Source: Myxococcaceae bacterium (lineage in GTDB: Bacteria > Myxococcota > Myxococcia > Myxococcales > Myxococcaceae). Taken from it: a stretch of 58,453 nucleotides of DNA. Positions 1 through 58,453 of this stretch are shown here, in pieces. The DNA is taken from positions 1 to 58,453 of the forward strand of contig JADGHL010000015.1 of assembly GCA_019686135.1 (NCBI GenBank), given 5' to 3'. Position numbers and translations under genes: made by a program. Position 1 is the first letter of the stretch. Each line of letters starts with the position of its first letter. The notes below the pieces were generated by a model that was given only the letters and a program-made list of their open reading frames with translations, ran no database searches and was not told the DNA's origin.

Positions 1-68
1 ATTCTTCCCCATGCGCCCGCCCCGCCCTTCCTTGCGGCACCCAAGCTCCGCACCCGGGGAAGAATCGT
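1..68. repeat. Palindromic repeat element, copy 1 (cut by window start)
   Basis: The arm ATTCTTCCCC at 1-10 pairs with GGGGAAGAAT at 56-65. The outer part of the left arm lies before the window. Centre and right arm resemble the other three copies (CACCCGGGGAAGAAT). Confidence 0.6.
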
Positions 69-529
69 AGCGGGGCCGTCCGACACCGGCCGGGGCAGGT
101 CCATGAGGTGGCGCCCGGGCTGGGCGACGTGATCGACCCGCGCGGCACGACGCGCCCCGGGAGGCGGCATCCGTGTGGGCTGCAGCGGATTGCTCAGACG
201 GGCTGAGTCTCAAGCCAATTCGTCGCAGCCGACCCGCGTTCGGGCGCCCACTGTCGGCCGGGACCCATGCATCCGCCACGCTGCGTGGCGGAGCGCCATG
301 GAGCGCGCGATCGTCCACGCCGCACCCGAACAACGTGCGCAGCCGAAGCGCGCATCGTGCGCGCGGGTATCTGCAACCGCTGCGCTCGAGGGTGCAGGAA
401 TCGACCGCTGCCGGGGAATTGCCGGGTCGACGCTGGCCCCCTCGCGATCGTGCTGGTGCGGTCACGGCCGCGATATCCGCCGCGAGCGCGACGCCTGAAA
501 CGTCGGTGGGCAGTGGCTTCCCGCAGGCC

Positions 530-609
530 GGCAACAATTCATCCCCGGGTGGCCATCTCGCCGCCTGTAAGAGCCCGGGGTTACCGCACCTGGGGAAGAA
601 TTGTCGCCG
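530..609. repeat. Palindromic repeat element, copy 2
   Basis: The left arm begins GGCAACAATTCATCCCCGGG and is the reverse complement of the right arm ending GGGGAAGAATTGTCGCC, with about three mismatches over 22 bp. The arms are separated by about 36 bp. Such an element could fold as a long hairpin in DNA or RNA. Confidence 0.7.
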
Positions 610-836
610 GGAGCTCGGGCATACTCACGCGGCTGCTCCACGCGCCGGTCGCGCCACCCATGTTCGGCCCTACGCGTACCGGGACGGTTCCGACGGCCCG
701 AGGCCTCCGGAGAGCCCTGCCCGCGGAATGCACTTCCATGCGGCGCTCGCTGCTCCGGGTGCTCCTTGGCGCGAGAAGCAGCGGGGCGCGGCGGCGGGAC
801 AGCCCTGCAGCGGTGACCCGGAGGCCTGGGGCGGAC

Positions 837-914
837 GGCAACAATTCTTCCTCGGGTGCCCATTACTCCGCGCGCAACACTCGCGGATCACCGCGCCTGC
901 GGAAGGTTTGTTGC
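837..914. repeat. Palindromic repeat element, copy 3
   Basis: The left arm GGCAACAATTCTTCCTCGGG faces a more decayed right arm ending GGAAGGTTTGTTGC. The central part (CCGCGCGCAACACTCGCGG) matches the corresponding centre of copy 4. Confidence 0.65.
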
Positions 915-1172
915 ACGCATGCAAATCGCACGGACCGTTCGCCCATCCTCCGCGCCCACTCAGTGCGGCTCGGCACCGCAGCCGGCGTTCACGCGCAGAA
1001 GTGCCGCAGCGCCGCTCATGAAACGCTTCGCGGCGTTCGAGGTCTTCGACTGGGACGAATTCTCCGGTGCGGTGGGCTACGCGGATATCGCCCGGGCCGA
1101 AAACGACCGAGACGGAGCGTGGCGCGGAGGCGGGCTAGCCTTGCCATGGGCGACCGAAGTCCCCGGTGGACC

Positions 1173-1250
1173 GGCAACGATTCTTCTTCAGGTGCCCGCC
1201 TCTCTACGTGCAACGCCCGCGAGTCACCGTACTCGGGGAAGAATTGTTGC
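1173..1250. repeat. Palindromic repeat element, copy 4
   Basis: The left arm GGCAACGATTCTTCTTCAGG pairs with the right arm ending CGGGGAAGAATTGTTGC. It lies 70 bp beyond the stop codon of the minus-strand M20 peptidase gene, so in that transcript it could act as a 3'-end hairpin. There is no T-run, so a classical terminator is not supported. Confidence 0.65.
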
Positions 1251-1319
1251 ACGGAGCCCCGCTGTACGGACCGCGCTCGCCCATGCTCCGCGCCTCCTCA
1301 TCCCACACCGCTCCGGCGC

Positions 1320-2462
1320 TCACCCGCAGAAGTGCCGCAGCGCGCGCTCGAGGATCGCCTCGCAGCGTTCGAGGTCCTCGATGGGGACGAACTCTCCGGT
1401 GCGGTGGGCCACGCGGATGTCGCCGGGGCCGAAGACGACCGCCTCGGCGCCGAGGGCGGTCAGCTGCGGAGCCTCGGTGCCGAACGGAACGGAACCGGGC
1501 GCGTTGCCGGATTCTCGGACCAGGAACTGCACCACCTCCGAGGTCGCCGCGGTGTCCACGCCGCGGTCCTCGCGCGTCACGCGGATCTGCACGTCCACCG
1601 CCGGATCCTCCCGCTGCAGATCCGCCACGATCGACTTCAGCAGCTCCGTCACCCTCGACGTGGGCTGCGACGGAATCGGCCGCCACTCGACGATGAAGCG
1701 GCAGCGCCCCGGAATGATGTTCTTGGCCTTGCCGCCCTCGATCATCCCGACGTTCACCGTGGTGTACGGCGGCTGGAACAGCTCGTCGGTCTCGGCGCGC
1801 AGCACGGTCTGGGCGGCCTCCTCCAGCTTCTTGAGGAACCGGGCGGCGTGGAAGATCGCGCTCACGCCGACCTCCGGGTACGCGCTGTGGCCCTCCTTCC
1901 CGCGTACCTCGACCTCCGCCAGGCAGTAGCCCTTGTTCGCGCGGATCGGCCGGAGCTGGGTGGGTTCGCCGACGATCGCGTAGCGCGCGCGGCCGACGCC
2001 GGCGTCGACCAGCCGCTTCGCGCCGATGCAGCCCACCTCCTCGTCGGCGGTGAACACCACGAGGAGCGGCTTCTTCAGCGCATCCAGCCCCACCTGCTCC
2101 AGGGCCACCAGCGCGCAGGCGATGAACCCCTTGGTGTCGGCGGCGCCGCGGCCGAACAGCTTCCCGTCGCGTTCGGTCAGCACGAGCGCCTCGGTCCACG
2201 CGGGATCGAACGGAACGCAGTCGCTGTGTCCCACCAGCGCCAGCTGTGGTCTACCCTCGCCTCTCGTCGCGAGCAGGTTCACCTTCCTCACGCCCGCGTC
2301 GTCCTCGTACGGGTGCAGCGCCACGCTGAAGCCCAGCGCGCGCAGCTTCGCCTCCAGCAGCTCGATGATCGGCCCGTTGCTCCGGGAGGACGTGCTGTCA
2401 ATCGCCACCAGCTCTCGCAGGGTGCGCGTCAGCGCTTCACGCAGCGGGGAGGGTGTGGTCAT
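1320..2462 (-). CDS. argE: M20 family deacylase, ArgE-like (acetylornithine deacetylase family)
   Basis: This 380-residue zinc peptidase of the M20/ArgE family removes acyl groups from N-acyl amino acids in the cytoplasm. The family metal-binding pattern is visible: GHSDCVP (H79, D81), AADTKG (D109) and the ADEEVG pair (E141/E142), followed by a dimerisation domain and a C-terminal GPGDIRVAHRTGEF segment. Its ATG overlaps the hutF stop by 4 bp (ATGA), so the two are probably translated together. That makes arginine synthesis less certain than the name suggests. A role on N-formylglutamate, the HutF product, is equally plausible. The symbol reflects family resemblance only. The 3' end of the gene has a decayed duplicate downstream at about 994-1112. 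Confidence 0.85.
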   Translation of the reverse strand: MTTPSPLREALTRTLRELVAIDSTSSRSNGPIIELLEAKLRALGFSVALHPYEDDAGVRKVNLLATRGEGRPQLALVGHSDCVPFDPAWTEALVLTERDGKLFGRGAADTKGFIACALVALEQVGLDALKKPLLVVFTADEEVGCIGAKRLVDAGVGRARYAIVGEPTQLRPIRANKGYCLAEVEVRGKEGHSAYPEVGVSAIFHAARFLKKLEEAAQTVLRAETDELFQPPYTTVNVGMIEGGKAKNIIPGRCRFIVEWRPIPSQPTSRVTELLKSIVADLQREDPAVDVQIRVTREDRGVDTAATSEVVQFLVRESGNAPGSVPFGTEAPQLTALGAEAVVFGPGDIRVAHRTGEFVPIEDLERCEAILERALRHFCG

Positions 2463-3850
2463 CCGAACACCTTTCCTGCGAGCGCCGTGAAGGCGCGGCC
2501 GCTCTCTTGCTGAAGCGGGTGCCGTCCGTCGGCGACGATCTGCCGGCCGTTCACGAACACGTCGCGGATCGCCGCGGGCTGCGCGCCGAAGACGATGGCG
2601 GCGAGGAGATTCTGCGCATCGGCGCCCACGACGGAGGGGTGCGACAGATCCACGGTGACGAAGTCCGCCGGCGCGCCGGGCCTGAGCGTGCCGCTGGGGA
2701 CGCCGAGGCTGCGTGCGCCGCCCTCCGTGGCGATCGCCCACAGCCGCGCGCCCAACCCGCCGACGCCACCGCCGCCGGGATCGAGCACCGCACGCCGCAG
2801 CCGCACCAGCCGCAGGTGGCCTTCGAGCTGCCGCGCGTCGTCGAGCAGGTCGATGTTCGCCTGGCTGTCGGAGCCGAGCGACAGGTGCACCCCCGCTTCG
2901 AGCAGCGCGTCCGCGGGCACCACCCCGTCGCCGAGGTTGCGCTCGGTGCCGGGGCACGCACAGACATTCGCGCCGGCGGCGCCGAGCGAGCGGATCTCGT
3001 CCGCGGCGAGGTGGATCGCGTGCACGCCGGTGAAGTGCGGACCGAGCAGACCCATCTCCTCCACCAGCTCCACCGGACGGCGGCGGTGCTCGCGCAGGCA
3101 GGCTTCGATCTCCGCGGGCTGTTCGGCCACGTGCATGTGCACGCAAAGATCGCCCCGCTCGCGCGCGACCGCCCTGAGCCACTCGCGCGACACCGCGCGC
3201 ACGCTGTGCGGCGCCAGCCCCACCGTCACGCAGACATCGCCGCGCGTCTGTTCGCGCAGCGCATGCGCCGCCTCGATGAAACGCCCGGGGTCCGGGTCGA
3301 TGAAGCGGCGCTGGCGCGGATTCGGCGGGACCTCGAAGCCGGCGCGCGCGTAGCCGACGCGCAACAGGGCGATCCTCAGGCCGACATCTCGCGCGGCGCG
3401 GATCACCTGGAGCGCGAGCTCGTTGCGATCCGCGTACGGGCGGCCTTCGGGATCGTGGTGCAGGTAGTGGAACTCGCCGACGGTGCCGATGCCCGCAAGC
3501 GCCATCTCCAGGAACGCCTGGCGGGAGACGACGTAGACTTCCTCGGGCCCCAGCGCCTCCGCCGCGCGGTACATCGACTCGCGCCAGCTCCAGAAATCGT
3601 CGGACTCGCGCCCGGTGGTCACGTACTCGGTGCGCCCGCGGATGAGCCGCTGAAACGCATGGGAGTGCGCGTTGACCATCGCCGGCAGCAGCGCCCGTCC
3701 GCGCAGACGGACCGCACCCTGCGCCTCGGCGGCCGGCACCGCGCGCACGATGGCGCCGGCCGCGTCGACCTCCAGCGCGAGATCGGCGCGCACAGCGCCC
3801 TCCCAGAGGATCAGGTCCGGCAGATAGAGCGTCGTTCCCACGCCCGCCAT
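2459..3850 (-). CDS. hutF: Formimidoylglutamate deiminase HutF
   Basis: This 463-residue amidohydrolase converts N-formimidoyl-L-glutamate to N-formyl-L-glutamate and ammonia in the five-step histidine degradation route. N-terminal metal ligands are in the segment MVNAHSHAFQ (H62, H64). Further ligands are in CVHMHVAEQ and in the late LSLGSDSQ, which carries the catalytic Asp. The length and the RGRALLPAMVN opening are typical of the family. No hutH, hutU, hutI or classical hutG lies in the window. The only partner is the M20 deacylase whose start codon overlaps this stop. Upstream, a 46-bp gap separates it from the ferritin-like gene on the same strand, so transcription could be shared. Confidence 0.88.
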   Translation of the reverse strand: MAGVGTTLYLPDLILWEGAVRADLALEVDAAGAIVRAVPAAEAQGAVRLRGRALLPAMVNAHSHAFQRLIRGRTEYVTTGRESDDFWSWRESMYRAAEALGPEEVYVVSRQAFLEMALAGIGTVGEFHYLHHDPEGRPYADRNELALQVIRAARDVGLRIALLRVGYARAGFEVPPNPRQRRFIDPDPGRFIEAAHALREQTRGDVCVTVGLAPHSVRAVSREWLRAVARERGDLCVHMHVAEQPAEIEACLREHRRRPVELVEEMGLLGPHFTGVHAIHLAADEIRSLGAAGANVCACPGTERNLGDGVVPADALLEAGVHLSLGSDSQANIDLLDDARQLEGHLRLVRLRRAVLDPGGGGVGGLGARLWAIATEGGARSLGVPSGTLRPGAPADFVTVDLSHPSVVGADAQNLLAAIVFGAQPAAIRDVFVNGRQIVADGRHPLQQESGRAFTALAGKVFG

Positions 3851-3896
3851 CTACACCGGATCCCCGGCCGCTTCGACCTCCACCGGCTACGACCAA

Positions 3897-4358
3897 CTAC
3901 GGGTGTGCAGCCGCCTCGTGCGCCCACTCGCGGCGGATGGCGGCCTGCTTGATCCACTCGAGGTGGCGGCGCTCGTCCGCATAGTGCAGCTCAATCACCG
4001 CGCGCTCCTCGGCGGTCCAGTCCACCTTGAGCGCCGCGTGGTACGTGTGCGTGGTCAGCTCCTCGTTGCCGATCATCGCCACCAGCGCGCCCTCGGTGCC
4101 CATCATGCTCTGCGCCGCGGTGAAACCCTTGAGCACCCTGCCCTTGAGGTCCGGCTTCACCTCCACCGCTTCGGCGCCGAGATTGCGGAGCAGCCCGTTG
4201 AGGCGTTCGACGTGCTTGACGTGGTCCGCGCGGAACTCGCCGAGCTTCTCGAGCACCACCGGGTAGCTGATCCGCTTCATCGCCGCGTCGTAGGTTCCGA
4301 TCGCGTCGACATCCAGTTGGGCGAGGCGCTGCAGCTTCTCGATCTTCTTCTGCGGCAT
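3897..4358 (-). CDS. Ferritin-like DUF2383 family protein
   Basis: The 153-residue protein is predicted to form a four-helix ferritin-like bundle. The helices carry spaced acidic and His residues typical of di-iron or structural ferritin-like folds, for example FRADHVKHVERL in the second helix and ELHYADERRHLEWI in the last. It matches the DUF2383 (PA2169-like) style, a family linked to stress but without an established reaction. I chose the ATG at 4358 because a strong GGAGGA ribosome site precedes it; the frame stays open further upstream without such a site. It has no signal peptide, so it should be cytoplasmic. Confidence 0.75.
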   Translation of the reverse strand: MPQKKIEKLQRLAQLDVDAIGTYDAAMKRISYPVVLEKLGEFRADHVKHVERLNGLLRNLGAEAVEVKPDLKGRVLKGFTAAQSMMGTEGALVAMIGNEELTTHTYHAALKVDWTAEERAVIELHYADERRHLEWIKQAAIRREWAHEAAAHP

Positions 4359-4478
4359 GTCCCTGTCCTCCTCCGGCTGAAGGTCAGGGCGGGACAGCGG
4401 GGGCGCAATTGCGCCGGTGAGCCTCCGGTCGCCGGGCGGCCGGGCGATCGGGCCGCTCGGCCGTTCCACGCGTGCCCA

Positions 4479-5696
4479 TCACCGGGTGCCCATCACGACG
4501 ATCGCATCCGACGACCGCTCGCCGGCGAGGAAGATGGTGTCCGCGTCGGGCATCCACATCGCCTCGAGCGTCATCCAGTACGGGAGCGCGCGCCGGTCAC
4601 TGTCCGGGATGTTGGTCCACTTCACTCCGTCGAACCGCTGCAGCGAGCGGTTCAGATCCGGGCTGCCTGCGGCGTAGATCTCGTCCGGCGCGAAGGTCGC
4701 GAGCGCGTAGTTCTCGTAGTACGAGTTGCCGCTGGCCACCAGGTTCCAGGTCCTGGTGGCGTTGTCGCGCTCGACGATCTTCTTGCCCCCACCGGTGGCG
4801 AAGAAGCGTCCGTTCGCGCCCACCACCGCGTAGCTCAGCCAGTCGGAGGGATCGAATTCGTCGGACGCGATGATCGGCTCGACGAAGGCGAGGAACGCAG
4901 GCGTGACCCGGAGCAGCCTCGCGTACGCGCCGGCGACGAACGCGTCGCCGTTGTCGGCGATGAAGCACGACCGCGCGTAGCCGGCCTGGGTGTTGGGGAT
5001 CGGCACCACCCACTTCCCGGCGGAGAAGTCGTACGCCCAGAGCCGCCCTTCGCCGCCGAAACCGCCGACGGCGTAGACGGTGTCGTTGCCGTGGCCGCAG
5101 AGTCCCTCGATGCTGCCGTACGCCGGCGAGAGATCGGCGGTGCTGGTGATGGTGAAATCCGACGCCTGCGCACAGTCGCCGTTGGTGCACGCGACGAGCG
5201 TGTTGTAGCCGCCCGCGAACACGTTGCCGTTCGGCGTCACCCACACGCCCTGCAGCACCGGCGGCGTTGCGCCGGGGAGCGTCAACACCTTGCTGAACGC
5301 GCCGCCGGTAGAGCGCAGGATCTCGCCGTCGCTCGTGACGATGTACACGTTGTGCGGCGAGGTGCCGTGGATCGCGGTGACCGTCTGGTCCGTTCCGGTT
5401 CCGGGGATCACCGCCCAGGAGAACGGGCCCGCGTCGGCGCGCGAGATGACTCCCGCGTCCGTCCCGGCGTCGGTGCCTGCGGCCACGCCCGCGTCCCGTT
5501 CGTTGCTGCCAGCATCCGTGTCGACCTCGCCGCCGTCCGATCCGCTGCCTCCGTCTGCGCCCGGATGAAGGCCACCGTCATCGCCGCACGGCACCGCGTC
5601 GATCGGCTGAGGGCAGCCGCCGAAGAAGACGAGGCCGCTGATCGCCATCGCACCGAGGAGCGCACCCGCCGCGGCGCGGCCAGAGCTGTTCGACAT
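4479..5696 (-). CDS. Secreted lipoprotein with DAG linker and propeller-like domain
   Basis: The start at 5696 is preceded by GGAAGGTG. The protein has a lipoprotein-type signal (hydrophobic segment ending LVFFGGC), then a low-complexity linker of Asp-Ala-Gly/Gly-Ser units (DAGTDAGV and similar). About 310 residues follow with repeating motifs such as VTAIHGTSPHNVYIV, LQGVWVTPNGNVFAGG and EAMWMPDADTIFLAGE. These resemble the blades of the 'D/A-V-W-A-V-G' type propeller found in many myxobacterial surface proteins. I infer display on the outer membrane; the ligand is unknown. It lies 24 bp downstream of the TPR-type envelope protein and may share its transcript. Confidence 0.75.
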   Translation of the reverse strand: MSNSSGRAAAGALLGAMAISGLVFFGGCPQPIDAVPCGDDGGLHPGADGGSGSDGGEVDTDAGSNERDAGVAAGTDAGTDAGVISRADAGPFSWAVIPGTGTDQTVTAIHGTSPHNVYIVTSDGEILRSTGGAFSKVLTLPGATPPVLQGVWVTPNGNVFAGGYNTLVACTNGDCAQASDFTITSTADLSPAYGSIEGLCGHGNDTVYAVGGFGGEGRLWAYDFSAGKWVVPIPNTQAGYARSCFIADNGDAFVAGAYARLLRVTPAFLAFVEPIIASDEFDPSDWLSYAVVGANGRFFATGGGKKIVERDNATRTWNLVASGNSYYENYALATFAPDEIYAAGSPDLNRSLQRFDGVKWTNIPDSDRRALPYWMTLEAMWMPDADTIFLAGERSSDAIVVMGTR

Positions 5697-5720
5697 GAAG
5701 GTCACCTTCCGACGGTGGAG

Positions 5721-6533
5721 CTAGAAGCGGATCAGCACGCCCTGACCCGTGAAGGACATGCTTCTTGCCGGGAACGACGCGCCCGATGCAAGGCCGCCGG
5801 ACTCGGGCAGCTCTGCGCGCGAGACCAGCGCGTCGATCACCCCGGCCGCCATCAGCGCTACGCCGGTCCAGCCGGCGACAAGGTAGATGGTCTGGAGCGT
5901 CTGCGCCTGCTGCGGATCGCGGAAGGCCCCGCCCTGGAGGAAGCGGCCGGTGACCTTGTTCGACTCGAACATCGCCAGCGCCACGCCGGAGACGCCGAAG
6001 GAGACCACCTCGGTGCCGAGGAACAGCGTGCCCTTCACGTTCTGATCGAGCGCGTACTGCCCCACGCCGAACGGGATCAGCATCAGGCCGAGCGGCGGCT
6101 TCGGAGGTGTCGGGGGCGCGTGCGCGGCGACAGCGGGCGGCGCCGTTCTCGGAATCGGCTTCGGCGTGGCGGGCTCGGGCGGGCGCGGCTCACGAGCGAC
6201 CTCGGCACGCGCCTCGTCCGCGAGCGCCACGAGCTCGCGGGAGAAGACGCCGGAATCGAGCTGGTACGAAGGCTGTTCCCGCGCGAGCACCAGGAGCTGC
6301 GCCTTCGCAGACGCCACATCCCCAAGCGCGTAGTAGGCAGCGGCCAGATAGCTGCGCGCCCGGATGCGATCGGCGGTGGAGAGCGTGGGCGCCTCCACGA
6401 CCGTCACCAGCGCGTCCCGTGCGAGCGCATGCTCGCCTCGATCGTAAAGCTCGATGCCGCGATCCACGCGATCATCGGCGGCAGCGAAGCTGAGCGTGCT
6501 GACGAGGAGCGCGAGGAGCGCGAGGACCTTCAT
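5721..6533 (-). CDS. Exported TPR-like protein with C-terminal membrane segments
   Basis: This 270-residue protein starts at an ATG followed by a signal peptide (MKVLALLALLVSTLSFAAA). Next comes a helical repeat region (GIELYDRGEHALARDAL, ARSYLAAAYYALGDVASAKAQL) that looks like two TPR units. A Pro-rich linker follows, then two or three hydrophobic segments (GLMLIPFGVGQYALDQ, GWTGVALMAAGVIDAL). Similar architectures are common beside surface lipoproteins in myxobacteria. It is the upstream partner of the DAG lipoprotein (24-bp gap). The specific function is not recognisable. Confidence 0.75.
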   Translation of the reverse strand: MKVLALLALLVSTLSFAAADDRVDRGIELYDRGEHALARDALVTVVEAPTLSTADRIRARSYLAAAYYALGDVASAKAQLLVLAREQPSYQLDSGVFSRELVALADEARAEVAREPRPPEPATPKPIPRTAPPAVAAHAPPTPPKPPLGLMLIPFGVGQYALDQNVKGTLFLGTEVVSFGVSGVALAMFESNKVTGRFLQGGAFRDPQQAQTLQTIYLVAGWTGVALMAAGVIDALVSRAELPESGGLASGASFPARSMSFTGQGVLIRF

Positions 6534-6915
6534 CCGCCGGCGGAGTGTAGCGATCGCCCCGGGGCGCGAACAGCAGAACGGGCGCGTGCTCCCGCGACCG
6601 GCCTGGTCGACGCGGTAACGCAGGTCGACACTGGCGTGCGGGCGAGCTGGCTCTGCTCTCCACCGCCGGGCGTTCCAGCTCCGGGCGGGCAGGCGGCCGG
6701 CTCGAAGCCGGGCATGTCGTGGCTGGCGTACGTGACCGGCGGCCGAGCAAGCGGCGCGGATGCGTCGGCCTGTCGCGTCTCTCACGGTGACTACGTTTGC
6801 TTCAGGGCGGCGGCGGCGGCGCGCTGCCGGTATCCGGAGTCAAAGGCGGGAGTGACGGGAGGGTCGGCGCTCCGGGTACCGGGCCAGCGGAGGCGGGCGC
6901 CCGGCCTCGAAGCGC
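6534..6915. other. Intergenic region between divergent genes
   Basis: These 382 bp separate the minus-strand TPR gene from ligD. It should hold both promoters, but I see no clear -35/-10 pair, repeat or RNA. Open frames crossing it have no supporting features. Confidence 0.5.
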
Positions 6916-9414
6916 ATGGCGAAGCGACGATCGACCCAGAAAGCGCGCAACCTCGAGGCCTATCGCGCGAAGCGGAACTTCGAGGTCACTCCGGAGCCGG
7001 CGCCTTCATCGACGCCAGGCGCGAAGGGCGCCGCGCCGCGCTTCATGGTCCACAAGCACGATGCCCGCAGGCTGCACTACGACCTCCGCCTGGAGATCGA
7101 CGGTGCGCTCGCGAGCTGGGCAGTGCCGAAAGGGCCGTCCTACGATCCCTCCCAGAAGCGCTTCGCGATCGAGACGGAGGATCACCCGCTCGAGTACGGA
7201 AACTTCGAGGGCCGGATCCCCGAGGGGGAGTACGGCGCGGGCGACTCGATCATCTGGGACCGGGGCACCTGGGACACCGTCCCGCCCGGCCAGGCCGCAG
7301 CGCAGCGGGAGAAGGGCCACCTCACGCTCGAGCTGCGCGGCGAGAAGCTGCACGGACGCTGGCACCTCGTGCACACGCGCGGACAGCCGGGCGGCAAGGC
7401 CGGATGGTTGTTCTTCAAGGCGAAGGATGGGACCGAGGATCCGGACTACGACGTCGTCGCCGAGCGCCCGGAGTCGGTGCTCAGCGGACGCCGCGTCACC
7501 CGCGGCCCGGTGCGAAAGCGCGCGCTGCGCGCCGTCCATCCTGCGCCCGAGGCACTGCTGAAGAAGGTGTGGCCGCCGATGCTCGCCACGCTCGCCACGC
7601 CCGACGCGGTCGAGCCGGACGGGTCGATCTTCGAGGTGAAGTATGACGGCTACCGGGGCATCGCTGCAGTGTCCGGCGGCAAGGTGGCGTTCCAGACGCG
7701 CAACGCGATCGATCTCTCCTCGCGCTTTCCGGAGATCCACCAGGCGCTCACGCGGCTCGACGTCGCGGAGGCGGTGCTCGATGGCGAGGTGGTCGCCTTC
7801 GACGCCAAGGGCATCTCGCGGTTCGAGCTGTTGATGCAGCCCGGTGTCGAACACCGCTACGTCGTCTTCGACCTGTTGTGGCTCGACGGAGACGACCTGC
7901 GCGCGCGGCCGCTGGAGGAGCGCCGCGATCTATTGGAGAGCGTGCTCGCGAACGTGCCGCCGCCGCTCGAGCTGGCCGAGCGGATCGACGGCAGCGTACA
8001 GGATGCGCTCGCCGAGGCGAAGCGGCGCGGTCTGGAGGGCGTCATCGCCAAGCGCCGCGGCTCGCGCTACGAGCCGAAGCGTTCGCGCGAGTGGCTCAAG
8101 CTCAAGGTCTCCCACGCGCAGGAGGTGGCGATTCTCGGCTTCACGCCGATCAAGAACGGGAAGAAGGAGATCGGTGCGCTGCTCGTGGGCGTCTACGACC
8201 CGTCGCTCCACGGATACCGCTACGTGGGCAAGGTCGGTACCGGGTACTCGACGCGCGTGCGCCAGCAGCTGTGGACCGAGCTGTCGAAGACGAAGGTCGA
8301 TCGCCCAGTCGCGGCGGACGCGCCGAGGGTGCGCGGTGCCATCTGGGCCACGCCCACGCTCGTGGCCCAGGTGCAGTTCACCGAGTGGACGCGCGACGGG
8401 AAGCTGCGCCATCCCTCCTTCCTCGGTCTGCGCGAGGACAAACGCCCGGAGGAGACGCGCCGTGAGCTCCCGGTTCGCCAGGCCGAAGCGTCCGGCCAGC
8501 GCCGCGCACCCACGCAGCGGGCCGCCCGGACCGCGCGCCTGAACCGGGACGATGCGCCGCCGCGCGAGGTCGCGCTCACCAACGCGGGTCGCGTGGTGTT
8601 CCCGAAGTCGAAGATCACCAAGGGTGACGTATTCGCCTACTACCGCGATCTCGCCCCGTTCATCATCCCGGCGCTGGATGGGCGACCGCTCGCGCTCAAG
8701 CAGTGGCCGCGCGGCATCCAGTCCAGCGGCTTCTTCCGCCAGAACGTGCCGGACCTCCCCGCGTGGGCCACCCGCGCGGAGGTGCAGACGCCCCGGCGCC
8801 CGGTGCAACACCCGATCGTCGATCGCCCCGAGACGCTGCTGTGGCTCGCGAACCGCTCCGCGTTCGAGCTCCACATGTGGCACAGCCGCGTCCCCCACCT
8901 GAGCGAACCGGACTGGGTGGCGTTCGACCTGGATCCCGGCGAGCGCGGCTGGCCGGAGTTGATTGAGGTCGCGGAGGCGCTGCGCGGGCTATTGGAGAAG
9001 CTGGGCCTTCAGAGCGTCCCCAAGACGAGCGGCAAGCGCGGCCTGCACGTGCTGGTGCCGATCGCCCGCGGGCACACCTATCAGGACACCGTGACGTTCG
9101 CGTCGTCGATCGCCTCGGCGATCGCCGAAGCGCTGCCGGACCTCGCCACGACCCAGCGGTCGATCTCCCGCCGCGGCGGGCGCCTCTACGTCGACGCCCT
9201 CCAGAACGCGGAGGGCAAGACGATCATCGCGCCCTACTCGCTCCGGGGCGTGGAGGGCGCGCCCGTCTCGACACCGCTCAAATGGGGCGAGGTGACGCAA
9301 AGGCTCGATCCCTCGGCGTTCACGCTGAAGACGATGCGGCGGCGGCTGGACAAGGTGGGCGATCTGTTCGCGCCCGCGCTGAGCGGCCGGCAGCGGCTGC
9401 CGCGGTTCGGCTGA
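6916..9414 (+). CDS. ligD: Multifunctional ATP-dependent DNA ligase LigD
   Basis: This 832-residue non-homologous end-joining enzyme is built in the order phosphoesterase, ligase, polymerase. The N-terminal 3'-phosphoesterase domain shows the HDARRLHYDLRLE signature at about residues 48-60. The ligase domain has the nucleotidyl-lysine motif VKYDGYRG with K242, a later LDGEVVAF and the motif V-like WLKLKVSH. The C-terminal primase/polymerase domain has the catalytic acidic pair in VAFDLDPGE (D671, D673) and SGKRGLHVLVPI. All catalytic residues look intact. LigD normally works with the Ku end-binding protein; no ku gene lies in this window. The start codon lacks a strong ribosome site, but the downstream MAKRRSTQKARNL is a normal beginning. 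Confidence 0.95.
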   Translation: MAKRRSTQKARNLEAYRAKRNFEVTPEPAPSSTPGAKGAAPRFMVHKHDARRLHYDLRLEIDGALASWAVPKGPSYDPSQKRFAIETEDHPLEYGNFEGRIPEGEYGAGDSIIWDRGTWDTVPPGQAAAQREKGHLTLELRGEKLHGRWHLVHTRGQPGGKAGWLFFKAKDGTEDPDYDVVAERPESVLSGRRVTRGPVRKRALRAVHPAPEALLKKVWPPMLATLATPDAVEPDGSIFEVKYDGYRGIAAVSGGKVAFQTRNAIDLSSRFPEIHQALTRLDVAEAVLDGEVVAFDAKGISRFELLMQPGVEHRYVVFDLLWLDGDDLRARPLEERRDLLESVLANVPPPLELAERIDGSVQDALAEAKRRGLEGVIAKRRGSRYEPKRSREWLKLKVSHAQEVAILGFTPIKNGKKEIGALLVGVYDPSLHGYRYVGKVGTGYSTRVRQQLWTELSKTKVDRPVAADAPRVRGAIWATPTLVAQVQFTEWTRDGKLRHPSFLGLREDKRPEETRRELPVRQAEASGQRRAPTQRAARTARLNRDDAPPREVALTNAGRVVFPKSKITKGDVFAYYRDLAPFIIPALDGRPLALKQWPRGIQSSGFFRQNVPDLPAWATRAEVQTPRRPVQHPIVDRPETLLWLANRSAFELHMWHSRVPHLSEPDWVAFDLDPGERGWPELIEVAEALRGLLEKLGLQSVPKTSGKRGLHVLVPIARGHTYQDTVTFASSIASAIAEALPDLATTQRSISRRGGRLYVDALQNAEGKTIIAPYSLRGVEGAPVSTPLKWGEVTQRLDPSAFTLKTMRRRLDKVGDLFAPALSGRQRLPRFG

Positions 9415-9481
9415 ACGCCGGGCGTCCAGGCCCGCTGCAGAACCCCTGACCACCGCGCGCGCCAGCTGGTATGAGCGGGCC

Positions 9482-10069
9482 ATGTCGCAGCTCGATCCAG
9501 CGTTCGTCGCCTCCTCCAGCTCCTCCGTCTCGGACCGGCGTTTCTACGTGTTCACCGCCGTTGTGTCGGTCCTCGCGCTCGGTGTGCTCGCGTGGCTGCT
9601 GGTGGTGCGGAAGGTCGATCCGTCGGCGGCGGGCGCGGACCTCGCGTTCATGCCGGCGGTGAACGCATGCTTCAACGCCGTCTCCGCGATCCTGCTGACG
9701 ATGGGGTTCATCGCCATCCGGCGTGGCAATCGCCGCCTGCATCGCCAACTGATGGTGTCGGCGTTCGCGGCGTCCAGCCTCTTCCTCGTCGGGTACCTTG
9801 CCTACCACTCCGTTCACGGGGACACGAAGTTCATAGGTCAGGGTGCGATCCGGGGGCTCTACTTCTTCATCCTCGCGACCCACGTTCTGGCGTCCATGCT
9901 GGTGCTCCCCGGAGCACTGATGGCTCTCTACTTTGCGTGGAGGAAGACGTTCGCGCGGCACAAACGGGTCACCCGGGTGCTGCTGCCGATCTGGCTCTAT
10001 GTGTCCGTCACGGGCGTCGTCATCTACTTCATGCTGCGCGACAGCCGCGCAGCCGCGGGGTTGCACTGA
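9482..10069 (+). CDS. DUF420 family membrane protein (CtaM/YozB-like)
   Basis: This 195-residue integral membrane protein has about five hydrophobic helices. Examples are FTAVVSVLALGVLAWLLVV, ACFNAVSAILLTMGFIAI, FAASSLFLVGYLAYHSVHG, GLYFFILATHVLASMLVLPG and LLPIWLYVSVTGVVIYFML. The spaced His residues (HRQLMVSAFAASS, AYHSVHG, ATHVLAS) match the DUF420 family. Members of that family such as CtaM assist haem-copper oxidase assembly in Firmicutes. A role in respiratory oxidase maturation is an inference here, as no oxidase gene is nearby. The small gene that follows starts directly after its stop codon. Confidence 0.85.
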   Translation: MSQLDPAFVASSSSSVSDRRFYVFTAVVSVLALGVLAWLLVVRKVDPSAAGADLAFMPAVNACFNAVSAILLTMGFIAIRRGNRRLHRQLMVSAFAASSLFLVGYLAYHSVHGDTKFIGQGAIRGLYFFILATHVLASMLVLPGALMALYFAWRKTFARHKRVTRVLLPIWLYVSVTGVVIYFMLRDSRAAAGLH

Positions 10070-10070
10070 G

Positions 10071-10298
10071 ATGCGCACCAACGGCACGAACACCGCTCCC
10101 CCCGAGCGCGACGAGCTCGATGGGTGGACGATCGAGATCTCGAAAGTCTGGCCTTCCGTCTACCGCCTCCGCGCGTCCGACCGGGACGGCGTCCGCTTCT
10201 GCGTGATGGGGCGGGATCCAGGCGAGCTGCGCGGCGAGCTCGACTGCTACGTCGCGGCGGCGGAGCCACGGCGGGCGCGGGCGGCGGCGGGGCGCTGA
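10071..10298 (+). CDS. Small hypothetical protein downstream of DUF420 gene
   Basis: A 75-residue reading frame starts with an ATG one base after the upstream TGA, which favours translational coupling. The sequence contains an orderly segment (DGWTIEISKVWPSVYRL, DGVRFCVMGRDPGELRGELDCY) followed by an Ala/Arg-rich tail. No family is recognised. It is kept because of its position and non-random composition, not because of a match. Confidence 0.5.
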   Translation: MRTNGTNTAPPERDELDGWTIEISKVWPSVYRLRASDRDGVRFCVMGRDPGELRGELDCYVAAAEPRRARAAAGR

Positions 10299-10349
10299 AC
10301 GGCGGACCGCCCGTCTGCATCAGGCGGCGGCCGTGAGCACACAGGTGGG

Positions 10350-13300
10350 CTACGAGGCGGTCGCCTGCGCCTGATGGGTCTGTGTCTGCGGCACACCGTC
10401 GACGTACGTCACGAACTGGCCGACGATCGCCGGCACCCTCGGCCCCGGCGTGACGATGCCGGTGAGGTTCAACGGGTCGACCGCGGAGAGGTGGATAGGC
10501 CTTCCGTCATGCGGCGTCCTTCGCACGCTGCGCGCCAGGTCCACCGCTTCGGGAAGAGCGAACTGCTCTCCGACGAAGCCGGCCACGAAGCGTCCCCCGC
10601 GGATCTCCCCGCGCGCCTCCATCCGCCGGTAGATGAACGCGAGCTCGCGCCACGTCGGCGCCAGCGGCTCGCGCATCGCCAGATCGCGCCAGACGATGCC
10701 GTAGCGGAACAACAGCAGCCGGGCGATCCGCTCGTGGAGCGCAGCCGTGTCCTCGTGACCGGCCGGCGCGAGGAGCGACCAGCGCCCCGGCCCGCCGCGC
10801 CGCAAAAGCCTCTGCCGCTTGCGCTTCGCCGGCGACTGCAGGACGCGCAGGTTCTCCACGGCGTCCGCGGACACCACGCCACGCGACAGAAGCTCCCACA
10901 GCGCGTCTTCGATCTCCGCGGGGAGCCGGCGGGTGATGGACACCAGATCCTGGAAGAAGCAGGCGCCGCGCCGTTCCAGTGCGTGCGCCACGTCCTCGGC
11001 GACCTTCGACAGGCCCACCGGCAGCCGCAACACGCCGTCGTCGGTCACCACCGACGACCGCGCCGCCTGCAACATCCAATCGAGCTCCTCGCGCCGCACG
11101 AAGGTGATGGTCGCGTTGCGGGTCACCGGCGGACGGCCGCGCTGCACGATGCTCTTCGCCAACGCCGCCGGGCCGAACGGGTGCGCCGCGCCCCGGCGCT
11201 GCCCGGGGACCTCCGGCTTCGCGTCGTCGCGGAGAGTGAGCCGGCCCCAGGCGACTTCGCCCTCCCAGCACGCGCGCTCGAGGAGCTCCGGCAGGTAGCG
11301 GTGCATCCGCGCGGGCAGAAGCCACTGCTCCCATGCAGCGGCCGGCGCCTCGTAGCCCTGCAACAGGGAGATCGCCTTGAGCAACCCGCCCCGGCCCCGC
11401 AGCGCGTCCGGCGCGTCGAGGTGGTGCCACTTGAAGAGGAAGCGCATGAAGTCCTGCGCGTGCAGCGGTTCGATCTCCTTGCGCAGGCGCCCCACGGTGA
11501 GGCGGTGGATCCGCTGCAGCAGGCGGCGATCGCAGAACTCCACCGCCCCGGCGTGCGCGGGCCCGAGCGACGCGGGGCGGAAAGTGCCGCGCAGTGCCTG
11601 CCCTTCGTTCTCCAGCTGCACCAGCGCGGCGGCGATCTCCGCCTCTGGCAGGCTCAGCGCCGCGGAGAGCTCGGCCGCGGTGGTGGGACCGCAGACCTCC
11701 ATGTGCCCCCGCACCACCGCGAGCGCCGCGGCGTCCACGGCGATCGGCCCGTCGCCAGGCAATGCGCTCAGCGCGGGGTTCAGCGACGCGTCCGGATAGA
11801 GCGCCTGCACGTGCGGGATCCGCTCCGCGGCCACGAGGTAACGGGCAGCTCCGGTCGGCGTGCCGACGGTCAGCGTGGCGGCGCGTCGCGACCGCTTCAG
11901 CACGTCTGCGTCGCTCGCAGAGGCGTTCGCTTCCGGGAGAACGACCAACTGCAAGAGCGCATCGTGCAGCTCCTCGGCGTCGCGCATCGGCGGGCGGGCC
12001 TCGTCGATCACCTGGGTGATGGCCGCCGCATCGAGCGCGCCGAAAGACGCGGCGTCCTCCGCGGGCAGCGTGCGGCGCACCGAGATCGCCCGGGCGCGCC
12101 GCTCCTCCAGTGGGGCGTCATCGAGATAGGTGTACGGCTGCGAGTTCAACAGCGCGTGCGCCAGCGGAGAGGGCTCCGGCAGATCCACCGCCCGCGTGCG
12201 GATCTCCCCGCGGCGCATGGCGGCGAGCACGGCCTTGAGGCCATCCACGTCCATCGCGTCGCGGAGACACTCGTCGAGCGTCTCCTTCACCAGCGGGTGA
12301 TCCGGCACCTCGATGGGCGCGCCGCCGTGGTTGTCCTGGCAGCCCACCTGCGCCGGGAACACCGCGGCCAACAGATCCTCGGCGTTGGCGCGCTGGATGG
12401 GCGGTGGGACGCGGGAACCGTTGCGGAAGCGCAACAGCGCGAGCGCGCGCGCGCTGACCCACCGGAAGCGGGTGCCGAACATCGGCGCCTGCAGCACCGC
12501 CTGGGTCAGCACCTCCTCCACGTTGTTCGGAGAGAGGAAGTCGAAGATGTCCGCCAGCGGGAAGCTGTGCTGTTCGCCGAGAGAGAGGATAATCCCATCG
12601 TCGTTCGCGGCGGCCTGCAGCTCGAAGTCGAAGGTGCGGCAGAAGCGCTTGCGCAGCGCCAGCCCCCACGCACGGTTGATCCGCCCGCCGAAGGGGGCGT
12701 GGAGGATGAGCTGCATCCCGCCCGCCTCGTCGAAGAACCGCTCGGCGATGACGCAGGTCTTCGAGGGCATCGCGCCGAGGATCGCCGCGCTGGTCCGCAG
12801 GTAGCTCACCAGCGCCTGCGCCGCCGCCTCGGTGAGGCCGACGTGCGTGCGCAGCCAGTCCTCCGCGTCGGGTCGTTCGACCAGCTCCTCGCGTAGCCGC
12901 GAGACGCCGGTGGACAGCTCCTCGGTCCGCGCGGGCGCCTCTCCCAGCCAGAACGGCACCGTGGGCGGCTGCCCCGCGGCGCTCTCCACGTGCACCCGGC
13001 CGGCCATCACCCGCTGGATCCGCCACGCGGTGGACCCGAGCAGGAACACGTCCCCCGCCATGCTCTCCACCGCGAAGTCCTCGTCCAGCGTGCCGACGAG
13101 CTTGCCTTCCGGTTCGGCCACCACCGGGTAGGTGAAGGTCTCGGGGATCGTCCCGGCGTTGGTGACCGCGGTGATGCGGGCGCCCTTGCGTGCGCGGAGG
13201 ATCCCGTTCACCCGGTCTCGGTGGAGGTGCACCCGCGACCGTCCGCGCCGGGTGGAGACGCCCTCGCAGAGCATGTGCAGGACGCGCTCGAACTCCTCGC

Positions 13301-14630
13301 GGGTCAGCTCGCGGTACGGCCAGGCCCGTTTGCAGAGCGCGAACAGCTCGTCCTCGCGCCACTCCTCCGCCGTGCACACCGCGACGATCTGCTGCGCCAG
13401 CACGTCCAGGCCCTTCTCCGGGATGCGCACGCGATCGAGCTCGCCGTCGCGGACCGCGCGCAACAGCGCCGTGCACTCCACCAGCTCGTCGCGCGTCATC
13501 GCGAAGAGGATTCCCCGCGAGACGCCGCCGTAATGGTGGCCCGCCCGGCCAACGCGCTGGAGGAACGTCGCGATCGATCGCGGCGTGCCGATCTGGACGA
13601 CCAGATCCACCGACCCGATGTCGATGCCCAGCTCCAGCGAGGCGGTGGCCACCATGATCCGCAGCTTCCCGGACTTGAGGCGCTCCTCCGCGGCAAGCCG
13701 AAGCTCGCGCGACAGGCTGCCGTGGTGCGCGGCGGTGTACTCGTGGCCGATCCGCTCGCCGAGGTCGTGGGCGATGCGCTCCGCCAGCTTCCGCGTGTTG
13801 GCGAAGATCAGCATCGTCCGGTGCTGCTGCGAGAGCTCCACCAGCCGGTCGTAGATCTGCCCCCACGCCTCGTGGCTGGCGACCGCGGAGAGCTCCTGGT
13901 CCGGCACCTCGACCGACAGCTCCCACGGACGCACGTGGCCGATCTCGAGGATCTCGCAGGCCGGCGATTCGCCGCACAGGAACGAGGCGATCTGCGGCAG
14001 CGGGCGCTGCGTGGCGGACAGGCCAATGAGCTGCGGCGAGCCCTGGACGAGGTGCTTGAGCCGCTCCATCGACAGCGCGAAGTGGCTGCCCCGCTTGTCC
14101 CGCGCGAGCGCGTGGATCTCGTCGACGATCACGGTGTCCACCCGCCGCAGCGCCTCGCGCGACCGTGCGGCGGTGAGGCACAGGTAGAACGACTCCGGCG
14201 TGGTGATGAGCACGTGCGGCGGGTTCTTCGCCATGCTCTGACGTTCCGACTGCGGCGTGTCCCCGCTGCGCACCAGCACCCGCACAGGTTGCGGGTCCAG
14301 GCCCTCCGCGCGCGCCAGCTCGTAGATCTCCTCCAGCGGCCTGAGGAGGTTCTTCTGCACGTCGTTGCCCAGCGCCTTGAGCGGCGAGACGTAGAGCACG
14401 TGCGTGCGCGCCTCGAGCGTGCCGTCCAGCGCGCGCCGGAAGAGCGTGTCCAGGCAGTGGAGGAACGCCGAGAGCGTCTTGCCCGACCCGGTGGGCGCGG
14501 CGATGAGGACGTTCTTGCCGGCGCGGATGCGCGGCCAGCCCTCGCGCTGCGGCTCGGACGGCGAGCCGATCCGCGAGGTGAACCAGCGCTGCACGATCGG
14601 ATGGAAGCCTTCGAGGGGAGCGGGCGACAT
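10350..14630 (-). CDS. lhr: Large Lhr-type ATP-dependent helicase
   Basis: This 1426-residue superfamily 2 helicase has Walker A AAPTGSGKT (K51), DEIH box VIVDEIHAL, motif III LSATQRP and motif VI QRVGRAGHHYGG, so the ATPase core is complete. The Lhr-Core winged-helix and DEAD/H-associated regions follow (GGRINRAWGLALRKRF). A long C-terminal extension of several hundred residues carries further winged-helix-like segments, as in long bacterial Lhr. The family unwinds DNA 3'-5', prefers RNA:DNA hybrids and is linked to DNA repair. I start at the ATG at 14630 because the protein then opens directly with the helicase domain. It runs toward the ligD cluster from the other side. Confidence 0.93.
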   Translation of the reverse strand: MSPAPLEGFHPIVQRWFTSRIGSPSEPQREGWPRIRAGKNVLIAAPTGSGKTLSAFLHCLDTLFRRALDGTLEARTHVLYVSPLKALGNDVQKNLLRPLEEIYELARAEGLDPQPVRVLVRSGDTPQSERQSMAKNPPHVLITTPESFYLCLTAARSREALRRVDTVIVDEIHALARDKRGSHFALSMERLKHLVQGSPQLIGLSATQRPLPQIASFLCGESPACEILEIGHVRPWELSVEVPDQELSAVASHEAWGQIYDRLVELSQQHRTMLIFANTRKLAERIAHDLGERIGHEYTAAHHGSLSRELRLAAEERLKSGKLRIMVATASLELGIDIGSVDLVVQIGTPRSIATFLQRVGRAGHHYGGVSRGILFAMTRDELVECTALLRAVRDGELDRVRIPEKGLDVLAQQIVAVCTAEEWREDELFALCKRAWPYRELTREEFERVLHMLCEGVSTRRGRSRVHLHRDRVNGILRARKGARITAVTNAGTIPETFTYPVVAEPEGKLVGTLDEDFAVESMAGDVFLLGSTAWRIQRVMAGRVHVESAAGQPPTVPFWLGEAPARTEELSTGVSRLREELVERPDAEDWLRTHVGLTEAAAQALVSYLRTSAAILGAMPSKTCVIAERFFDEAGGMQLILHAPFGGRINRAWGLALRKRFCRTFDFELQAAANDDGIILSLGEQHSFPLADIFDFLSPNNVEEVLTQAVLQAPMFGTRFRWVSARALALLRFRNGSRVPPPIQRANAEDLLAAVFPAQVGCQDNHGGAPIEVPDHPLVKETLDECLRDAMDVDGLKAVLAAMRRGEIRTRAVDLPEPSPLAHALLNSQPYTYLDDAPLEERRARAISVRRTLPAEDAASFGALDAAAITQVIDEARPPMRDAEELHDALLQLVVLPEANASASDADVLKRSRRAATLTVGTPTGAARYLVAAERIPHVQALYPDASLNPALSALPGDGPIAVDAAALAVVRGHMEVCGPTTAAELSAALSLPEAEIAAALVQLENEGQALRGTFRPASLGPAHAGAVEFCDRRLLQRIHRLTVGRLRKEIEPLHAQDFMRFLFKWHHLDAPDALRGRGGLLKAISLLQGYEAPAAAWEQWLLPARMHRYLPELLERACWEGEVAWGRLTLRDDAKPEVPGQRRGAAHPFGPAALAKSIVQRGRPPVTRNATITFVRREELDWMLQAARSSVVTDDGVLRLPVGLSKVAEDVAHALERRGACFFQDLVSITRRLPAEIEDALWELLSRGVVSADAVENLRVLQSPAKRKRQRLLRRGGPGRWSLLAPAGHEDTAALHERIARLLLFRYGIVWRDLAMREPLAPTWRELAFIYRRMEARGEIRGGRFVAGFVGEQFALPEAVDLARSVRRTPHDGRPIHLSAVDPLNLTGIVTPGPRVPAIVGQFVTYVDGVPQTQTHQAQATAS

Positions 14631-14811
14631 CGCGGCAGACCTGAACACGGGTACAGGCGGGAGATCAATGCAGTAAGGCCCCCGATGCGTGGCTCGCAAC
14701 GGGGACCTGCCGCCTGCCGGGCCGGCTGCCGCCCGTTCTGACGCGCGCCGCCCGACCGCCGGCGCAGACGTGGACGTGTCTTCACCGTGATGCGCAGGAT
14801 GCGCACCGCGT

Positions 14812-15552
14812 ATGCGCCGTGAATACACGAGCTGGTGGAGCGAGCGTCTCCACATGGACATGCCGATCGTCCGCTACGGCCACTACGGGCCGGCGCTGCT
14901 GCTCTTCCCCACCTGGGCGTCGGATCTGTGGGAGGCGGAGTCGCGGGGGCTGATCAAATCGATCGCTCCGTTCATCGACGCAGGACGAATCACCGCGTTC
15001 TGCATCAACAGCATCTCGCCGCACGCGTGGTGCAACGACTTGGTGCCGATGCACGAGAAGGCCCGGCGCCAGGCCGCGTACGACCACTACGTCGAAGAGG
15101 AGGTCGTCCCGTTCATCCGCGCGCAGCTGCGCGATCCGGACGCGCGCATCGCGGTGGGTGGAGCCAGCTTCGGCGCGTTCTATGGCGCGGCGGTGCTCTT
15201 CCGGCGGCCGGAGCTCTTCTCCGCGCTCATTGGCATGAGCGGCTTCTACCGGCTCGACCAGGTGCTCCACGGGTACCACGACGAGAACGTGTACTTCCAC
15301 TCGCCGGGCTGGTTCGTACCGCAGATGCCGGAGGGGCCGCAGCTGGAGCTATTGCGCCACGGGACGCAGATCCACCTGCTCACCGGCCAGGGCGCGTGGG
15401 AGGCCCCCGAGGAGACGCTGGTGTTCAGCCGCATCCTCCGCGAGAAGAACATCCCCCACCGGCTGGACCTGTGGGGCCACGACATGGCGCACGACTGGCC
15501 GACCTGGCACCGCATGCTTCAGGTGGTGGTGGGCGAACGGATGGGAATCTGA
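14812..15552 (+). CDS. Esterase-family alpha/beta hydrolase
   Basis: This 246-residue cytoplasmic protein resembles the putative esterase family (esterase D/antigen 85 fold). The nucleophile elbow is GGASFGA with S119. The likely catalytic His is in WGHDMAHDWPTW near the C-terminus, and an acidic residue probably comes from the LTGQGAWEAPEE loop. No signal peptide is present. It is divergent from lhr across a 181-bp gap. The substrate is unknown. Confidence 0.8.
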   Translation: MRREYTSWWSERLHMDMPIVRYGHYGPALLLFPTWASDLWEAESRGLIKSIAPFIDAGRITAFCINSISPHAWCNDLVPMHEKARRQAAYDHYVEEEVVPFIRAQLRDPDARIAVGGASFGAFYGAAVLFRRPELFSALIGMSGFYRLDQVLHGYHDENVYFHSPGWFVPQMPEGPQLELLRHGTQIHLLTGQGAWEAPEETLVFSRILREKNIPHRLDLWGHDMAHDWPTWHRMLQVVVGERMGI

Positions 15553-15601
15553 AGCGCGCCGCGCTCCTGGGGCGCATCATGTCCACAGAGGAGGACGGAC
15601 G

Positions 15602-16033
15602 ATGCCCCGTGCAGAGATCCCGCTCATCGATGGTCCGGTCCGCGCGGCCTGGCAGCGCAGGGACCTGGTGATCGGCCTGCTCCACGACGAGCGCTGCCCG
15701 CCCTGCGCGGCCGCCCGCAGGCTGCTCCGCACGCGCGCGGGGCTGCCGGACGATCCCGAGCTCGCCCTCGCCGTCTTCACGCGCGGCGCGCCGGAGGACG
15801 CTCACGTCGTCGAACGACTCGGCCGCGCCGCACAGCTCCCGGACGACGTGGCGGCGATCCTCATCGCCGATCGCTTCCTCGAGCTCTACGCCACGCTCGA
15901 CGTGCACGCGATCGCCCCCGAGGCGCTCGGGCAGGAGGTCGGCGCGTGGGCGGAGGCGGTGCTGCTTCAGTGCGGCGAGTGCAGCCGGATGCCGGAGACC
16001 GGAGCCGCCGCCACCGAGGTCCGGCCCGGCTGA
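15602..16033 (+). CDS. Thioredoxin-fold protein with CPPC motif
   Basis: This 143-residue protein opens with a short helix/strand and the motif DERCPPCAAARRLL (C32, C35), placed as in thioredoxin-like domains. A second Cys pair occurs near the C-terminus (LLQCGECSRM), which is unusual and could bind metal or form a second redox pair. A ribosome site (GAGGAGGACG) precedes the ATG. It ends 5 bp before the convergent hrcA stop. It is not close enough to known subfamilies to assign a partner. Confidence 0.65.
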   Translation: MPRAEIPLIDGPVRAAWQRRDLVIGLLHDERCPPCAAARRLLRTRAGLPDDPELALAVFTRGAPEDAHVVERLGRAAQLPDDVAAILIADRFLELYATLDVHAIAPEALGQEVGAWAEAVLLQCGECSRMPETGAAATEVRPG

Positions 16034-16038
16034 GGTGC

Positions 16039-17076
16039 TCAGGCCTCCTTCACCACGTTCGAGAGCGCCTGCGCGGTCAGCTTCACCAGCGGGATGACCC
16101 GCTGATAGTTCATCCGCGTGGGCCCGATGATGCCCACCGCGCCGAGCACGTGTTCGTCGGTGCCATACGGCGAGGCGATGACCGTCACCTCGCCCGCCGA
16201 CGAGAAGTCGCTCTCGCTGCCGATGAAGATCTGCAGATCGCGCGCGCGCTGCACGCGGTCCAGAAGTTCGAGCAGCTTGCTCTTCTCCTCCAGCGCGCGG
16301 AACAGCGCCCGGGCCCGCTCCATGTCGGCGAACTCGGGGGTCTCGAGGAAGGAGCCGGTGCCCTCGATGAACAGGCGCTCCTGCCGCGGCATGTCGGTGG
16401 CGGCGAAGCCCAGCTTCAGCGCCTTGCGCGTCAGCGCGTCGTACGCCGCGCGCTCCTGCTCCAGCTCCGACTGGATGCGCGCGCGCACCTCGTCCAGTGG
16501 CGACCGCCCCAACAGCTCATTGAGGTAGTTGGAGGCGCGCACCAGGTCCTCGGACGACACCGGGTAGTCGACGGTGAAGACCTTGTTGAGCACCTGGCCG
16601 TTGGTGGCGACCAGAACGGCCAGCACGCGGTTCTCGCGCAGCCGCACGAACTCGATGCGCTCGAAGATGGTGGCGTTGGGTCGCGGAGAGACCACCACGC
16701 CGGCGTGCCGCGTGATGAAGTGGAGGATCTTCCCCGCCTCCTGCACCGCCTCCTCCACGCCGGCCTCTGGCGCGATGTTCTGTTTGATGAGCTCGCGATC
16801 GCGCGGAGCGGGCTCTTTGAACCGCACCAGCGTGTCGACATAGAAGCGGTACCCGCGATCGGTGGGCACCCGTCCCGCAGAGGTGTGCGGCTTCTCGAGG
16901 TAGCCGAGCTCCTCGAGGTCCGCCATCACGTTGCGCATGGTCGCGGAGGAGACGTCGAACTCGGCGCGGCGGGCGAGCTGCGAGCTGCCCACCGGGCCGC
17001 CGCTGGCGATGTACTCCTGCACGATGACGCGCAGAACATCGCGCTGTCGTTCGTCGAGGAGATCTACCGTGTTCAT
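16039..17076 (-). CDS. hrcA: Heat-inducible transcription repressor HrcA
   Basis: This 345-residue regulator has an N-terminal winged helix. Visible segments are LDERQRDVLRVIVQEYI, GPVGSSQLARR, SSATMRNVMADLEELGYLEKPHTSAGRVPT and the RGYRFYVD continuation. GAF-like and C-terminal domains follow, with the family signature VIGPTRMNY-type segment (GAVGIIGPTRMNYQRVIPLV). HrcA represses chaperone genes by binding CIRCE elements and depends on GroEL for activity. No CIRCE-like inverted repeat is evident upstream, and no grpE, dnaK or dnaJ follows in the window, so it appears uncoupled from its usual operon. Confidence 0.95.
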   Translation of the reverse strand: MNTVDLLDERQRDVLRVIVQEYIASGGPVGSSQLARRAEFDVSSATMRNVMADLEELGYLEKPHTSAGRVPTDRGYRFYVDTLVRFKEPAPRDRELIKQNIAPEAGVEEAVQEAGKILHFITRHAGVVVSPRPNATIFERIEFVRLRENRVLAVLVATNGQVLNKVFTVDYPVSSEDLVRASNYLNELLGRSPLDEVRARIQSELEQERAAYDALTRKALKLGFAATDMPRQERLFIEGTGSFLETPEFADMERARALFRALEEKSKLLELLDRVQRARDLQIFIGSESDFSSAGEVTVIASPYGTDEHVLGAVGIIGPTRMNYQRVIPLVKLTAQALSNVVKEA

Positions 17077-17187
17077 CCCTGAGCCAGAATTTAGGAGGGC
17101 TGCACAGGGCGTTCAACCGAACGTGGGGCGGGGTCTGCGGCGAGGTGGGAGAGCAGGCGGGCGGCTTCAGCGGCCGGGGTGCCGGGC

Positions 17188-18084
17188 TCAGCCGTTCGCC
17201 GGGGGCGCCGCTTCACAGGGGAGCCCGTCACACGCCCGGACCCAGGTGCCGAGGCGCGGGACGAGCGTGCTCCGTTCGCGGGTGCGCCGCGGGGCCTCCT
17301 CCTGGGTGCCGGTGCGCGGGTGGAAGCGCAGCGCCCAGCTGCCGTCCGGGCCGCAGGACAGAAGCGCGGTGCCGGGTTCGAGCGTCCACCAGAGAAACTC
17401 GACGTCGCACGGCGCCTCGGCGCGCACCGGCCGGAGCGTGTCCGCGGTGTAGATGAGCACGCCGCCCTCTCCCACCACGGCCACCAGGGCACCCTCGGCG
17501 TCGACTGAAAGCTGCACGGGTTCGGAAGGAGAGCGTGGCAACCCAGCGAACCCGAGCGTCTCTCCGTCCGGCGCGACGGAGACGAGCTTCCCCGCAGAGT
17601 CCAGCGCCACCACGCCCCGCGCGTGACCGGCGAGGGCGATCGCCGACACATCGCCCGCGGGCACGGGCGCGGCGCCCTCGGGCAGCCGCCACAGCCCGGT
17701 CGGCGACGTCGCCGCCCACAGCGCGCCGTTGAGATCGAAGGCGAGCCGGGTGACGCCCGAGAGCGCCACGCGCTCTGCGACCGCACCGCCCGGAGCGGAC
17801 AAATCGGCGCGGCAGATCGCCACCTCGTTTCCGGAGAAGCTCGCAGCGCGCCGGCCGTCCGGCGCCACCGCGAAGCCGCCGCGTCCCGAGGGCAGCACGT
17901 GGATGAGGCAATGGTTGAGGTTGCCGAAGCGGCGATCGCTCGAGGGCGAGGACGCGAACCACGTCACGCTGGAGCCGACGAAGTAGAGAATCACACCGAA
18001 CGCCGCGACCGCCAGCCCCGTGAGGGCGATGAGCAGCACCGGCCGCGGCGGAGAGCGCCGTCGGATGATCGAGCTGGTGCGCAC
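17188..18084 (-). CDS. Membrane-anchored propeller-like protein
   Basis: This 298-residue protein starts with a GTG (no in-frame ATG is near). A basic N-terminus (RRRSPPRP) is followed by one transmembrane anchor, LLIALTGLAVAAFGVILYFV. The remaining 240 residues are external and repeat short segments such as GFAVAPDGRRAASF, RLAFDLNGALWAAT, GVVALDSAGKLVSVAPDG and LSVDAEGALVAVVGEGG. This is the pattern of a beta-propeller (WD40/SMP-30-like). Two late Cys pairs could form disulfides. Function unknown. Confidence 0.65.
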   Translation of the reverse strand: MRTSSIIRRRSPPRPVLLIALTGLAVAAFGVILYFVGSSVTWFASSPSSDRRFGNLNHCLIHVLPSGRGGFAVAPDGRRAASFSGNEVAICRADLSAPGGAVAERVALSGVTRLAFDLNGALWAATSPTGLWRLPEGAAPVPAGDVSAIALAGHARGVVALDSAGKLVSVAPDGETLGFAGLPRSPSEPVQLSVDAEGALVAVVGEGGVLIYTADTLRPVRAEAPCDVEFLWWTLEPGTALLSCGPDGSWALRFHPRTGTQEEAPRRTRERSTLVPRLGTWVRACDGLPCEAAPPANG

Positions 18085-18443
18085 GCGGCACGAACTCTAC
18101 ACGCAGCGGCGTGCCGCATCAGCGCGGCCCATGCACGAACCGGACGCGCATCGGCGCGGCACCCCGCCTGGTCGACGAGCAGCTTCGCGCCGTGACGTGG
18201 CGGTGGCATCGTCAACGCCGGGTACGGCGTGTACGCGTTCGTGGCCTCGCTCGCGCCCGCGCGGGAGGATGTACGTCGCGGACAACGTCGTGCACCCGCT
18301 CGCTGCCCCGCTGCATCCACCGCCTCAGGCGGTGATGCCTCCAGAGCCCCGGGCCATCTTCCGCACGGTGCTTCCGGATCCGGGCGATCGCCTCCGCGCG
18401 CCCGGTCGCCCCCTCTCGGCGGAAACGTGCTATCCGGCCGCGC
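18085..18443. other. Intergenic region with several short hairpins
   Basis: No gene is supported in these 359 bp between divergent genes. Three inverted repeats are visible: GCGGCACG/CGTGCCGC (18085-18092 and 18110-18117), ACGCCG/CGGCGT (18215-18220 and 18225-18230) and CACCGCC/GGCGGTG around a 3-nt loop (18318-18334). They may be regulatory or relics. No promoter is clear. Confidence 0.45.
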
Positions 18444-19691
18444 GTGCTGCGTTCCTCGATCGCCGCGATGGTGGGTGCGCCGCTCCTCGTGAGCGGCTGC
18501 GCGTCGATCCCGACGGCGCGCGCCGCACCCGACGCAGCCCCCGCGCCGGCCCCGGTGATGCGGGCCGACCTCCACCTCCACATCTCGATGGAGCGCGCCG
18601 CCCGGCCGGTGTTCCGGGGTCGGTCCGGCGACGGCTGGATCGCCGCGACGCCGGAGACGATCCTCACCAACCAGGTGGACGCAGCGCTCCTGCAGCACGC
18701 CGGCGTGCGGCTGGTGTTCGGCGCGGTGTGGCCGCCGTTCCGGATCCGGCCGGGCCGCGACGCGCGCGACGAAGCTCTGGAGCAGCTGCGGCTCCTGCGT
18801 GCGTTCGTCGGCAGCACGCCCGGCTTCGCGATCGCCGAAGACGCAGCGCAGGCCCGGGCGCTCGCCGCGCACGGGTACGTCGCGGTGATTCCCGCGGTGG
18901 AGGGCGGCGAAGGCATCGGTTCGGTGGAGGACGTCGACCTCTACTTCGCGCGGGGCGCGCGGGTCATCACGCTCGCCCACTTCGTCAGCAACGATCTCGC
19001 CGGCGCCGCCGGGGAGCAGCTCGCCCGGGCGATCGGCCTCGAGGCGAAGGCGTTGAACGACGAAGGCCTCACGCCGCTGGGCCGAGCGGTGGTGAAGCGG
19101 ATGATGGAGCTGGGGATGGTGATCGATCTCGCCCACGCGAGCGACCGCACCGTCCGCGACGTGCTGGCGCTCACCGAGCCGGCCGGCGTGCCGGTGGTGG
19201 TCTGCCACACCGGGTCGCGCGCGCTGGTGAACACCGAGCGTAACATCAGCGACGAGCTCGCGCTCAGGGTGGCGAAGAGCGGCGGGCTCATCGGCGTGTC
19301 CATCTACGCGGGGCTCGTCTCGCCGGTGCCACAAAGCGCCCAGCTCGCCCATCACGTCCCCGGAACCTGCGACGACGCGATCGCGCACTGGAGGCACCTT
19401 GCGGGCGTGGTGGGCGCCGAACACCTCGTGCTCGGCAGCGACTTCAACGGAATGGCCGCGCGCAACGCCGCGGGCGGGTCCTGCCCCGAGGGGCTGCGGC
19501 ACGTCGGCGATCTCGCCGGCTACTTCGCCGCGCTGGAGGCGCAGGGCATTCCGGCCAGCGCGATCGACGGCGCCGGAGGGAAGCTGCTCGAGCTTCTGGA
19601 GCGCGTCGAGGAGAAGGCCTCGCCCACGGCGCGCGCCGAAGCGAAGCGGGCGAAGGTGCCCACGGTCCACCTGCTGGTGAGCCCGCTGTGA
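18444..19691 (+). CDS. M19 membrane dipeptidase-family lipoprotein
   Basis: This 415-residue zinc dipeptidase of the renal dipeptidase (M19) family cleaves dipeptides, including D-amino acid forms. Metal-binding segments are visible: RADLHLHIS (HxH), VIPAVEGGEG, VIDLAHASD and VVCHTGSRAL, with a late VLGSDFNGM carrying the active-site Asp. The N-terminus is a lipoprotein signal ending LLVSGC (C19), so the enzyme is probably anchored in the envelope. The GTG start at 18444 gives a good signal peptide; an ATG at 18468 is the alternative. The next gene starts within its stop codon. Confidence 0.88.
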   Translation: MLRSSIAAMVGAPLLVSGCASIPTARAAPDAAPAPAPVMRADLHLHISMERAARPVFRGRSGDGWIAATPETILTNQVDAALLQHAGVRLVFGAVWPPFRIRPGRDARDEALEQLRLLRAFVGSTPGFAIAEDAAQARALAAHGYVAVIPAVEGGEGIGSVEDVDLYFARGARVITLAHFVSNDLAGAAGEQLARAIGLEAKALNDEGLTPLGRAVVKRMMELGMVIDLAHASDRTVRDVLALTEPAGVPVVVCHTGSRALVNTERNISDELALRVAKSGGLIGVSIYAGLVSPVPQSAQLAHHVPGTCDDAIAHWRHLAGVVGAEHLVLGSDFNGMAARNAAGGSCPEGLRHVGDLAGYFAALEAQGIPASAIDGAGGKLLELLERVEEKASPTARAEAKRAKVPTVHLLVSPL

Positions 19692-20656
19692 TGGTCCGCA
19701 TTTCCCATCTCTCGGTCGTAGTCCTGTCGGTGGTGGCGCTGACGACGGGCGGCTGCCGCCGCAATGCCGTGCGCGCCGAGGGCACGACCCGGCAGCTGGA
19801 GCTCGTCGACACCCTGCCCGACTTCATCGCCCGGCAGCACGCGGCGAAGGCGACGAGCAACGACGGAGCGCTGGCCGCCTGGCGCGCCTGGGAGGCGATG
19901 AACGCGGACGTGCTGCGTCCGTCGGGAGCGACACAGGACGATCCCGGCGGGCCGCTGTTGACGAAGCTGGCGCTCAATCCGGACGCAGTGCTTGCGCTCG
20001 TGGAGCCCTTCGAAGCGAGCGCACCGGGCGAAGCGAAGGCGTTGATCGCCGCGTTCGAGCAGCGCATCGGGCAGCTCCCGCCGGCGGTGGTGGCGTTCGG
20101 CGTCGCGCGGCCGTGGCAGACCGTATTCAAGGGGACCGCTGCCGACGGCCGGCCGATCCTCCTCTTCAACGCGCGCCATCCCGACCTCGCTCAGCCCGCG
20201 GTGCGCCGCGCGGTGATGGCCCGCCAGCTCTTCCAGCTGTACCACGAGGTCCGCGTGCCCGAATCGAGGTCGCAGGGACCATTGGCCCGGCGCATCTTCC
20301 GCGAAGGCGCCGCGATGCTGGCGGTGCGCGCGCTGGTCGCGGACGCGCCCGAGCAGGAGATCCTCGGCGTCGATCCGCGTCAGCTGGGCCGGCTGAAGAA
20401 GCAGCAGGCGTTGATCGCCCGCGAGCTTTTGGCCGCGCTCGACTCAGCGAACGAGGCCGAGGTCGCGCGCTTCTTCTCGCCGGACGTCAAGGACCCTCTC
20501 CTTCCCCGAGGCGCCGGCCGCTTCATCGCCGACCGCATCTTCCAGAAGCTCGCCCGCGACGTGGGCTCCCTCGAGCGTCCGTTGAAGATGACCCCGAATG
20601 AGTTCCAGCAACGCGCTCGCCCCATCCTCGCGGACCTCGCGAGCCCCGGGCGCTGA
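19691..20656 (+). CDS. Hypothetical lipoprotein coupled to the M19 dipeptidase
   Basis: The ATG at 19691 overlaps the dipeptidase stop (TGATG), so translation is coupled. The 321-residue protein begins with a lipoprotein signal (SVVALTTGGC). It is largely helical and contains conserved-looking segments (LYHEVRVPES, RIFREGAAMLAVRAL, GAGRFIADRIFQKLAR) that resemble the DUF2268/peptidase-like helical families without a complete HExxH motif. I do not assign an activity. Co-expression with the dipeptidase suggests a periplasmic or outer-membrane role in peptide turnover. Confidence 0.7.
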   Translation: MVRISHLSVVVLSVVALTTGGCRRNAVRAEGTTRQLELVDTLPDFIARQHAAKATSNDGALAAWRAWEAMNADVLRPSGATQDDPGGPLLTKLALNPDAVLALVEPFEASAPGEAKALIAAFEQRIGQLPPAVVAFGVARPWQTVFKGTAADGRPILLFNARHPDLAQPAVRRAVMARQLFQLYHEVRVPESRSQGPLARRIFREGAAMLAVRALVADAPEQEILGVDPRQLGRLKKQQALIARELLAALDSANEAEVARFFSPDVKDPLLPRGAGRFIADRIFQKLARDVGSLERPLKMTPNEFQQRARPILADLASPGR

Positions 20657-20718
20657 CACCCCCACCCGAAGGGTCAGACACACCGTCCGGAGCCGGCACT
20701 GCCCCCGTCGAAGGCGGA

Positions 20719-22428
20719 CTACGCCCGCAGAGCCGTCGACGCGATCCCGGGAATTTTCAACCACGAGGGCGCCATCTCGAAGTCGCACAGCTTTTGCGCC
20801 AGCTTGTGGACCGTCCGGTGGCCGGGGAACCACGGCGAGATGGGCGAAGCCTTGTGCGGCGCGCGGAGCACGCACTTCTCGATGCCCTCGAGCATGTACG
20901 TGTTGTGGACCCAGCCGCGCCCGCTCTGGATGTTCTGCAGCGTCGACGACGGGTGGCCGCCCCACGGCGTCGAGCCGAGGCCGAACACCGCGCCCGCCCA
21001 GGTGTTCACCACCACCGAGCCGTAGCGGAGATCGCGGATCGCCTTCTCCACCGCTTCGCCGTGCTCCGTCTGCGTCTTCGGGTGGACGATCAGCGAGACC
21101 GCCAGCGTGCCCCAGACGCGCTCGTTCACGAACTTCACCGCGCGGTCGAGGAAGGTCGGGGCGTCGTCGCCTTCCACCGCGGTCTCGCTGAGGATCGCGC
21201 ACCAGGGCTCCTGGTTGAACACGCAGTCGTCGGCGTTGGCGGGGTCGACGTCCGGGATGATCGCCCACGCCAGCTCGCCCTGCTTCGGGTTGCCGACGAG
21301 CCGTACGCCCGCGCGGCCCTCGGTGAACTGCTTCCAGCGCTCCTCGGCGCCCGGGTAGTAGGCCTTGCGGACGTGGCCCTTGCGTAGGCTCTGCTCCACG
21401 AGATCCAGCAGCCGGCCGCGCAACGGCCACGACTTCGGCACCGTGAGCAGCTTCGCCGCGTTGCAGTTGAACGAGGCGTTGTTGAGCACCATCCCGGCGA
21501 TGTTGTCCGCCTGGAACTGCAGCTCGCTGTCGCTCCACGGACCGGGGACCACGATCACCGGCGTCACATTCCCCAGCTCGCTGGTGATCTCCTTCTTCAG
21601 GAGCGGCTCGTTGCGCTGCTTGCGCGCGTCGCGCTCCGGCCCCGGCGGTCCCCACACCATCAGGTCGTGCGTCTTATCGCTGCCGGTGATGTGCACCTCG
21701 TCGGTCAGCGGGTGCTCCACGAGGTACCGGCCCACGTCCGCGCCGCCGTAGACCACCGCGAAGAAGCCGCGGTCGATCGCCAGCTTGAAGGCGCGCTCGA
21801 TCAAGGGCCCGAGGTACTCGTTGACCGGGTTCATCTTGAGCACGCACACCGTGCCCTCGACGAACATCTTGTAGACCGCGTCGGTGGGCGGGATGGAGTT
21901 CACGTTCCCCGCCCCCAGCACCACGCAGAGCCGGCCGCCGTGCGGGTTCTTGTAGAAGGACGCCTGGTGGTCCTTCAGGTTCTCCGCCGTGACGCCGGGC
22001 TGCATGTAGACCTCGGCGGTGTGCTTCGCGAGCAGCATCCCCTCCATCCCGTTGGCGGGGTACACGCGCACGGCGATCCGCCCGTCCGGCAGGGTCCGGA
22101 TCCAGGACGGATCGATCCGCGGCACGCCGTGCGTCTTGATCTGCTCGAGCGACTCGCACAGCAGGCGGAGGTTGCGGATGGTCACCATCGGCCCGGCGAG
22201 CCACTCCTCACCGGAGAGCGGGCTGTCGAACGGGATGCCCTTGGCCTCGCACGCCGCGCGCACCGACGCCTCGGCGACCTCGCGGTAGCCCTGACGCATC
22301 TGCTTCGCCAGCGCGATCCGCTCGTCGATCGACAGCTTCACGAACGCGCGGCTGCCGTCCTTGACGCGCTTCATCACGTCATCGAGCTGTTCGAACGGGG
22401 TAGGAGCCAGTTGCTGAGCGGCGGACAT
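20719..22428 (-). CDS. Aldehyde dehydrogenase superfamily protein
   Basis: This 569-residue NAD(P)-dependent enzyme is longer than usual members (about 480-500). The catalytic Cys is in ASFNCNAAKLL (C322), the general-base Glu in TSELGNVTP (E284), and nucleotide-fold segments HITGSDKTH and VLGAGNVNSIP are present. The C-terminus (STPWGGHPSSTLQNIQSGRG, RTVHKLAQKL) belongs to an atypical ALDH clade seen in actinobacteria and myxobacteria. A strong AAGGAGG ribosome site precedes the ATG. Substrate unknown; the gene stands alone. Confidence 0.88.
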   Translation of the reverse strand: MSAAQQLAPTPFEQLDDVMKRVKDGSRAFVKLSIDERIALAKQMRQGYREVAEASVRAACEAKGIPFDSPLSGEEWLAGPMVTIRNLRLLCESLEQIKTHGVPRIDPSWIRTLPDGRIAVRVYPANGMEGMLLAKHTAEVYMQPGVTAENLKDHQASFYKNPHGGRLCVVLGAGNVNSIPPTDAVYKMFVEGTVCVLKMNPVNEYLGPLIERAFKLAIDRGFFAVVYGGADVGRYLVEHPLTDEVHITGSDKTHDLMVWGPPGPERDARKQRNEPLLKKEITSELGNVTPVIVVPGPWSDSELQFQADNIAGMVLNNASFNCNAAKLLTVPKSWPLRGRLLDLVEQSLRKGHVRKAYYPGAEERWKQFTEGRAGVRLVGNPKQGELAWAIIPDVDPANADDCVFNQEPWCAILSETAVEGDDAPTFLDRAVKFVNERVWGTLAVSLIVHPKTQTEHGEAVEKAIRDLRYGSVVVNTWAGAVFGLGSTPWGGHPSSTLQNIQSGRGWVHNTYMLEGIEKCVLRAPHKASPISPWFPGHRTVHKLAQKLCDFEMAPSWLKIPGIASTALRA

Positions 22429-22541
22429 GTGGGCCTCCTTCTGACCTGCGCGTCTATAGATCGAACCGCGTCCCGAAAACGAACCCTTCGGAGCCGAAGG
22501 TGTAGAACCTCACGTGCGCCCATCCGTTGAAGGGAGTTGCC

Positions 22542-23051
22542 ATGAGCGACACCACCTTTGATCTCCGCCGCCTGCGCATCGCCTCGCCGTGCTCGGAGAA
22601 GTGGTCGGAGATGAGCGGCGACGATCGCGTCCGGCACTGCGCGAAGTGCCGGCTGAACGTCTTCAACTTCGAAGGGCTATCGGTCGCGGAGGTCAAGGCG
22701 CTGCTCACCGAGCGCCAGGGCCGGGTGTGCGTCCGGATGCTGCGGCGGCGCGACGGCACCGTCATCACCCGGGACTGCCCGGTGGGCGCACGCAAGGTCC
22801 GGCTGCGGATGTTGGCGGGGCTGGCGCTGGCGGCGGGGCTGGTGCTGGCGATGGTCGCCTCGGTGCGGCGGGCGCCGAGGTCGTCGTCCAGCCCCACGTT
22901 CTGGCCTATGGCGAAGCAGGCCGCCGTCCAGTTCGAGGAGCGCGCGCGGCGGGTGCCGGTGCTGGGCGCGGTGATCGAGTGGATCGACCCGTCGCCGCCG
23001 GTGGCCGTGATGGGCGACGTGGTGGCGCTCCCGCCCGGCAGCTCCAGGTGA
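22542..23051 (+). CDS. Cys-rich N-terminal, single-TM hypothetical protein
   Basis: This 169-residue protein starts at an ATG preceded by GAAGGGAG. The N-terminal half carries an ordered set of Cys residues: IASPCSEKWSEMSGDDRVRH, then CAKCRLNVFNFEG, then GRVCVRMLRRRDGTVIT and DCPVG. This layout recurs in unnamed proteins of myxobacteria and planctomycetes and looks like a small metal-binding module. A single transmembrane helix follows (MLAGLALAAGLVLAMVASV), then a short polar tail. I infer a cytoplasmic metal or redox sensor domain tethered to the membrane. Function unknown. Confidence 0.7.
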   Translation: MSDTTFDLRRLRIASPCSEKWSEMSGDDRVRHCAKCRLNVFNFEGLSVAEVKALLTERQGRVCVRMLRRRDGTVITRDCPVGARKVRLRMLAGLALAAGLVLAMVASVRRAPRSSSSPTFWPMAKQAAVQFEERARRVPVLGAVIEWIDPSPPVAVMGDVVALPPGSSR

Positions 23052-23205
23052 TTCGCTTCGCTGCGCGGCGTGGTCAGGCGGAGCACCGCACCTGGCTGGC
23101 GCAGATTGAGGAGAAGTCGCTCGACCGGCCTCTGGCCGTCGATGATGGCGCAGGCCGCCAGACCGGCCAGGCTGCTCCGTCCACGCCCCCCGCTATCGCT
23201 CCGGC

Positions 23206-23800
23206 ATGAACGGGCCCGGGCGCAGGCCCCATCGACATACGATTGAGGAGTGGCTCGCTCAGCCGGAGGAGCGGCGGCTCGAGCTCATCGATGGCTACCT
23301 TCTCGAGAAGGCGTTCTCCGACGAACCGCACGCGGGTGCGCAGGCCGCGCTGATCGCCGAACTGTGAGTTGCGTTCAACCGCCGAGGTGGAGGCGGTCAC
23401 CCGGGAGGGTGGTGGATCCGCAGCGAGCTCGACATCCAGCTGCGACAGGACGGGTTCCGGCCCGACGTCGCGGGCTGGCGCCGCCCACGCGTCGCGCCGG
23501 ATGCCGAAGGAACGGCCGATCACGATTCCGCCGGATTAAATCTGCGTGATTGTCTCCGAGCCGAGCGCGTCGACGGACACCGTCCAGAAGCTCCCGCGCT
23601 ACCACCAGCCGGGGATTCCGCACTTCTGGCTGGTGGACCCGCGGCGGATGACGCTCACCGTCTATCAGCACCAGCCCGAGGGGTATCTGAACGTCCTCGT
23701 CGCAGAGAAAGGCGAACGCGTGCGCGCAGAGCCCTTCGATGCGATCGAGCTCAGGGTCGGGATCCTGGTCGGCGAAGATCCGGACGACGATCCGGCGCAA
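23206..23800 (+). pseudogene. Broken Uma2-family (DUF820) endonuclease-like gene
   Basis: Reading from the ATG at 23206 gives the family opening TIEEWLAQPEERRLELIDGY, but an in-frame TGA falls at 23365-23367. The frame continues with WIRSELDIQLRQDGFRPDVAGW. The family-typical KERPITIPPD is then found in the next frame, from about 23501, so a frameshift lies between. A second stop (TAA) follows where family members usually have Trp before IC. The last part (IPHFWLVDPRRMTLTVYQ) is again good Uma2 sequence. The PD-(D/E)XK nuclease fold is thus split in three and should be inactive. The true 3' end is uncertain and may run into the convergent gene. Confidence 0.8.
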
Positions 23801-23808
23801 AGCACCGC

Positions 23809-25125
23809 TCAGCGGGCGAAGTCCGCGCCCACGCCGATCGCCGCCACCACGCCACGCTGCAGCGTCCCGTCCGCGCGCGGCAGGTAGAGGTTCCCGCCGC
23901 TCGCGAGCGCGTACATCGAGGGCATGAAGCGGTAGCGCGCCTCCACGGTCATCACGTATCGCGGCGTTTCGCCGAGCCCCACCGCCGCGAAGCGCGCGCC
24001 GATCGCCCCGCGACCGTTGAGCACGCGCGCCTGCACCGACGCGTCGACGTTGGTGCGGCCGGACGTGAAGTACTCGGCGGAGGCGGACGCCACCAGGCCT
24101 TCGCCCTCGAGCGTGGCGGCGTCGGTGCCGCCCACTGCCGCCGCGAGCTCCGCGTAGAAGGAGAACGTGTCAGGCAGCCTGTCCTCGGCGAGCGGCACGC
24201 CCGACAGGCCGATCGCCGAGAACCGCGCGAGCTCGTAGTCGAAGCCGACCATCCCCTGCCGGAAGCCGGAGTTCTGTTTGCGCGCCTCCAGCCGCCCGCC
24301 GAGCCGCGCGCCGCGCGGCAGCGCCTCGCCGGCAACCCCCACGGTCGCGCCGAGCGAGGAACCGTCGTCCTGCACCCGTCCGCCGGCGCCGGCGTACGCG
24401 GAGAGCTGCCCCTTCGGCGCGCGCAGCAGGGCCGCGTCCAGCTCGAGCCACGCGAGCGTGAGCGGCGGCGCGACTCCGCCGGCACGGCCGAAGTCGTGCG
24501 CCACCGAAAGCGCGAGATGGTAGCGGTCGTGCACCTCGGGGCCGGCACCGATGGTCCGACCGAGATCGACCGCGAGCTCGCCCGCGAAGAGGCGGCCCCC
24601 GAGCACGTCGCTGGCGAACAGCTCGGTCCGCGTGGGGCCGATGAAGAACGCCAGGTTCGCACCCGCGGGGTGGTAGTTCGCGTTGAGCCGGTTGGAGTAG
24701 CGGGAAATGAGCTGCCCATTCCCGAGCGTGTAGCCGCCGAACGCGCCGGCGCTGAGCTGAATGACGCCGCCGTCCTCGCCCACGCGGAGCTGCCGGAGCA
24801 CCTGCCCGAAGTCCGAGAGCTCGTCCCAGTCCTCCATGCGCAGGGTCAGGCTGGGGACGCCGAGGCGGAGGTTCGCGCCGAGCTCGACGGCGAAGATGTT
24901 CCCGGCCTCGAAGGAGAGGATGGGCGTGCCGAGGAGGAAGTAGTCGGGCGCGGGGTAGGCCTGAGGGGACAGCTCGAGCGCGCCGCGGAAGTGCGGCTGC
25001 CCGTCGGAGCCCGCGATCGCCGGCTCCACGGCCTGCGCTGCCGCGGCGGCCACGGATGGGCCCGGCGAGGGTGACGGCATCTGCGCGAGGACGCAGAGGA
25101 GGATCGAGGCGGCAGCGGGCGTCAT
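23809..25125 (-). CDS. Exported beta-rich (porin-like) protein
   Basis: This 438-residue protein starts at the ATG at 25125 and opens with a signal peptide (TPAAASILLCVLAQ) and an Ala/Pro-rich segment. The remainder alternates short amphipathic strands with turns and frequent Gly/Asn, for example GALELSPQAYPAPDYFLL, NIFAVELGANLRLGVPSL and MTVEARYRFMPSMYALAS, and ends near GVGADFAR. The composition fits an outer-membrane beta-barrel. The last residue is Arg rather than Phe, so that inference is moderate. Function unknown. Confidence 0.65.
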   Translation of the reverse strand: MTPAAASILLCVLAQMPSPSPGPSVAAAAAQAVEPAIAGSDGQPHFRGALELSPQAYPAPDYFLLGTPILSFEAGNIFAVELGANLRLGVPSLTLRMEDWDELSDFGQVLRQLRVGEDGGVIQLSAGAFGGYTLGNGQLISRYSNRLNANYHPAGANLAFFIGPTRTELFASDVLGGRLFAGELAVDLGRTIGAGPEVHDRYHLALSVAHDFGRAGGVAPPLTLAWLELDAALLRAPKGQLSAYAGAGGRVQDDGSSLGATVGVAGEALPRGARLGGRLEARKQNSGFRQGMVGFDYELARFSAIGLSGVPLAEDRLPDTFSFYAELAAAVGGTDAATLEGEGLVASASAEYFTSGRTNVDASVQARVLNGRGAIGARFAAVGLGETPRYVMTVEARYRFMPSMYALASGGNLYLPRADGTLQRGVVAAIGVGADFAR

Positions 25126-25209
25126 TCCCGCCGAGTGTACGGCGAGCGGGCGGGCTGTGAACGTTCGGAGCGCTGTGCACCCGGCGCGATCTCTGGTTTG
25201 GTCGGCGCC

Positions 25210-26463
25210 ATGTTGCGGCGCCCGCACATCGCGGGGGGCACGGCCCTGGGGATCGCGATCGCACTTCTGGCCTCGACGGCGGCGTGGGCGAGGCAGAACG
25301 GGCTAGCTACCTCCGGCTGCACCGGCTGCCACGGCGGCGGCACGGAGCCGAACACCACCGTGAGCGTGTCCGACGCCCATCCGGCGCCCGGCGGATCGAC
25401 GACGGTGACCGTCATCATCGACGCCGTGAACGGTGGCCCGGGCGGGATGTACCTGCGCGCGAACGCGGGGAGCTTCACGGTGATAACGGGCCAGGGCACG
25501 CGCCTCGTCTCCCCGAAGGAGGTGGTCCACAGCTCGCCGCGCGCGGCATCGGGCGGGAAGGTGACCTTCCAGGTGAGCTGGACCGCGCCCAACACGCCCG
25601 GCGGTGTGGACTTCGACGCGTGGGTGCTCTCGGCCAACGGAAACGGAGCGAGCAGCGGCGATGGCGCGGGCTACGGTCACACGTCGATCGCGTTCGGGTG
25701 TGCGGGCACGACCTATTACCGGGATCAGGATCTCGACGGCGTGGGCACCGCGGTCAGCGGCACCACGGTCAACTGCGCGCCGCCTGCCGGGTTCTCGGCG
25801 CTGGATGGCGACTGCAACGACAACGACGAGACGATCTTCCCCGGCCAGACCGAGGTGTGTGACGGCAAGGACAACGACTGCGACGGCGCCGTCGACGAGA
25901 ACCTCGCCCCGATTACCCTCTACCCGGACGCCGACCACGACGGTCACGGCGTGCCGAGCAGTCAGACGAAGACCGGGTGCACGCCTCCGCCCGGCTGGGC
26001 GCCCACGCACGACGACTGCGCGGACGACGATCCCGCGCGCCACCCCGGCGCCGCCGAGGTGTGCAACTTCGAGGATGACAACTGCGACGGGGAGGTCGAC
26101 GAGGGTGCGCGCGTCATCTGCGGCGTGGGCATGTGCGCGCGGTACGGTCTCTCGTGCGATCCGAAGCTGTGTACGCCGGGCCAGCCCGAACCGGAGCAGT
26201 GCAACTACCTCGATGACGACTGCGACGGGGTGAACGACAACGACGCGGTGTGCCCGCCGGGCGAATACTGTGACGAGGGTGTCTGCGTGGAGGGCGAACC
26301 GCCGGACGCTGGCCATGCGGGAAGCGGCGGACGGAAGCCGGGCTCGTGCGCGACGGGGCCGGGTTGTTCCGCCGTCCCGGGCGCATCGCTCGTCGCGCTG
26401 GTGTTCGGTCTGGGGTCGGCGGCGATCTTCGCGCGACGCAGGCGGACCGCGCGGCTACGCTGA
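25210..26463 (+). CDS. Choice-of-anchor V protein with CxxCH, MopE repeats and MYXO-CTERM-like tail
   Basis: This 417-residue secreted protein starts at the ATG at 25210, which gives a clean signal peptide ending STAAWA. The mature N-terminus has SGCTGCHGGG (C37, C40, H41), as in choice-of-anchor V domains, a Reeler-like fold. That CxxCH could also bind haem. Two to three Asp/Cys-rich MopE-type repeats follow (GDCNDND, CDGKDNDCDGAVDE, CNFEDDNCDGEVDE), expected to bind metal. The C-terminus is GPGCSAV, a hydrophobic helix and RRRR, matching the MYXO-CTERM pattern in which myxosortase processes the protein for surface anchoring. The next gene starts 5 bp downstream. Confidence 0.82.
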   Translation: MLRRPHIAGGTALGIAIALLASTAAWARQNGLATSGCTGCHGGGTEPNTTVSVSDAHPAPGGSTTVTVIIDAVNGGPGGMYLRANAGSFTVITGQGTRLVSPKEVVHSSPRAASGGKVTFQVSWTAPNTPGGVDFDAWVLSANGNGASSGDGAGYGHTSIAFGCAGTTYYRDQDLDGVGTAVSGTTVNCAPPAGFSALDGDCNDNDETIFPGQTEVCDGKDNDCDGAVDENLAPITLYPDADHDGHGVPSSQTKTGCTPPPGWAPTHDDCADDDPARHPGAAEVCNFEDDNCDGEVDEGARVICGVGMCARYGLSCDPKLCTPGQPEPEQCNYLDDDCDGVNDNDAVCPPGEYCDEGVCVEGEPPDAGHAGSGGRKPGSCATGPGCSAVPGASLVALVFGLGSAAIFARRRRTARLR

Positions 26464-26468
26464 CGGCC

Positions 26469-26978
26469 ATGCGGGTGACGCACTCTTTGCCTCACGTCGT
26501 TGCGCCCTTTCGGCGGGTGCTCGTCGTCGCCACGGTGGCGGCTTCGTGCGCCGGCTGCTCGCGGGGGGTGGATTCGGCGCTCGTCGGCTTCGTGTTCGAA
26601 CCACCGCGGGGCGTGAAGCTGATACACGAAGACCCGGGGCCGCCGCCGCGGGCGACGTTCGAGGGCGGGCTCGAGATTCGCGCCGTGAAGGGGACGCTGA
26701 CCGGCCTTGCCCGTGGCGACCTCCCATCGGCTCTCGAACAGGCCATGCGCGAGACGGGGCTGACGCTGCCCGGGACACCGCGCTCGTCGAAAGGCGGCAC
26801 CATCCCCGCCGGAGCGGTCGGGCGGTACGAGTTCGGGGACGCGCGAACCGGCACGCTGCTCTACCTGGTGCAGGGAGATGGCCGGTACTTCGCGGTCACG
26901 CTCACCGCGCCGAAGACCGGGTTCGATCGCCGCGTGAACGCGCTCGAGCTGTCGATGTCCACGCTACGGTTCCGGTAG
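26469..26978 (+). CDS. Hypothetical lipoprotein
   Basis: This 169-residue protein begins 5 bp after the MYXO-CTERM gene and is probably cotranscribed with it. A lipoprotein signal ends VAASCAGC. The mature part reads as mixed alpha/beta (FEPPRGVKLIHE, GRYEFGDARTGTLLYLV, GRYFAVTLTAPKTGFDRRV). No family is recognised. Its last codons (the DNA GTCGATGTCCACGCTACG) recur, slightly changed, about 90 bp downstream. Confidence 0.65.
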   Translation: MRVTHSLPHVVAPFRRVLVVATVAASCAGCSRGVDSALVGFVFEPPRGVKLIHEDPGPPPRATFEGGLEIRAVKGTLTGLARGDLPSALEQAMRETGLTLPGTPRSSKGGTIPAGAVGRYEFGDARTGTLLYLVQGDGRYFAVTLTAPKTGFDRRVNALELSMSTLRFR

Positions 26979-27262
26979 CTGCGTACCCACTCAGCCACCC
27001 CGCCAGATTTCGCGGCCTCGCGCCGGAGCAGCGCCGGCGGTCGATGTCCACGCTGCGTGCGGCGTACCGCGCACCAGGCATCGCGGGACACCGGCGCAGC
27101 CCCGCTGCCAGCTCCGCGGCCTCGCGCTGGAACGGCGCCTCGGGCCGTCCAGACCGGGGACAGAGCTGACGGTTCCGCAATCAGCAGTCCCGCCCTGCGA
27201 GCGAGCGGGACTCGCACGACTCACCACTCACTTCTCACGACAAACGGCTCCGCGTATCGGCG
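26979..27262. repeat. Intergenic region with short direct repeats
   Basis: No gene is supported. GTCGATGTCCACGCTACG at 26951-26968 (inside the lipoprotein 3' end) is repeated as GTCGATGTCCACGCTGCG at 27040-27057. CGCGGCCTCGCGCCGGAGC at 27011-27029 recurs with two changes at 27115-27133. The pattern looks like degraded local duplication. Confidence 0.6.
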
Positions 27263-27700
27263 TCAGTCGCCGAAGCGCTGGTGCCGGCGCACGTTCCGCC
27301 GCTCGCGTCCTTGCGCGCGGCGCTCGGCTTTCAGTTTCTCCCAGGTCTCGGGACCGACCAGCTCGCGGATCTTCAGCATCAGCGCGATGCGGTTCTTCTT
27401 CACCTCGCCCTGCGCTCGCGCCACCTTGTCCACCTGCGCGAGCACGGCGCGCTGGTCCGGCTTCGTCGCCGAGAGCAACCGCTTGAGCTCGAGCCGCTCC
27501 TTCTTCACTTCTGCCTGGAGCGGGATGAGTTGCTGATCCGCTTCGTAGCGGAGTTGTTCGATCTTCTTCTGCTGCTCGGGCGAGATCCCGGCGCGCTGCG
27601 CGACCTCCGCAGACAGGGGACCTCCCCGCATCGGGCTCGCCTGCGCCATGGGGGCGGCGAGGCACATCAGGGGCACGATCAGGCTGGCGGCGCGGTACAT
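27263..27700 (-). CDS. Periplasmic Spy/CpxP-like protein
   Basis: This 145-residue protein starts at an ATG with a strong GGAGGA site. A signal peptide (LIVPLMCLAAPMAQA) is followed by an almost wholly helical, highly charged domain: ISPEQQKKIEQLRYEADQQ, IPLQAEVKKERLELKRLL, NRIALMLKIRELVGPETW. The layout matches LTXXQ/heavy-metal-resistance proteins of the Spy/CpxP type, which act as periplasmic chaperones or metal-stress adaptors. The exact LTxxQ motif is replaced by ISPEQ, so subfamily assignment is moderate. Confidence 0.7.
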   Translation of the reverse strand: MYRAASLIVPLMCLAAPMAQASPMRGGPLSAEVAQRAGISPEQQKKIEQLRYEADQQLIPLQAEVKKERLELKRLLSATKPDQRAVLAQVDKVARAQGEVKKNRIALMLKIRELVGPETWEKLKAERRAQGRERRNVRRHQRFGD

Positions 27701-28314
27701 GGTTCCTCCTCGGTTGCAGACTTCAACACAGGTGGTCGGAGAAAGTTGCGGGCGAGCCTGCTCAGGCCGCCACCCTCGTGTGTCGTCGTTCAGGCTTTGG
27801 GGTGTGACGACGATCCGGCGATCATCTTGCAACTGGCCTGCTGTCGAACGCGCGCGACGACGACGTGGACACCGACGCGCGGAACCTGGGCCGCGCTGCG
27901 GCACAGGGCGGCAGCGACGGGGACCGAGGCATACGGGTAGCCCCCGACTCGTACGCCGGGGCGGACTCCTCTGCCTGCCGGGCGGGATCCCTGATTCAAC
28001 GACGGGCTGCGGAGCACAACGTGCGTTTCAGCAGCGCGGTGCGTGGCGCATTGGAGCGCCACCCGGAGGGGTGGTCCGTTCGGACATGACGCGCTCCGAG
28101 CGAACCACCCGGATGGCCCCGGGCGGAACGCCCTATTCGAGCGGTTGTGGCGCACGACCTCCGTTCAGCTGCGCGATGCCTGGCCGGATCGGGCAAACGC
28201 CCGGACGGGCGGCCACTTCGACCTTACGCGCCGAGCGGACCGCCCGGATGACCCTGACGGGCCGGTGCGCGCTCACCATCGAGACCGCGCGCCGCCCTGT
28301 CGGCACGCAGACAC
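27701..28314. other. Gene-less 0.6-kb region
   Basis: Several open frames cross these 614 bp, but none has a domain, a ribosome site or neighbour support. One clear inverted repeat is present (28070-28109, listed separately). The remainder may be relic sequence or a non-coding RNA locus; I see nothing that decides. Confidence 0.5.
28070..28109. repeat. Inverted repeat in gene-less region
   Basis: GGTGGTCCGTTCGGA (28070-28084) and TCCGAGCGAACCACC (28095-28109) are complementary at 13 of 15 positions around a 10-nt loop. CCACCCGGA-type sequence lies on both outer sides. It could be a stem-loop of an RNA or a binding site. Confidence 0.55.
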
Positions 28315-28659
28315 TCAGTGGTCAGCGGGCAGGTGGTCGCGAATCACTCCCAGCCAGTACTCCCTCCCGTAGTACTGGCTCATCTTCCCGATCACCTTCC
28401 CGTCGCGGACCAGCAGGAAGGTCGGAATCCCGACGAGGCCGAAGCGCCTGGCCAGGTCCGGGTGTTCGTACGCGTTGACCTTCACCACGCGCACCTTGTC
28501 CGCGGGCAGCTCGCGCACGAGGGCCGGGGCGTCGGCGGCGAAGACGTCGCAGTTGGGGCAGCCGGGTCCCCAGAAGTCGACGACCACGAGCCGTCCCCGG
28601 GGGGCGAAGACGTGCTCGTCGAAGTCGGCGGTGGTGGCGTTCACGATGGGCGGACTCAC
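28315..28659 (-). CDS. Thioredoxin
   Basis: This 114-residue thioredoxin-fold protein has the redox motif FWGPGCPNC (C34, C37), where the usual W-C-G-P-C is expanded and altered. The cis-Pro segment GIPTFLLVRDGKVIGK is normal. I chose the GTG at 28659 because AAGGAGAGG lies just upstream; the frame stays open further but would add an unsupported Arg-rich tail. No signal peptide is present, so it should act in the cytoplasm. It is divergent from the ECF sigma gene across 67 bp, which suggests shared control. Confidence 0.82.
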   Translation of the reverse strand: MSPPIVNATTADFDEHVFAPRGRLVVVDFWGPGCPNCDVFAADAPALVRELPADKVRVVKVNAYEHPDLARRFGLVGIPTFLLVRDGKVIGKMSQYYGREYWLGVIRDHLPADH

Positions 28660-28726
28660 GCGGGACCCCTCTCCTTCGCGCGTCCTGTCGTAGACAAGGC
28701 GCGCTTTCGTAATAACGTGCCGCGCG

Positions 28727-29338
28727 GTGGACGACCTCACACTCGTCAAGCGCGTCAAGAGCGGAGACCAGCGCGCGTTCCGCACCCTGGTGGAGCGCTA
28801 CCAGCGCAAGGTCTACGCGGTCGCGCTGGGGATGTTGAAGGACAAGGAAGAGGCGATGGACGTCTCGCAGGAGGCGTTCGTCAAGGTCTACAAGTACCTC
28901 AACCACTTCAAGGGCGACTCCTCCTTCTACACGTGGCTCTACCGGATCACGGTGAACATCTGCATCGACGTCATCCGCAAGAAGGGCGGTGCGCGCGGGG
29001 AGGATGTGGAGTTCGACGAGGCGGTGGCGCTCGACACGAGCGAGGCCCAGCTGGGCGCGCTGGGATCGCGCCTAGGCACCAACCCTCAGAAGTCGGCGCT
29101 GCGACGTGAGCTGGCGGACAAGATCGAAGAGGCCCTGGCGCAGATCCCCGAGAAGCACCGCGCCATCCTCCTGCTCCGGGAAATCGAAGGGATGAGCTAC
29201 GAGGATCTCGCCCGGGTGCTGGACATCCCGAAGGGTACGGTGATGTCGCGGCTCTTCCACGCCCGGAACAAGGTCCAGAAAATCCTCAGTGAATATCTGG
29301 ACCTGGACGAGTCCAAGCACGGGGTGGGGAACGAATGA
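28727..29338 (+). CDS. RpoE-like ECF sigma factor
   Basis: This 203-residue sigma-70 factor with regions 2 and 4 starts at a GTG. Region 2 shows AFRTLVERYQRKVYAVALGM, EEAMDVSQEAFVKVYKYL and FYTWLYRITVNICIDVIRKK. Region 4 shows IPEKHRAILLLREIEGMSYE and GTVMSRLFHARNKV, the -35 binding helix-turn-helix. This is the classic RpoE subgroup, controlled by a membrane anti-sigma factor, which here is the next gene. The gene ends in ATGATG just before the anti-sigma region. It likely directs an envelope-stress regulon including its own operon. Confidence 0.95.
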   Translation: MDDLTLVKRVKSGDQRAFRTLVERYQRKVYAVALGMLKDKEEAMDVSQEAFVKVYKYLNHFKGDSSFYTWLYRITVNICIDVIRKKGGARGEDVEFDEAVALDTSEAQLGALGSRLGTNPQKSALRRELADKIEEALAQIPEKHRAILLLREIEGMSYEDLARVLDIPKGTVMSRLFHARNKVQKILSEYLDLDESKHGVGNE

Positions 29339-29405
29339 TGCTTCATGGAATATCGCCCCTGCCCTCCCGTCGGACGGAGATGGACCTCCGGAAAGCGGTG
29401 CGGTG

Positions 29406-30047
29406 ATGGCGTTGAACTCTGCGTGCAGAAGCTACCTCCCGATGTTGAGCCCGTTCATCGACGGCGAGCTGTCGGTGGCCGAACGGCAGGCGGTCGAGCG
29501 GCACTGCGCGGCCTGCAAGGACTGCACGGCCCGGGTCGCGGACCTGCGCGCCGAGTCGGGCCTGTTGCGCCTGGGCATGGAGATGCTGGCCGACGAGGCG
29601 GACTTCACCGGCTTCTCCCAGAAGGTCCTGGCCCGGGTGACGCCCGAGCGCCCTCCCTTCTGGGAACGGCTCCGCGTCTCGCTCAGCGAGATGTTCCTCT
29701 ACCAGCGCGGCGCCATGGTCACCGCGCTGGCGGCCTGCGCGGTGGCGGTGCTCGGCGTGGTCGTCCTCTCGCAGCTCGGCCGGACGCCCGAGGGCTATGC
29801 GGGCGACCGGATCCAGGTCCAGCGCGTCTCGGTGGGTGACAACGCGGCGGTGAAGCCGGTCGTCACCACCACCGACACGGGCAACACCATCATCTGGCTG
29901 GTGGACCAGCCGGACGCTTCGGAGCCGGCCCCGCCGCAGAACATCGGCAGCCAGAAGCAGCCGCAGAAGGACGAGGACGAGGAAGAGGAGGAGGAGATCG
30001 GCGGCCCGAATCGGGGCGGCGCGCTCCCCCGGGGAGGGAATCTGTGA
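29406..30047 (+). CDS. Zinc-binding membrane anti-sigma factor
   Basis: This 213-residue protein starts at the ATG at 29406, the first with a nearby GGAAAG. The N-terminal ZAS domain has the H-x3-C-x2-C motif in VERHCAACKDC (H33, C37, C40). A single transmembrane helix follows (VTALAACAVAVLGVVVLSQL), then a periplasmic part and a strongly acidic stretch (DEDEEEEEE) before a Gly-rich end. It should bind and silence the upstream sigma factor until an envelope signal releases it. The GTG of the next gene overlaps its stop. Confidence 0.9.
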   Translation: MALNSACRSYLPMLSPFIDGELSVAERQAVERHCAACKDCTARVADLRAESGLLRLGMEMLADEADFTGFSQKVLARVTPERPPFWERLRVSLSEMFLYQRGAMVTALAACAVAVLGVVVLSQLGRTPEGYAGDRIQVQRVSVGDNAAVKPVVTTTDTGNTIIWLVDQPDASEPAPPQNIGSQKQPQKDEDEEEEEEIGGPNRGGALPRGGNL

Positions 30048-30556
30048 TCCAACGTGCCGCTGTAGTCGTGGCGTTCGCGCTGTCGGCGAGCGCAACCGCG
30101 TTCGCAGAGGAACCGACGGTCGAAGTGAACGCCGAGGTGGTGCTGGCCTCCAACGAGGGCAACACGATCGATCCACCGCAGCTGGCGAAGCTCAAGCGCG
30201 AGCTGGAGGAGGCGGGGGCGCGCTTCACCTCCCTCAAGCGGCTCTCCGAGGAGCAGGTCGCGGTGAAGAAGAGCCATCCGGCCTCGGTGAAGCTCCCGGA
30301 TGGGCGGAGCGCCGCGCTCTCGCTCAAGGAGATCAAGGACGGGGTGGCCACCATCGACGTGCAGGTGCCGCGCAAGTCGGGGCCGCCGCTCACGGCGACG
30401 TACACGGCGTCGAAGCACGGCTCGCTGACGCTCCCGGCCGGCCCCTTCGGAAAGGGCACGCTGGTCATCAAGCTCTCCCCGCCCGAACACAGCCGGCCGA
30501 GGCGGATGTTCGGCCCGGCGCTGCGTCCGTCGGTTCGACCGACGCGCGGTTGGTGA
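30044..30556 (+). CDS. Exported protein of the ECF operon
   Basis: The GTG start overlaps the anti-sigma stop by 4 bp (GTGA) and follows a GGGGAGGGA site. The 170-residue protein has a signal peptide (VVVAFALSASATAFA). A helical stretch comes next (PPQLAKLKRELEEAGARFTS), then a beta-rich part (ATIDVQVPRKSGPPLTATYT, GTLVIKLSPPEHSRP) and a Pro/Arg-rich tail. No family is recognised. Its position suggests a periplasmic sensor or effector for the sigma/anti-sigma pair. Confidence 0.75.
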   Translation: MIQRAAVVVAFALSASATAFAEEPTVEVNAEVVLASNEGNTIDPPQLAKLKRELEEAGARFTSLKRLSEEQVAVKKSHPASVKLPDGRSAALSLKEIKDGVATIDVQVPRKSGPPLTATYTASKHGSLTLPAGPFGKGTLVIKLSPPEHSRPRRMFGPALRPSVRPTRGW

Positions 30557-30563
30557 CCGTCTG

Positions 30564-30590
30564 CCGTAGGCGGCGGTTCGCCTTCTACGG
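30564..30590. terminator. Candidate bidirectional terminator hairpin
   Basis: CCGTAG (30564-30569) pairs with CTACGG (30585-30590), with an inner GCGG/CGCC-type pairing and a small bulge. It sits exactly between two convergent genes and overlaps the stop of the minus-strand gene. No T-run is present on either side. Confidence 0.5.
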
Positions 30591-31553
30591 GACGTCGACG
30601 GGGATGGTGATCGCGTCCGTGACCGGGATGCCGGTCTGGGACTGGCCCCTCTCGGAGTTGATGGTCAGGGTCACGACAGCCTTGCCGCCTCCCACCAGCG
30701 CCTGGGTGGCGGCGGCGGAGCCGGCATAGTCGAAGGGCGCTCCGCCGATGCTGGGGTTCTGCGAGGTGTAGACGTCCAGCACCTCGCCGGCCTGCAGGGT
30801 GCGCATGTTCGGCAGCGCGCCGTTCACCTGCAGCGAGATTCGGCTCTTGTCCACGGTGCCATAGCCGATGATCGGCGGCAGGCCTTCGCTGAAGAACGTC
30901 ACGGTGAACGCCGGGTCGGCGATGTTCTTGAGGAAGTCGCCGCCGGGCGCGTTGCTCTCCAGCGACACCTTCACCTTCGCGCCGTCCGCGGTGCGCAGAC
31001 GGTCACTCTCCGCGCTCACCACCTTGAAGTTCTTCGGCGCAGGAATCGCCTGGATCGTCCCGGGGATGTCCAGCTCGGCGGTCCCGGTCTGGGTGCGGCA
31101 GCCGGTGTGCCGCCAGTTCACCGTCACGTGCCCGACGTGCGCCTTGCCGGCCGGGAGCTCGAAGTCGTCCAGCTGCTCGCTCCGCCAGAAGAAGCGCAGG
31201 GTGTCACCGTTCGAAGCGACGTCGGTGTCGTTGAAGTCCGCGTCCTTCAGCAGGGTCCGGGTGCGCGTCACCGCGAGCGGCGCGCCGTCCACCGTCTCAG
31301 TGAATTCGATCGAGTCGATGCTCACGGAGTCCGCGCCGTCGATGCTGAGGGTGATCGCCTCCTCCCCGTGGGACTCGGCCACATCGACATCCAGCAGGCT
31401 GAGAGCGCCGCTGGCAATCACCGGCAGCGCACGCACGTCCTCTTTGGCGACCGCAAGCGTCACGGTCACGTCGGGGTCGTCGCACTGGGGACCGCAGGCG
31501 AGCGACAGCGCGCTCAACGCGGTGGTGGACAGGATCAGAACGATGGAACGCAT
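30585..31553 (-). CDS. Hypothetical lipoprotein
   Basis: This 322-residue protein begins at the ATG at 31553 with a lipoprotein signal (STTALSALSLAC, then GPQC). The mature region is beta-rich with repeated Asp/Thr-rich strands (DVTVTLAVAKEDV, HVGHVTVNWRHTG, ISLQVNGALPNMRTLQAGEV, KAVVTLTINSERGQ). It has the look of an Ig-like or fibronectin-like surface protein. No named domain is identified. It lies 14 bp beyond the hemF stop on the same strand and may be read from upstream. Confidence 0.7.
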   Translation of the reverse strand: MRSIVLILSTTALSALSLACGPQCDDPDVTVTLAVAKEDVRALPVIASGALSLLDVDVAESHGEEAITLSIDGADSVSIDSIEFTETVDGAPLAVTRTRTLLKDADFNDTDVASNGDTLRFFWRSEQLDDFELPAGKAHVGHVTVNWRHTGCRTQTGTAELDIPGTIQAIPAPKNFKVVSAESDRLRTADGAKVKVSLESNAPGGDFLKNIADPAFTVTFFSEGLPPIIGYGTVDKSRISLQVNGALPNMRTLQAGEVLDVYTSQNPSIGGAPFDYAGSAAATQALVGGGKAVVTLTINSERGQSQTGIPVTDAITIPVDVP

Positions 31554-31567
31554 GGCGCGAAGGCTTA

Positions 31568-32452
31568 TCACTCCGCGGCCCAATCGCGCGGAACCTTCAA
31601 CACCTCCACCAGGCGGGCTTCCTCGCTGCCCGGAGCGGGGTGGTGGTCGTACACCCACCGCACACGCGGCGGCAGCGACATCAGGATGCTCTCGGTGCGG
31701 CCCTGGGTCTCCAGCCCGAACGCGGTGCCCCGGTCGTAGACGAGGTTGAACTCGACGTAGCGCCCGCGGCGGATCTCCTGCCACGCGCGCTCTTCGGGCG
31801 TGTAGTCAAGCCCTTTCCGCCGTTCGACGATGGGCAGGTACGCCGGCAAAAACGCGTGGCCCACGTCCATGGCGAAGGCCGCCTCGCGCTCGAGATCGCC
31901 CTCGAGGTTGTCGAAGAACACGCCGCCCACCCCGCGCGCCTCCTGGCGGTGACGGATGAAGAAGTACTCGTCACACCACCGCTTGAAGCGCGGGTAGCGG
32001 TCCTCGCCGTGGCGATCGCACGCCGCCTTCAGCGTGCGATGGAAGTGCCGCACGTCCTCGTCGAACAGGTACCAGGGGGTCAGATCCGCGCCGCCGCCGA
32101 TCCACGCGCGCGAACCGTGAAAGAGCATCCGGAAGTTCGCGTGCACGGTGGGCACGAGCGGGCTGCGCGGGTGCAGCACCAGGGAAATCCCCGCGGCCCA
32201 GAACTCCCGGCCCTCGCCCGGCAACTGCTTCGCGAACGCTTCGTCGAGCTCGCCGTAGACGACCGAGGTGTTCACCCCGCCCTTCTCGAACACGGCGCCC
32301 TCTTCGAGCACGCGCGTCTTGCCGCCCCCGCCGCCGGGACGGTTCCACAGGTCCTCGCGGAACTCGCCGCTCCCGTCGATGCGTTCGAGCGCCTCGCAGA
32401 TCTCGTCCTGCAACCCGTGGATGAATGCCGTCCAGCGCTCGCGCAGATCCAT
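31568..32452 (-). CDS. hemF: Oxygen-dependent coproporphyrinogen III oxidase
   Basis: This 294-residue enzyme of haem synthesis decarboxylates coproporphyrinogen III using O2. The family signatures are clear: WNRPGGGGGKTRVLEEGAVF, GVNTSVVYG, RMLFHGSRAWIGGGADLTPW, RFKRWCDEYFFIRHR and RGRYVEFNLVYDRGTAFGL. Length is normal. I start at the ATG at 32452, directly before the LRERWTAFIHGLQ helix; upstream extension has no support. Presence of hemF rather than only the radical-SAM enzyme implies aerobic haem synthesis. Confidence 0.95.
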   Translation of the reverse strand: MDLRERWTAFIHGLQDEICEALERIDGSGEFREDLWNRPGGGGGKTRVLEEGAVFEKGGVNTSVVYGELDEAFAKQLPGEGREFWAAGISLVLHPRSPLVPTVHANFRMLFHGSRAWIGGGADLTPWYLFDEDVRHFHRTLKAACDRHGEDRYPRFKRWCDEYFFIRHRQEARGVGGVFFDNLEGDLEREAAFAMDVGHAFLPAYLPIVERRKGLDYTPEERAWQEIRRGRYVEFNLVYDRGTAFGLETQGRTESILMSLPPRVRWVYDHHPAPGSEEARLVEVLKVPRDWAAE

Positions 32453-32505
32453 GGCGGGCGATCTATCGCACGAGGATGGCGGCGGGAACACATAGGATCC
32501 CCGGG

Positions 32506-33036
32506 ATGACCGCCCCAACTGTACAGCTTCTAATCGTCGGCACGAACCTGCCGAACGCTACGTGTGGCCCTTATGAGGACGTTCAGGTTGGCGTACAGGT
32601 GGGACGGGAGTACCGCGATCTGTTCCCGGGCGATGCGCCGCGCGCGCAGTGGGCGCTGGAGGTCCGGGCGGCGGCGCCCGCCGAGGGCGGCTATGGGCTC
32701 CGCGGCCCGGCGATCCACGGCAAACCGGGCGAGCGGTTCCTCTATCTGGCCTGGCTCTCCCGCGGCTCGATGTTCCGGCGCGCGAAGCTGCAGCTCGACG
32801 CGGTCCCACCGGCGCTGGTGCAACAAGCGCTGCGCGATGGCGCGTTGATCGCCGAGCTGGAGCTGACCGACGCCTGCGGCATGCCCCGCTGCGCTTCGGT
32901 GCGGCCTCCGCTGGTGAGCTGGACTACGGGGCCTTCGGCGCGTGGAACTGCAGCCGCTTCGTCGGAGGCGCGCGGTTCCCCGCCGCGTCCCAGACCTCGA
33001 TCGTCGCGAAGTACGCGCGGCCGTCGTCGAAGTTGA
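32506..33036 (+). CDS. DUF5990 family protein
   Basis: Starting at the ATG at 32506, about 150 residues match the DUF5990 style: VGVQVGREYRDLFPGDAPRA, GLRGPAIHGKPGERFLYLAW, RAKLQLDAVPPALV, MPRCASVRPPLVSW. The family is uncharacterised. After that segment the frame continues with low-complexity Arg/Ser sequence for another 40 residues, lying opposite the 3' end of the convergent gene. The natural stop may have been lost, or the tail is real. Promoter and operon are not evident. Confidence 0.65.
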   Translation: MTAPTVQLLIVGTNLPNATCGPYEDVQVGVQVGREYRDLFPGDAPRAQWALEVRAAAPAEGGYGLRGPAIHGKPGERFLYLAWLSRGSMFRRAKLQLDAVPPALVQQALRDGALIAELELTDACGMPRCASVRPPLVSWTTGPSARGTAAASSEARGSPPRPRPRSSRSTRGRRRS

Positions 33037-33676
33037 ACCCGCCGCTGCACCCGTCGTGGCCGATGATGATGATCCCGCTGTCGATCGGCGCGAAGTACGT
33101 CTGCGCGTTGTGCCTGCCGCTGGCGCGCTCGAGCAAGACCACCGCCCAGGCGGGGCTCTCCTCGGATAGCTCGAGATCGAACCGGACCTCGCGGCTGACC
33201 CTGCCGTCCTCCACGGTGTACCGGCCTTCGGCGGGAGCGGGGAGCTTGCGCCACCTCGGGCGGTCGCGATCCTTCCCTGGGCCGGTGCGCCAGTACGGGA
33301 GATCGGCCGCGCGATCGTCCAGGTTGCGCCACCCGGGGAGCTCGGCGTCCAGCATCAGCGTGTACGTCGATGCGGGCTGAAGCTCGCTGCGGGGGATCAG
33401 CCGCACCGCGGTGCGCTCGAGCTCGCTCGTCCAGCCCTTGCGTACCTCCACCTTCACGATGGCCCCGTCGCTGGACTTGAGGAACAGCTCCCTGCCGACC
33501 AGCGCCGCCACCCGCTTCGCCTCCGAGCCCCGTCCCTCGAGAATGAACTGCGAGTTCGTGGGGACAGTGGCACCCGGACGGGGGAACAGGACCACCCCGT
33601 CGGTGAGGCAGGCCGCCTGCGCCCGGACGCCTGCGGTGGCCACGAGCACGAACGTCGACAGGAGGAAGGGCCGCAT
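32924..33676 (-). CDS. Hypothetical secreted protein
   Basis: This 250-residue protein has a signal peptide (RPFLLSTFVLVATAGVRAQA) and a compact mature domain with Cys residues (ACLTDG, HDGCSGG). Repeated beta-strand segments are visible (SQFILEGRGSEAKRVAALVG, VEVRKGWTSELERTAVRLIP, AWAVVLLERASGRHNAQTYF). The start ATAVPTN-type Pro-rich opening (LFPRPGATVPTN) resembles an Ig-like ligand domain. Function unknown. Its last 113 bp overlap the tail of the DUF5990 frame on the other strand. Confidence 0.7.
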   Translation of the reverse strand: MRPFLLSTFVLVATAGVRAQAACLTDGVVLFPRPGATVPTNSQFILEGRGSEAKRVAALVGRELFLKSSDGAIVKVEVRKGWTSELERTAVRLIPRSELQPASTYTLMLDAELPGWRNLDDRAADLPYWRTGPGKDRDRPRWRKLPAPAEGRYTVEDGRVSREVRFDLELSEESPAWAVVLLERASGRHNAQTYFAPIDSGIIIIGHDGCSGGFNFDDGRAYFATIEVWDAAGNRAPPTKRLQFHAPKAP

Positions 33677-33742
33677 GACGGAAGTCTACGGCCCTCCGCC
33701 CCGGACATTCACCGCGCGCGACGCGTTGCGCCCGCGTTCCGT

Positions 33743-34051
33743 TCAGTGCACCGGCCCGTCGGGGTGACCGAGCTCGATGGTGCCGAAGCGGGCCTCGTAC
33801 TTGGCGAGGTTCTCCTGCATCGCCGCCAAAAGCCGCTTCATGTGCCGGGGGCTGGTGATGATCCGTGAGAGGACCTTGGCCTTCGGCTGCTGCGGCTGGA
33901 CGTAGATGAAGTCGAAGGTGAACTCCGTCTCGGTGTGGTTCACCAGGGCCATGTTCACGTACTGGCCGTTGGCCACCTCATCGTCGAGCTGGATCTGCAG
34001 CTGCACTTCCGGGGTCGACCTGGGGTTCGGCGGAGCCATGGCGAAGTCCAT
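33743..34051 (-). CDS. DUF3467 family protein
   Basis: This 102-residue protein has the family core VQLQIQLDDEVANGQYVNMA, VNHTETEFTFDFIYVQPQQ and RIITSPRHMKRLLAAMQENL. DUF3467 proteins are short, conserved in many bacteria and of unknown function. Start at 34051 (MDFAM) or at the internal ATG at 34039; both are possible. No signal peptide. Confidence 0.85.
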   Translation of the reverse strand: MDFAMAPPNPRSTPEVQLQIQLDDEVANGQYVNMALVNHTETEFTFDFIYVQPQQPKAKVLSRIITSPRHMKRLLAAMQENLAKYEARFGTIELGHPDGPVH

Positions 34052-34089
34052 ACCGCCGCCCGGTCCGGGTTGCTAGAAGCATTGGGAGC

Positions 34090-34881
34090 GTGCGCTCCGC
34101 CCGGATGGATCCCGACAAGGTCGCGCCGTTCGAGCTCGGTCCCGATGGGCCGGAGGCAAAGGCCGCGGTCCTTCTGGTGCACGGCTTCACCGGCAGCCCG
34201 TGGGATCTCCGCCCGCTCGGGGAAGCGCTGGCCAGATCGGGGTTCTTCGCCCGGGCGATCCGCCTCCCGGGGCACGGGGACCGCCCGGAGGCGCTGCTGG
34301 ATGTCGGCTGGCAGGACTGGGAGCGGGCGGTGCTGGACGCGGTGGATGCGCTCGAGGCCCACGCGCGCGTGTTCGTCGCCGGGCTGTCGATGGGCGCGCT
34401 CCTCGCGGTCATCGCCGCGGCGTACCGTCGCGATCGCATCCACGCGCTGGCCCTACTCTCCCCCGCCGTCGAGCTGCGCGCGCCCGCTGCGCGCCTCCTC
34501 CGCTTCACCCGGAGGCTGCCTTTTTTGCACCTGTTCCGTCCGTGGGTGACCAAGGATGTGAGCGACATCGCCGATCCGGTGGCGCTCGGCGAGGCGCCGA
34601 TTCTCAGCGCGTGGCCCACGGCCCGGCTGTACGATCTGTTCACGCTTCAGGACCGTTGCGCGCACATGCTCGCGGCGGTGCGCGCGCCGGCGCTGGTGAT
34701 GGTGGCGGCGCAGGATCACGTGGTCACCCCCGACGGCGGCGCCCGGCTGGCCAGGGGGCTGCGCCACAGCCGCGAGGTGCGCCTGATGCACCTCGAGCAG
34801 GGCTTCCACATCCTGCCGCGCGACCACGGCCGGGAGCGGGTCGCGCGCGAGGTGATCGACTTCTTCGAGCGGGTGAGGTGA
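34090..34881 (+). CDS. Alpha/beta hydrolase (carboxylesterase/monoacylglycerol lipase type)
   Basis: This 263-residue serine hydrolase has oxyanion-hole segment VLLVHGFTGSP, nucleophile elbow VAGLSMGAL (S100), acid in MVAAQDHVVTP and His in LEQGFHILPRDHG. The pattern is that of carboxylesterase Est30 or bacterial monoacylglycerol lipase. A GTG at 34090 is used here; the ATG at 34105 (MDPDK) is the alternative. It lies 4 bp upstream of glpK, so a lipase releasing glycerol feeding glycerol kinase is a sensible but inferred pairing. Confidence 0.85.
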   Translation: MRSARMDPDKVAPFELGPDGPEAKAAVLLVHGFTGSPWDLRPLGEALARSGFFARAIRLPGHGDRPEALLDVGWQDWERAVLDAVDALEAHARVFVAGLSMGALLAVIAAAYRRDRIHALALLSPAVELRAPAARLLRFTRRLPFLHLFRPWVTKDVSDIADPVALGEAPILSAWPTARLYDLFTLQDRCAHMLAAVRAPALVMVAAQDHVVTPDGGARLARGLRHSREVRLMHLEQGFHILPRDHGRERVAREVIDFFERVR

Positions 34882-34885
34882 CGAG

Positions 34886-36369
<1,484 letters not shown>

Positions 36370-36373
<4 letters not shown>

Positions 36374-37152
36374 GGGCCCTGGTCGTCGCCGCGGCGTGTG
36401 GCGCGTGCGTGCTGACGGCCACGGGCTGCCGCTGGTGCGGGGAGACGTCCGCGGCCGACGCCGGCGTGGATGCGGGCGCGAAGGCCGGGACGGCTCAGCC
36501 GCGCGGCGCGCTCACGGGGATCGACCTCCGCTCGGCGCTGATCCTCATCTTCCCCGAGTACCGCGGCGCCGGCGTCCACGGCGCGCGGGCCTGGGTCGAA
36601 CGCACCCTCAACGTGCCGGGGACGACGGCGATCGAGCCGTTGCTGGCGGAGCCGGCGAAGGCGAAGGGCTTCACCGGGCTGAAGGTGGAGGGCGACACGC
36701 TCTCCGCCAGCCGGCCGCCGTTCGGGCTCAAGGCCACGCGCGCACCCGGGCAGGTGCAGGAGTCGCTGGACATCCGGCTCGCCCCCGAGGAGGTGCAGAA
36801 GCTGTTCACCGCGCCCACGGCGCTGGGGAGCGAGCAGCTGCAGTACATGCTCCCGAAGCCGGAAGGCGCGCGCGTCGTCCGCGACACCTTCAACATGGAG
36901 CTCGCGTACGTGGCCAAACCCGGACGGGCGAACTTCCTCGTCCGCCAGCTCGTAGAAGGGCTCATCACCGTGGGCTGGTCGCCCGACGCGCCGCTGAACT
37001 GGCCGGGCCCCAACCCCGACGGAGGCGTCGGCGACATCCCGCTGCAGACGACGGTCACCGTGCGCCGCGCGGACACGGGTGGATCCGTCCAGGTGACCCG
37101 CAACGTGGGCGAGGTCTACATCAAGTACCAGCAGCCTCTGGTGGCTCCATGA
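36370..37152 (+). CDS. Hypothetical lipoprotein coupled to glpK
   Basis: The ATG overlaps the glpK stop (ATGA). The 260-residue protein has a lipoprotein signal (CVLTATGC) and a very short DAG linker (DAGVDAG). A mixed domain follows with GIDLRSALILIFPEYRGAGV, EPAKAKGFTGLKVEGD, RLAPEEVQKLFTAPTAL and TVTVRRADTGGSVQVTRNVG. No named family fits. Coupling to glycerol kinase suggests co-expression but not a specific metabolic role. Its 3' end overlaps the convergent small gene by 32 bp. Confidence 0.72.
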
Positions 37153-37381
37153 GCACCTCCAGCTCATGGGGGTCGCCGGTGCCGATCTCCTCCTGGTACT
37201 GCTTCGGGTTGGTCGTCCAGGCGAGCTCGGCAGGGACCTTCCCGCCGCCGCGATCCTGCTGACCGATCCAGTCCAGCCCCGGGTTGAGCGGGTGCTTGCG
37301 CGAGCCGCGGAAGTCGGGCTCGCCGGTGATGCGGGAGCGGTCGCGGGCGACCACGAAGGGGTAGAACGGCGTGGCGGACAT
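37121..37381 (-). CDS. Small hypothetical protein
   Basis: This 86-residue soluble protein (SATPFYPFVVARDRSRITGE, then GSRKHPLNPGLDWIGQ and TTNPKQYQEEIGTGDPHELE) starts at the ATG at 37381. Its ordered, non-repetitive composition, unlike shadow frames, supports a real gene, possibly conserved only in this group. Its last 32 bp overlap the convergent lipoprotein gene. Function unknown. Confidence 0.6.
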   Translation of the reverse strand: MSATPFYPFVVARDRSRITGEPDFRGSRKHPLNPGLDWIGQQDRGGGKVPAELAWTTNPKQYQEEIGTGDPHELEVLMEPPEAAGT

Positions 37382-37439
37382 GCCCCCAGTGTGCGGCAGG
37401 ACGCCCGGTCTGAAAAGGGCGAACGACTCCCGCAACGCG

Positions 37440-37471
37440 AAGGCCCCGCAGGATCGCTCCGGCGGGGCCTT
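37440..37471. terminator. Strong GC-rich terminator-like hairpin
   Basis: AAGGCCCCGC (37440-37449) and GCGGGGCCTT (37462-37471) form a perfect 10-bp stem with a 12-nt loop. It lies 26 bp past the stop of the DAG-repeat gene on the minus strand. The stem ends in AA/TT, but a long T-run is absent. Confidence 0.65.
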
Positions 37472-37497
37472 CCGTCACGCGCGGTGAGGCGCAGGAA

Positions 37498-37857
37498 TTA
37501 CATGCCGGCGTCCGTCTCGGTCCCAGCGTCGGTCTGGGTGCCGGCGTCCGTCTGCATCCCCGCGTCAGTGCCGGCGTCGGTCTCCATCCCCGCGTCGGTG
37601 CCGGCGTCCATCTCCATGCCCGCATCGGTGACGCCCGCATCCTCTTCGACGCCCGCGTCGACGCCGGGGCCCGCATCCGGACGCTCGCCCGGAACGCACC
37701 GGCCCTCCTGGCAGATCAGGAATTCACCCGGCGAGCCCTTGCCCACGCAGTCGAACCGGTCGATGCACTCGTCGCTGCAGCCCGGCGTGAACACGACCAA
37801 CGCACAGGCGACCGCGCCACCGAGCAGCGCCGCGACGTACTTCCCTCGTGTCAGCAT
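37498..37857 (-). CDS. Short lipoprotein made mostly of DAG repeats
   Basis: This 119-residue protein starts at the ATG at 37857 behind GGAGGGGAG. A lipoprotein signal (ALVVFTPGC) leads into a short Cys-containing head (SDECIDRFDCVGKG, FLICQEGRCVPG). Over 50 residues of DAG repeats follow, such as TDAGMETDAGTDAGMQT, in 10- and 6-residue units, and the protein ends right there. Other lipoproteins in this window use the same repeats as a linker before a large domain; here no domain follows. It may be a surface spacer or a truncated protein. Confidence 0.75.
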   Translation of the reverse strand: MLTRGKYVAALLGGAVACALVVFTPGCSDECIDRFDCVGKGSPGEFLICQEGRCVPGERPDAGPGVDAGVEEDAGVTDAGMEMDAGTDAGMETDAGTDAGMQTDAGTQTDAGTETDAGM

Positions 37858-38008
37858 GTGTGTCTCCCCTCCACCTGGGGGCCTTCGTTGAAGCGACCCC
37901 GCCCCCGGCGGTGATTGCAATGCGACCCCAGAAGGTACACTGGAGGGGGTAGGCGAGCCTACTTCTTTTCCTCGTTTTCCCGTGTCGGATCTCAGTCTGG
38001 ACGGTGGT

Positions 38009-39109
38009 TTACAGGCCAGCGGTGAGGAATCTGCACAGCGCCGCCCAGGCCCGGCCCAGCGCGGCGACCGACGCGCTCTCGTTGACCTGATGCGCCTGCG
38101 CGGTCTCCCCCGGGCCGAAGTTCACGGCGTCGATTCCATGCGCCGACAGCCGCGCGACGTCCGTCCACGCCTGCTTGGATTCGGCGGGAGCGCCGGAAAG
38201 TCGCAGGAGCTGCTGGAAGAACGGGTTGTCCTCGCAGACGCGGCCGGCCGGCGACAGATCCGTGAACTCGATCTCCGCGCGGCCGGCGACGAGGCGCCGC
38301 ACGTCCTCCTGCGCTTCCTCCAGCGAACGCCCCGGCGCGAAGCGGTAGTTGAGGTTGAGCTCGAATTCGTCCGGCACCACGTTGCGCGCGCGGCCACCAC
38401 TGGCGCGGGTGATGGACGCGACCTCGTAGAAGTCGAAGCTGCCCACCCGGACGTGCGTGCGCGGGCGCGCCAGCAGCTCGGCGAGGAACGGACCGGCGGC
38501 GTGCACTGCGTTGGTGCCCTGCCACGGCCGCGCCGAGTGCGCGCTCTTCCCTCTGAAGCGCAGCGTGGCGTGGATGCTCCCCACGCAGCCCACCTGGACG
38601 ACGTTGTCCGTCGGCTCCAGAGCGATCCCGAAGCGGATGCGCCTTAGCCCGTCGATCCGCTCGAGCAACGGCCCCAACCCGTTCTCGAGGTACGGCCCCT
38701 CCTCGCGCTCGTAGAGCACCAGAGCCATGTTCACCGGCAGGCGCGCACGCGGCAGTCGTTCGGCGAGCGCCATCATCACGGCGATCCCGCCCTTCATGTC
38801 CGAAGCACCGAGCCCGACGATCCGATCGCCGTCGATCCCCGGCGGCCCATCGCCGGGGTGCGCGGGGACCGTGTCGAGGTGACCGAACAGCGCCACGGTG
38901 GGTCGCGGATCGTCCTTCAGGTTCCCCAGCACCAGCGAGTGCGAGTGACGGAGCACCTCCTTCGGCCCGAACACGTCTTTCGCCCAGCGCTCGAGGTGAT
39001 CGGCGATCGCGGCCTCCTGGCCGATGGGGCTGGGGATGCGGCACAGCTCGAGCGTGCGCTCGGCGAGCTCCTGATCGGACGGCGGCGTTGGACTCAGGTT
39101 CGCGGACAC
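38009..39109 (-). CDS. dapE: Succinyl-diaminopimelate desuccinylase
   Basis: This M20 zinc enzyme of about 366 residues hydrolyses N-succinyl-L,L-diaminopimelate in lysine and peptidoglycan precursor synthesis. Metal and active-site segments: VALFGHLDTVPAHPG, LGASDMKGGIAVMM, VLYEREEGPYLENG, GIALEPTDNVVQVGC and GKSAHSARPWQGTNA. I use the GTG at 39109; another GTG at 39115 is equally likely since no clear ribosome site exists. Assignment over other M20 deacylases is supported by dapD lying close by on the same strand. Confidence 0.88.
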   Translation of the reverse strand: MSANLSPTPPSDQELAERTLELCRIPSPIGQEAAIADHLERWAKDVFGPKEVLRHSHSLVLGNLKDDPRPTVALFGHLDTVPAHPGDGPPGIDGDRIVGLGASDMKGGIAVMMALAERLPRARLPVNMALVLYEREEGPYLENGLGPLLERIDGLRRIRFGIALEPTDNVVQVGCVGSIHATLRFRGKSAHSARPWQGTNAVHAAGPFLAELLARPRTHVRVGSFDFYEVASITRASGGRARNVVPDEFELNLNYRFAPGRSLEEAQEDVRRLVAGRAEIEFTDLSPAGRVCEDNPFFQQLLRLSGAPAESKQAWTDVARLSAHGIDAVNFGPGETAQAHQVNESASVAALGRAWAALCRFLTAGL

Positions 39110-39264
39110 GCGCACACCGTAGCGCGCAAGCGGCTGCGCGACAGCGCGATCACAGCGGCGATGTGGGGCGGCGTCGCATGGGCGCGCAAGCCCCCGCCAT
39201 CCGCACAGGTTTTCTGGCACTCCGCTCGCAGATGCGCTCTGGTTCCTCGCCAGGGAAAGGACAC

Positions 39265-39963
39265 ATGCAGACGAAGACGATCGCAGCGGCAGTCGTCACC
39301 ACGCTGATGACCCTCGGCCTCGCCGGGTGCGGCAGCAACCCCGGCAGCGGCACCCAGACGCTCTGGGTGAAGGCGCAGGCGATCAGCGACGGGGACCCGA
39401 AGAACACCGCGATGCTGGTGGAGGTGCGCCAGGGCTCGAGCGACGGCGAGCTCATCACCGACGCGGTGGTCACCATCGTCGGAGACGAGACCGGCGAGTT
39501 CAACCTACCGTGGCAGGGCGCCAACCTCTTCGGCTGGAAGTTCGGCAGCTACTACAAGGAGCTGACCTGGGACACGGGCTGGCAGCTCACCGTCAAGCGC
39601 GGACAGGACGCGCTGGACGCGTACCTGGTGGCGCCGGGCATCACCACCATCACCCAGCCTCTGGACGGCAGCACCTTCGACCGCAGCCAGGGCGAGCCGC
39701 TCGTGGTGAAATGGAAGGACGGGTACGGTCGCCGCGCGGAGAGCTCGGTGGCGGTGGACTTCGAGCGCGCGCCGGGGCAGGCGGACAAGAGCTTCACCCG
39801 CGAGGATCCGCTCGAGCTGGAGGTCGAGGCCAACAACCTCGTCGCCACCGACCACGAGCGTGTGACGGTGACCCGGAAGAACGAGATTGCTCTGGCCGGA
39901 GGTGTGCCCGGCTCCACGTTCAGCGCCGAGACGCACCACCGGGTCGAGTTCATCGTCAAGTAG
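39265..39963 (+). CDS. Hypothetical lipoprotein between dapE and dapD
   Basis: This 232-residue protein starts at the ATG at 39265 after GGGAAAGGA. Lipoprotein signal TLMTLGLAGC. The mature part is beta-rich (TQTLWVKAQAISDGDPKNTA, AVVTIVGDETGEFNLPWQG, GITTITQPLDGSTFDRSQG), suggesting one or two Ig-like domains. It is on the strand opposite to dapD and dapE and lies between them. Function unknown. Confidence 0.72.
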   Translation: MQTKTIAAAVVTTLMTLGLAGCGSNPGSGTQTLWVKAQAISDGDPKNTAMLVEVRQGSSDGELITDAVVTIVGDETGEFNLPWQGANLFGWKFGSYYKELTWDTGWQLTVKRGQDALDAYLVAPGITTITQPLDGSTFDRSQGEPLVVKWKDGYGRRAESSVAVDFERAPGQADKSFTREDPLELEVEANNLVATDHERVTVTRKNEIALAGGVPGSTFSAETHHRVEFIVK

Positions 39964-39984
39964 CCGGCGCGGCCCCGACCTCGC

Positions 39985-40800
39985 TCACACCGCCACGGCG
40001 AAGTCGCGGAGCGCGGCGTTGAGCGAGGTCTTCTTGTCGGTGCTCTCCGAGCGCTTGCCGATGATGAGCGCGCACGGCACCTGGTACTCGCCCGCCGGGA
40101 ACTTCTTCGTCCGCATCCCGGGGATGACCACGCTGCGCGCAGGCACCCGGCCCTTGTAAACCTGCTCGGTGGGGCCGGTGACGTCGATGATGGGCGTGGA
40201 CGCGGTGAGCACCACGTTGGCGCCGAGCACCGCCTCCTCCTCCACGACGCACCCTTCGACGACGATGCAGCGCGATCCGATGAACGCGCCGTCTTCGATG
40301 ATCACCGGCGACGCGGAGGGCGGCTCGAGCACGCCGCCCAGGCCCACGCCGCCGGACAGGTGAACGTTGCGCCCCACCTGCGCGCACGAGCCGACGGTGG
40401 CCCAGGTGTCGACCATCGTCCCCGCTCCGACGTACGCGCCGATGTTGACGTAGCCGGGCATCACCACCGCGCCCTTCTCCACGAAGGCGCCGTACCGCAC
40501 CGTGCCCGGCGGCACCACGCGCACGCCCGCGGCCTGCAGGTTCTTCTTCAGCGGCACCTTGTCATGGAACTCGAAGGGGCCGACCTCCATCACCTCCATC
40601 TGCTGCACCGCGAAGTAGAGGAGGATCGCCTCCTTCACCCAGGCGTTCACCACCCAGCCGGTGGCGCCCTTCTCGGCCACCCGCAGCTTTCCTTCGTCCA
40701 GATGCCGGATCGTCTCCTTCACCGCCTCCACGAAGGACGGATCCTTCAGCTTCGAGCGATCCGCGAACGCCGCCGACACCTTTTCGCGCAGAGTCTCCAT
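39985..40800 (-). CDS. dapD: Tetrahydrodipicolinate N-succinyltransferase
   Basis: This 271-residue left-handed beta-helix acyltransferase makes N-succinyl-2-amino-6-ketopimelate from tetrahydrodipicolinate and succinyl-CoA. Hexapeptide-type repeats are visible from the PPGTVRYGAFVEKGAVVMPG segment through TWATVGSCAQVGRNVHLSGG and GSRCIVVEGCVVEEEAVLGA. Conserved FHDKVPLKK and GYVNIGAYVG match the family. Together with dapE it gives the succinylase branch of diaminopimelate synthesis; dapC is not here. Confidence 0.95.
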   Translation of the reverse strand: METLREKVSAAFADRSKLKDPSFVEAVKETIRHLDEGKLRVAEKGATGWVVNAWVKEAILLYFAVQQMEVMEVGPFEFHDKVPLKKNLQAAGVRVVPPGTVRYGAFVEKGAVVMPGYVNIGAYVGAGTMVDTWATVGSCAQVGRNVHLSGGVGLGGVLEPPSASPVIIEDGAFIGSRCIVVEGCVVEEEAVLGANVVLTASTPIIDVTGPTEQVYKGRVPARSVVIPGMRTKKFPAGEYQVPCALIIGKRSESTDKKTSLNAALRDFAVAV

Positions 40801-40860
40801 GGCGGCGGCTCATACCACCGACACTCCGGGGAGCGGAGCGCGAGCGCCCCGGAGCCGAAG

Positions 40861-43257
40861 TCAGAAGCCGGGGCGCTTGAGCTCGGTCTGGGGTGGCGGC
40901 GTCCCGGTGGTGAGGAAGCTGAAGTCCAGCTCGCTGGAGTCGACCGCCGGTGCGGAGGTCTCCTGCTCGGCGGGCGCCGGCGTCTCCTGACGGCCAAGCG
41001 GTTGCGACGCGACGACGTCCTTCGGCGCCATGTGGACCCGCGGCCGGCCCCGGCGTTCCGACTTCACGAGCGGCGCGACGAGCTCCGAGACGTCCTCGAC
41101 CGCGTGCGCGGTGGGAGCAGGCGTGACCGCGTCGCGTGGACTCGCGGCGCCCTCTTTGACCGGGGTCACCGGCCGGCCCGAGAGATAGGCCACGACGATG
41201 AGCGACGCCGCGAGCGCCGCGACGAACGCGGCGGCGCCCATCAGCCAGCGCTGTAGGTGGCTCGGCCCCGTGACCGGCAACGTCGTGGAGGGCGACTCAC
41301 CGCGTTCCGCGGAAGTCAGCTTGCTGCAGGACGCCTGGTCATCGCTCGGAAGGGAGGTGAGGTCGCCACGTGCCGCTGACATCGACTCGCCGCGCTCAGC
41401 GGAGGCCAGCGCAACGCGTGCCCCGGAGAGGAACTCGCTCCGCTCGACGTTGGGCGTCCCGGCGAGCGACGCGGGTGTCGGCTCAGCACGCTGCGCGAAG
41501 GTCCGCTCACCGTCGGGCGCAGACATCGACTCGCTCCGCCGTGCAGAGATCGCCTCAACCTGCACGGACATCTGCTCGCCCTGCTCCACGGAGTCCGACT
41601 CGACGCCGGGCGGGAACATCACCTCGTTACGTGACGCAGCGGTCCGCTCGCCGCCGAGAGCCGACATCGATTCATTCCGCTGCGCGGAGATCCACTCACC
41701 GTGCGCGGACATCCGCCCGCCCAGTTCAGCAGAGACCAACTCCGCGCCGGGCGGGCACGTCCGCTCACCACGCGACGCGGCGATCCGCTCGCCGCCGACC
41801 GTCGTCATCGATTCATCCCGCTGCGCGGAGATCCACTCACCGTGCACGGACATCCGCCCGCCCAGTTCAGCAGAGACCGACTCTGCAACGGGCGGGTCCG
41901 TCCGCTCGCCATGGGGCGCAGCGATCCGCTCGACGCCGACCGTCGACATCGATTCATTCCGCTGCGCGGAGATCCACTCACCGTGCACGGGCATCCGCCC
42001 GCCCAGTTCAGCGGAGACCAACTCTGCGCCGGGCAGGTCCGTCCGCTCGCCATGGGGCGCAGCGATCCGCTCGACGCCGACCGTCGACATCGATTCATTC
42101 CGCTGCGCGGAGAGCTGCTCACCGTGCACGGACATCAACCCGCCCTGTTCAGCAGAGACCGACTCTGCGGCGGGCGGGTCCGTCCGCTCGACATGGGGCG
42201 CGGTCATCCGCTCACTTCCGTGCGCCGACATCAACTCGCTCTGCCGTGTGGTCATCCGCCCGGCGCCCTGCGCGGGAATGAGCTCGCTTCGCTGCGCGGA
42301 GATCGGCCCGGTCCGATGTGTCGACGTCGGCTCCGCGCGTTGAGAGGACATCCGCTCATCACGCTCGTCGCGCCTGGCGGCGTTCATCGCCGGCGCCGAC
42401 GTGACGGCGGTGGATCGCGCGCCATCCACGCACGCTGCGCCAGCGCGACGCTCCGGCGGATTCGGCAAGCGCTCGCAGCACATCGCGAGCGCCTGGGCGG
42501 CCTCGCTGGCCGTCAGCCTCGCCAGCGGATCCGGATCGATCATCCGCTTCACGACGGCGCGGACGGCCGGGCCGAAGGCGCGGGGCAGCTCGGGCGTCCA
42601 TTGGCCGGTGGCGATCTGATGCACGACCGCGAGCGTGGTGCCTCCGGGCGGCAGCTGGCCTCCCGCCGCCATGCACATCACGGCTCCGAGCGCGTACACG
42701 TCCGACGGCATCGACACGGGCAGGCCGCGAGCACGTTCGGGGGCAAGGTACGGCGCGACCTTGATCAGCAACGCCAGCGCGCGCTCCTCGCCGCGGCGAT
42801 CGGTCAGGCGATTGGCCAGGACCAGCGGCGCGTCCCAGAGGATGGCCCTGCCCTCCTCCAGCATCAGCACGGAGTCTGCGGAGAGCTCGCCGTGGACGAT
42901 CTTCTGCGCGTGCAGCGTGGCGAGCGCGCCGGCGATCGACGCGCCCATGCGCAGGACGTGGCCGGAGGCGATCGGCTCGAGGCCGATCATCGTGGACAGC
43001 AGCCGGCCCTCGGGGAAATCCATCGCCACCCACGCCGACGAGCCCAGCCGCCCGGTCTGGCGGATCCGCGGCAGCACGGGGTGCTGCGGGATCTGCTCCA
43101 GCGCCTTGACCGCGGCCTCCCCGTTCGCGTCCACCGGCAGCCAGCGGATCGCCAAGCGCGTCCCGGACTGGGTGTCCTCGGCGCAATCCAGCGACCCCAC
43201 GCCATCACACCTCAGCGGCGTCTGGATACGGAACTTCGGCTCGAGCTCGGACCTCAT
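40861..43257 (-). CDS. Membrane pseudokinase with Ser-rich octapeptide repeats
   Basis: This 798-residue protein has a Ser/Thr kinase fold at residues 5-270 that looks catalytically dead. The ATP-lysine position reads LAIRWL (Arg38), the HRDLKPEN loop is HGELSADS (Gly123, Glu124, Ser126), and DFG is WDAPL. The APE motif (LAPER) and SDVYALGAV remain, so the fold is kept. Residues about 280-655 consist of octapeptide-type repeats (ISAQRNES, MSTVGVER, IAAPHGER and variants) arranged in 47-residue superunits. One transmembrane helix follows (LMGAAAFVAALAASLIVVAY) and a 104-residue Pro-rich tail. GGGGGAG precedes the ATG. It is the last gene of a minus-strand series with envelope proteins. Confidence 0.85.
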   Translation of the reverse strand: MRSELEPKFRIQTPLRCDGVGSLDCAEDTQSGTRLAIRWLPVDANGEAAVKALEQIPQHPVLPRIRQTGRLGSSAWVAMDFPEGRLLSTMIGLEPIASGHVLRMGASIAGALATLHAQKIVHGELSADSVLMLEEGRAILWDAPLVLANRLTDRRGEERALALLIKVAPYLAPERARGLPVSMPSDVYALGAVMCMAAGGQLPPGGTTLAVVHQIATGQWTPELPRAFGPAVRAVVKRMIDPDPLARLTASEAAQALAMCCERLPNPPERRAGAACVDGARSTAVTSAPAMNAARRDERDERMSSQRAEPTSTHRTGPISAQRSELIPAQGAGRMTTRQSELMSAHGSERMTAPHVERTDPPAAESVSAEQGGLMSVHGEQLSAQRNESMSTVGVERIAAPHGERTDLPGAELVSAELGGRMPVHGEWISAQRNESMSTVGVERIAAPHGERTDPPVAESVSAELGGRMSVHGEWISAQRDESMTTVGGERIAASRGERTCPPGAELVSAELGGRMSAHGEWISAQRNESMSALGGERTAASRNEVMFPPGVESDSVEQGEQMSVQVEAISARRSESMSAPDGERTFAQRAEPTPASLAGTPNVERSEFLSGARVALASAERGESMSAARGDLTSLPSDDQASCSKLTSAERGESPSTTLPVTGPSHLQRWLMGAAAFVAALAASLIVVAYLSGRPVTPVKEGAASPRDAVTPAPTAHAVEDVSELVAPLVKSERRGRPRVHMAPKDVVASQPLGRQETPAPAEQETSAPAVDSSELDFSFLTTGTPPPQTELKRPGF
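41659..42222. repeat. Four tandem 141-bp repeats inside the pseudokinase gene
   Basis: Units begin at 41659, 41800, 41941 and 42082, each exactly 141 bp apart (47 codons). All share a near-identical start around CGACATCGATTCATTCCGCT (CGTCATCGATTCATCCCGCT in the unit at 41800). Within each unit a 24-bp sub-repeat encodes one octapeptide. Divergence between units is low, which suggests recent expansion or gene conversion. Further, more diverged octapeptide units extend on both sides (about 41300-42420). Confidence 0.9.
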
Positions 43258-43269
43258 CTCGGCTCCCCC

Positions 43270-45729
43270 TTACTGACTCTCGACGATCAACCCGCCAGCG
43301 CCGACGAAAGTGATCTGTCCGCCGCCGACCGCGCTCCCCACCAGCGCGCGGCTGCCGATGTACGCGGTCGTCCACGCATTGCCGTCGAACCGCGCCACCG
43401 TTCCACCCGCCGCGGCGTAGAACTCTGTCTCGGAGATGCCGACGAGCTCCGTGAGCGACGACTTGCCCGGGAGCGCCTTCCACGCGCTCTGGTGGAACGC
43501 GTAGAAGAGGTTGTCCCCGGCGACGAACAGATCGGTGGGCGAGGCGTACACCGCGCGCAGATCCCCGCTCGTGGGCAACGGCGGGCCGGCCTTGCTCCAG
43601 ACCCCGGCGTTCAACTTCAGCACCACGCCGTCCGCTCCCGCCGCGAACGCCTCGCCGGCGCCGGCGCAGGCCACCGCGAACAGGTCGGCCGCCGTGCCGC
43701 TGTTCATCGCAGTGAGCGTCGTACCGTCGTACTTGAGGATCTTCCCGGCCTCGCCCACCAGGAACACCTCGCTGTCGGTGTTGCGGCAGCCGGCGTGCAG
43801 ATCCTGCGTCCCGCCGCCGGACTGGGAGACGTAGCCCGCCGAGGGCGTGAACTTCACGACCTTGCCGTTGGCGCCGAACAGCAGCACCCAGGCATTCGCC
43901 CCCACCACGCCTTCGTAGTCGGGGCTGGTGAACGGGCTGCGCGCGAAGTCGAACGTGTCCTTGCCCGGGTCGTGGACCGCGAGGTCGCCGAACGCGTTGA
44001 CGAACACGCGCCGCCCGGCAGGGTTCACGTCGACGTCGACCCAGTCTTCGGCGAGGTCGAGCGCCTCATAGGTGATGGCGCCGCGCCGGAAGATGTTGGC
44101 CGCAGTGGGTCCGGAGTCCGCCACCAGCACGCCGCCGGAGTCGTTGCGCGACATGGCCTGATGATCGAGGTACAGCGTGAGCAGCTCGGTGGGCGCGCTC
44201 CCTTTGACCCAGCGATAGAGCGTCCCCACCGAACCGCTCACGGTGAAAAACGCGGCGTTGGCGTTGCTCGAGTCGCCCGCGATGCCGACCACGTTGCTGC
44301 CGACGAAGCCGCTCGGCGTGTTGAGTTGATCGAGATCCCCGCTGCTCTCGTCGTGGCGGTACACGGTCGTGCCCTGGCTCACGAACGCGTAACCGCTGTC
44401 GAGCGAGGGGCCGACCGCGCTGAACCCGGCGGACAGCAGCGACGAGAGGCTCGTCGGATCGACGTACCAGCTCGAGGCGCTGACGTCGTCGGCGTAGAGC
44501 AGGCACGGCCGGGTGAGCGCGGCGAGCGTGGTGCACTGCCCGGCGATCCGCTCGGACCCGTCCGAGTCCACCCAGGCCTGCACCATCGAGTAGCTGTACG
44601 ACGACGGCGGCGCGGGCGCCTGCGTGAAGTGCGTTCCGTCGGTGCTGCGCCAGGCGCTGCCGTCCTTTCCGGCGATCAGCACGTGCGATGCGCCGCTGCC
44701 GTGCACGGAGACGAGATCGGTCCCGCCGACGCCGGGCAGCGCCAGCGGGGTGACGGTGGTGCCATCCACCCGGAGCGCGGTGCCGCTGTCGCCCACGATG
44801 TACGCCACGTTCGCCGACCGCATCCACACTGACGTCAGGTCCTGGACGGTGTTGGTGACGAGCGGCGTGAAGGCGCTGCCGTCCCACCGGGCCGCGTAGC
44901 CGTTGGGCCCCACGACCAGCGCCGCGGAGGGCGAGACGAGATCCACCGCGGTCACCGCCGAGCGCACCCGCGGCCCCACCTGCGCGAACGACCGCGTCGC
45001 CGCCACGCACGCGCCGCCGACGCACAGGCCGGGACACGGCGCCGACATCTTCGCGTAGACGCACTGGCCATTGTCCGGATTGCACGTGCCCTGGGGTCCG
45101 AAGGTCACCAGCGTCTGGCCCATGCACACGGGCGCAGGCGGCATGTCGCAGGTCACGTTCGCGCAGAGATCGAGGCCCTTGCACTCGCCGCCGGCGCAGC
45201 CGCCCGGACAGCTCACCTCGCGGGAGGTGAACCGGCACTGGCCGGCGGCGCTGTCGCAGGTCCCCGGCCCGACGTAGACGCGCGCGGTGTCCGCGTCGAC
45301 GCACTCCAGCGGTGGCGCTTCGTCGCAGCTCATCCCCAAGCAGGGATCGCCCCTGCACGCACCGTCCACGCAGCCGTGCTCGCAGGCGACCTCATTGGAG
45401 CCGTACGTGCAGGCGCCGTTGGCATCGCAGCTCCCGCGGGGCGCAAAGGCGATCAACGTCGAGTCGTCCTTGCACCGGTTCGCCGGCGGCGTGGTGCACT
45501 GCGAGGCGCTGCACGCGGACGAACCTTTGGTGGCGTGACACACCCCGCTCACGCACGTGTACCCGGGCGGGCACTGGTTGCCGACGTCACACTTGTAGCC
45601 TTCGGGGTCGACGGCGATGTCGGTCGCGCAGCCCGCGCCGAACAGTACGGCCGCGGCGAGCCACCCAGCGCCGCGCATCAGGCTGCGCGCCGGGCAACGT
45701 CCCGTGGTGACGCGTGCGGTGCGCCTCAT
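43270..45729 (-). CDS. Cys-rich, propeller-type surface lipoprotein
   Basis: This 819-residue protein's ATG overlaps the stop of the upstream TPR gene. A lipoprotein signal (AAAVLFGAGC) is followed by a head of about 200 residues. The head has four Cys-rich modules of about 45-50 residues; each has CxxPPxxxC, an aromatic strand, GxC and a closing C-x3-C or similar (CTTPPANRC, GSCDANGACTYGS, CEHGCVDGAC). About 550 residues then read as a propeller with repeated VWMRSANVAYIVGDSG- and LFAVACAGAGEAFAAG-type blades. It should be displayed on the outer membrane; the ligand is unknown. It lies 12 bp upstream of the pseudokinase gene. Confidence 0.82.
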   Translation of the reverse strand: MRRTARVTTGRCPARSLMRGAGWLAAAVLFGAGCATDIAVDPEGYKCDVGNQCPPGYTCVSGVCHATKGSSACSASQCTTPPANRCKDDSTLIAFAPRGSCDANGACTYGSNEVACEHGCVDGACRGDPCLGMSCDEAPPLECVDADTARVYVGPGTCDSAAGQCRFTSREVSCPGGCAGGECKGLDLCANVTCDMPPAPVCMGQTLVTFGPQGTCNPDNGQCVYAKMSAPCPGLCVGGACVAATRSFAQVGPRVRSAVTAVDLVSPSAALVVGPNGYAARWDGSAFTPLVTNTVQDLTSVWMRSANVAYIVGDSGTALRVDGTTVTPLALPGVGGTDLVSVHGSGASHVLIAGKDGSAWRSTDGTHFTQAPAPPSSYSYSMVQAWVDSDGSERIAGQCTTLAALTRPCLLYADDVSASSWYVDPTSLSSLLSAGFSAVGPSLDSGYAFVSQGTTVYRHDESSGDLDQLNTPSGFVGSNVVGIAGDSSNANAAFFTVSGSVGTLYRWVKGSAPTELLTLYLDHQAMSRNDSGGVLVADSGPTAANIFRRGAITYEALDLAEDWVDVDVNPAGRRVFVNAFGDLAVHDPGKDTFDFARSPFTSPDYEGVVGANAWVLLFGANGKVVKFTPSAGYVSQSGGGTQDLHAGCRNTDSEVFLVGEAGKILKYDGTTLTAMNSGTAADLFAVACAGAGEAFAAGADGVVLKLNAGVWSKAGPPLPTSGDLRAVYASPTDLFVAGDNLFYAFHQSAWKALPGKSSLTELVGISETEFYAAAGGTVARFDGNAWTTAYIGSRALVGSAVGGGQITFVGAGGLIVESQ

Positions 45730-46661
45730 CGCGCAGCTCCTGCGGATCCGGCGTGCGCTTCGCGGGCCATCCCCGGTTCAGGGAACGTGAACGCGAACAC
45801 CGCGCCTCCGGCCAGAAGCCCTGCGCCGCCCGCAAGCCACAGCACATTGGCGGTCGCGCCCTTCGACCCGGCGGAGCGCGCCAGCGCCTGCGCCTGGCTC
45901 ACGGTGAGCGCGGACCGGTCCTCCAGCCGCGCCACCTCCGACCGGCTGAGGGCGCCGAATGCCGTCCCCACGCCGAGCGCCGCCACCGACGCGCCCATCA
46001 GGACCCACGACGAGACGTGCGCCACGCTCCGGACGCTCGGGCGCGCAGCGCTCATTCCGGAGAGGCCGGACACCGCGACCGGTTCGCCCTCTGCAGTGAG
46101 CAGCGGCGGGGGCACCGGCTCGAGCTGCTCCAGCACCGCCCGCCCGGTGATGACGGACACCTTCCGCGTCAGCCGCGGCGCGCCGTCCGGCCCCAGCATC
46201 TGGACCTCGAAGTCTCCGGGCGGGAGGAACACCGCCACCGGCGCCTGCGGAAAGCGGTGATGGTCGATGACGATCTCCCCCGGCGCGCTGGACTCCAGCT
46301 CCACCAGGCCGCGCCCCTCCGCCTCCATCTTCGAGAGGATGTCGCCGAGGATCTCCGCCACCTCGAGCGCGTCGGCCGCCTCGGGCGCGCGCCGCAGGTA
46401 GAGCCGGTAGTAGTACGCGGCCATCGGCGCATCGCCGATCTTCTCGTGGGCCTTCGCCAGGTTGTAGGCCAGCTCGGGCGTCACCCGCAGCGCATCCGCG
46501 GCGCGGAAGTTCCAGATCGCCGCGCCGTACTCCTGGGCCTCGAACTGCTTCTCCCCCTCGAGCACGTACGCCTTGAACTGCGCCTGCTCCGCCGGGGAGA
46601 GCACCGGGCCGGTCCCCGAAGCAGCGGCCAGCGTCACGGCTGTGAGGATCCACGTCACCAT
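45726..46661 (-). CDS. Exported TPR/PEGA-like protein
   Basis: This 311-residue protein has a signal peptide (VTWILTAVTLAAASG). TPR-like helices follow (AQFKAYVLEGEKQFEAQEYG, ELAYNLAKAHEKIGDAPM, AAYYYRLYLRRAPEAADALE), then a PEGA-like beta segment (GLVELESSAPGEIVIDHHRF, VAVFLPPGDFEVQMLG) and two hydrophobic helices (SSWVLMGASVAALGVGTAFG, VLWLAGGAGLLAGGAVFAF). It is the first gene of a tight three-gene unit with the Cys-rich lipoprotein and the pseudokinase. A scaffold role in the envelope is inferred. Confidence 0.8.
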   Translation of the reverse strand: MVTWILTAVTLAAASGTGPVLSPAEQAQFKAYVLEGEKQFEAQEYGAAIWNFRAADALRVTPELAYNLAKAHEKIGDAPMAAYYYRLYLRRAPEAADALEVAEILGDILSKMEAEGRGLVELESSAPGEIVIDHHRFPQAPVAVFLPPGDFEVQMLGPDGAPRLTRKVSVITGRAVLEQLEPVPPPLLTAEGEPVAVSGLSGMSAARPSVRSVAHVSSWVLMGASVAALGVGTAFGALSRSEVARLEDRSALTVSQAQALARSAGSKGATANVLWLAGGAGLLAGGAVFAFTFPEPGMAREAHAGSAGAAR

Positions 46662-46755
46662 CGGATGCTCCGGGGCGGGCGCCTATACCCCAGGCAAACG
46701 GCTACAAACAACCACATGTAGGATTGAGTGTGACCGGCCGACGGAGCGCGGCGCG

Positions 46756-49700
46756 CTACTCGCCGACGATCCGGATGTTGTCCACGTAGAGACCCTTGCC
46801 GCCCGCGGGGCAGTTCACCAGCGAGTTGCCGCCGCCGATCGCCAGCAGGAAGCGCAGCTTCACAGTGGCGTTCTTGTACGGGGTGAGGTCGTACTCCCGG
46901 GCCTGGTACGCGCTGGCGCCGCCGCCGGTGAAGGTGGCCAGGGTGACCGGGTTGCCGCCGAACACCACCACCGCGCTGCCGGAGTCGTTCGGCGAGGGCC
47001 CCATCTCGTGCCACTCGTCGAACCGGAGCTTCACGCTGGAGAGGTTGGGCAGCGTGACGTCGCGCTCCAGCACCACCGTCTGCGCCTTCCCGCCGAGGAG
47101 GTCACAGACGCGCGCGTAGTTCTGTCCGTCGGTCACGTTCGACCCGCGCCACACCAGCGTGGAGTTCTGCGGATCGGACACCGAGTTGAGCGCCTTCCAC
47201 TGGTTGGAGCCGGTCACCGGCGCGCTCCACAGCGGCTCCGGCATCGGATCCATGTCGTCCGCGAAGATGATCCGCTGCGTCCGGAAGATGCAGGTGTAGT
47301 CGGAGGCCATGTTGGCGCTGGTGGCCGCGTCCTGGACCTGAGTCTTGTCGATGAAGACCTCGTAGACCGTGTCGTGCAGCAGTGGCGCGCCCGGGGTGAG
47401 CGTGGCCACCGTCTGCCCGGCGGTGTGCGCGACGCTGGCGGCCACGGGCGTACCGCCAACGCGCAGCCGGATCGCGCTGGCGTCGAGCGCGCCGCCGCCG
47501 GCCTTCTGCACGCCGGGATCGAACTGGACGGTGATGGTCGTCGCCCCGAGCGCGTCCGCGTCGACCACGCTGCCGCACGGGCTGACCGCGACGACGGACG
47601 GGCCCACCGAGGAGACGGTGAACGAGTACGTGTCGCTCACGGTGTTGCCGGCGAGGTCCGCGGCGCGCGTGCCATCCACCTTCACCGTGTAGGTGCCATC
47701 CAACAGCTTCGCGGCGGGGCGGAGGAAGGCGGTCCGGCCGGAGGCGTCGTACCAGACGGACGCCAGCACCGGCGTGTTGCCCTGGTTGAGCGTAATCGAC
47801 GCCGCGTCGATGGTGTCCGGATCCACGTCCTCGCTGAACACCAGCTCCACGCCCACGCTGCTGCCGACCGTGGATCCGGCGGCCGGGTTACGCGAGATGA
47901 CCGTGGGGCTGGTGCCATCGACGGTGAAGCTGAAGGTGGACGAAGCGGCGGTCGCGTCCAGCGCGTTGCCGGAAAGGTCGGTCAGGCCGCCCCAGCACGC
48001 GCACCGTGTACGCCGTGCCGGGCTGCAGCGCGATGGACGGCGTGAGCGAGGCGGTGTCGCTCTGCACCTGGTAGACGAGCCCGAAGGGGATCTTCGTCCC
48101 GCCGGCATCTTCAATGGAGAACTGCGCCAGGGAGACGCTCGTCGGATCGAGCGGGTAGGAGAAGCTGATCTGGATCGTCGGCCGCGCGCTCACCCCGGTG
48201 GCACTGTCTGCCGGGACGGTGCTGGCCACGGCCGGGCGGGTGATGTCGTGCGCGGAGTTCGCCACGGTGGTGAACGAGCGCGTGACGTCCGCGGTCGTCG
48301 CGAGCCCCTCTTTGTCTGCGAGCCCGGCCTTCACGGTGACGGTGATGGTGGCACCCGCGGGGAGATCCGCCGCCGAGACGAACACCGCAGACGCGGTCGA
48401 ATCGTCGTAGCTGAGCGCGCCCTGGAGGAGCTGGGGCCCGTCCGAGAGCTCGACGTGGAGCGTGGCCGGGTCGATGGGCTCGCTGAACGCCAGCCGCACG
48501 CGCACGTTCACGTTCACGTCGGTCGCGCCGTCGGCAGGGGCGATCGCCGTGAGCGTCGGCTCGGAGTTGGCCTGGGTGGTGAAGCCGACCGTGTTGGTGC
48601 CCGCCTTCGCGTTGCCGGAGAGGTCCTTGATTCCGGTGCCCACGGTAAAGCTCAGCTGCGTGTTCGCGGGCAGCGGCTGCGACGGGATGAACACCACCGT
48701 GTTCTGCGCCTGCACGTACTCGATCCGCCCGGGGATCGCCGTGGTGCCCTGCATCAGCGAGATGTTCGCGCTGGAGAGCGAGGTTGGGTCGATCGGCTCG
48801 GAGAAGATCGCCGACGGCGTGTGGCCGCGCGCGACGCCCACCTGCCCCTGCTGCGGATCGATGGCGACGATCGTGGGCGCGGTGTTGTCGGGCGCGCCGC
48901 CGGCCACGAAGGAGGTGGAGATGACGCCGCCCACCGCGTTGCCGGTGAGGTCCTTGAGCGCGGCGCCGTTCACCACCACGGTGTAGCGCTTGCCCGCGGT
49001 CCACACGTCCGGCGCGCCCAGGGTGGTGCGGGTGATGCGGATCGATCGGGTGGCGGCCTCGTACTGGATCGCCCCCTCGATGACCGCGCCGTCCTCATAG
49101 AGCGTGACGGTGTTCTTCGGCGTCCCAGTGGCCGGCGTGATGGTGACGGTGCTCGCGTCCAGCGCCTTGTTGGCGACCATCACCAGCGCAGACCCGCTGG
49201 CCACGCCGGTGGCATTCGGCGCCGGGTTGATCGAGACGATGCGCGGGAGCGGTTCGGTGGTGAACGACGTGCGGAACTCGTTGGCGAGCGTGTTGCCGTG
49301 CACATCCGCGAGCGCAGTGGACGCGATGATGGTGTACGCGGTGGTCTCGAACAGAGGGGAGGTGGGCGTCAGCTCCACCGTGGTGGGGCTGACCACCGTC
49401 AGCGTGGTGGGCACGTCGGCCGCGCTGTCGGAGAGGCGGACGTTGGCGGGGGTGAAGGTGGCCGTGTCCATGTCCTCGCTGAAGGTGAGCGTCACCTTCG
49501 CGTTGACCGGCACGTCGGTGACGCCCGCCGCGGGCGAAACCATCACCACCTGCGGAGCGATGCCCAAGGTGGTGAAGGAGAAGCGGTACTCGGCGCCGAA
49601 CGGGACCCCGGTGGCCGCGTGCGCGCCGGTGGTGACCACCACCGTGTAGAGGGTGGACTCATCCAGCGTCGACGACGGCGTGAGGGTCAAACTGATGGCG

Positions 49701-50893
49701 GTGGGGACATAAGCCGCGGGCAACTTCTGCTGCGCCGGGTCTTCGATCCACACGTTGTCGCTGGTGAGCGTGGACACGTCCATCGGCTGGCTGAAGGTCA
49801 GCTCGACGGAGGCCCCCAGCGACACGCCGGTGGCGTCGGCGGCCGGAAAGGAGGCACTCACCGTCGGCGCCGGCGCCACGGTGAAGGACGCGGTGAAGGC
49901 CTCCGCCAACGCGATGCCCGAGACGTCCTTCGCCCCCGGCGTGAGAGTGACGACGATGACCGCGCCGCCCGGATACGCCGCGTCCGGATGGAAGGTCGCC
50001 GTATGGGAGGGCGCGTCGTACGCGTAGGTGCCCGCGATGGGCCCACCGCCCTGCACCGCCACCACGAAGGTGTCGCTCGCGAACGTGGCCGGGTCCATGT
50101 CCTCGCTGAAGGTGATGGTGACGTCCGCATTGCCCGCCACGTCGGTCGACTGGTCCGCCGGGGTGATGCCGGTCACCGTCGGAATGGTCGCGGCGGTGGT
50201 GAACGTCCAGACCTTCGAAGCATCGAGGTGGGTGCCGTTGGCGTCGGCCACGTCGGTGGTGAGAGTGGCGGTGTACTGGCGGCTCTCGAGGAGCGGCTTC
50301 GCCGGCGTGAAGGTGGCGAGGTGCTCGCCGTCGTCGTAGCTGACCGTGCCGGCGATCTGCGTAAAGCCGTCCGCCAACAGGAAGCTGGCGTCGGTGATGG
50401 TCGCCCCGTCCATGGCCTTGCTGAACCGCGCGGTTACCGTGGTGTTGGGGGCCACGTGGATGGCGCCGTCCGCGGGAGAGGTCTGCGTGACGGTGGGCGC
50501 TGTCGTGGCGGTAATGAAGCCGACCGATGCGGGCTGACCCGCGTTGCCCGCCTTGTCCGCGTAGGCGTCGACCCGGAAGGTGTAGGCGGCGTTCTCGCGC
50601 AGCGCCGCCTTCGGCGCGAAGGTCGCCTTCGACCCCTCCACGCCGAGCTCGCCCTCGACTGCGGTGGCGTCGTCCAGAAGCTGCACGTGGACCGAGTCGG
50701 GCTTCACCGCCTCGGAGAAGGTGACCACGATGGTCGTCTCGATCGCCACGTCGGTGGCGCCGTCCCCGGGCTCGATCGACTTCACCGTCGGAGGCACCGT
50801 GTCCTTCGCCGGCGGCGGTTTGGCCGGGCAGGCGGTCAGCACCACTGCCGCCAACGCGGTGGATGCAGCGCGAAGAAGCGGCGTCCGAGTCAT
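46756..50893 (-). CDS. Giant secreted protein with about 11 Ig-like (Big_5) domains, frameshifted as given
   Basis: Two overlapping frames, 50893-47888 and 48114-46756, form one gene of about 1,380 residues. A lipoprotein-like signal (ALAAVVLTAC) is followed by about eleven domains of roughly 105 residues. Each begins PxVxxxxPADGATDV, continues VTFSEDMDPAT and ends before SFTT, the Big_5/SbsA Ig-like pattern. Domain 9 runs from QPGTAYTVRVLG in the first frame straight into GLTDLSGNALDATAASSTF in the second, so a 1-bp shift lies near 47985-47995, beside a run of Cs. The C-terminus (DDMDPMPEPLWSA, GGKGLYVDNIRIVGE) looks like a jelly-roll cap. It could be a sequencing error, a natural mutation or, less likely, programmed. 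Confidence 0.85.
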
Positions 50894-50946
50894 GATCTCG
50901 TTACCCCCGTCGTTCCGAGGGATTGAAACCGGCCGCAGTGGTTGGA

Positions 50947-52062
50947 TCAGTAGATGGTGACGGTGGCGTTCAGCGTCGCCGAACCGTGGAGCAGCGGGTT
51001 GCTGTCATCCACCTTGATGGTGAACGTCCAGGTCCCGCGCTGCGTGGGGATGCCGGAAATGGTGTTACCCGCCACCGAGAGCCCGGGCGGCAGTACCGAC
51101 CCCTGTGGCACCGACCACCCGTAGGGCGGGGTGCCCGATCCGGCCCGGAGCTCATAGGAGTACGGCGTGCCCACGCGTCCATCCGGGAGCCCGGCGGTCA
51201 GAAGGTAGAAGGTGATGTTGCCGCCTTTGGAGATGGTCACCGTGCGCGACGCGGACTGCCGCGCCGGGCCGGTGTCGTCGACCTGCAGGGTGAAGGTGCC
51301 CGAGCCGGAGAAGTTGCCGCTGCTCATCAGCACCCCGCCGTCGATGAACAAACCGGCCGGGAGCGTGCCGCCGTCGACGGACCAGAGGAGCGGCGCCCCC
51401 GAGCCGCCGATGGCCAAAAGCGGCTCGGAGTACTTCCTGCCATCGGAGTTGGTGAGTTTCTCCGGGCTGGCCACGCGCAGGCGCGGCTCGATGGTGAGCG
51501 TGTACGCGCGGCGATCGGTCGAGGGCACCTCCGCGCTGTCACGGACGTCGATGGTGAACGTCGCGGTGCCGGCCTCATCCGGCGTGCCGCTGAGCGTCCC
51601 CAGGGTGAAGGAGATGCCTTTGGGCAGCATGCCGTCGACGAAGGTGAACGTGTACGGCGGCACCCCGCCCTCCACCTGGAGCGTGTGCTGATAGGGCAGC
51701 TGCTCCACCGCGTCCGGCAGCACCGGCTCCAGCATCACGCCGCCATCTTCGTCACCGCCGTCCGGAGTGCCCGCGTCCATTCCCCCATCGGACGTGCCGG
51801 CATCCTCGCCCGCATCCGCCCCCGCATCGTCGAAGCCCGCATCCGATGGGCCGGCGTCCGGGTTCCCGCCAGCGTCGACCATGGGCGCGCACGGCCGGGT
51901 CTCGCCGCAGCGGGGCAGGCAGATCCGCTCCTCACGCAGGCAGACCTTCTGCGGATCCGCGCACTGGAACGCGTCGTCGCACCGCTCGTAGCCGGAGTAG
52001 TCCGGACGGAAGGTGCAGGCGGACAGCGCCGCCATCAGCGCGATGAGCGGCACCCGCTTCAT
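50947..52062 (-). CDS. Ig-like (He_PIG) lipoprotein with DAG linker
   Basis: This 371-residue protein has a lipoprotein signal (LIALMAALSAC), then a Cys-bearing head (YERCDDAFQCADPQKVC, LPRCGETRPC) and a DAG linker (DAGPSDAGFDDAGADAGEDAG). Three putative Ig/cadherin-like domains follow, each with VPPYTFTFVDGMLPKGISF or APLLWSVDGGTLPAGLFI or TPPYGWSVPQGSVLPPGLSV, the pattern of He_PIG domains. It overlaps the upstream gene by 4 bp and precedes the giant Ig-like gene by 53 bp. Confidence 0.85.
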   Translation of the reverse strand: MKRVPLIALMAALSACTFRPDYSGYERCDDAFQCADPQKVCLREERICLPRCGETRPCAPMVDAGGNPDAGPSDAGFDDAGADAGEDAGTSDGGMDAGTPDGGDEDGGVMLEPVLPDAVEQLPYQHTLQVEGGVPPYTFTFVDGMLPKGISFTLGTLSGTPDEAGTATFTIDVRDSAEVPSTDRRAYTLTIEPRLRVASPEKLTNSDGRKYSEPLLAIGGSGAPLLWSVDGGTLPAGLFIDGGVLMSSGNFSGSGTFTLQVDDTGPARQSASRTVTISKGGNITFYLLTAGLPDGRVGTPYSYELRAGSGTPPYGWSVPQGSVLPPGLSVAGNTISGIPTQRGTWTFTIKVDDSNPLLHGSATLNATVTIY

Positions 52063-52859
52063 GGGAGCTCCACCATGAACACCACCGCCACACCCGCGCC
52101 GAAGAGTGCACCGGCGCCGAACAGGACGTTGGCCGCCAGAGCCTGGTTCTTCCCCGCCTGCACCGTGTCCTCGAAGCAGCGCACGTAGGCCTCCCCCTGC
52201 CCGGCGCAGCCGGTCCGTTGCCGGGAGATCCGCTCGGCGGTGAGCTGCGATGCGGAGGCGAAGGCCACCCCGCCCGCGAGCGCCGCCACCGCCGCCGTGC
52301 CCAACGCCACCTCCGGCCAGCGCGAACGCCTCGGCCGCGCCGGTTCGGCGACCGCTTCGACGCCGTTGGCGATGGACCGCCCCAGCCGCGCGTCGTGGAA
52401 GAGCGCGATGACCGTCTCAGCCGGCTGCCGCTCGTCGAGCGCCGAGCCCGACGCATAGGTCCCGCGCTGCACCACGTTCCCGTCCGCCGGCCAGAGGGTG
52501 ATGGCCACCGTGTGGCCGCCGCCGAACCCGTACGCGGTGCCGGACACCAGCCAGTCCGCGTCGAACTTCCGCGCCAGCGCCTTTCGGCACGCCGCGTCGG
52601 TGCACACCGGGAGCCGTAGGCCTTCGAACGTCCGGAGCACCTCCACCGCCTTCGCGCGCGGCTGCACGCACACCGAGAGGTTGCGGGCGATGAGCGCGCG
52701 CAGCGCCTCCTCCTCCTCCAGCGCTTCGTCGGGCGTGAGCCCGGAGGGCTCGAGCGGAACGACGACGACTCGCTCGCAGCCAGCCGGGGCTGCTTCCGCG
52801 GATGCGAGGGACGAGCGAAGGAGCGCGAGCAGCGCGAGGACCGCGAAGGTGAACCGCAC
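52059..52859 (-). CDS. Exported FlgO/CsgG-like protein
   Basis: This 266-residue protein has a signal peptide (FAVLALLALLRSSLASA). Its domain has a TolB-N/FlgO-like pattern: CERVVVVPLEPSGL, a helix, VQPRAKAVEVLRT, LPVCTDAACRKALARKFDAD and WLVSGTAYGFGGGHTVAITL. The C-terminal third has two hydrophobic segments (EVALGTAAVAALAGGVAFAS, LFGAGALFGAGVAVVFMVEL) with a Cys pair between them (RTGCAGQGEAYVRCFE). It sits 19 bp after the caspase-like gene and overlaps the next gene's start. A role at the outer membrane is inferred. Confidence 0.75.
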   Translation of the reverse strand: MRFTFAVLALLALLRSSLASAEAAPAGCERVVVVPLEPSGLTPDEALEEEEALRALIARNLSVCVQPRAKAVEVLRTFEGLRLPVCTDAACRKALARKFDADWLVSGTAYGFGGGHTVAITLWPADGNVVQRGTYASGSALDERQPAETVIALFHDARLGRSIANGVEAVAEPARPRRSRWPEVALGTAAVAALAGGVAFASASQLTAERISRQRTGCAGQGEAYVRCFEDTVQAGKNQALAANVLFGAGALFGAGVAVVFMVELP

Positions 52860-52877
52860 GTCGCGAACTCTACCCGC

Positions 52878-54119
52878 TCACGGTTCCAGCCGGGGGGCCG
52901 CCGCCGGAGCCACCGGCCGTTCGCCGGTGCTGGTGACGAAGCCCTCGTAGAACCGCGGGCCGTAGGGGATGGAGAACAGATCGTCCCGGAACGTCTCCTC
53001 CAAAGAGCCGCGCGAGGCGACGGTGCGCTCCCGCCACAGGAGCGTGGCGCCGTCGATCAGCTTCGTGCCGTGCTCGAGGCGCACCGCCGCCTCACGGGTG
53101 GTCGAGCGCAGGAACAGCTCGCGGCCGGTGGGGAGCGCGAGCACCGTGGCGCGGTCCTTCTCCTTGTGCAGCTCCACGAGGCGCACGCCGCGCTCGTCTT
53201 CGACGACGAAGTGGCCGCCCATCCCGGCGGGGAGGGTGACGAAGCCCAGCCGCGAAGGCCGGGTGAGATCGACCAGTGGGTACGTGTGGTCCTGGGCCGG
53301 CGGGCGGGCGAAGACCTCGGGGCGGGCGCGCGGATCCTCCACCCGCGCATTCGCCGCGGCGATGAACGCGCGCAGCTCGGAGTACTCCACCCGCCCGTCC
53401 GCGTTCACGTCCGCGGCGCCGGAGAGCGCGGAGAGGACCTGGTGGGAGAACACGCCACCAAAGATGCCGGACCACTCGTGGCTCTCCTGCGCGCTGGCGG
53501 TCGAGAGCACCACGCCCACGTTCGGGTACTGCTCGAGGGTGCGCTCGTCGAGGAAGCGCTTCACCGCGCCGGCGTAGCTCTCCGCCCGAGGGAGCGCGCC
53601 GCGGCTGTTGACGAAGAAGTAAGAGTCGCACGCATCGACGATGAGGTGCACGAAGCGCGCGTGGGTCCGCGCCAGTACCTGCTGGTAGAGCTGCGTCCGG
53701 GTGAAGTTCTTCCCAAGGAGGCTGATGCTCCCCTCGCCCGCCTCGCCGCGCTGACCGTGACCGGTGAAGACGAAGTAGAGCACCGGGTCGCGGCCGGCGT
53801 CGCGGTCGGCGGCCATCTGCCGGTCGAGCCGCTCGAACGCGTCGAAGAGCTCGCGCTCGGTGGGCGGGCGCGTTTTCGACGCGAGGCCCGGGTGCCGCGC
53901 CTGGGTGTCCCCGTCCAGAACGGTGAGCAGCGCCGCGTCCTTCGACTGCGGCTCGAGCAGCTCGTAGAAGCGCGCCCCGTCGTCGTCCGCGAAGCGCAAC
54001 GGCGGCACCTTCGGGTCGTTGCTCCGGTTGTTGGAGACGATCAGCGCGTACTGGACCCGCTCACCGGCGGACGCTGCGGTCGGCAGCACGGCGAGAAGGA
54101 GGGCGAGCGTCCAACGCAT
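52878..54119 (-). CDS. Secreted caspase-like protease (C14) with EF-hand loop
   Basis: This 413-residue protein opens at the ATG at 54119 with a signal peptide (LALLLAVLPTAASA). The caspase p20-type domain has the catalytic His in VFTGHGQRGE (H121) and Cys in HLIVDACDSYFF (C164), with ALIVSNNR before them. Right after it comes a canonical 12-residue EF-hand loop, DVNADGRVEYSE (D237, N239, D241, E245, E248), which suggests calcium control. The C-terminal 130 residues form a beta-rich region (RLGFVTLPAGMGGHFVVEDE). It is the first gene of the minus-strand cluster and diverges from an ECF sigma/anti-sigma pair. Confidence 0.85.
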   Translation of the reverse strand: MRWTLALLLAVLPTAASAGERVQYALIVSNNRSNDPKVPPLRFADDDGARFYELLEPQSKDAALLTVLDGDTQARHPGLASKTRPPTERELFDAFERLDRQMAADRDAGRDPVLYFVFTGHGQRGEAGEGSISLLGKNFTRTQLYQQVLARTHARFVHLIVDACDSYFFVNSRGALPRAESYAGAVKRFLDERTLEQYPNVGVVLSTASAQESHEWSGIFGGVFSHQVLSALSGAADVNADGRVEYSELRAFIAAANARVEDPRARPEVFARPPAQDHTYPLVDLTRPSRLGFVTLPAGMGGHFVVEDERGVRLVELHKEKDRATVLALPTGRELFLRSTTREAAVRLEHGTKLIDGATLLWRERTVASRGSLEETFRDDLFSIPYGPRFYEGFVTSTGERPVAPAAAPRLEP

Positions 54120-54224
54120 GCACGTGGATCCAAAGCACAAAGCGGGCGATCCGGAAAACCCGCGCTGCGGCAATGCAGCACGGGGTGACGGACGGTCCTT
54201 CCCTGTGTCAGAAGGGGCGCCCAA

Positions 54225-54869
54225 ATGGCGTGGGACCGTCAGCTCCTGATGGGTTTTCGCGAGGGCGCGCCCGACGCGCTGGCGGAGGTCTTCCGTCAGA
54301 ACGCCGAGCTCCTCACGCGACGGCTGCGCGCCGCTGCCTGGCGCGGGAGAGGTTTCGAGCGCTTGCGGTCCGAGCTCGAGCTGGAGAACGCGGTGCTGGA
54401 GGTCTTCGCCCGGGCCTTCGAGCCACGCGCGCGTGGTGTGTACGACGGGGTCCGACCGTTCGAGCACTTCCTGATGGGCATCGCCCGCAACTTCCTGCTC
54501 GAAGAGGCGCGCATCCGCGAGCACTCCGCAGGCATCAACCGCGAGCTGGAGGAACAGGTGGAGCGGGTGCTCATGCAGGATGCGCCCGTCGACGCCGAAC
54601 AGGAGCTGGTGGACCGCGAGCTGGAGGGCCTGCTGGAGCAGTTCAAGCGTTCGCTTTCGCCCGAGGAGTTGCAGCTGTTCGACCTACGCTTCACCCAGGA
54701 GCTGGGTCAGGAGGAGGCGGCGGCGCGGATCGGCCTGTCCCGCATCCAGCTCCGCCGGCGCGAGCTGGCGCTGAAGAAGCTCCTCCTGGAGTTCCTCAAG
54801 GAGCGCGGCTACCTCCGCGGGCTGGAGGCCGCCGGCTGGACGTTCGTTCGCAGGAGCACCGGATCATGA
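54225..54869 (+). CDS. ECF-type RNA polymerase sigma factor
   Basis: This 214-residue sigma factor starts at the ATG at 54225 behind AGAAGGGG. Region 2 is divergent (LENAVLEVFARAFEPRARGV, RPFEHFLMGIARNFLLEEAR), while region 4 keeps LSPEELQLFDLRFTQELGQE and AAARIGLSRIQLRRRELALK as the DNA-binding helix-turn-helix. It shares a 105-bp intergenic region with the divergent caspase-like gene. Its stop overlaps the anti-sigma start (ATGA). It probably controls the flanking cluster, which is an inference from position. Confidence 0.88.
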   Translation: MAWDRQLLMGFREGAPDALAEVFRQNAELLTRRLRAAAWRGRGFERLRSELELENAVLEVFARAFEPRARGVYDGVRPFEHFLMGIARNFLLEEARIREHSAGINRELEEQVERVLMQDAPVDAEQELVDRELEGLLEQFKRSLSPEELQLFDLRFTQELGQEEAAARIGLSRIQLRRRELALKKLLLEFLKERGYLRGLEAAGWTFVRRSTGS

Positions 54870-55654
54870 GCTGCACCGACACCACCGCCCACCTCGCGCT
54901 GGAGCAGCTGTTCGTCGGAGAGCTCTCCGAGGTCGCCCACCTCGAGCTCCGTGAGCATGCGCGCACCTGTGCGGAATGCCACGAAGCGTACGACCGGCTC
55001 ACCCGGGTGGAGGCGCAGCTGGAGAAATCCCGCTCCGGGCTGCCGGCCGCGCGGATGAAGTTCCTGGAGTCGCAGGTCCTCTCGCGCGCCGCCGCCCAAA
55101 AGCGCGCCGCGCAGGCCCGGGCCGACGCGGGCGGAGACCGCTCGCTGTGGACGCGGGTGCGGCTGTGGCTGGTGCCGGCCGGTGGGCTGGCGCTCGCGGG
55201 CGTGCTGGCGCTGATGCTGTTGCCGAAGTCACCGCCCCCGGGCGTGGACGCGGACGGCTTCCAGGCGCGCGGCGCCGGCGCTGCCGCGGCGAAGTCCATC
55301 TACGGCGTGCGCGCGTTCTGCATCCAGCCGGAGGGCGCAAAGAACGTCTCCCCGAAGGTGCTCGCCGAGGCCGGGCCGGGCGAGACGCTCACGTGCGCAG
55401 TCGGCAACCGCGTGCAGTTCGCCTACACCGCGCCCAAAGATGCGCGCCTCACCCTCGCCGCCCCCACGCCGGCGGGCGACTGGCTCACCTTCGCCTCGCG
55501 CATCGAGGTGAAGAAGGGAACCGACGTTCCGCTGTCCTTTTCCACGCCGGTCACAACGAGCTGGCTGTCGCAGCCGATCGAGGTGAAGGCGCGGTTCGAG
55601 GATCCGGCGACCGGGAAGCTGGTCGCCGAGACCACGTTGAAGGTGACCCCGTAG
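54866..55654 (+). CDS. Anti-sigma factor with zinc finger and periplasmic domain
   Basis: This 262-residue protein overlaps the sigma gene by 4 bp. The zinc motif is REHARTCAECHEAY (H31, C35, C38). A transmembrane helix (LWLVPAGGLALAGVLALMLL) is followed by an external domain of about 140 residues with a Cys pair (RAFCIQPEG, LTCAVGNRVQF) and beta strands. The external part is probably the sensor. Partner specificity for the upstream sigma factor follows from coupling. Confidence 0.87.
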   Translation: MSCTDTTAHLALEQLFVGELSEVAHLELREHARTCAECHEAYDRLTRVEAQLEKSRSGLPAARMKFLESQVLSRAAAQKRAAQARADAGGDRSLWTRVRLWLVPAGGLALAGVLALMLLPKSPPPGVDADGFQARGAGAAAAKSIYGVRAFCIQPEGAKNVSPKVLAEAGPGETLTCAVGNRVQFAYTAPKDARLTLAAPTPAGDWLTFASRIEVKKGTDVPLSFSTPVTTSWLSQPIEVKARFEDPATGKLVAETTLKVTP

Positions 55655-55745
55655 ACCCTGCTGGCGCGCGCCTTGCCTCCGCGACGGCGGCCCGCGGGCT
55701 CTGCCCAGCGGCTGCCACGGTTTTCTGAGAGGAGGGCGGCTCACC

Positions 55746-56522
55746 ATGAAGCGCACGTCAAGTGTGGGCGCGGCGATCACCGCGCTGGCAGTTTCGGCGA
55801 CCGTCGTCGTCGCGTGTGGGAAGCCGGAGACAACCGGCCCCCGGGACGCAGGACCCGGTTCCGTTCTGGATGCAGGCTTGAAGGATTCCGGCACCGAGCT
55901 CCCGGACAGCGGGCTCGATGCGGGCGATGGCGTCGACGCCGGCGGTGACATGGACGCCGGCGAAATCGCCGATGCGGGCGAGCGCGATGGCGGTGAGGTC
56001 GCGGACGCGGGCACGGGCGAGCAAGACGGCGGCGAGGTGGCGGACGCGGGCGCGGTGGATGGTGGCGAAGCGCCGGACGGAGGCTGCGGGCCCTCGCACG
56101 CGCTGCTCTATCAGGTGAAGGCGAAGGACATCGGCTGGCCGGTCAACTGGCCCAGCTGCTACTCCGGTACTCCGGCGGACTGCACGAACATCCTCGTCGA
56201 GCGCTTCGCCACGCAGGTGGAGCTCGACACCTTCTTCACCAACGAGCTGCAGATGACCGCGCCCACGGTGAACTTCAACCTCGCCGACGCGATGGTGGCG
56301 TACAGCTGCGCGTGCCCGACGTACGGGTACACGCTGGACGCGATCGGGGTGACCAGCGACGGGTGCACGGTCGAGCTCGCCACCGAATTCCAGATGCCGG
56401 ACGAGTCCTGCCTGACCTGGCAGACCTTCTCGCGGCCGTTCGTGCTGGTGGAGATCGAAAAGGACGGCGGCGTGGGAAACAGCGTCGTCCACCGGGACAT
56501 CATGTACAGCTGCGGCCCCTAG
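55746..56522 (+). CDS. DAG-linker lipoprotein
   Basis: This 258-residue protein starts at the ATG after GAGAGGAGGGCG. Lipoprotein signal ([12 protein letters not shown]) is followed by a long DAG/DGG linker ([20 protein letters not shown]). A Cys-rich domain of about 140 residues comes last ([60 protein letters not shown]). No family is recognised. Stop codons of this gene and rnhA overlap (CTAG). Confidence 0.78.
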
Positions 56523-57031
56523 AGGAGCGCGCGGAGCCTGGGGACGATGTCCTCCTTCGAAGGGCCGGGCGTCCCGCGGGCCGCGCCGTTGGCGAGCGCA
56601 TCGACCAGCTCGTTGAGCGGGTGTCCGTCGTGGCCGCGCACCCACGCGTAGCGCACACGGAGCACCCGCGCGCGTGCGTCCAGCGCTTCGATCAAATCGC
56701 GGTTGAGCACCGGCGAGCCGTCGCGCGTCTTCCAGCCGCGGCGGCGCCACGCATGGATCCAGCTCGACAGTGCGTCCACCACGTACCGGGAGTCCGAGAA
56801 GACATCCACGCGCGCACCGTCCGGCAGCCCCTCCAGTGCCTGCAGCACCGCGCGCAGCTCCATGCGGTTGTTGGTGACCTCATACGCGCCGTCGCTCTCG
56901 TACCGGACGCTCCCGAAGCGCAGGGCCGAACAAGCGCGGTCGAAGACGATGAACCCCGTGCCGCCCGGCCCACCGGGGTTCTTCAGTGAGGAGCCATCCG
57001 CGAAGGCCACGAAGCGAGCGCGTTCGGACAT
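56519..57031 (-). CDS. rnhA: Ribonuclease HI
   Basis: This 170-residue nuclease removes RNA from RNA-DNA hybrids. The active-site segments are [18 protein letters not shown] (first Asp), [15 protein letters not shown] (Glu), [14 protein letters not shown] (second Asp) and [20 protein letters not shown] (His and last Asp). I start at the ATG at 57031; a GTG three codons upstream is also open. It ends in a shared CTAG with the convergent lipoprotein gene. Confidence 0.93.
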
Positions 57032-57084
57032 TCCGAGCACAGTCTCTCATCCACCCCGCGGCAGACGGTAGACGGAAGACCGCC

Positions 57085-58453
57085 TCACCCCACCCGCATC
57101 ACCGGCAGCGTCACGGTGAACGTGCTCCCCTTCCCCACGTCGCTGGTCGCGCCCAGCGTGCCGCCGTGTGCTTCGACGATCCGCTTCGCCATCGCCAGCC
57201 CGAGCCCCACGCCGCCGGTGCCGCGCTGGCGGCTTCGATCGCTGCGGAAGAACGGCGTGAAGAGCTGCTTGAGGTCGTCCGCGCTCAGGCCAATGCCCTC
57301 GTCGGACACGGCGATGCAGAGGTCCGGGCCCTCGACGCTGGCGCGCAGGACGATGGGCCGGCCGTCTTCGGAGTACTTGCGCGCGTTGTCGAGCAGGTTG
57401 TCGATGACGCGGCGGAGCAGCACCGGATCCGCGTCGATGACCGGCAGCTCCGCCGGCGAGACGACCTCGAGCGGCCGGTTCGGCCAGGCGTCGCGGAACT
57501 TCCGCGCCGAGGCGTCGATCAGCTCGGACGCAGGCACCGGCCGCGGGTGCATGGGGAGCGCCGTCTCGCCGGCCTTGCCGTTCGCCTGCAGGCGGGCGGT
57601 GGTGAGGACGTCTTCAATCAACCGCTCGAGCTCGGCGAGGTCCGAGCCGATCTCCTTCAGGTAGTTCTGCGCACGCGCCGCGTCGCCCTCCGCCGCCAGC
57701 TCCAGCGCGACGCGGATGCGGGACAGCGGCGTGCGCAGCTCGTGGGAGACGTTGGCGAGCAGCTCGCGTTCGTTGCGCACCAGCCGCTCCAGCCCGTCCG
57801 CCATCTCGTCGAACGCCCGGGCCAGCTCGCCCACTTCGTCCGACCTGCGGATGCCGCTGCGCACGGTGAGGTCGCCGTGACCGAAGGCGCGGACCGCGCG
57901 CGTCAACCGCTCCAGCGGCCCGAGGATGGTGCGCACCAGCGGCGCGGACGCGAGCGCCAGCACCACGAGGATGCCGCCCAGGTAGAACGCGCCGCGGCCC
58001 AGCTCGCGCGCGCCCGGGCCGCGCCACTCGGCGACCGCGTAGGCCGCAAGCTTGTTCTGCTGGTGGATCGGCATCACCAGCGTCCAGTGCCGGCGGCCGA
58101 TGGTGGCGATCTCCCGGCCCAGCGAAGCCACCGAGTTGGGCGGAAGCGGCTCCAACGGCGGCACGACGTTGGTGCCGAGGATCCGGTTGTCCGCCGCATA
58201 CAGCGTGATGTTGGCGTTGGCGCGTTCGCCCGCCTCCTGCAGCACCGCGTCGATCCGCGCCATGTCGCCCAGCAGCGCGGGCCCGCCCTCCGCGAGCCGG
58301 CGCTGGGTGTCGATCGCCAGGCTCCACATGTTGTTGCCGCGGCCGACGACGAAGCCAATGACGGCGATCGCCACCACCACCGCGAACAGCAGAAACAGCC
58401 CGTGCAGGTAGACGCGCCAGAACAGCTTCCGGCCGTGGTGGTGGGGGTGGTGG
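57085..58453 (-). CDS. Sensor histidine kinase (5' end beyond window)
   Basis: The reading frame runs off the right edge, so its start is not seen. The last visible upstream residues are His-rich (HHPHHHGRKLFWRVYLHG), then a transmembrane helix (LFLLFAVVVAIAVIGFVVG), a periplasmic sensor of about 130 residues and a second helix (GAFYLGGILVVLALASAPLV). A HAMP domain (GPLERLTRAVRAFGHGDLTV), the H-box ANVSHELRTPLSRI and an ATPase domain (DNLLDNARKYSED, DEGIGLS, TGGVGLGLAMAKRIVEAHGG) follow. All catalytic motifs are intact. The architecture is that of CpxA/BaeS-type envelope-sensing kinases; the response regulator is probably just outside the window. Confidence 0.92.
   Translation of the reverse strand, partial: HHPHHHGRKLFWRVYLHGLFLLFAVVVAIAVIGFVVGRGNNMWSLAIDTQRRLAEGGPALLGDMARIDAVLQEAGERANANITLYAADNRILGTNVVPPLEPLPPNSVASLGREIATIGRRHWTLVMPIHQQNKLAAYAVAEWRGPGARELGRGAFYLGGILVVLALASAPLVRTILGPLERLTRAVRAFGHGDLTVRSGIRRSDEVGELARAFDEMADGLERLVRNERELLANVSHELRTPLSRIRVALELAAEGDAARAQNYLKEIGSDLAELERLIEDVLTTARLQANGKAGETALPMHPRPVPASELIDASARKFRDAWPNRPLEVVSPAELPVIDADPVLLRRVIDNLLDNARKYSEDGRPIVLRASVEGPDLCIAVSDEGIGLSADDLKQLFTPFFRSDRSRQRGTGGVGLGLAMAKRIVEAHGGTLGATSDVGKGSTFTVTLPVMRVG

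Follow-up and report, generated by a model that had tools for sequence, protein, structure and literature searches.

The nine genes between positions 40,861 and 55,654 of the window (the whole 58,453-nt stretch of DNA that was analysed) are probably two independently conserved modules lying side by side, module A encoding a sigma-driven exported caspase and module B being a separate pseudokinase operon. Module A comprises an ECF sigma factor (SIG) and a zinc-finger anti-sigma factor (ASIG), divergent from genes for a caspase (CASP), a FlgO-like protein and an Ig lipoprotein (IgLP), and it represents one lineage of a sigma/anti-sigma/caspase triad that occurs throughout the Myxococcota and whose surface lipoproteins vary. 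Module B comprises genes for a TPR protein, a Cys-rich lipoprotein (PROP) and a membrane pseudokinase (KIN). As shown in Table 1, the caspase, FlgO-like, IgLP, BIG5, TPR, PROP and KIN genes follow one another on the minus strand with gaps of 18, -4, 53, 94, -4 and 12 bp, and on the plus strand the SIG gene begins 105 bp away from the start of the caspase gene, overlapping the ASIG gene by 4 bp. An earlier note on this DNA had described the seven-gene order, with gaps of -4 to 94 bp, and the 105-bp divergence, and the coordinates bear it out on both points.

Table 1. Features of the two modules (positions in the window)
Feature	Positions	Strand	Module	Description
KIN, kinase-like	40861..43257	-	B	pseudokinase domain, repetitive linker, one TM (about 672-690)
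Tandem repeat inside KIN linker	41522..42213	-		141 bp x 4.9
PROP, Cys-rich lipoprotein with repeat domain	43270..45729	-	B	putative propeller
TPR (PEGA-like) exported protein	45726..46661	-	B	C-terminal TM hairpin; orthologue adjoins PROP and KIN
BIG5, second ORF after frameshift	46756..48114	-		one Big_5 domain, weak MAM-like end
BIG5 lipoprotein, first ORF	47888..50893	-		lipobox LTAC, nine Big_5 domains (Pfam Big_5 E=2e-155)
IgLP, lipoprotein	50947..52062	-	A	Cys-rich mini-domain, Asp/Gly linker, three He_PIG Ig domains
FlgO-like exported protein	52059..52859	-	A	LpoB/PelC/GNA1162/FlgT/TolB-N-type fold
CASP, exported caspase/metacaspase-like protease	52878..54119	-	A	EF-hand loop, C-terminal beta domain
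Divergent sigma/caspase intergenic region	54120..54224	none		carries GATCC-N16-GACAA-type element
SIG, ECF sigma factor	54225..54869	+	A	NCBIfam sigma70-ECF E=2e-12, above cut-off
ASIG, single-pass anti-sigma	54866..55654	+	A	zinc motif, TM, DUF4384-like outer domain

The distribution of the two modules was evaluated in 96 genomes of the same family as the source genome. It was found that 45 of the 96 contain an orthologue of the module A caspase and 21 an orthologue of KIN, and that both modules are present in only five, compared with 9.8 expected (Fisher one-sided p 0.015, uncorrected for phylogeny). Modules A and B adjoin in the source genome alone; they lie apart in G064, G065, G066 and G019, and in G065 and G066 they are on different large contigs. 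The order of the five module A genes is kept in the 25 loci compared, across Archangium, Hyalangium, Corallococcus and relatives, and the three-gene order of module B is present in at least 12 other genomes (orthologues adjacent in loci L078-L091, L144 and L146), with no sigma factor or caspase near any of the 20 other module B loci. It is these two sub-sets, and not the whole locus, that are conserved far beyond chance. Mirror-tree correlations among the five module A genes were 0.87-0.98, but they are not taken as proof because such values are inflated by common species history. The gene-order survey, which the earlier note had proposed as the test that could refute its single envelope system, speaks against that system at the A-B junction, which is not conserved beyond the source genome, whereas the order of module A is kept across genera.

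The predicted caspase contains the His-Cys dyad in a p20-like fold that defines C14 caspases and metacaspases, with H121 and C164 conserved in 100% of 54 homologues. The CASP protein of the source locus falls below the Pfam threshold, whereas 8 of 16 orthologues match Peptidase_C14 (PF00656) and the structural model (AF2 pLDDT 83) matches metacaspases (PDB matches with E about 1e-5); the earlier assignment as a caspase thus holds through the orthologues and the model. The EF-hand that had been noted in this protein (D237-N239-D241-E248) is well founded, its acidic residues being invariant, and conserved Asp positions may point to a peptidase activity with specificity for a basic P1 residue (Arg/Lys).

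The FlgO-like protein shares the fold of LpoB, PelC, GNA1162 and FlgT, to which it adds a C-terminal TM hairpin and five invariant Cys residues, and it has no flagellar context. None of 16 FlgO-like orthologues matched the FlgO Pfam domain, and therefore the earlier name is apt for the fold, that of the wider LpoB/PelC/FlgT group, and membership of the flagellar FlgO family was rejected. The three Ig domains of IgLP are strong matches, as the description of an Ig lipoprotein had implied. The slot after IgLP is variable, being filled by different lipoproteins at other module A loci (other Ig-repeat lipoproteins at L145 and L147). At the source locus it holds BIG5, previously described as a giant Ig-like fibre, for which ten Big_5 domains are strongly supported but are divided between two ORFs in different frames (50893-47888 and 48114-46756). 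The break is near position 47,990, at a GGGGCGG run, and Big_5 homology runs on across it; in this 245-contig draft the frameshift may reflect either faulty sequencing or a genuine interruption.

SIG orthologues, 44-57% identical, are present at every type-1 caspase locus, and a SIG gene lies less than 4 kb from the caspase in 43 of 51 distant caspase loci. SIG and ASIG have the features of a class I ZAS anti-sigma/ECF pair, namely an ECF sigma domain, an HxxxCxxC zinc motif (H31-x3-C35-x2-C38, invariant), one TM (about residues 101-119) and adjoining genes. ASIG differs from class I ZAS anti-sigmas in its DUF4384-like outer domain with a conserved Cys pair (C152/C177) and in a basic stalk motif; the resemblance to DUF4384 was found in relatives only, and below the cut-off. 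The element between the divergent genes (54148-54173, plus strand) is a GATCC-N16-GGCAA variant at the source locus, and its spacing is exactly fixed in 15 of 19 aligned intergenic regions. No second exact copy was found within the window. A wider sigma regulon defined by the motif was rejected, the strict pattern giving 0-4 matches per genome; the three matches in the source genome are all elsewhere than the locus and at a chance-like level.

From these sequence features, the most likely role of SIG is to turn on an exported caspase that binds calcium and is of the Arg/Lys type, together with its partner lipoproteins. The membrane anti-sigma would keep the sigma factor bound until the ASIG outer domain receives an envelope signal; once released, the sigma factor would drive transcription of both arms from the divergent intergenic region. 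The caspase, after export, would depend on calcium, cleave behind Arg or Lys and process an envelope protein, either one of its partner lipoproteins or the stalk of the anti-sigma, and the LpoB/PelC-like protein and the lipoproteins could tether or display it in the outer envelope.

The second of these substrates leads to a narrower proposal, that the caspase acts as site-1 protease on its cognate anti-sigma factor and that cutting of the periplasmic stalk after Arg/Lys switches the sigma factor on. The stalk motif, F/W-x-x-R/K-G (R135 in ASIG), is located 3-20 residues from the membrane, on its outer side, in almost every caspase-linked anti-sigma, its Arg is replaced only by Lys, and the caspase keeps the Asp residues that, by analogy with metacaspases, would be expected of a basic S1 pocket. 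A hydrophobic-x-x-R/K-G sequence was found in only 2 of 37 other zinc anti-sigmas, but these are without the outer domain. However, the motif is also kept in caspase-free DUF4384-type anti-sigmas (L273, which adjoins matrixins, L292, L297 and L301), and it may therefore be a mere feature of the DUF4384-type family, which weakens it as proof of caspase cleavage. We consider it unlikely that the caspase is this site-1 protease, and similarly unlikely that myxobacterial genomes carry many copies of such caspase-driven anti-sigma proteolysis, each with its own surface lipoprotein.

The earlier note had read all nine genes as a single envelope system, with the pseudokinase as the intracellular output of the caspase/Ig structure. 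The genes from the caspase to KIN share a strand with short gaps, and a scan of 40700-55900 found neither a sigma-70-type promoter nor a terminator on the minus strand; therefore, read-through from A to B is possible at the source locus. In addition, PROP-like lipoproteins are encoded immediately downstream of caspases in four other loci (L099, L103, L104 and L106), and A and B may therefore be functionally related. However, no exact sigma-type element was found 5' of BIG5 or TPR, and the single system was rejected on gene-order conservation and the separate occurrence of A and B, which leave it little credence. What stands of the proposed regulated system is the exported set made up of sigma, anti-sigma, caspase, FlgO-like protein and IgLP, and not the seven-gene whole. 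It is equally improbable that module A serves in cell death or developmental lysis, as metacaspase homology and a role suggested for Myxococcus metacaspases in a 2012 study (PMC3501461) might imply, since CASP is exported, linked to surface lipoproteins and without intracellular death domains.

That study (Asplund-Samuelsson et al. 2012, PMC3501461) describes sigma-70/metacaspase operons in Myxococcus xanthus, Anaeromyxobacter, Haliangium and Sorangium, and a sigma gene beside a caspase gene as conserved across Deltaproteobacteria. The earlier suggestion that the system was new is therefore too strong. The proximity of SIG to caspases reported above agrees with the arrangement described there, in which a sigma factor adjoins a C14 caspase homologue in several copies per genome. 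The source locus differs in being divergent and not colinear, and the available part of the paper makes no mention of an anti-sigma, partner lipoproteins, a FlgO-like gene or a conserved intergenic element. Caspase/ECF conflict systems (EACC2, TRADD-N) and ECF54/CHAT contexts also place an ECF sigma gene beside a caspase-like protease, with intracellular adaptor or TPR domains (PMC8195603, PMC8999054), whereas the present locus encodes an exported caspase and a transmembrane anti-sigma. DUF1822 and adaptor families were absent from the Pfam matches of the locus, although EACC2 and TRADD-N are perhaps without Pfam models. The export of this class of bacterial caspase and its constant ties to sigma/anti-sigma factors and variable lipoproteins point to envelope sensing or surface remodelling, not intracellular death. 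The triad recurs several times per genome in myxobacteria that are amenable to experiment, which makes its role testable.

Module B is apparently undescribed in the literature and adds a conserved degenerate kinase that appears to be confined to the family of the source genome, the only GTDB family in which KIN was found within the survey. The TPR protein has weak Pfam TPR matches. PROP was confirmed as a Cys-rich lipoprotein with a repeat domain, but no Pfam domain was found in it and the propeller previously suggested has no Pfam support. KIN was correctly recognised as a membrane-anchored pseudokinase: the VAIK Lys, HRD Asp and DFG Gly of an active Ser/Thr kinase are missing, and the degenerate motifs AxRW, HGE and WDxP are common to the source protein and all 11 orthologues examined. 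Assignment to a defence system (PD-T4-6, MADS6) was rejected, since KIN gave partial kinase-domain matches only (62 bits to mad6, compared with an NCBIfam cut-off of 460) and the partner genes are absent. KIN is probably a non-catalytic cytoplasmic scaffold, and its periplasmic C-terminal tail, with the conserved sequence DFxFL...ELKRPxF, probably binds its module B operon partners. EcpK of M. xanthus (PMC12004946) is likewise a myxobacterial membrane pseudokinase, but it is of the bacterial tyrosine-kinase type, whereas KIN is of a degenerate Ser/Thr type and is encoded in a different operon.

The earlier note had read nine neighbouring genes of the window as one candidate new envelope system, and every gene was found where it had been placed, with minus-strand gaps of 18, -4, 53, 94, -4 and 12 bp and a sigma gene start 105 bp from the caspase gene, as claimed. 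However, a single system is unlikely. In relatives, where genes were called with a simple GC-frame caller that may miss small genes, the set conserved at orthologous caspase loci is exactly five genes (module A), with the sigma and anti-sigma genes on one side and the caspase, FlgO-like and Ig lipoprotein genes on the other, and beyond these they run into unrelated genes; organisms with this locus include Archangium, Hyalangium and Corallococcus. The TPR protein, Cys-rich lipoprotein and pseudokinase genes (module B) make up a separate operon of three genes in at least 12 other genomes, where it never adjoins a caspase. In the family, 45 of 96 genomes had the caspase orthologue, 21 had that of the pseudokinase, and 5 had both, compared to 9.8 expected (p = 0.015, phylogeny ignored), which is no positive association. 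The modules lie on different contigs in the surveyed genomes G065 and G066 (large contigs, neighbourhoods fetched) and also in G019 and G064. The two gene orders are each kept, whereas the junction between them was seen only in the window's genome, of the five genomes with both modules. This adjacency, seen in one draft genome, may be accidental, and read-through transcription from module A into module B is possible there.

The Ig fibre described as a single giant gene proved to be two ORFs in different frames.

Open reading frames of the Big_5 Ig protein in the window
Feature	Position	Strand
Big_5 protein, first ORF	50893-47888	minus
Big_5 protein, second ORF	48114-46756	minus

The break lies near 47990 (47980-48000), inside a GGGGCGG run, and because Big_5 homology carries on past it, the split is a frameshift, either genuine or an error of the 245-contig draft assembly. 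The Big_5 lipoprotein most likely belongs to module A, in a variable slot after the Ig lipoprotein, which has an invariant N-terminal Cys-rich module, an Asp/Gly linker and three He_PIG domains. At this place two related genomes (loci L145 and L147) have a different Ig-repeat lipoprotein of HYDIN/ASH type, and locus L044 has a MopE-motif lipoprotein. The FlgO-like label held for the fold, which matches LpoB, GNA1162, PelC, FlgT and TolB, but not for the domain, as there was no FlgO match.

The window caspase had no C14 match, and 8 of 16 orthologues had one. Across 54 homologues the dyad His121 and Cys164 and the EF-hand loop residues D237, D241 and E248 are invariant, bearing out the call of a caspase with an EF-hand. 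The AlphaFold2 model (pLDDT 83) matched metacaspases, the Geobacter caspase-like protein 3bij and legumain.

The sigma/anti-sigma assignment was also upheld: the sigma factor scores above the ECF superfamily cut-off, and the H31-C35-C38 zinc motif of the anti-sigma is invariant, alongside a single TM segment and two conserved Cys in its outer domain. In nearly all caspase-linked copies the anti-sigma stalk has a basic residue after an aromatic/hydrophobic position, which fits an Arg/Lys caspase site. This reading is weakened by a control: at loci L273, L292, L297 and L301, four anti-sigmas from this family that have no linked caspase also keep the motif, which may thus be structural. Most likely, judging from sequence, the anti-sigma would sense an envelope condition and set the sigma factor free, and the exported, predicted calcium-binding caspase and its partner proteins would then be produced. 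At L273:4391-6663 a DUF4384-class sigma/anti-sigma pair adjoins a secreted matrixin-type metalloprotease gene instead of a caspase, with a second similar gene downstream. Elsewhere in the window, at 28727-30047, another sigma-factor-like gene precedes one that resembles a zf-HC2 anti-sigma (zf-HC2 match 29424-29525).

The divergent intergenic region contains the element TTGTC-N16-GGAT(C/T), or GATCC-N16-GACAA in the direction of sigma; its spacing is fixed in 15 of 19 aligned loci, and the window copy differs by one change. This element is a putative ECF promoter. The sole exact match to TTGYC-N16-GGATC in the window is at 54148-54173, with none upstream of the Big_5 or TPR genes, and two-mismatch matches are at chance level. 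The strict pattern occurs 0-4 times per genome (seven genomes), which suggests a local sigma regulon.

The sigma/anti-sigma/caspase triad extends across the phylum. With a profile built from the orthologues, related caspases were found in 107 of 195 Myxococcota genomes. A sigma gene of module A type lies within 4 kb of the caspase at 43 of 51 more distant loci, where the genes mostly run sigma, anti-sigma, caspase, and at 0 of 20 module B loci. The partners encoded downstream differ from locus to locus: FG-GAP/fn3, beta-helix, DUF7151 with LRR-like segments, Cys-rich and propeller-like lipoproteins. The triad also recurs in a third caspase class, more distant, whose anti-sigmas resemble zf-HC2 plus DUF4384. 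At loci L050, L051 and L052 the genes after the triads encode lipoproteins that have DUF7151 and LRR-like domains and lie near chemosensory-type genes.

According to Asplund-Samuelsson et al. (2012, PMC3501461), four of five M. xanthus metacaspases are encoded in operons with sigma-70 factors, a layout also present in Anaeromyxobacter, Haliangium, Sorangium, Ralstonia and Fibrobacter. Because this layout was already reported, module A, which shares the pairing of a sigma factor with a caspase homologue, is a variant of it; neither the anti-sigma, nor the partners (FlgO-like protein and Ig lipoprotein), nor the intergenic element is mentioned in the portion of that paper drawn on here.

For module B, no published description was found in the literature searched. 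The pseudokinase call was right, because Arg replaces the VAIK Lys, HGE replaces HRD and WDxP replaces DFG in the window protein and in each of the 11 orthologues examined; in most of them a C-terminal peptide ends in ELKRPxF. Among 195 Myxococcota genomes searched, this kinase was found solely in the window's family. In the window's strain the pseudokinase linker contains a 47-residue repeat (41522-42213; 141-bp unit x 4.9, 86% match). Pseudokinase paralogues outside module B (loci L137, L138 and L149) adjoin genes that encode another kinase domain, distinct and of weak similarity, which may reflect pairing of a kinase with a pseudokinase, in genomes of high kinase density.
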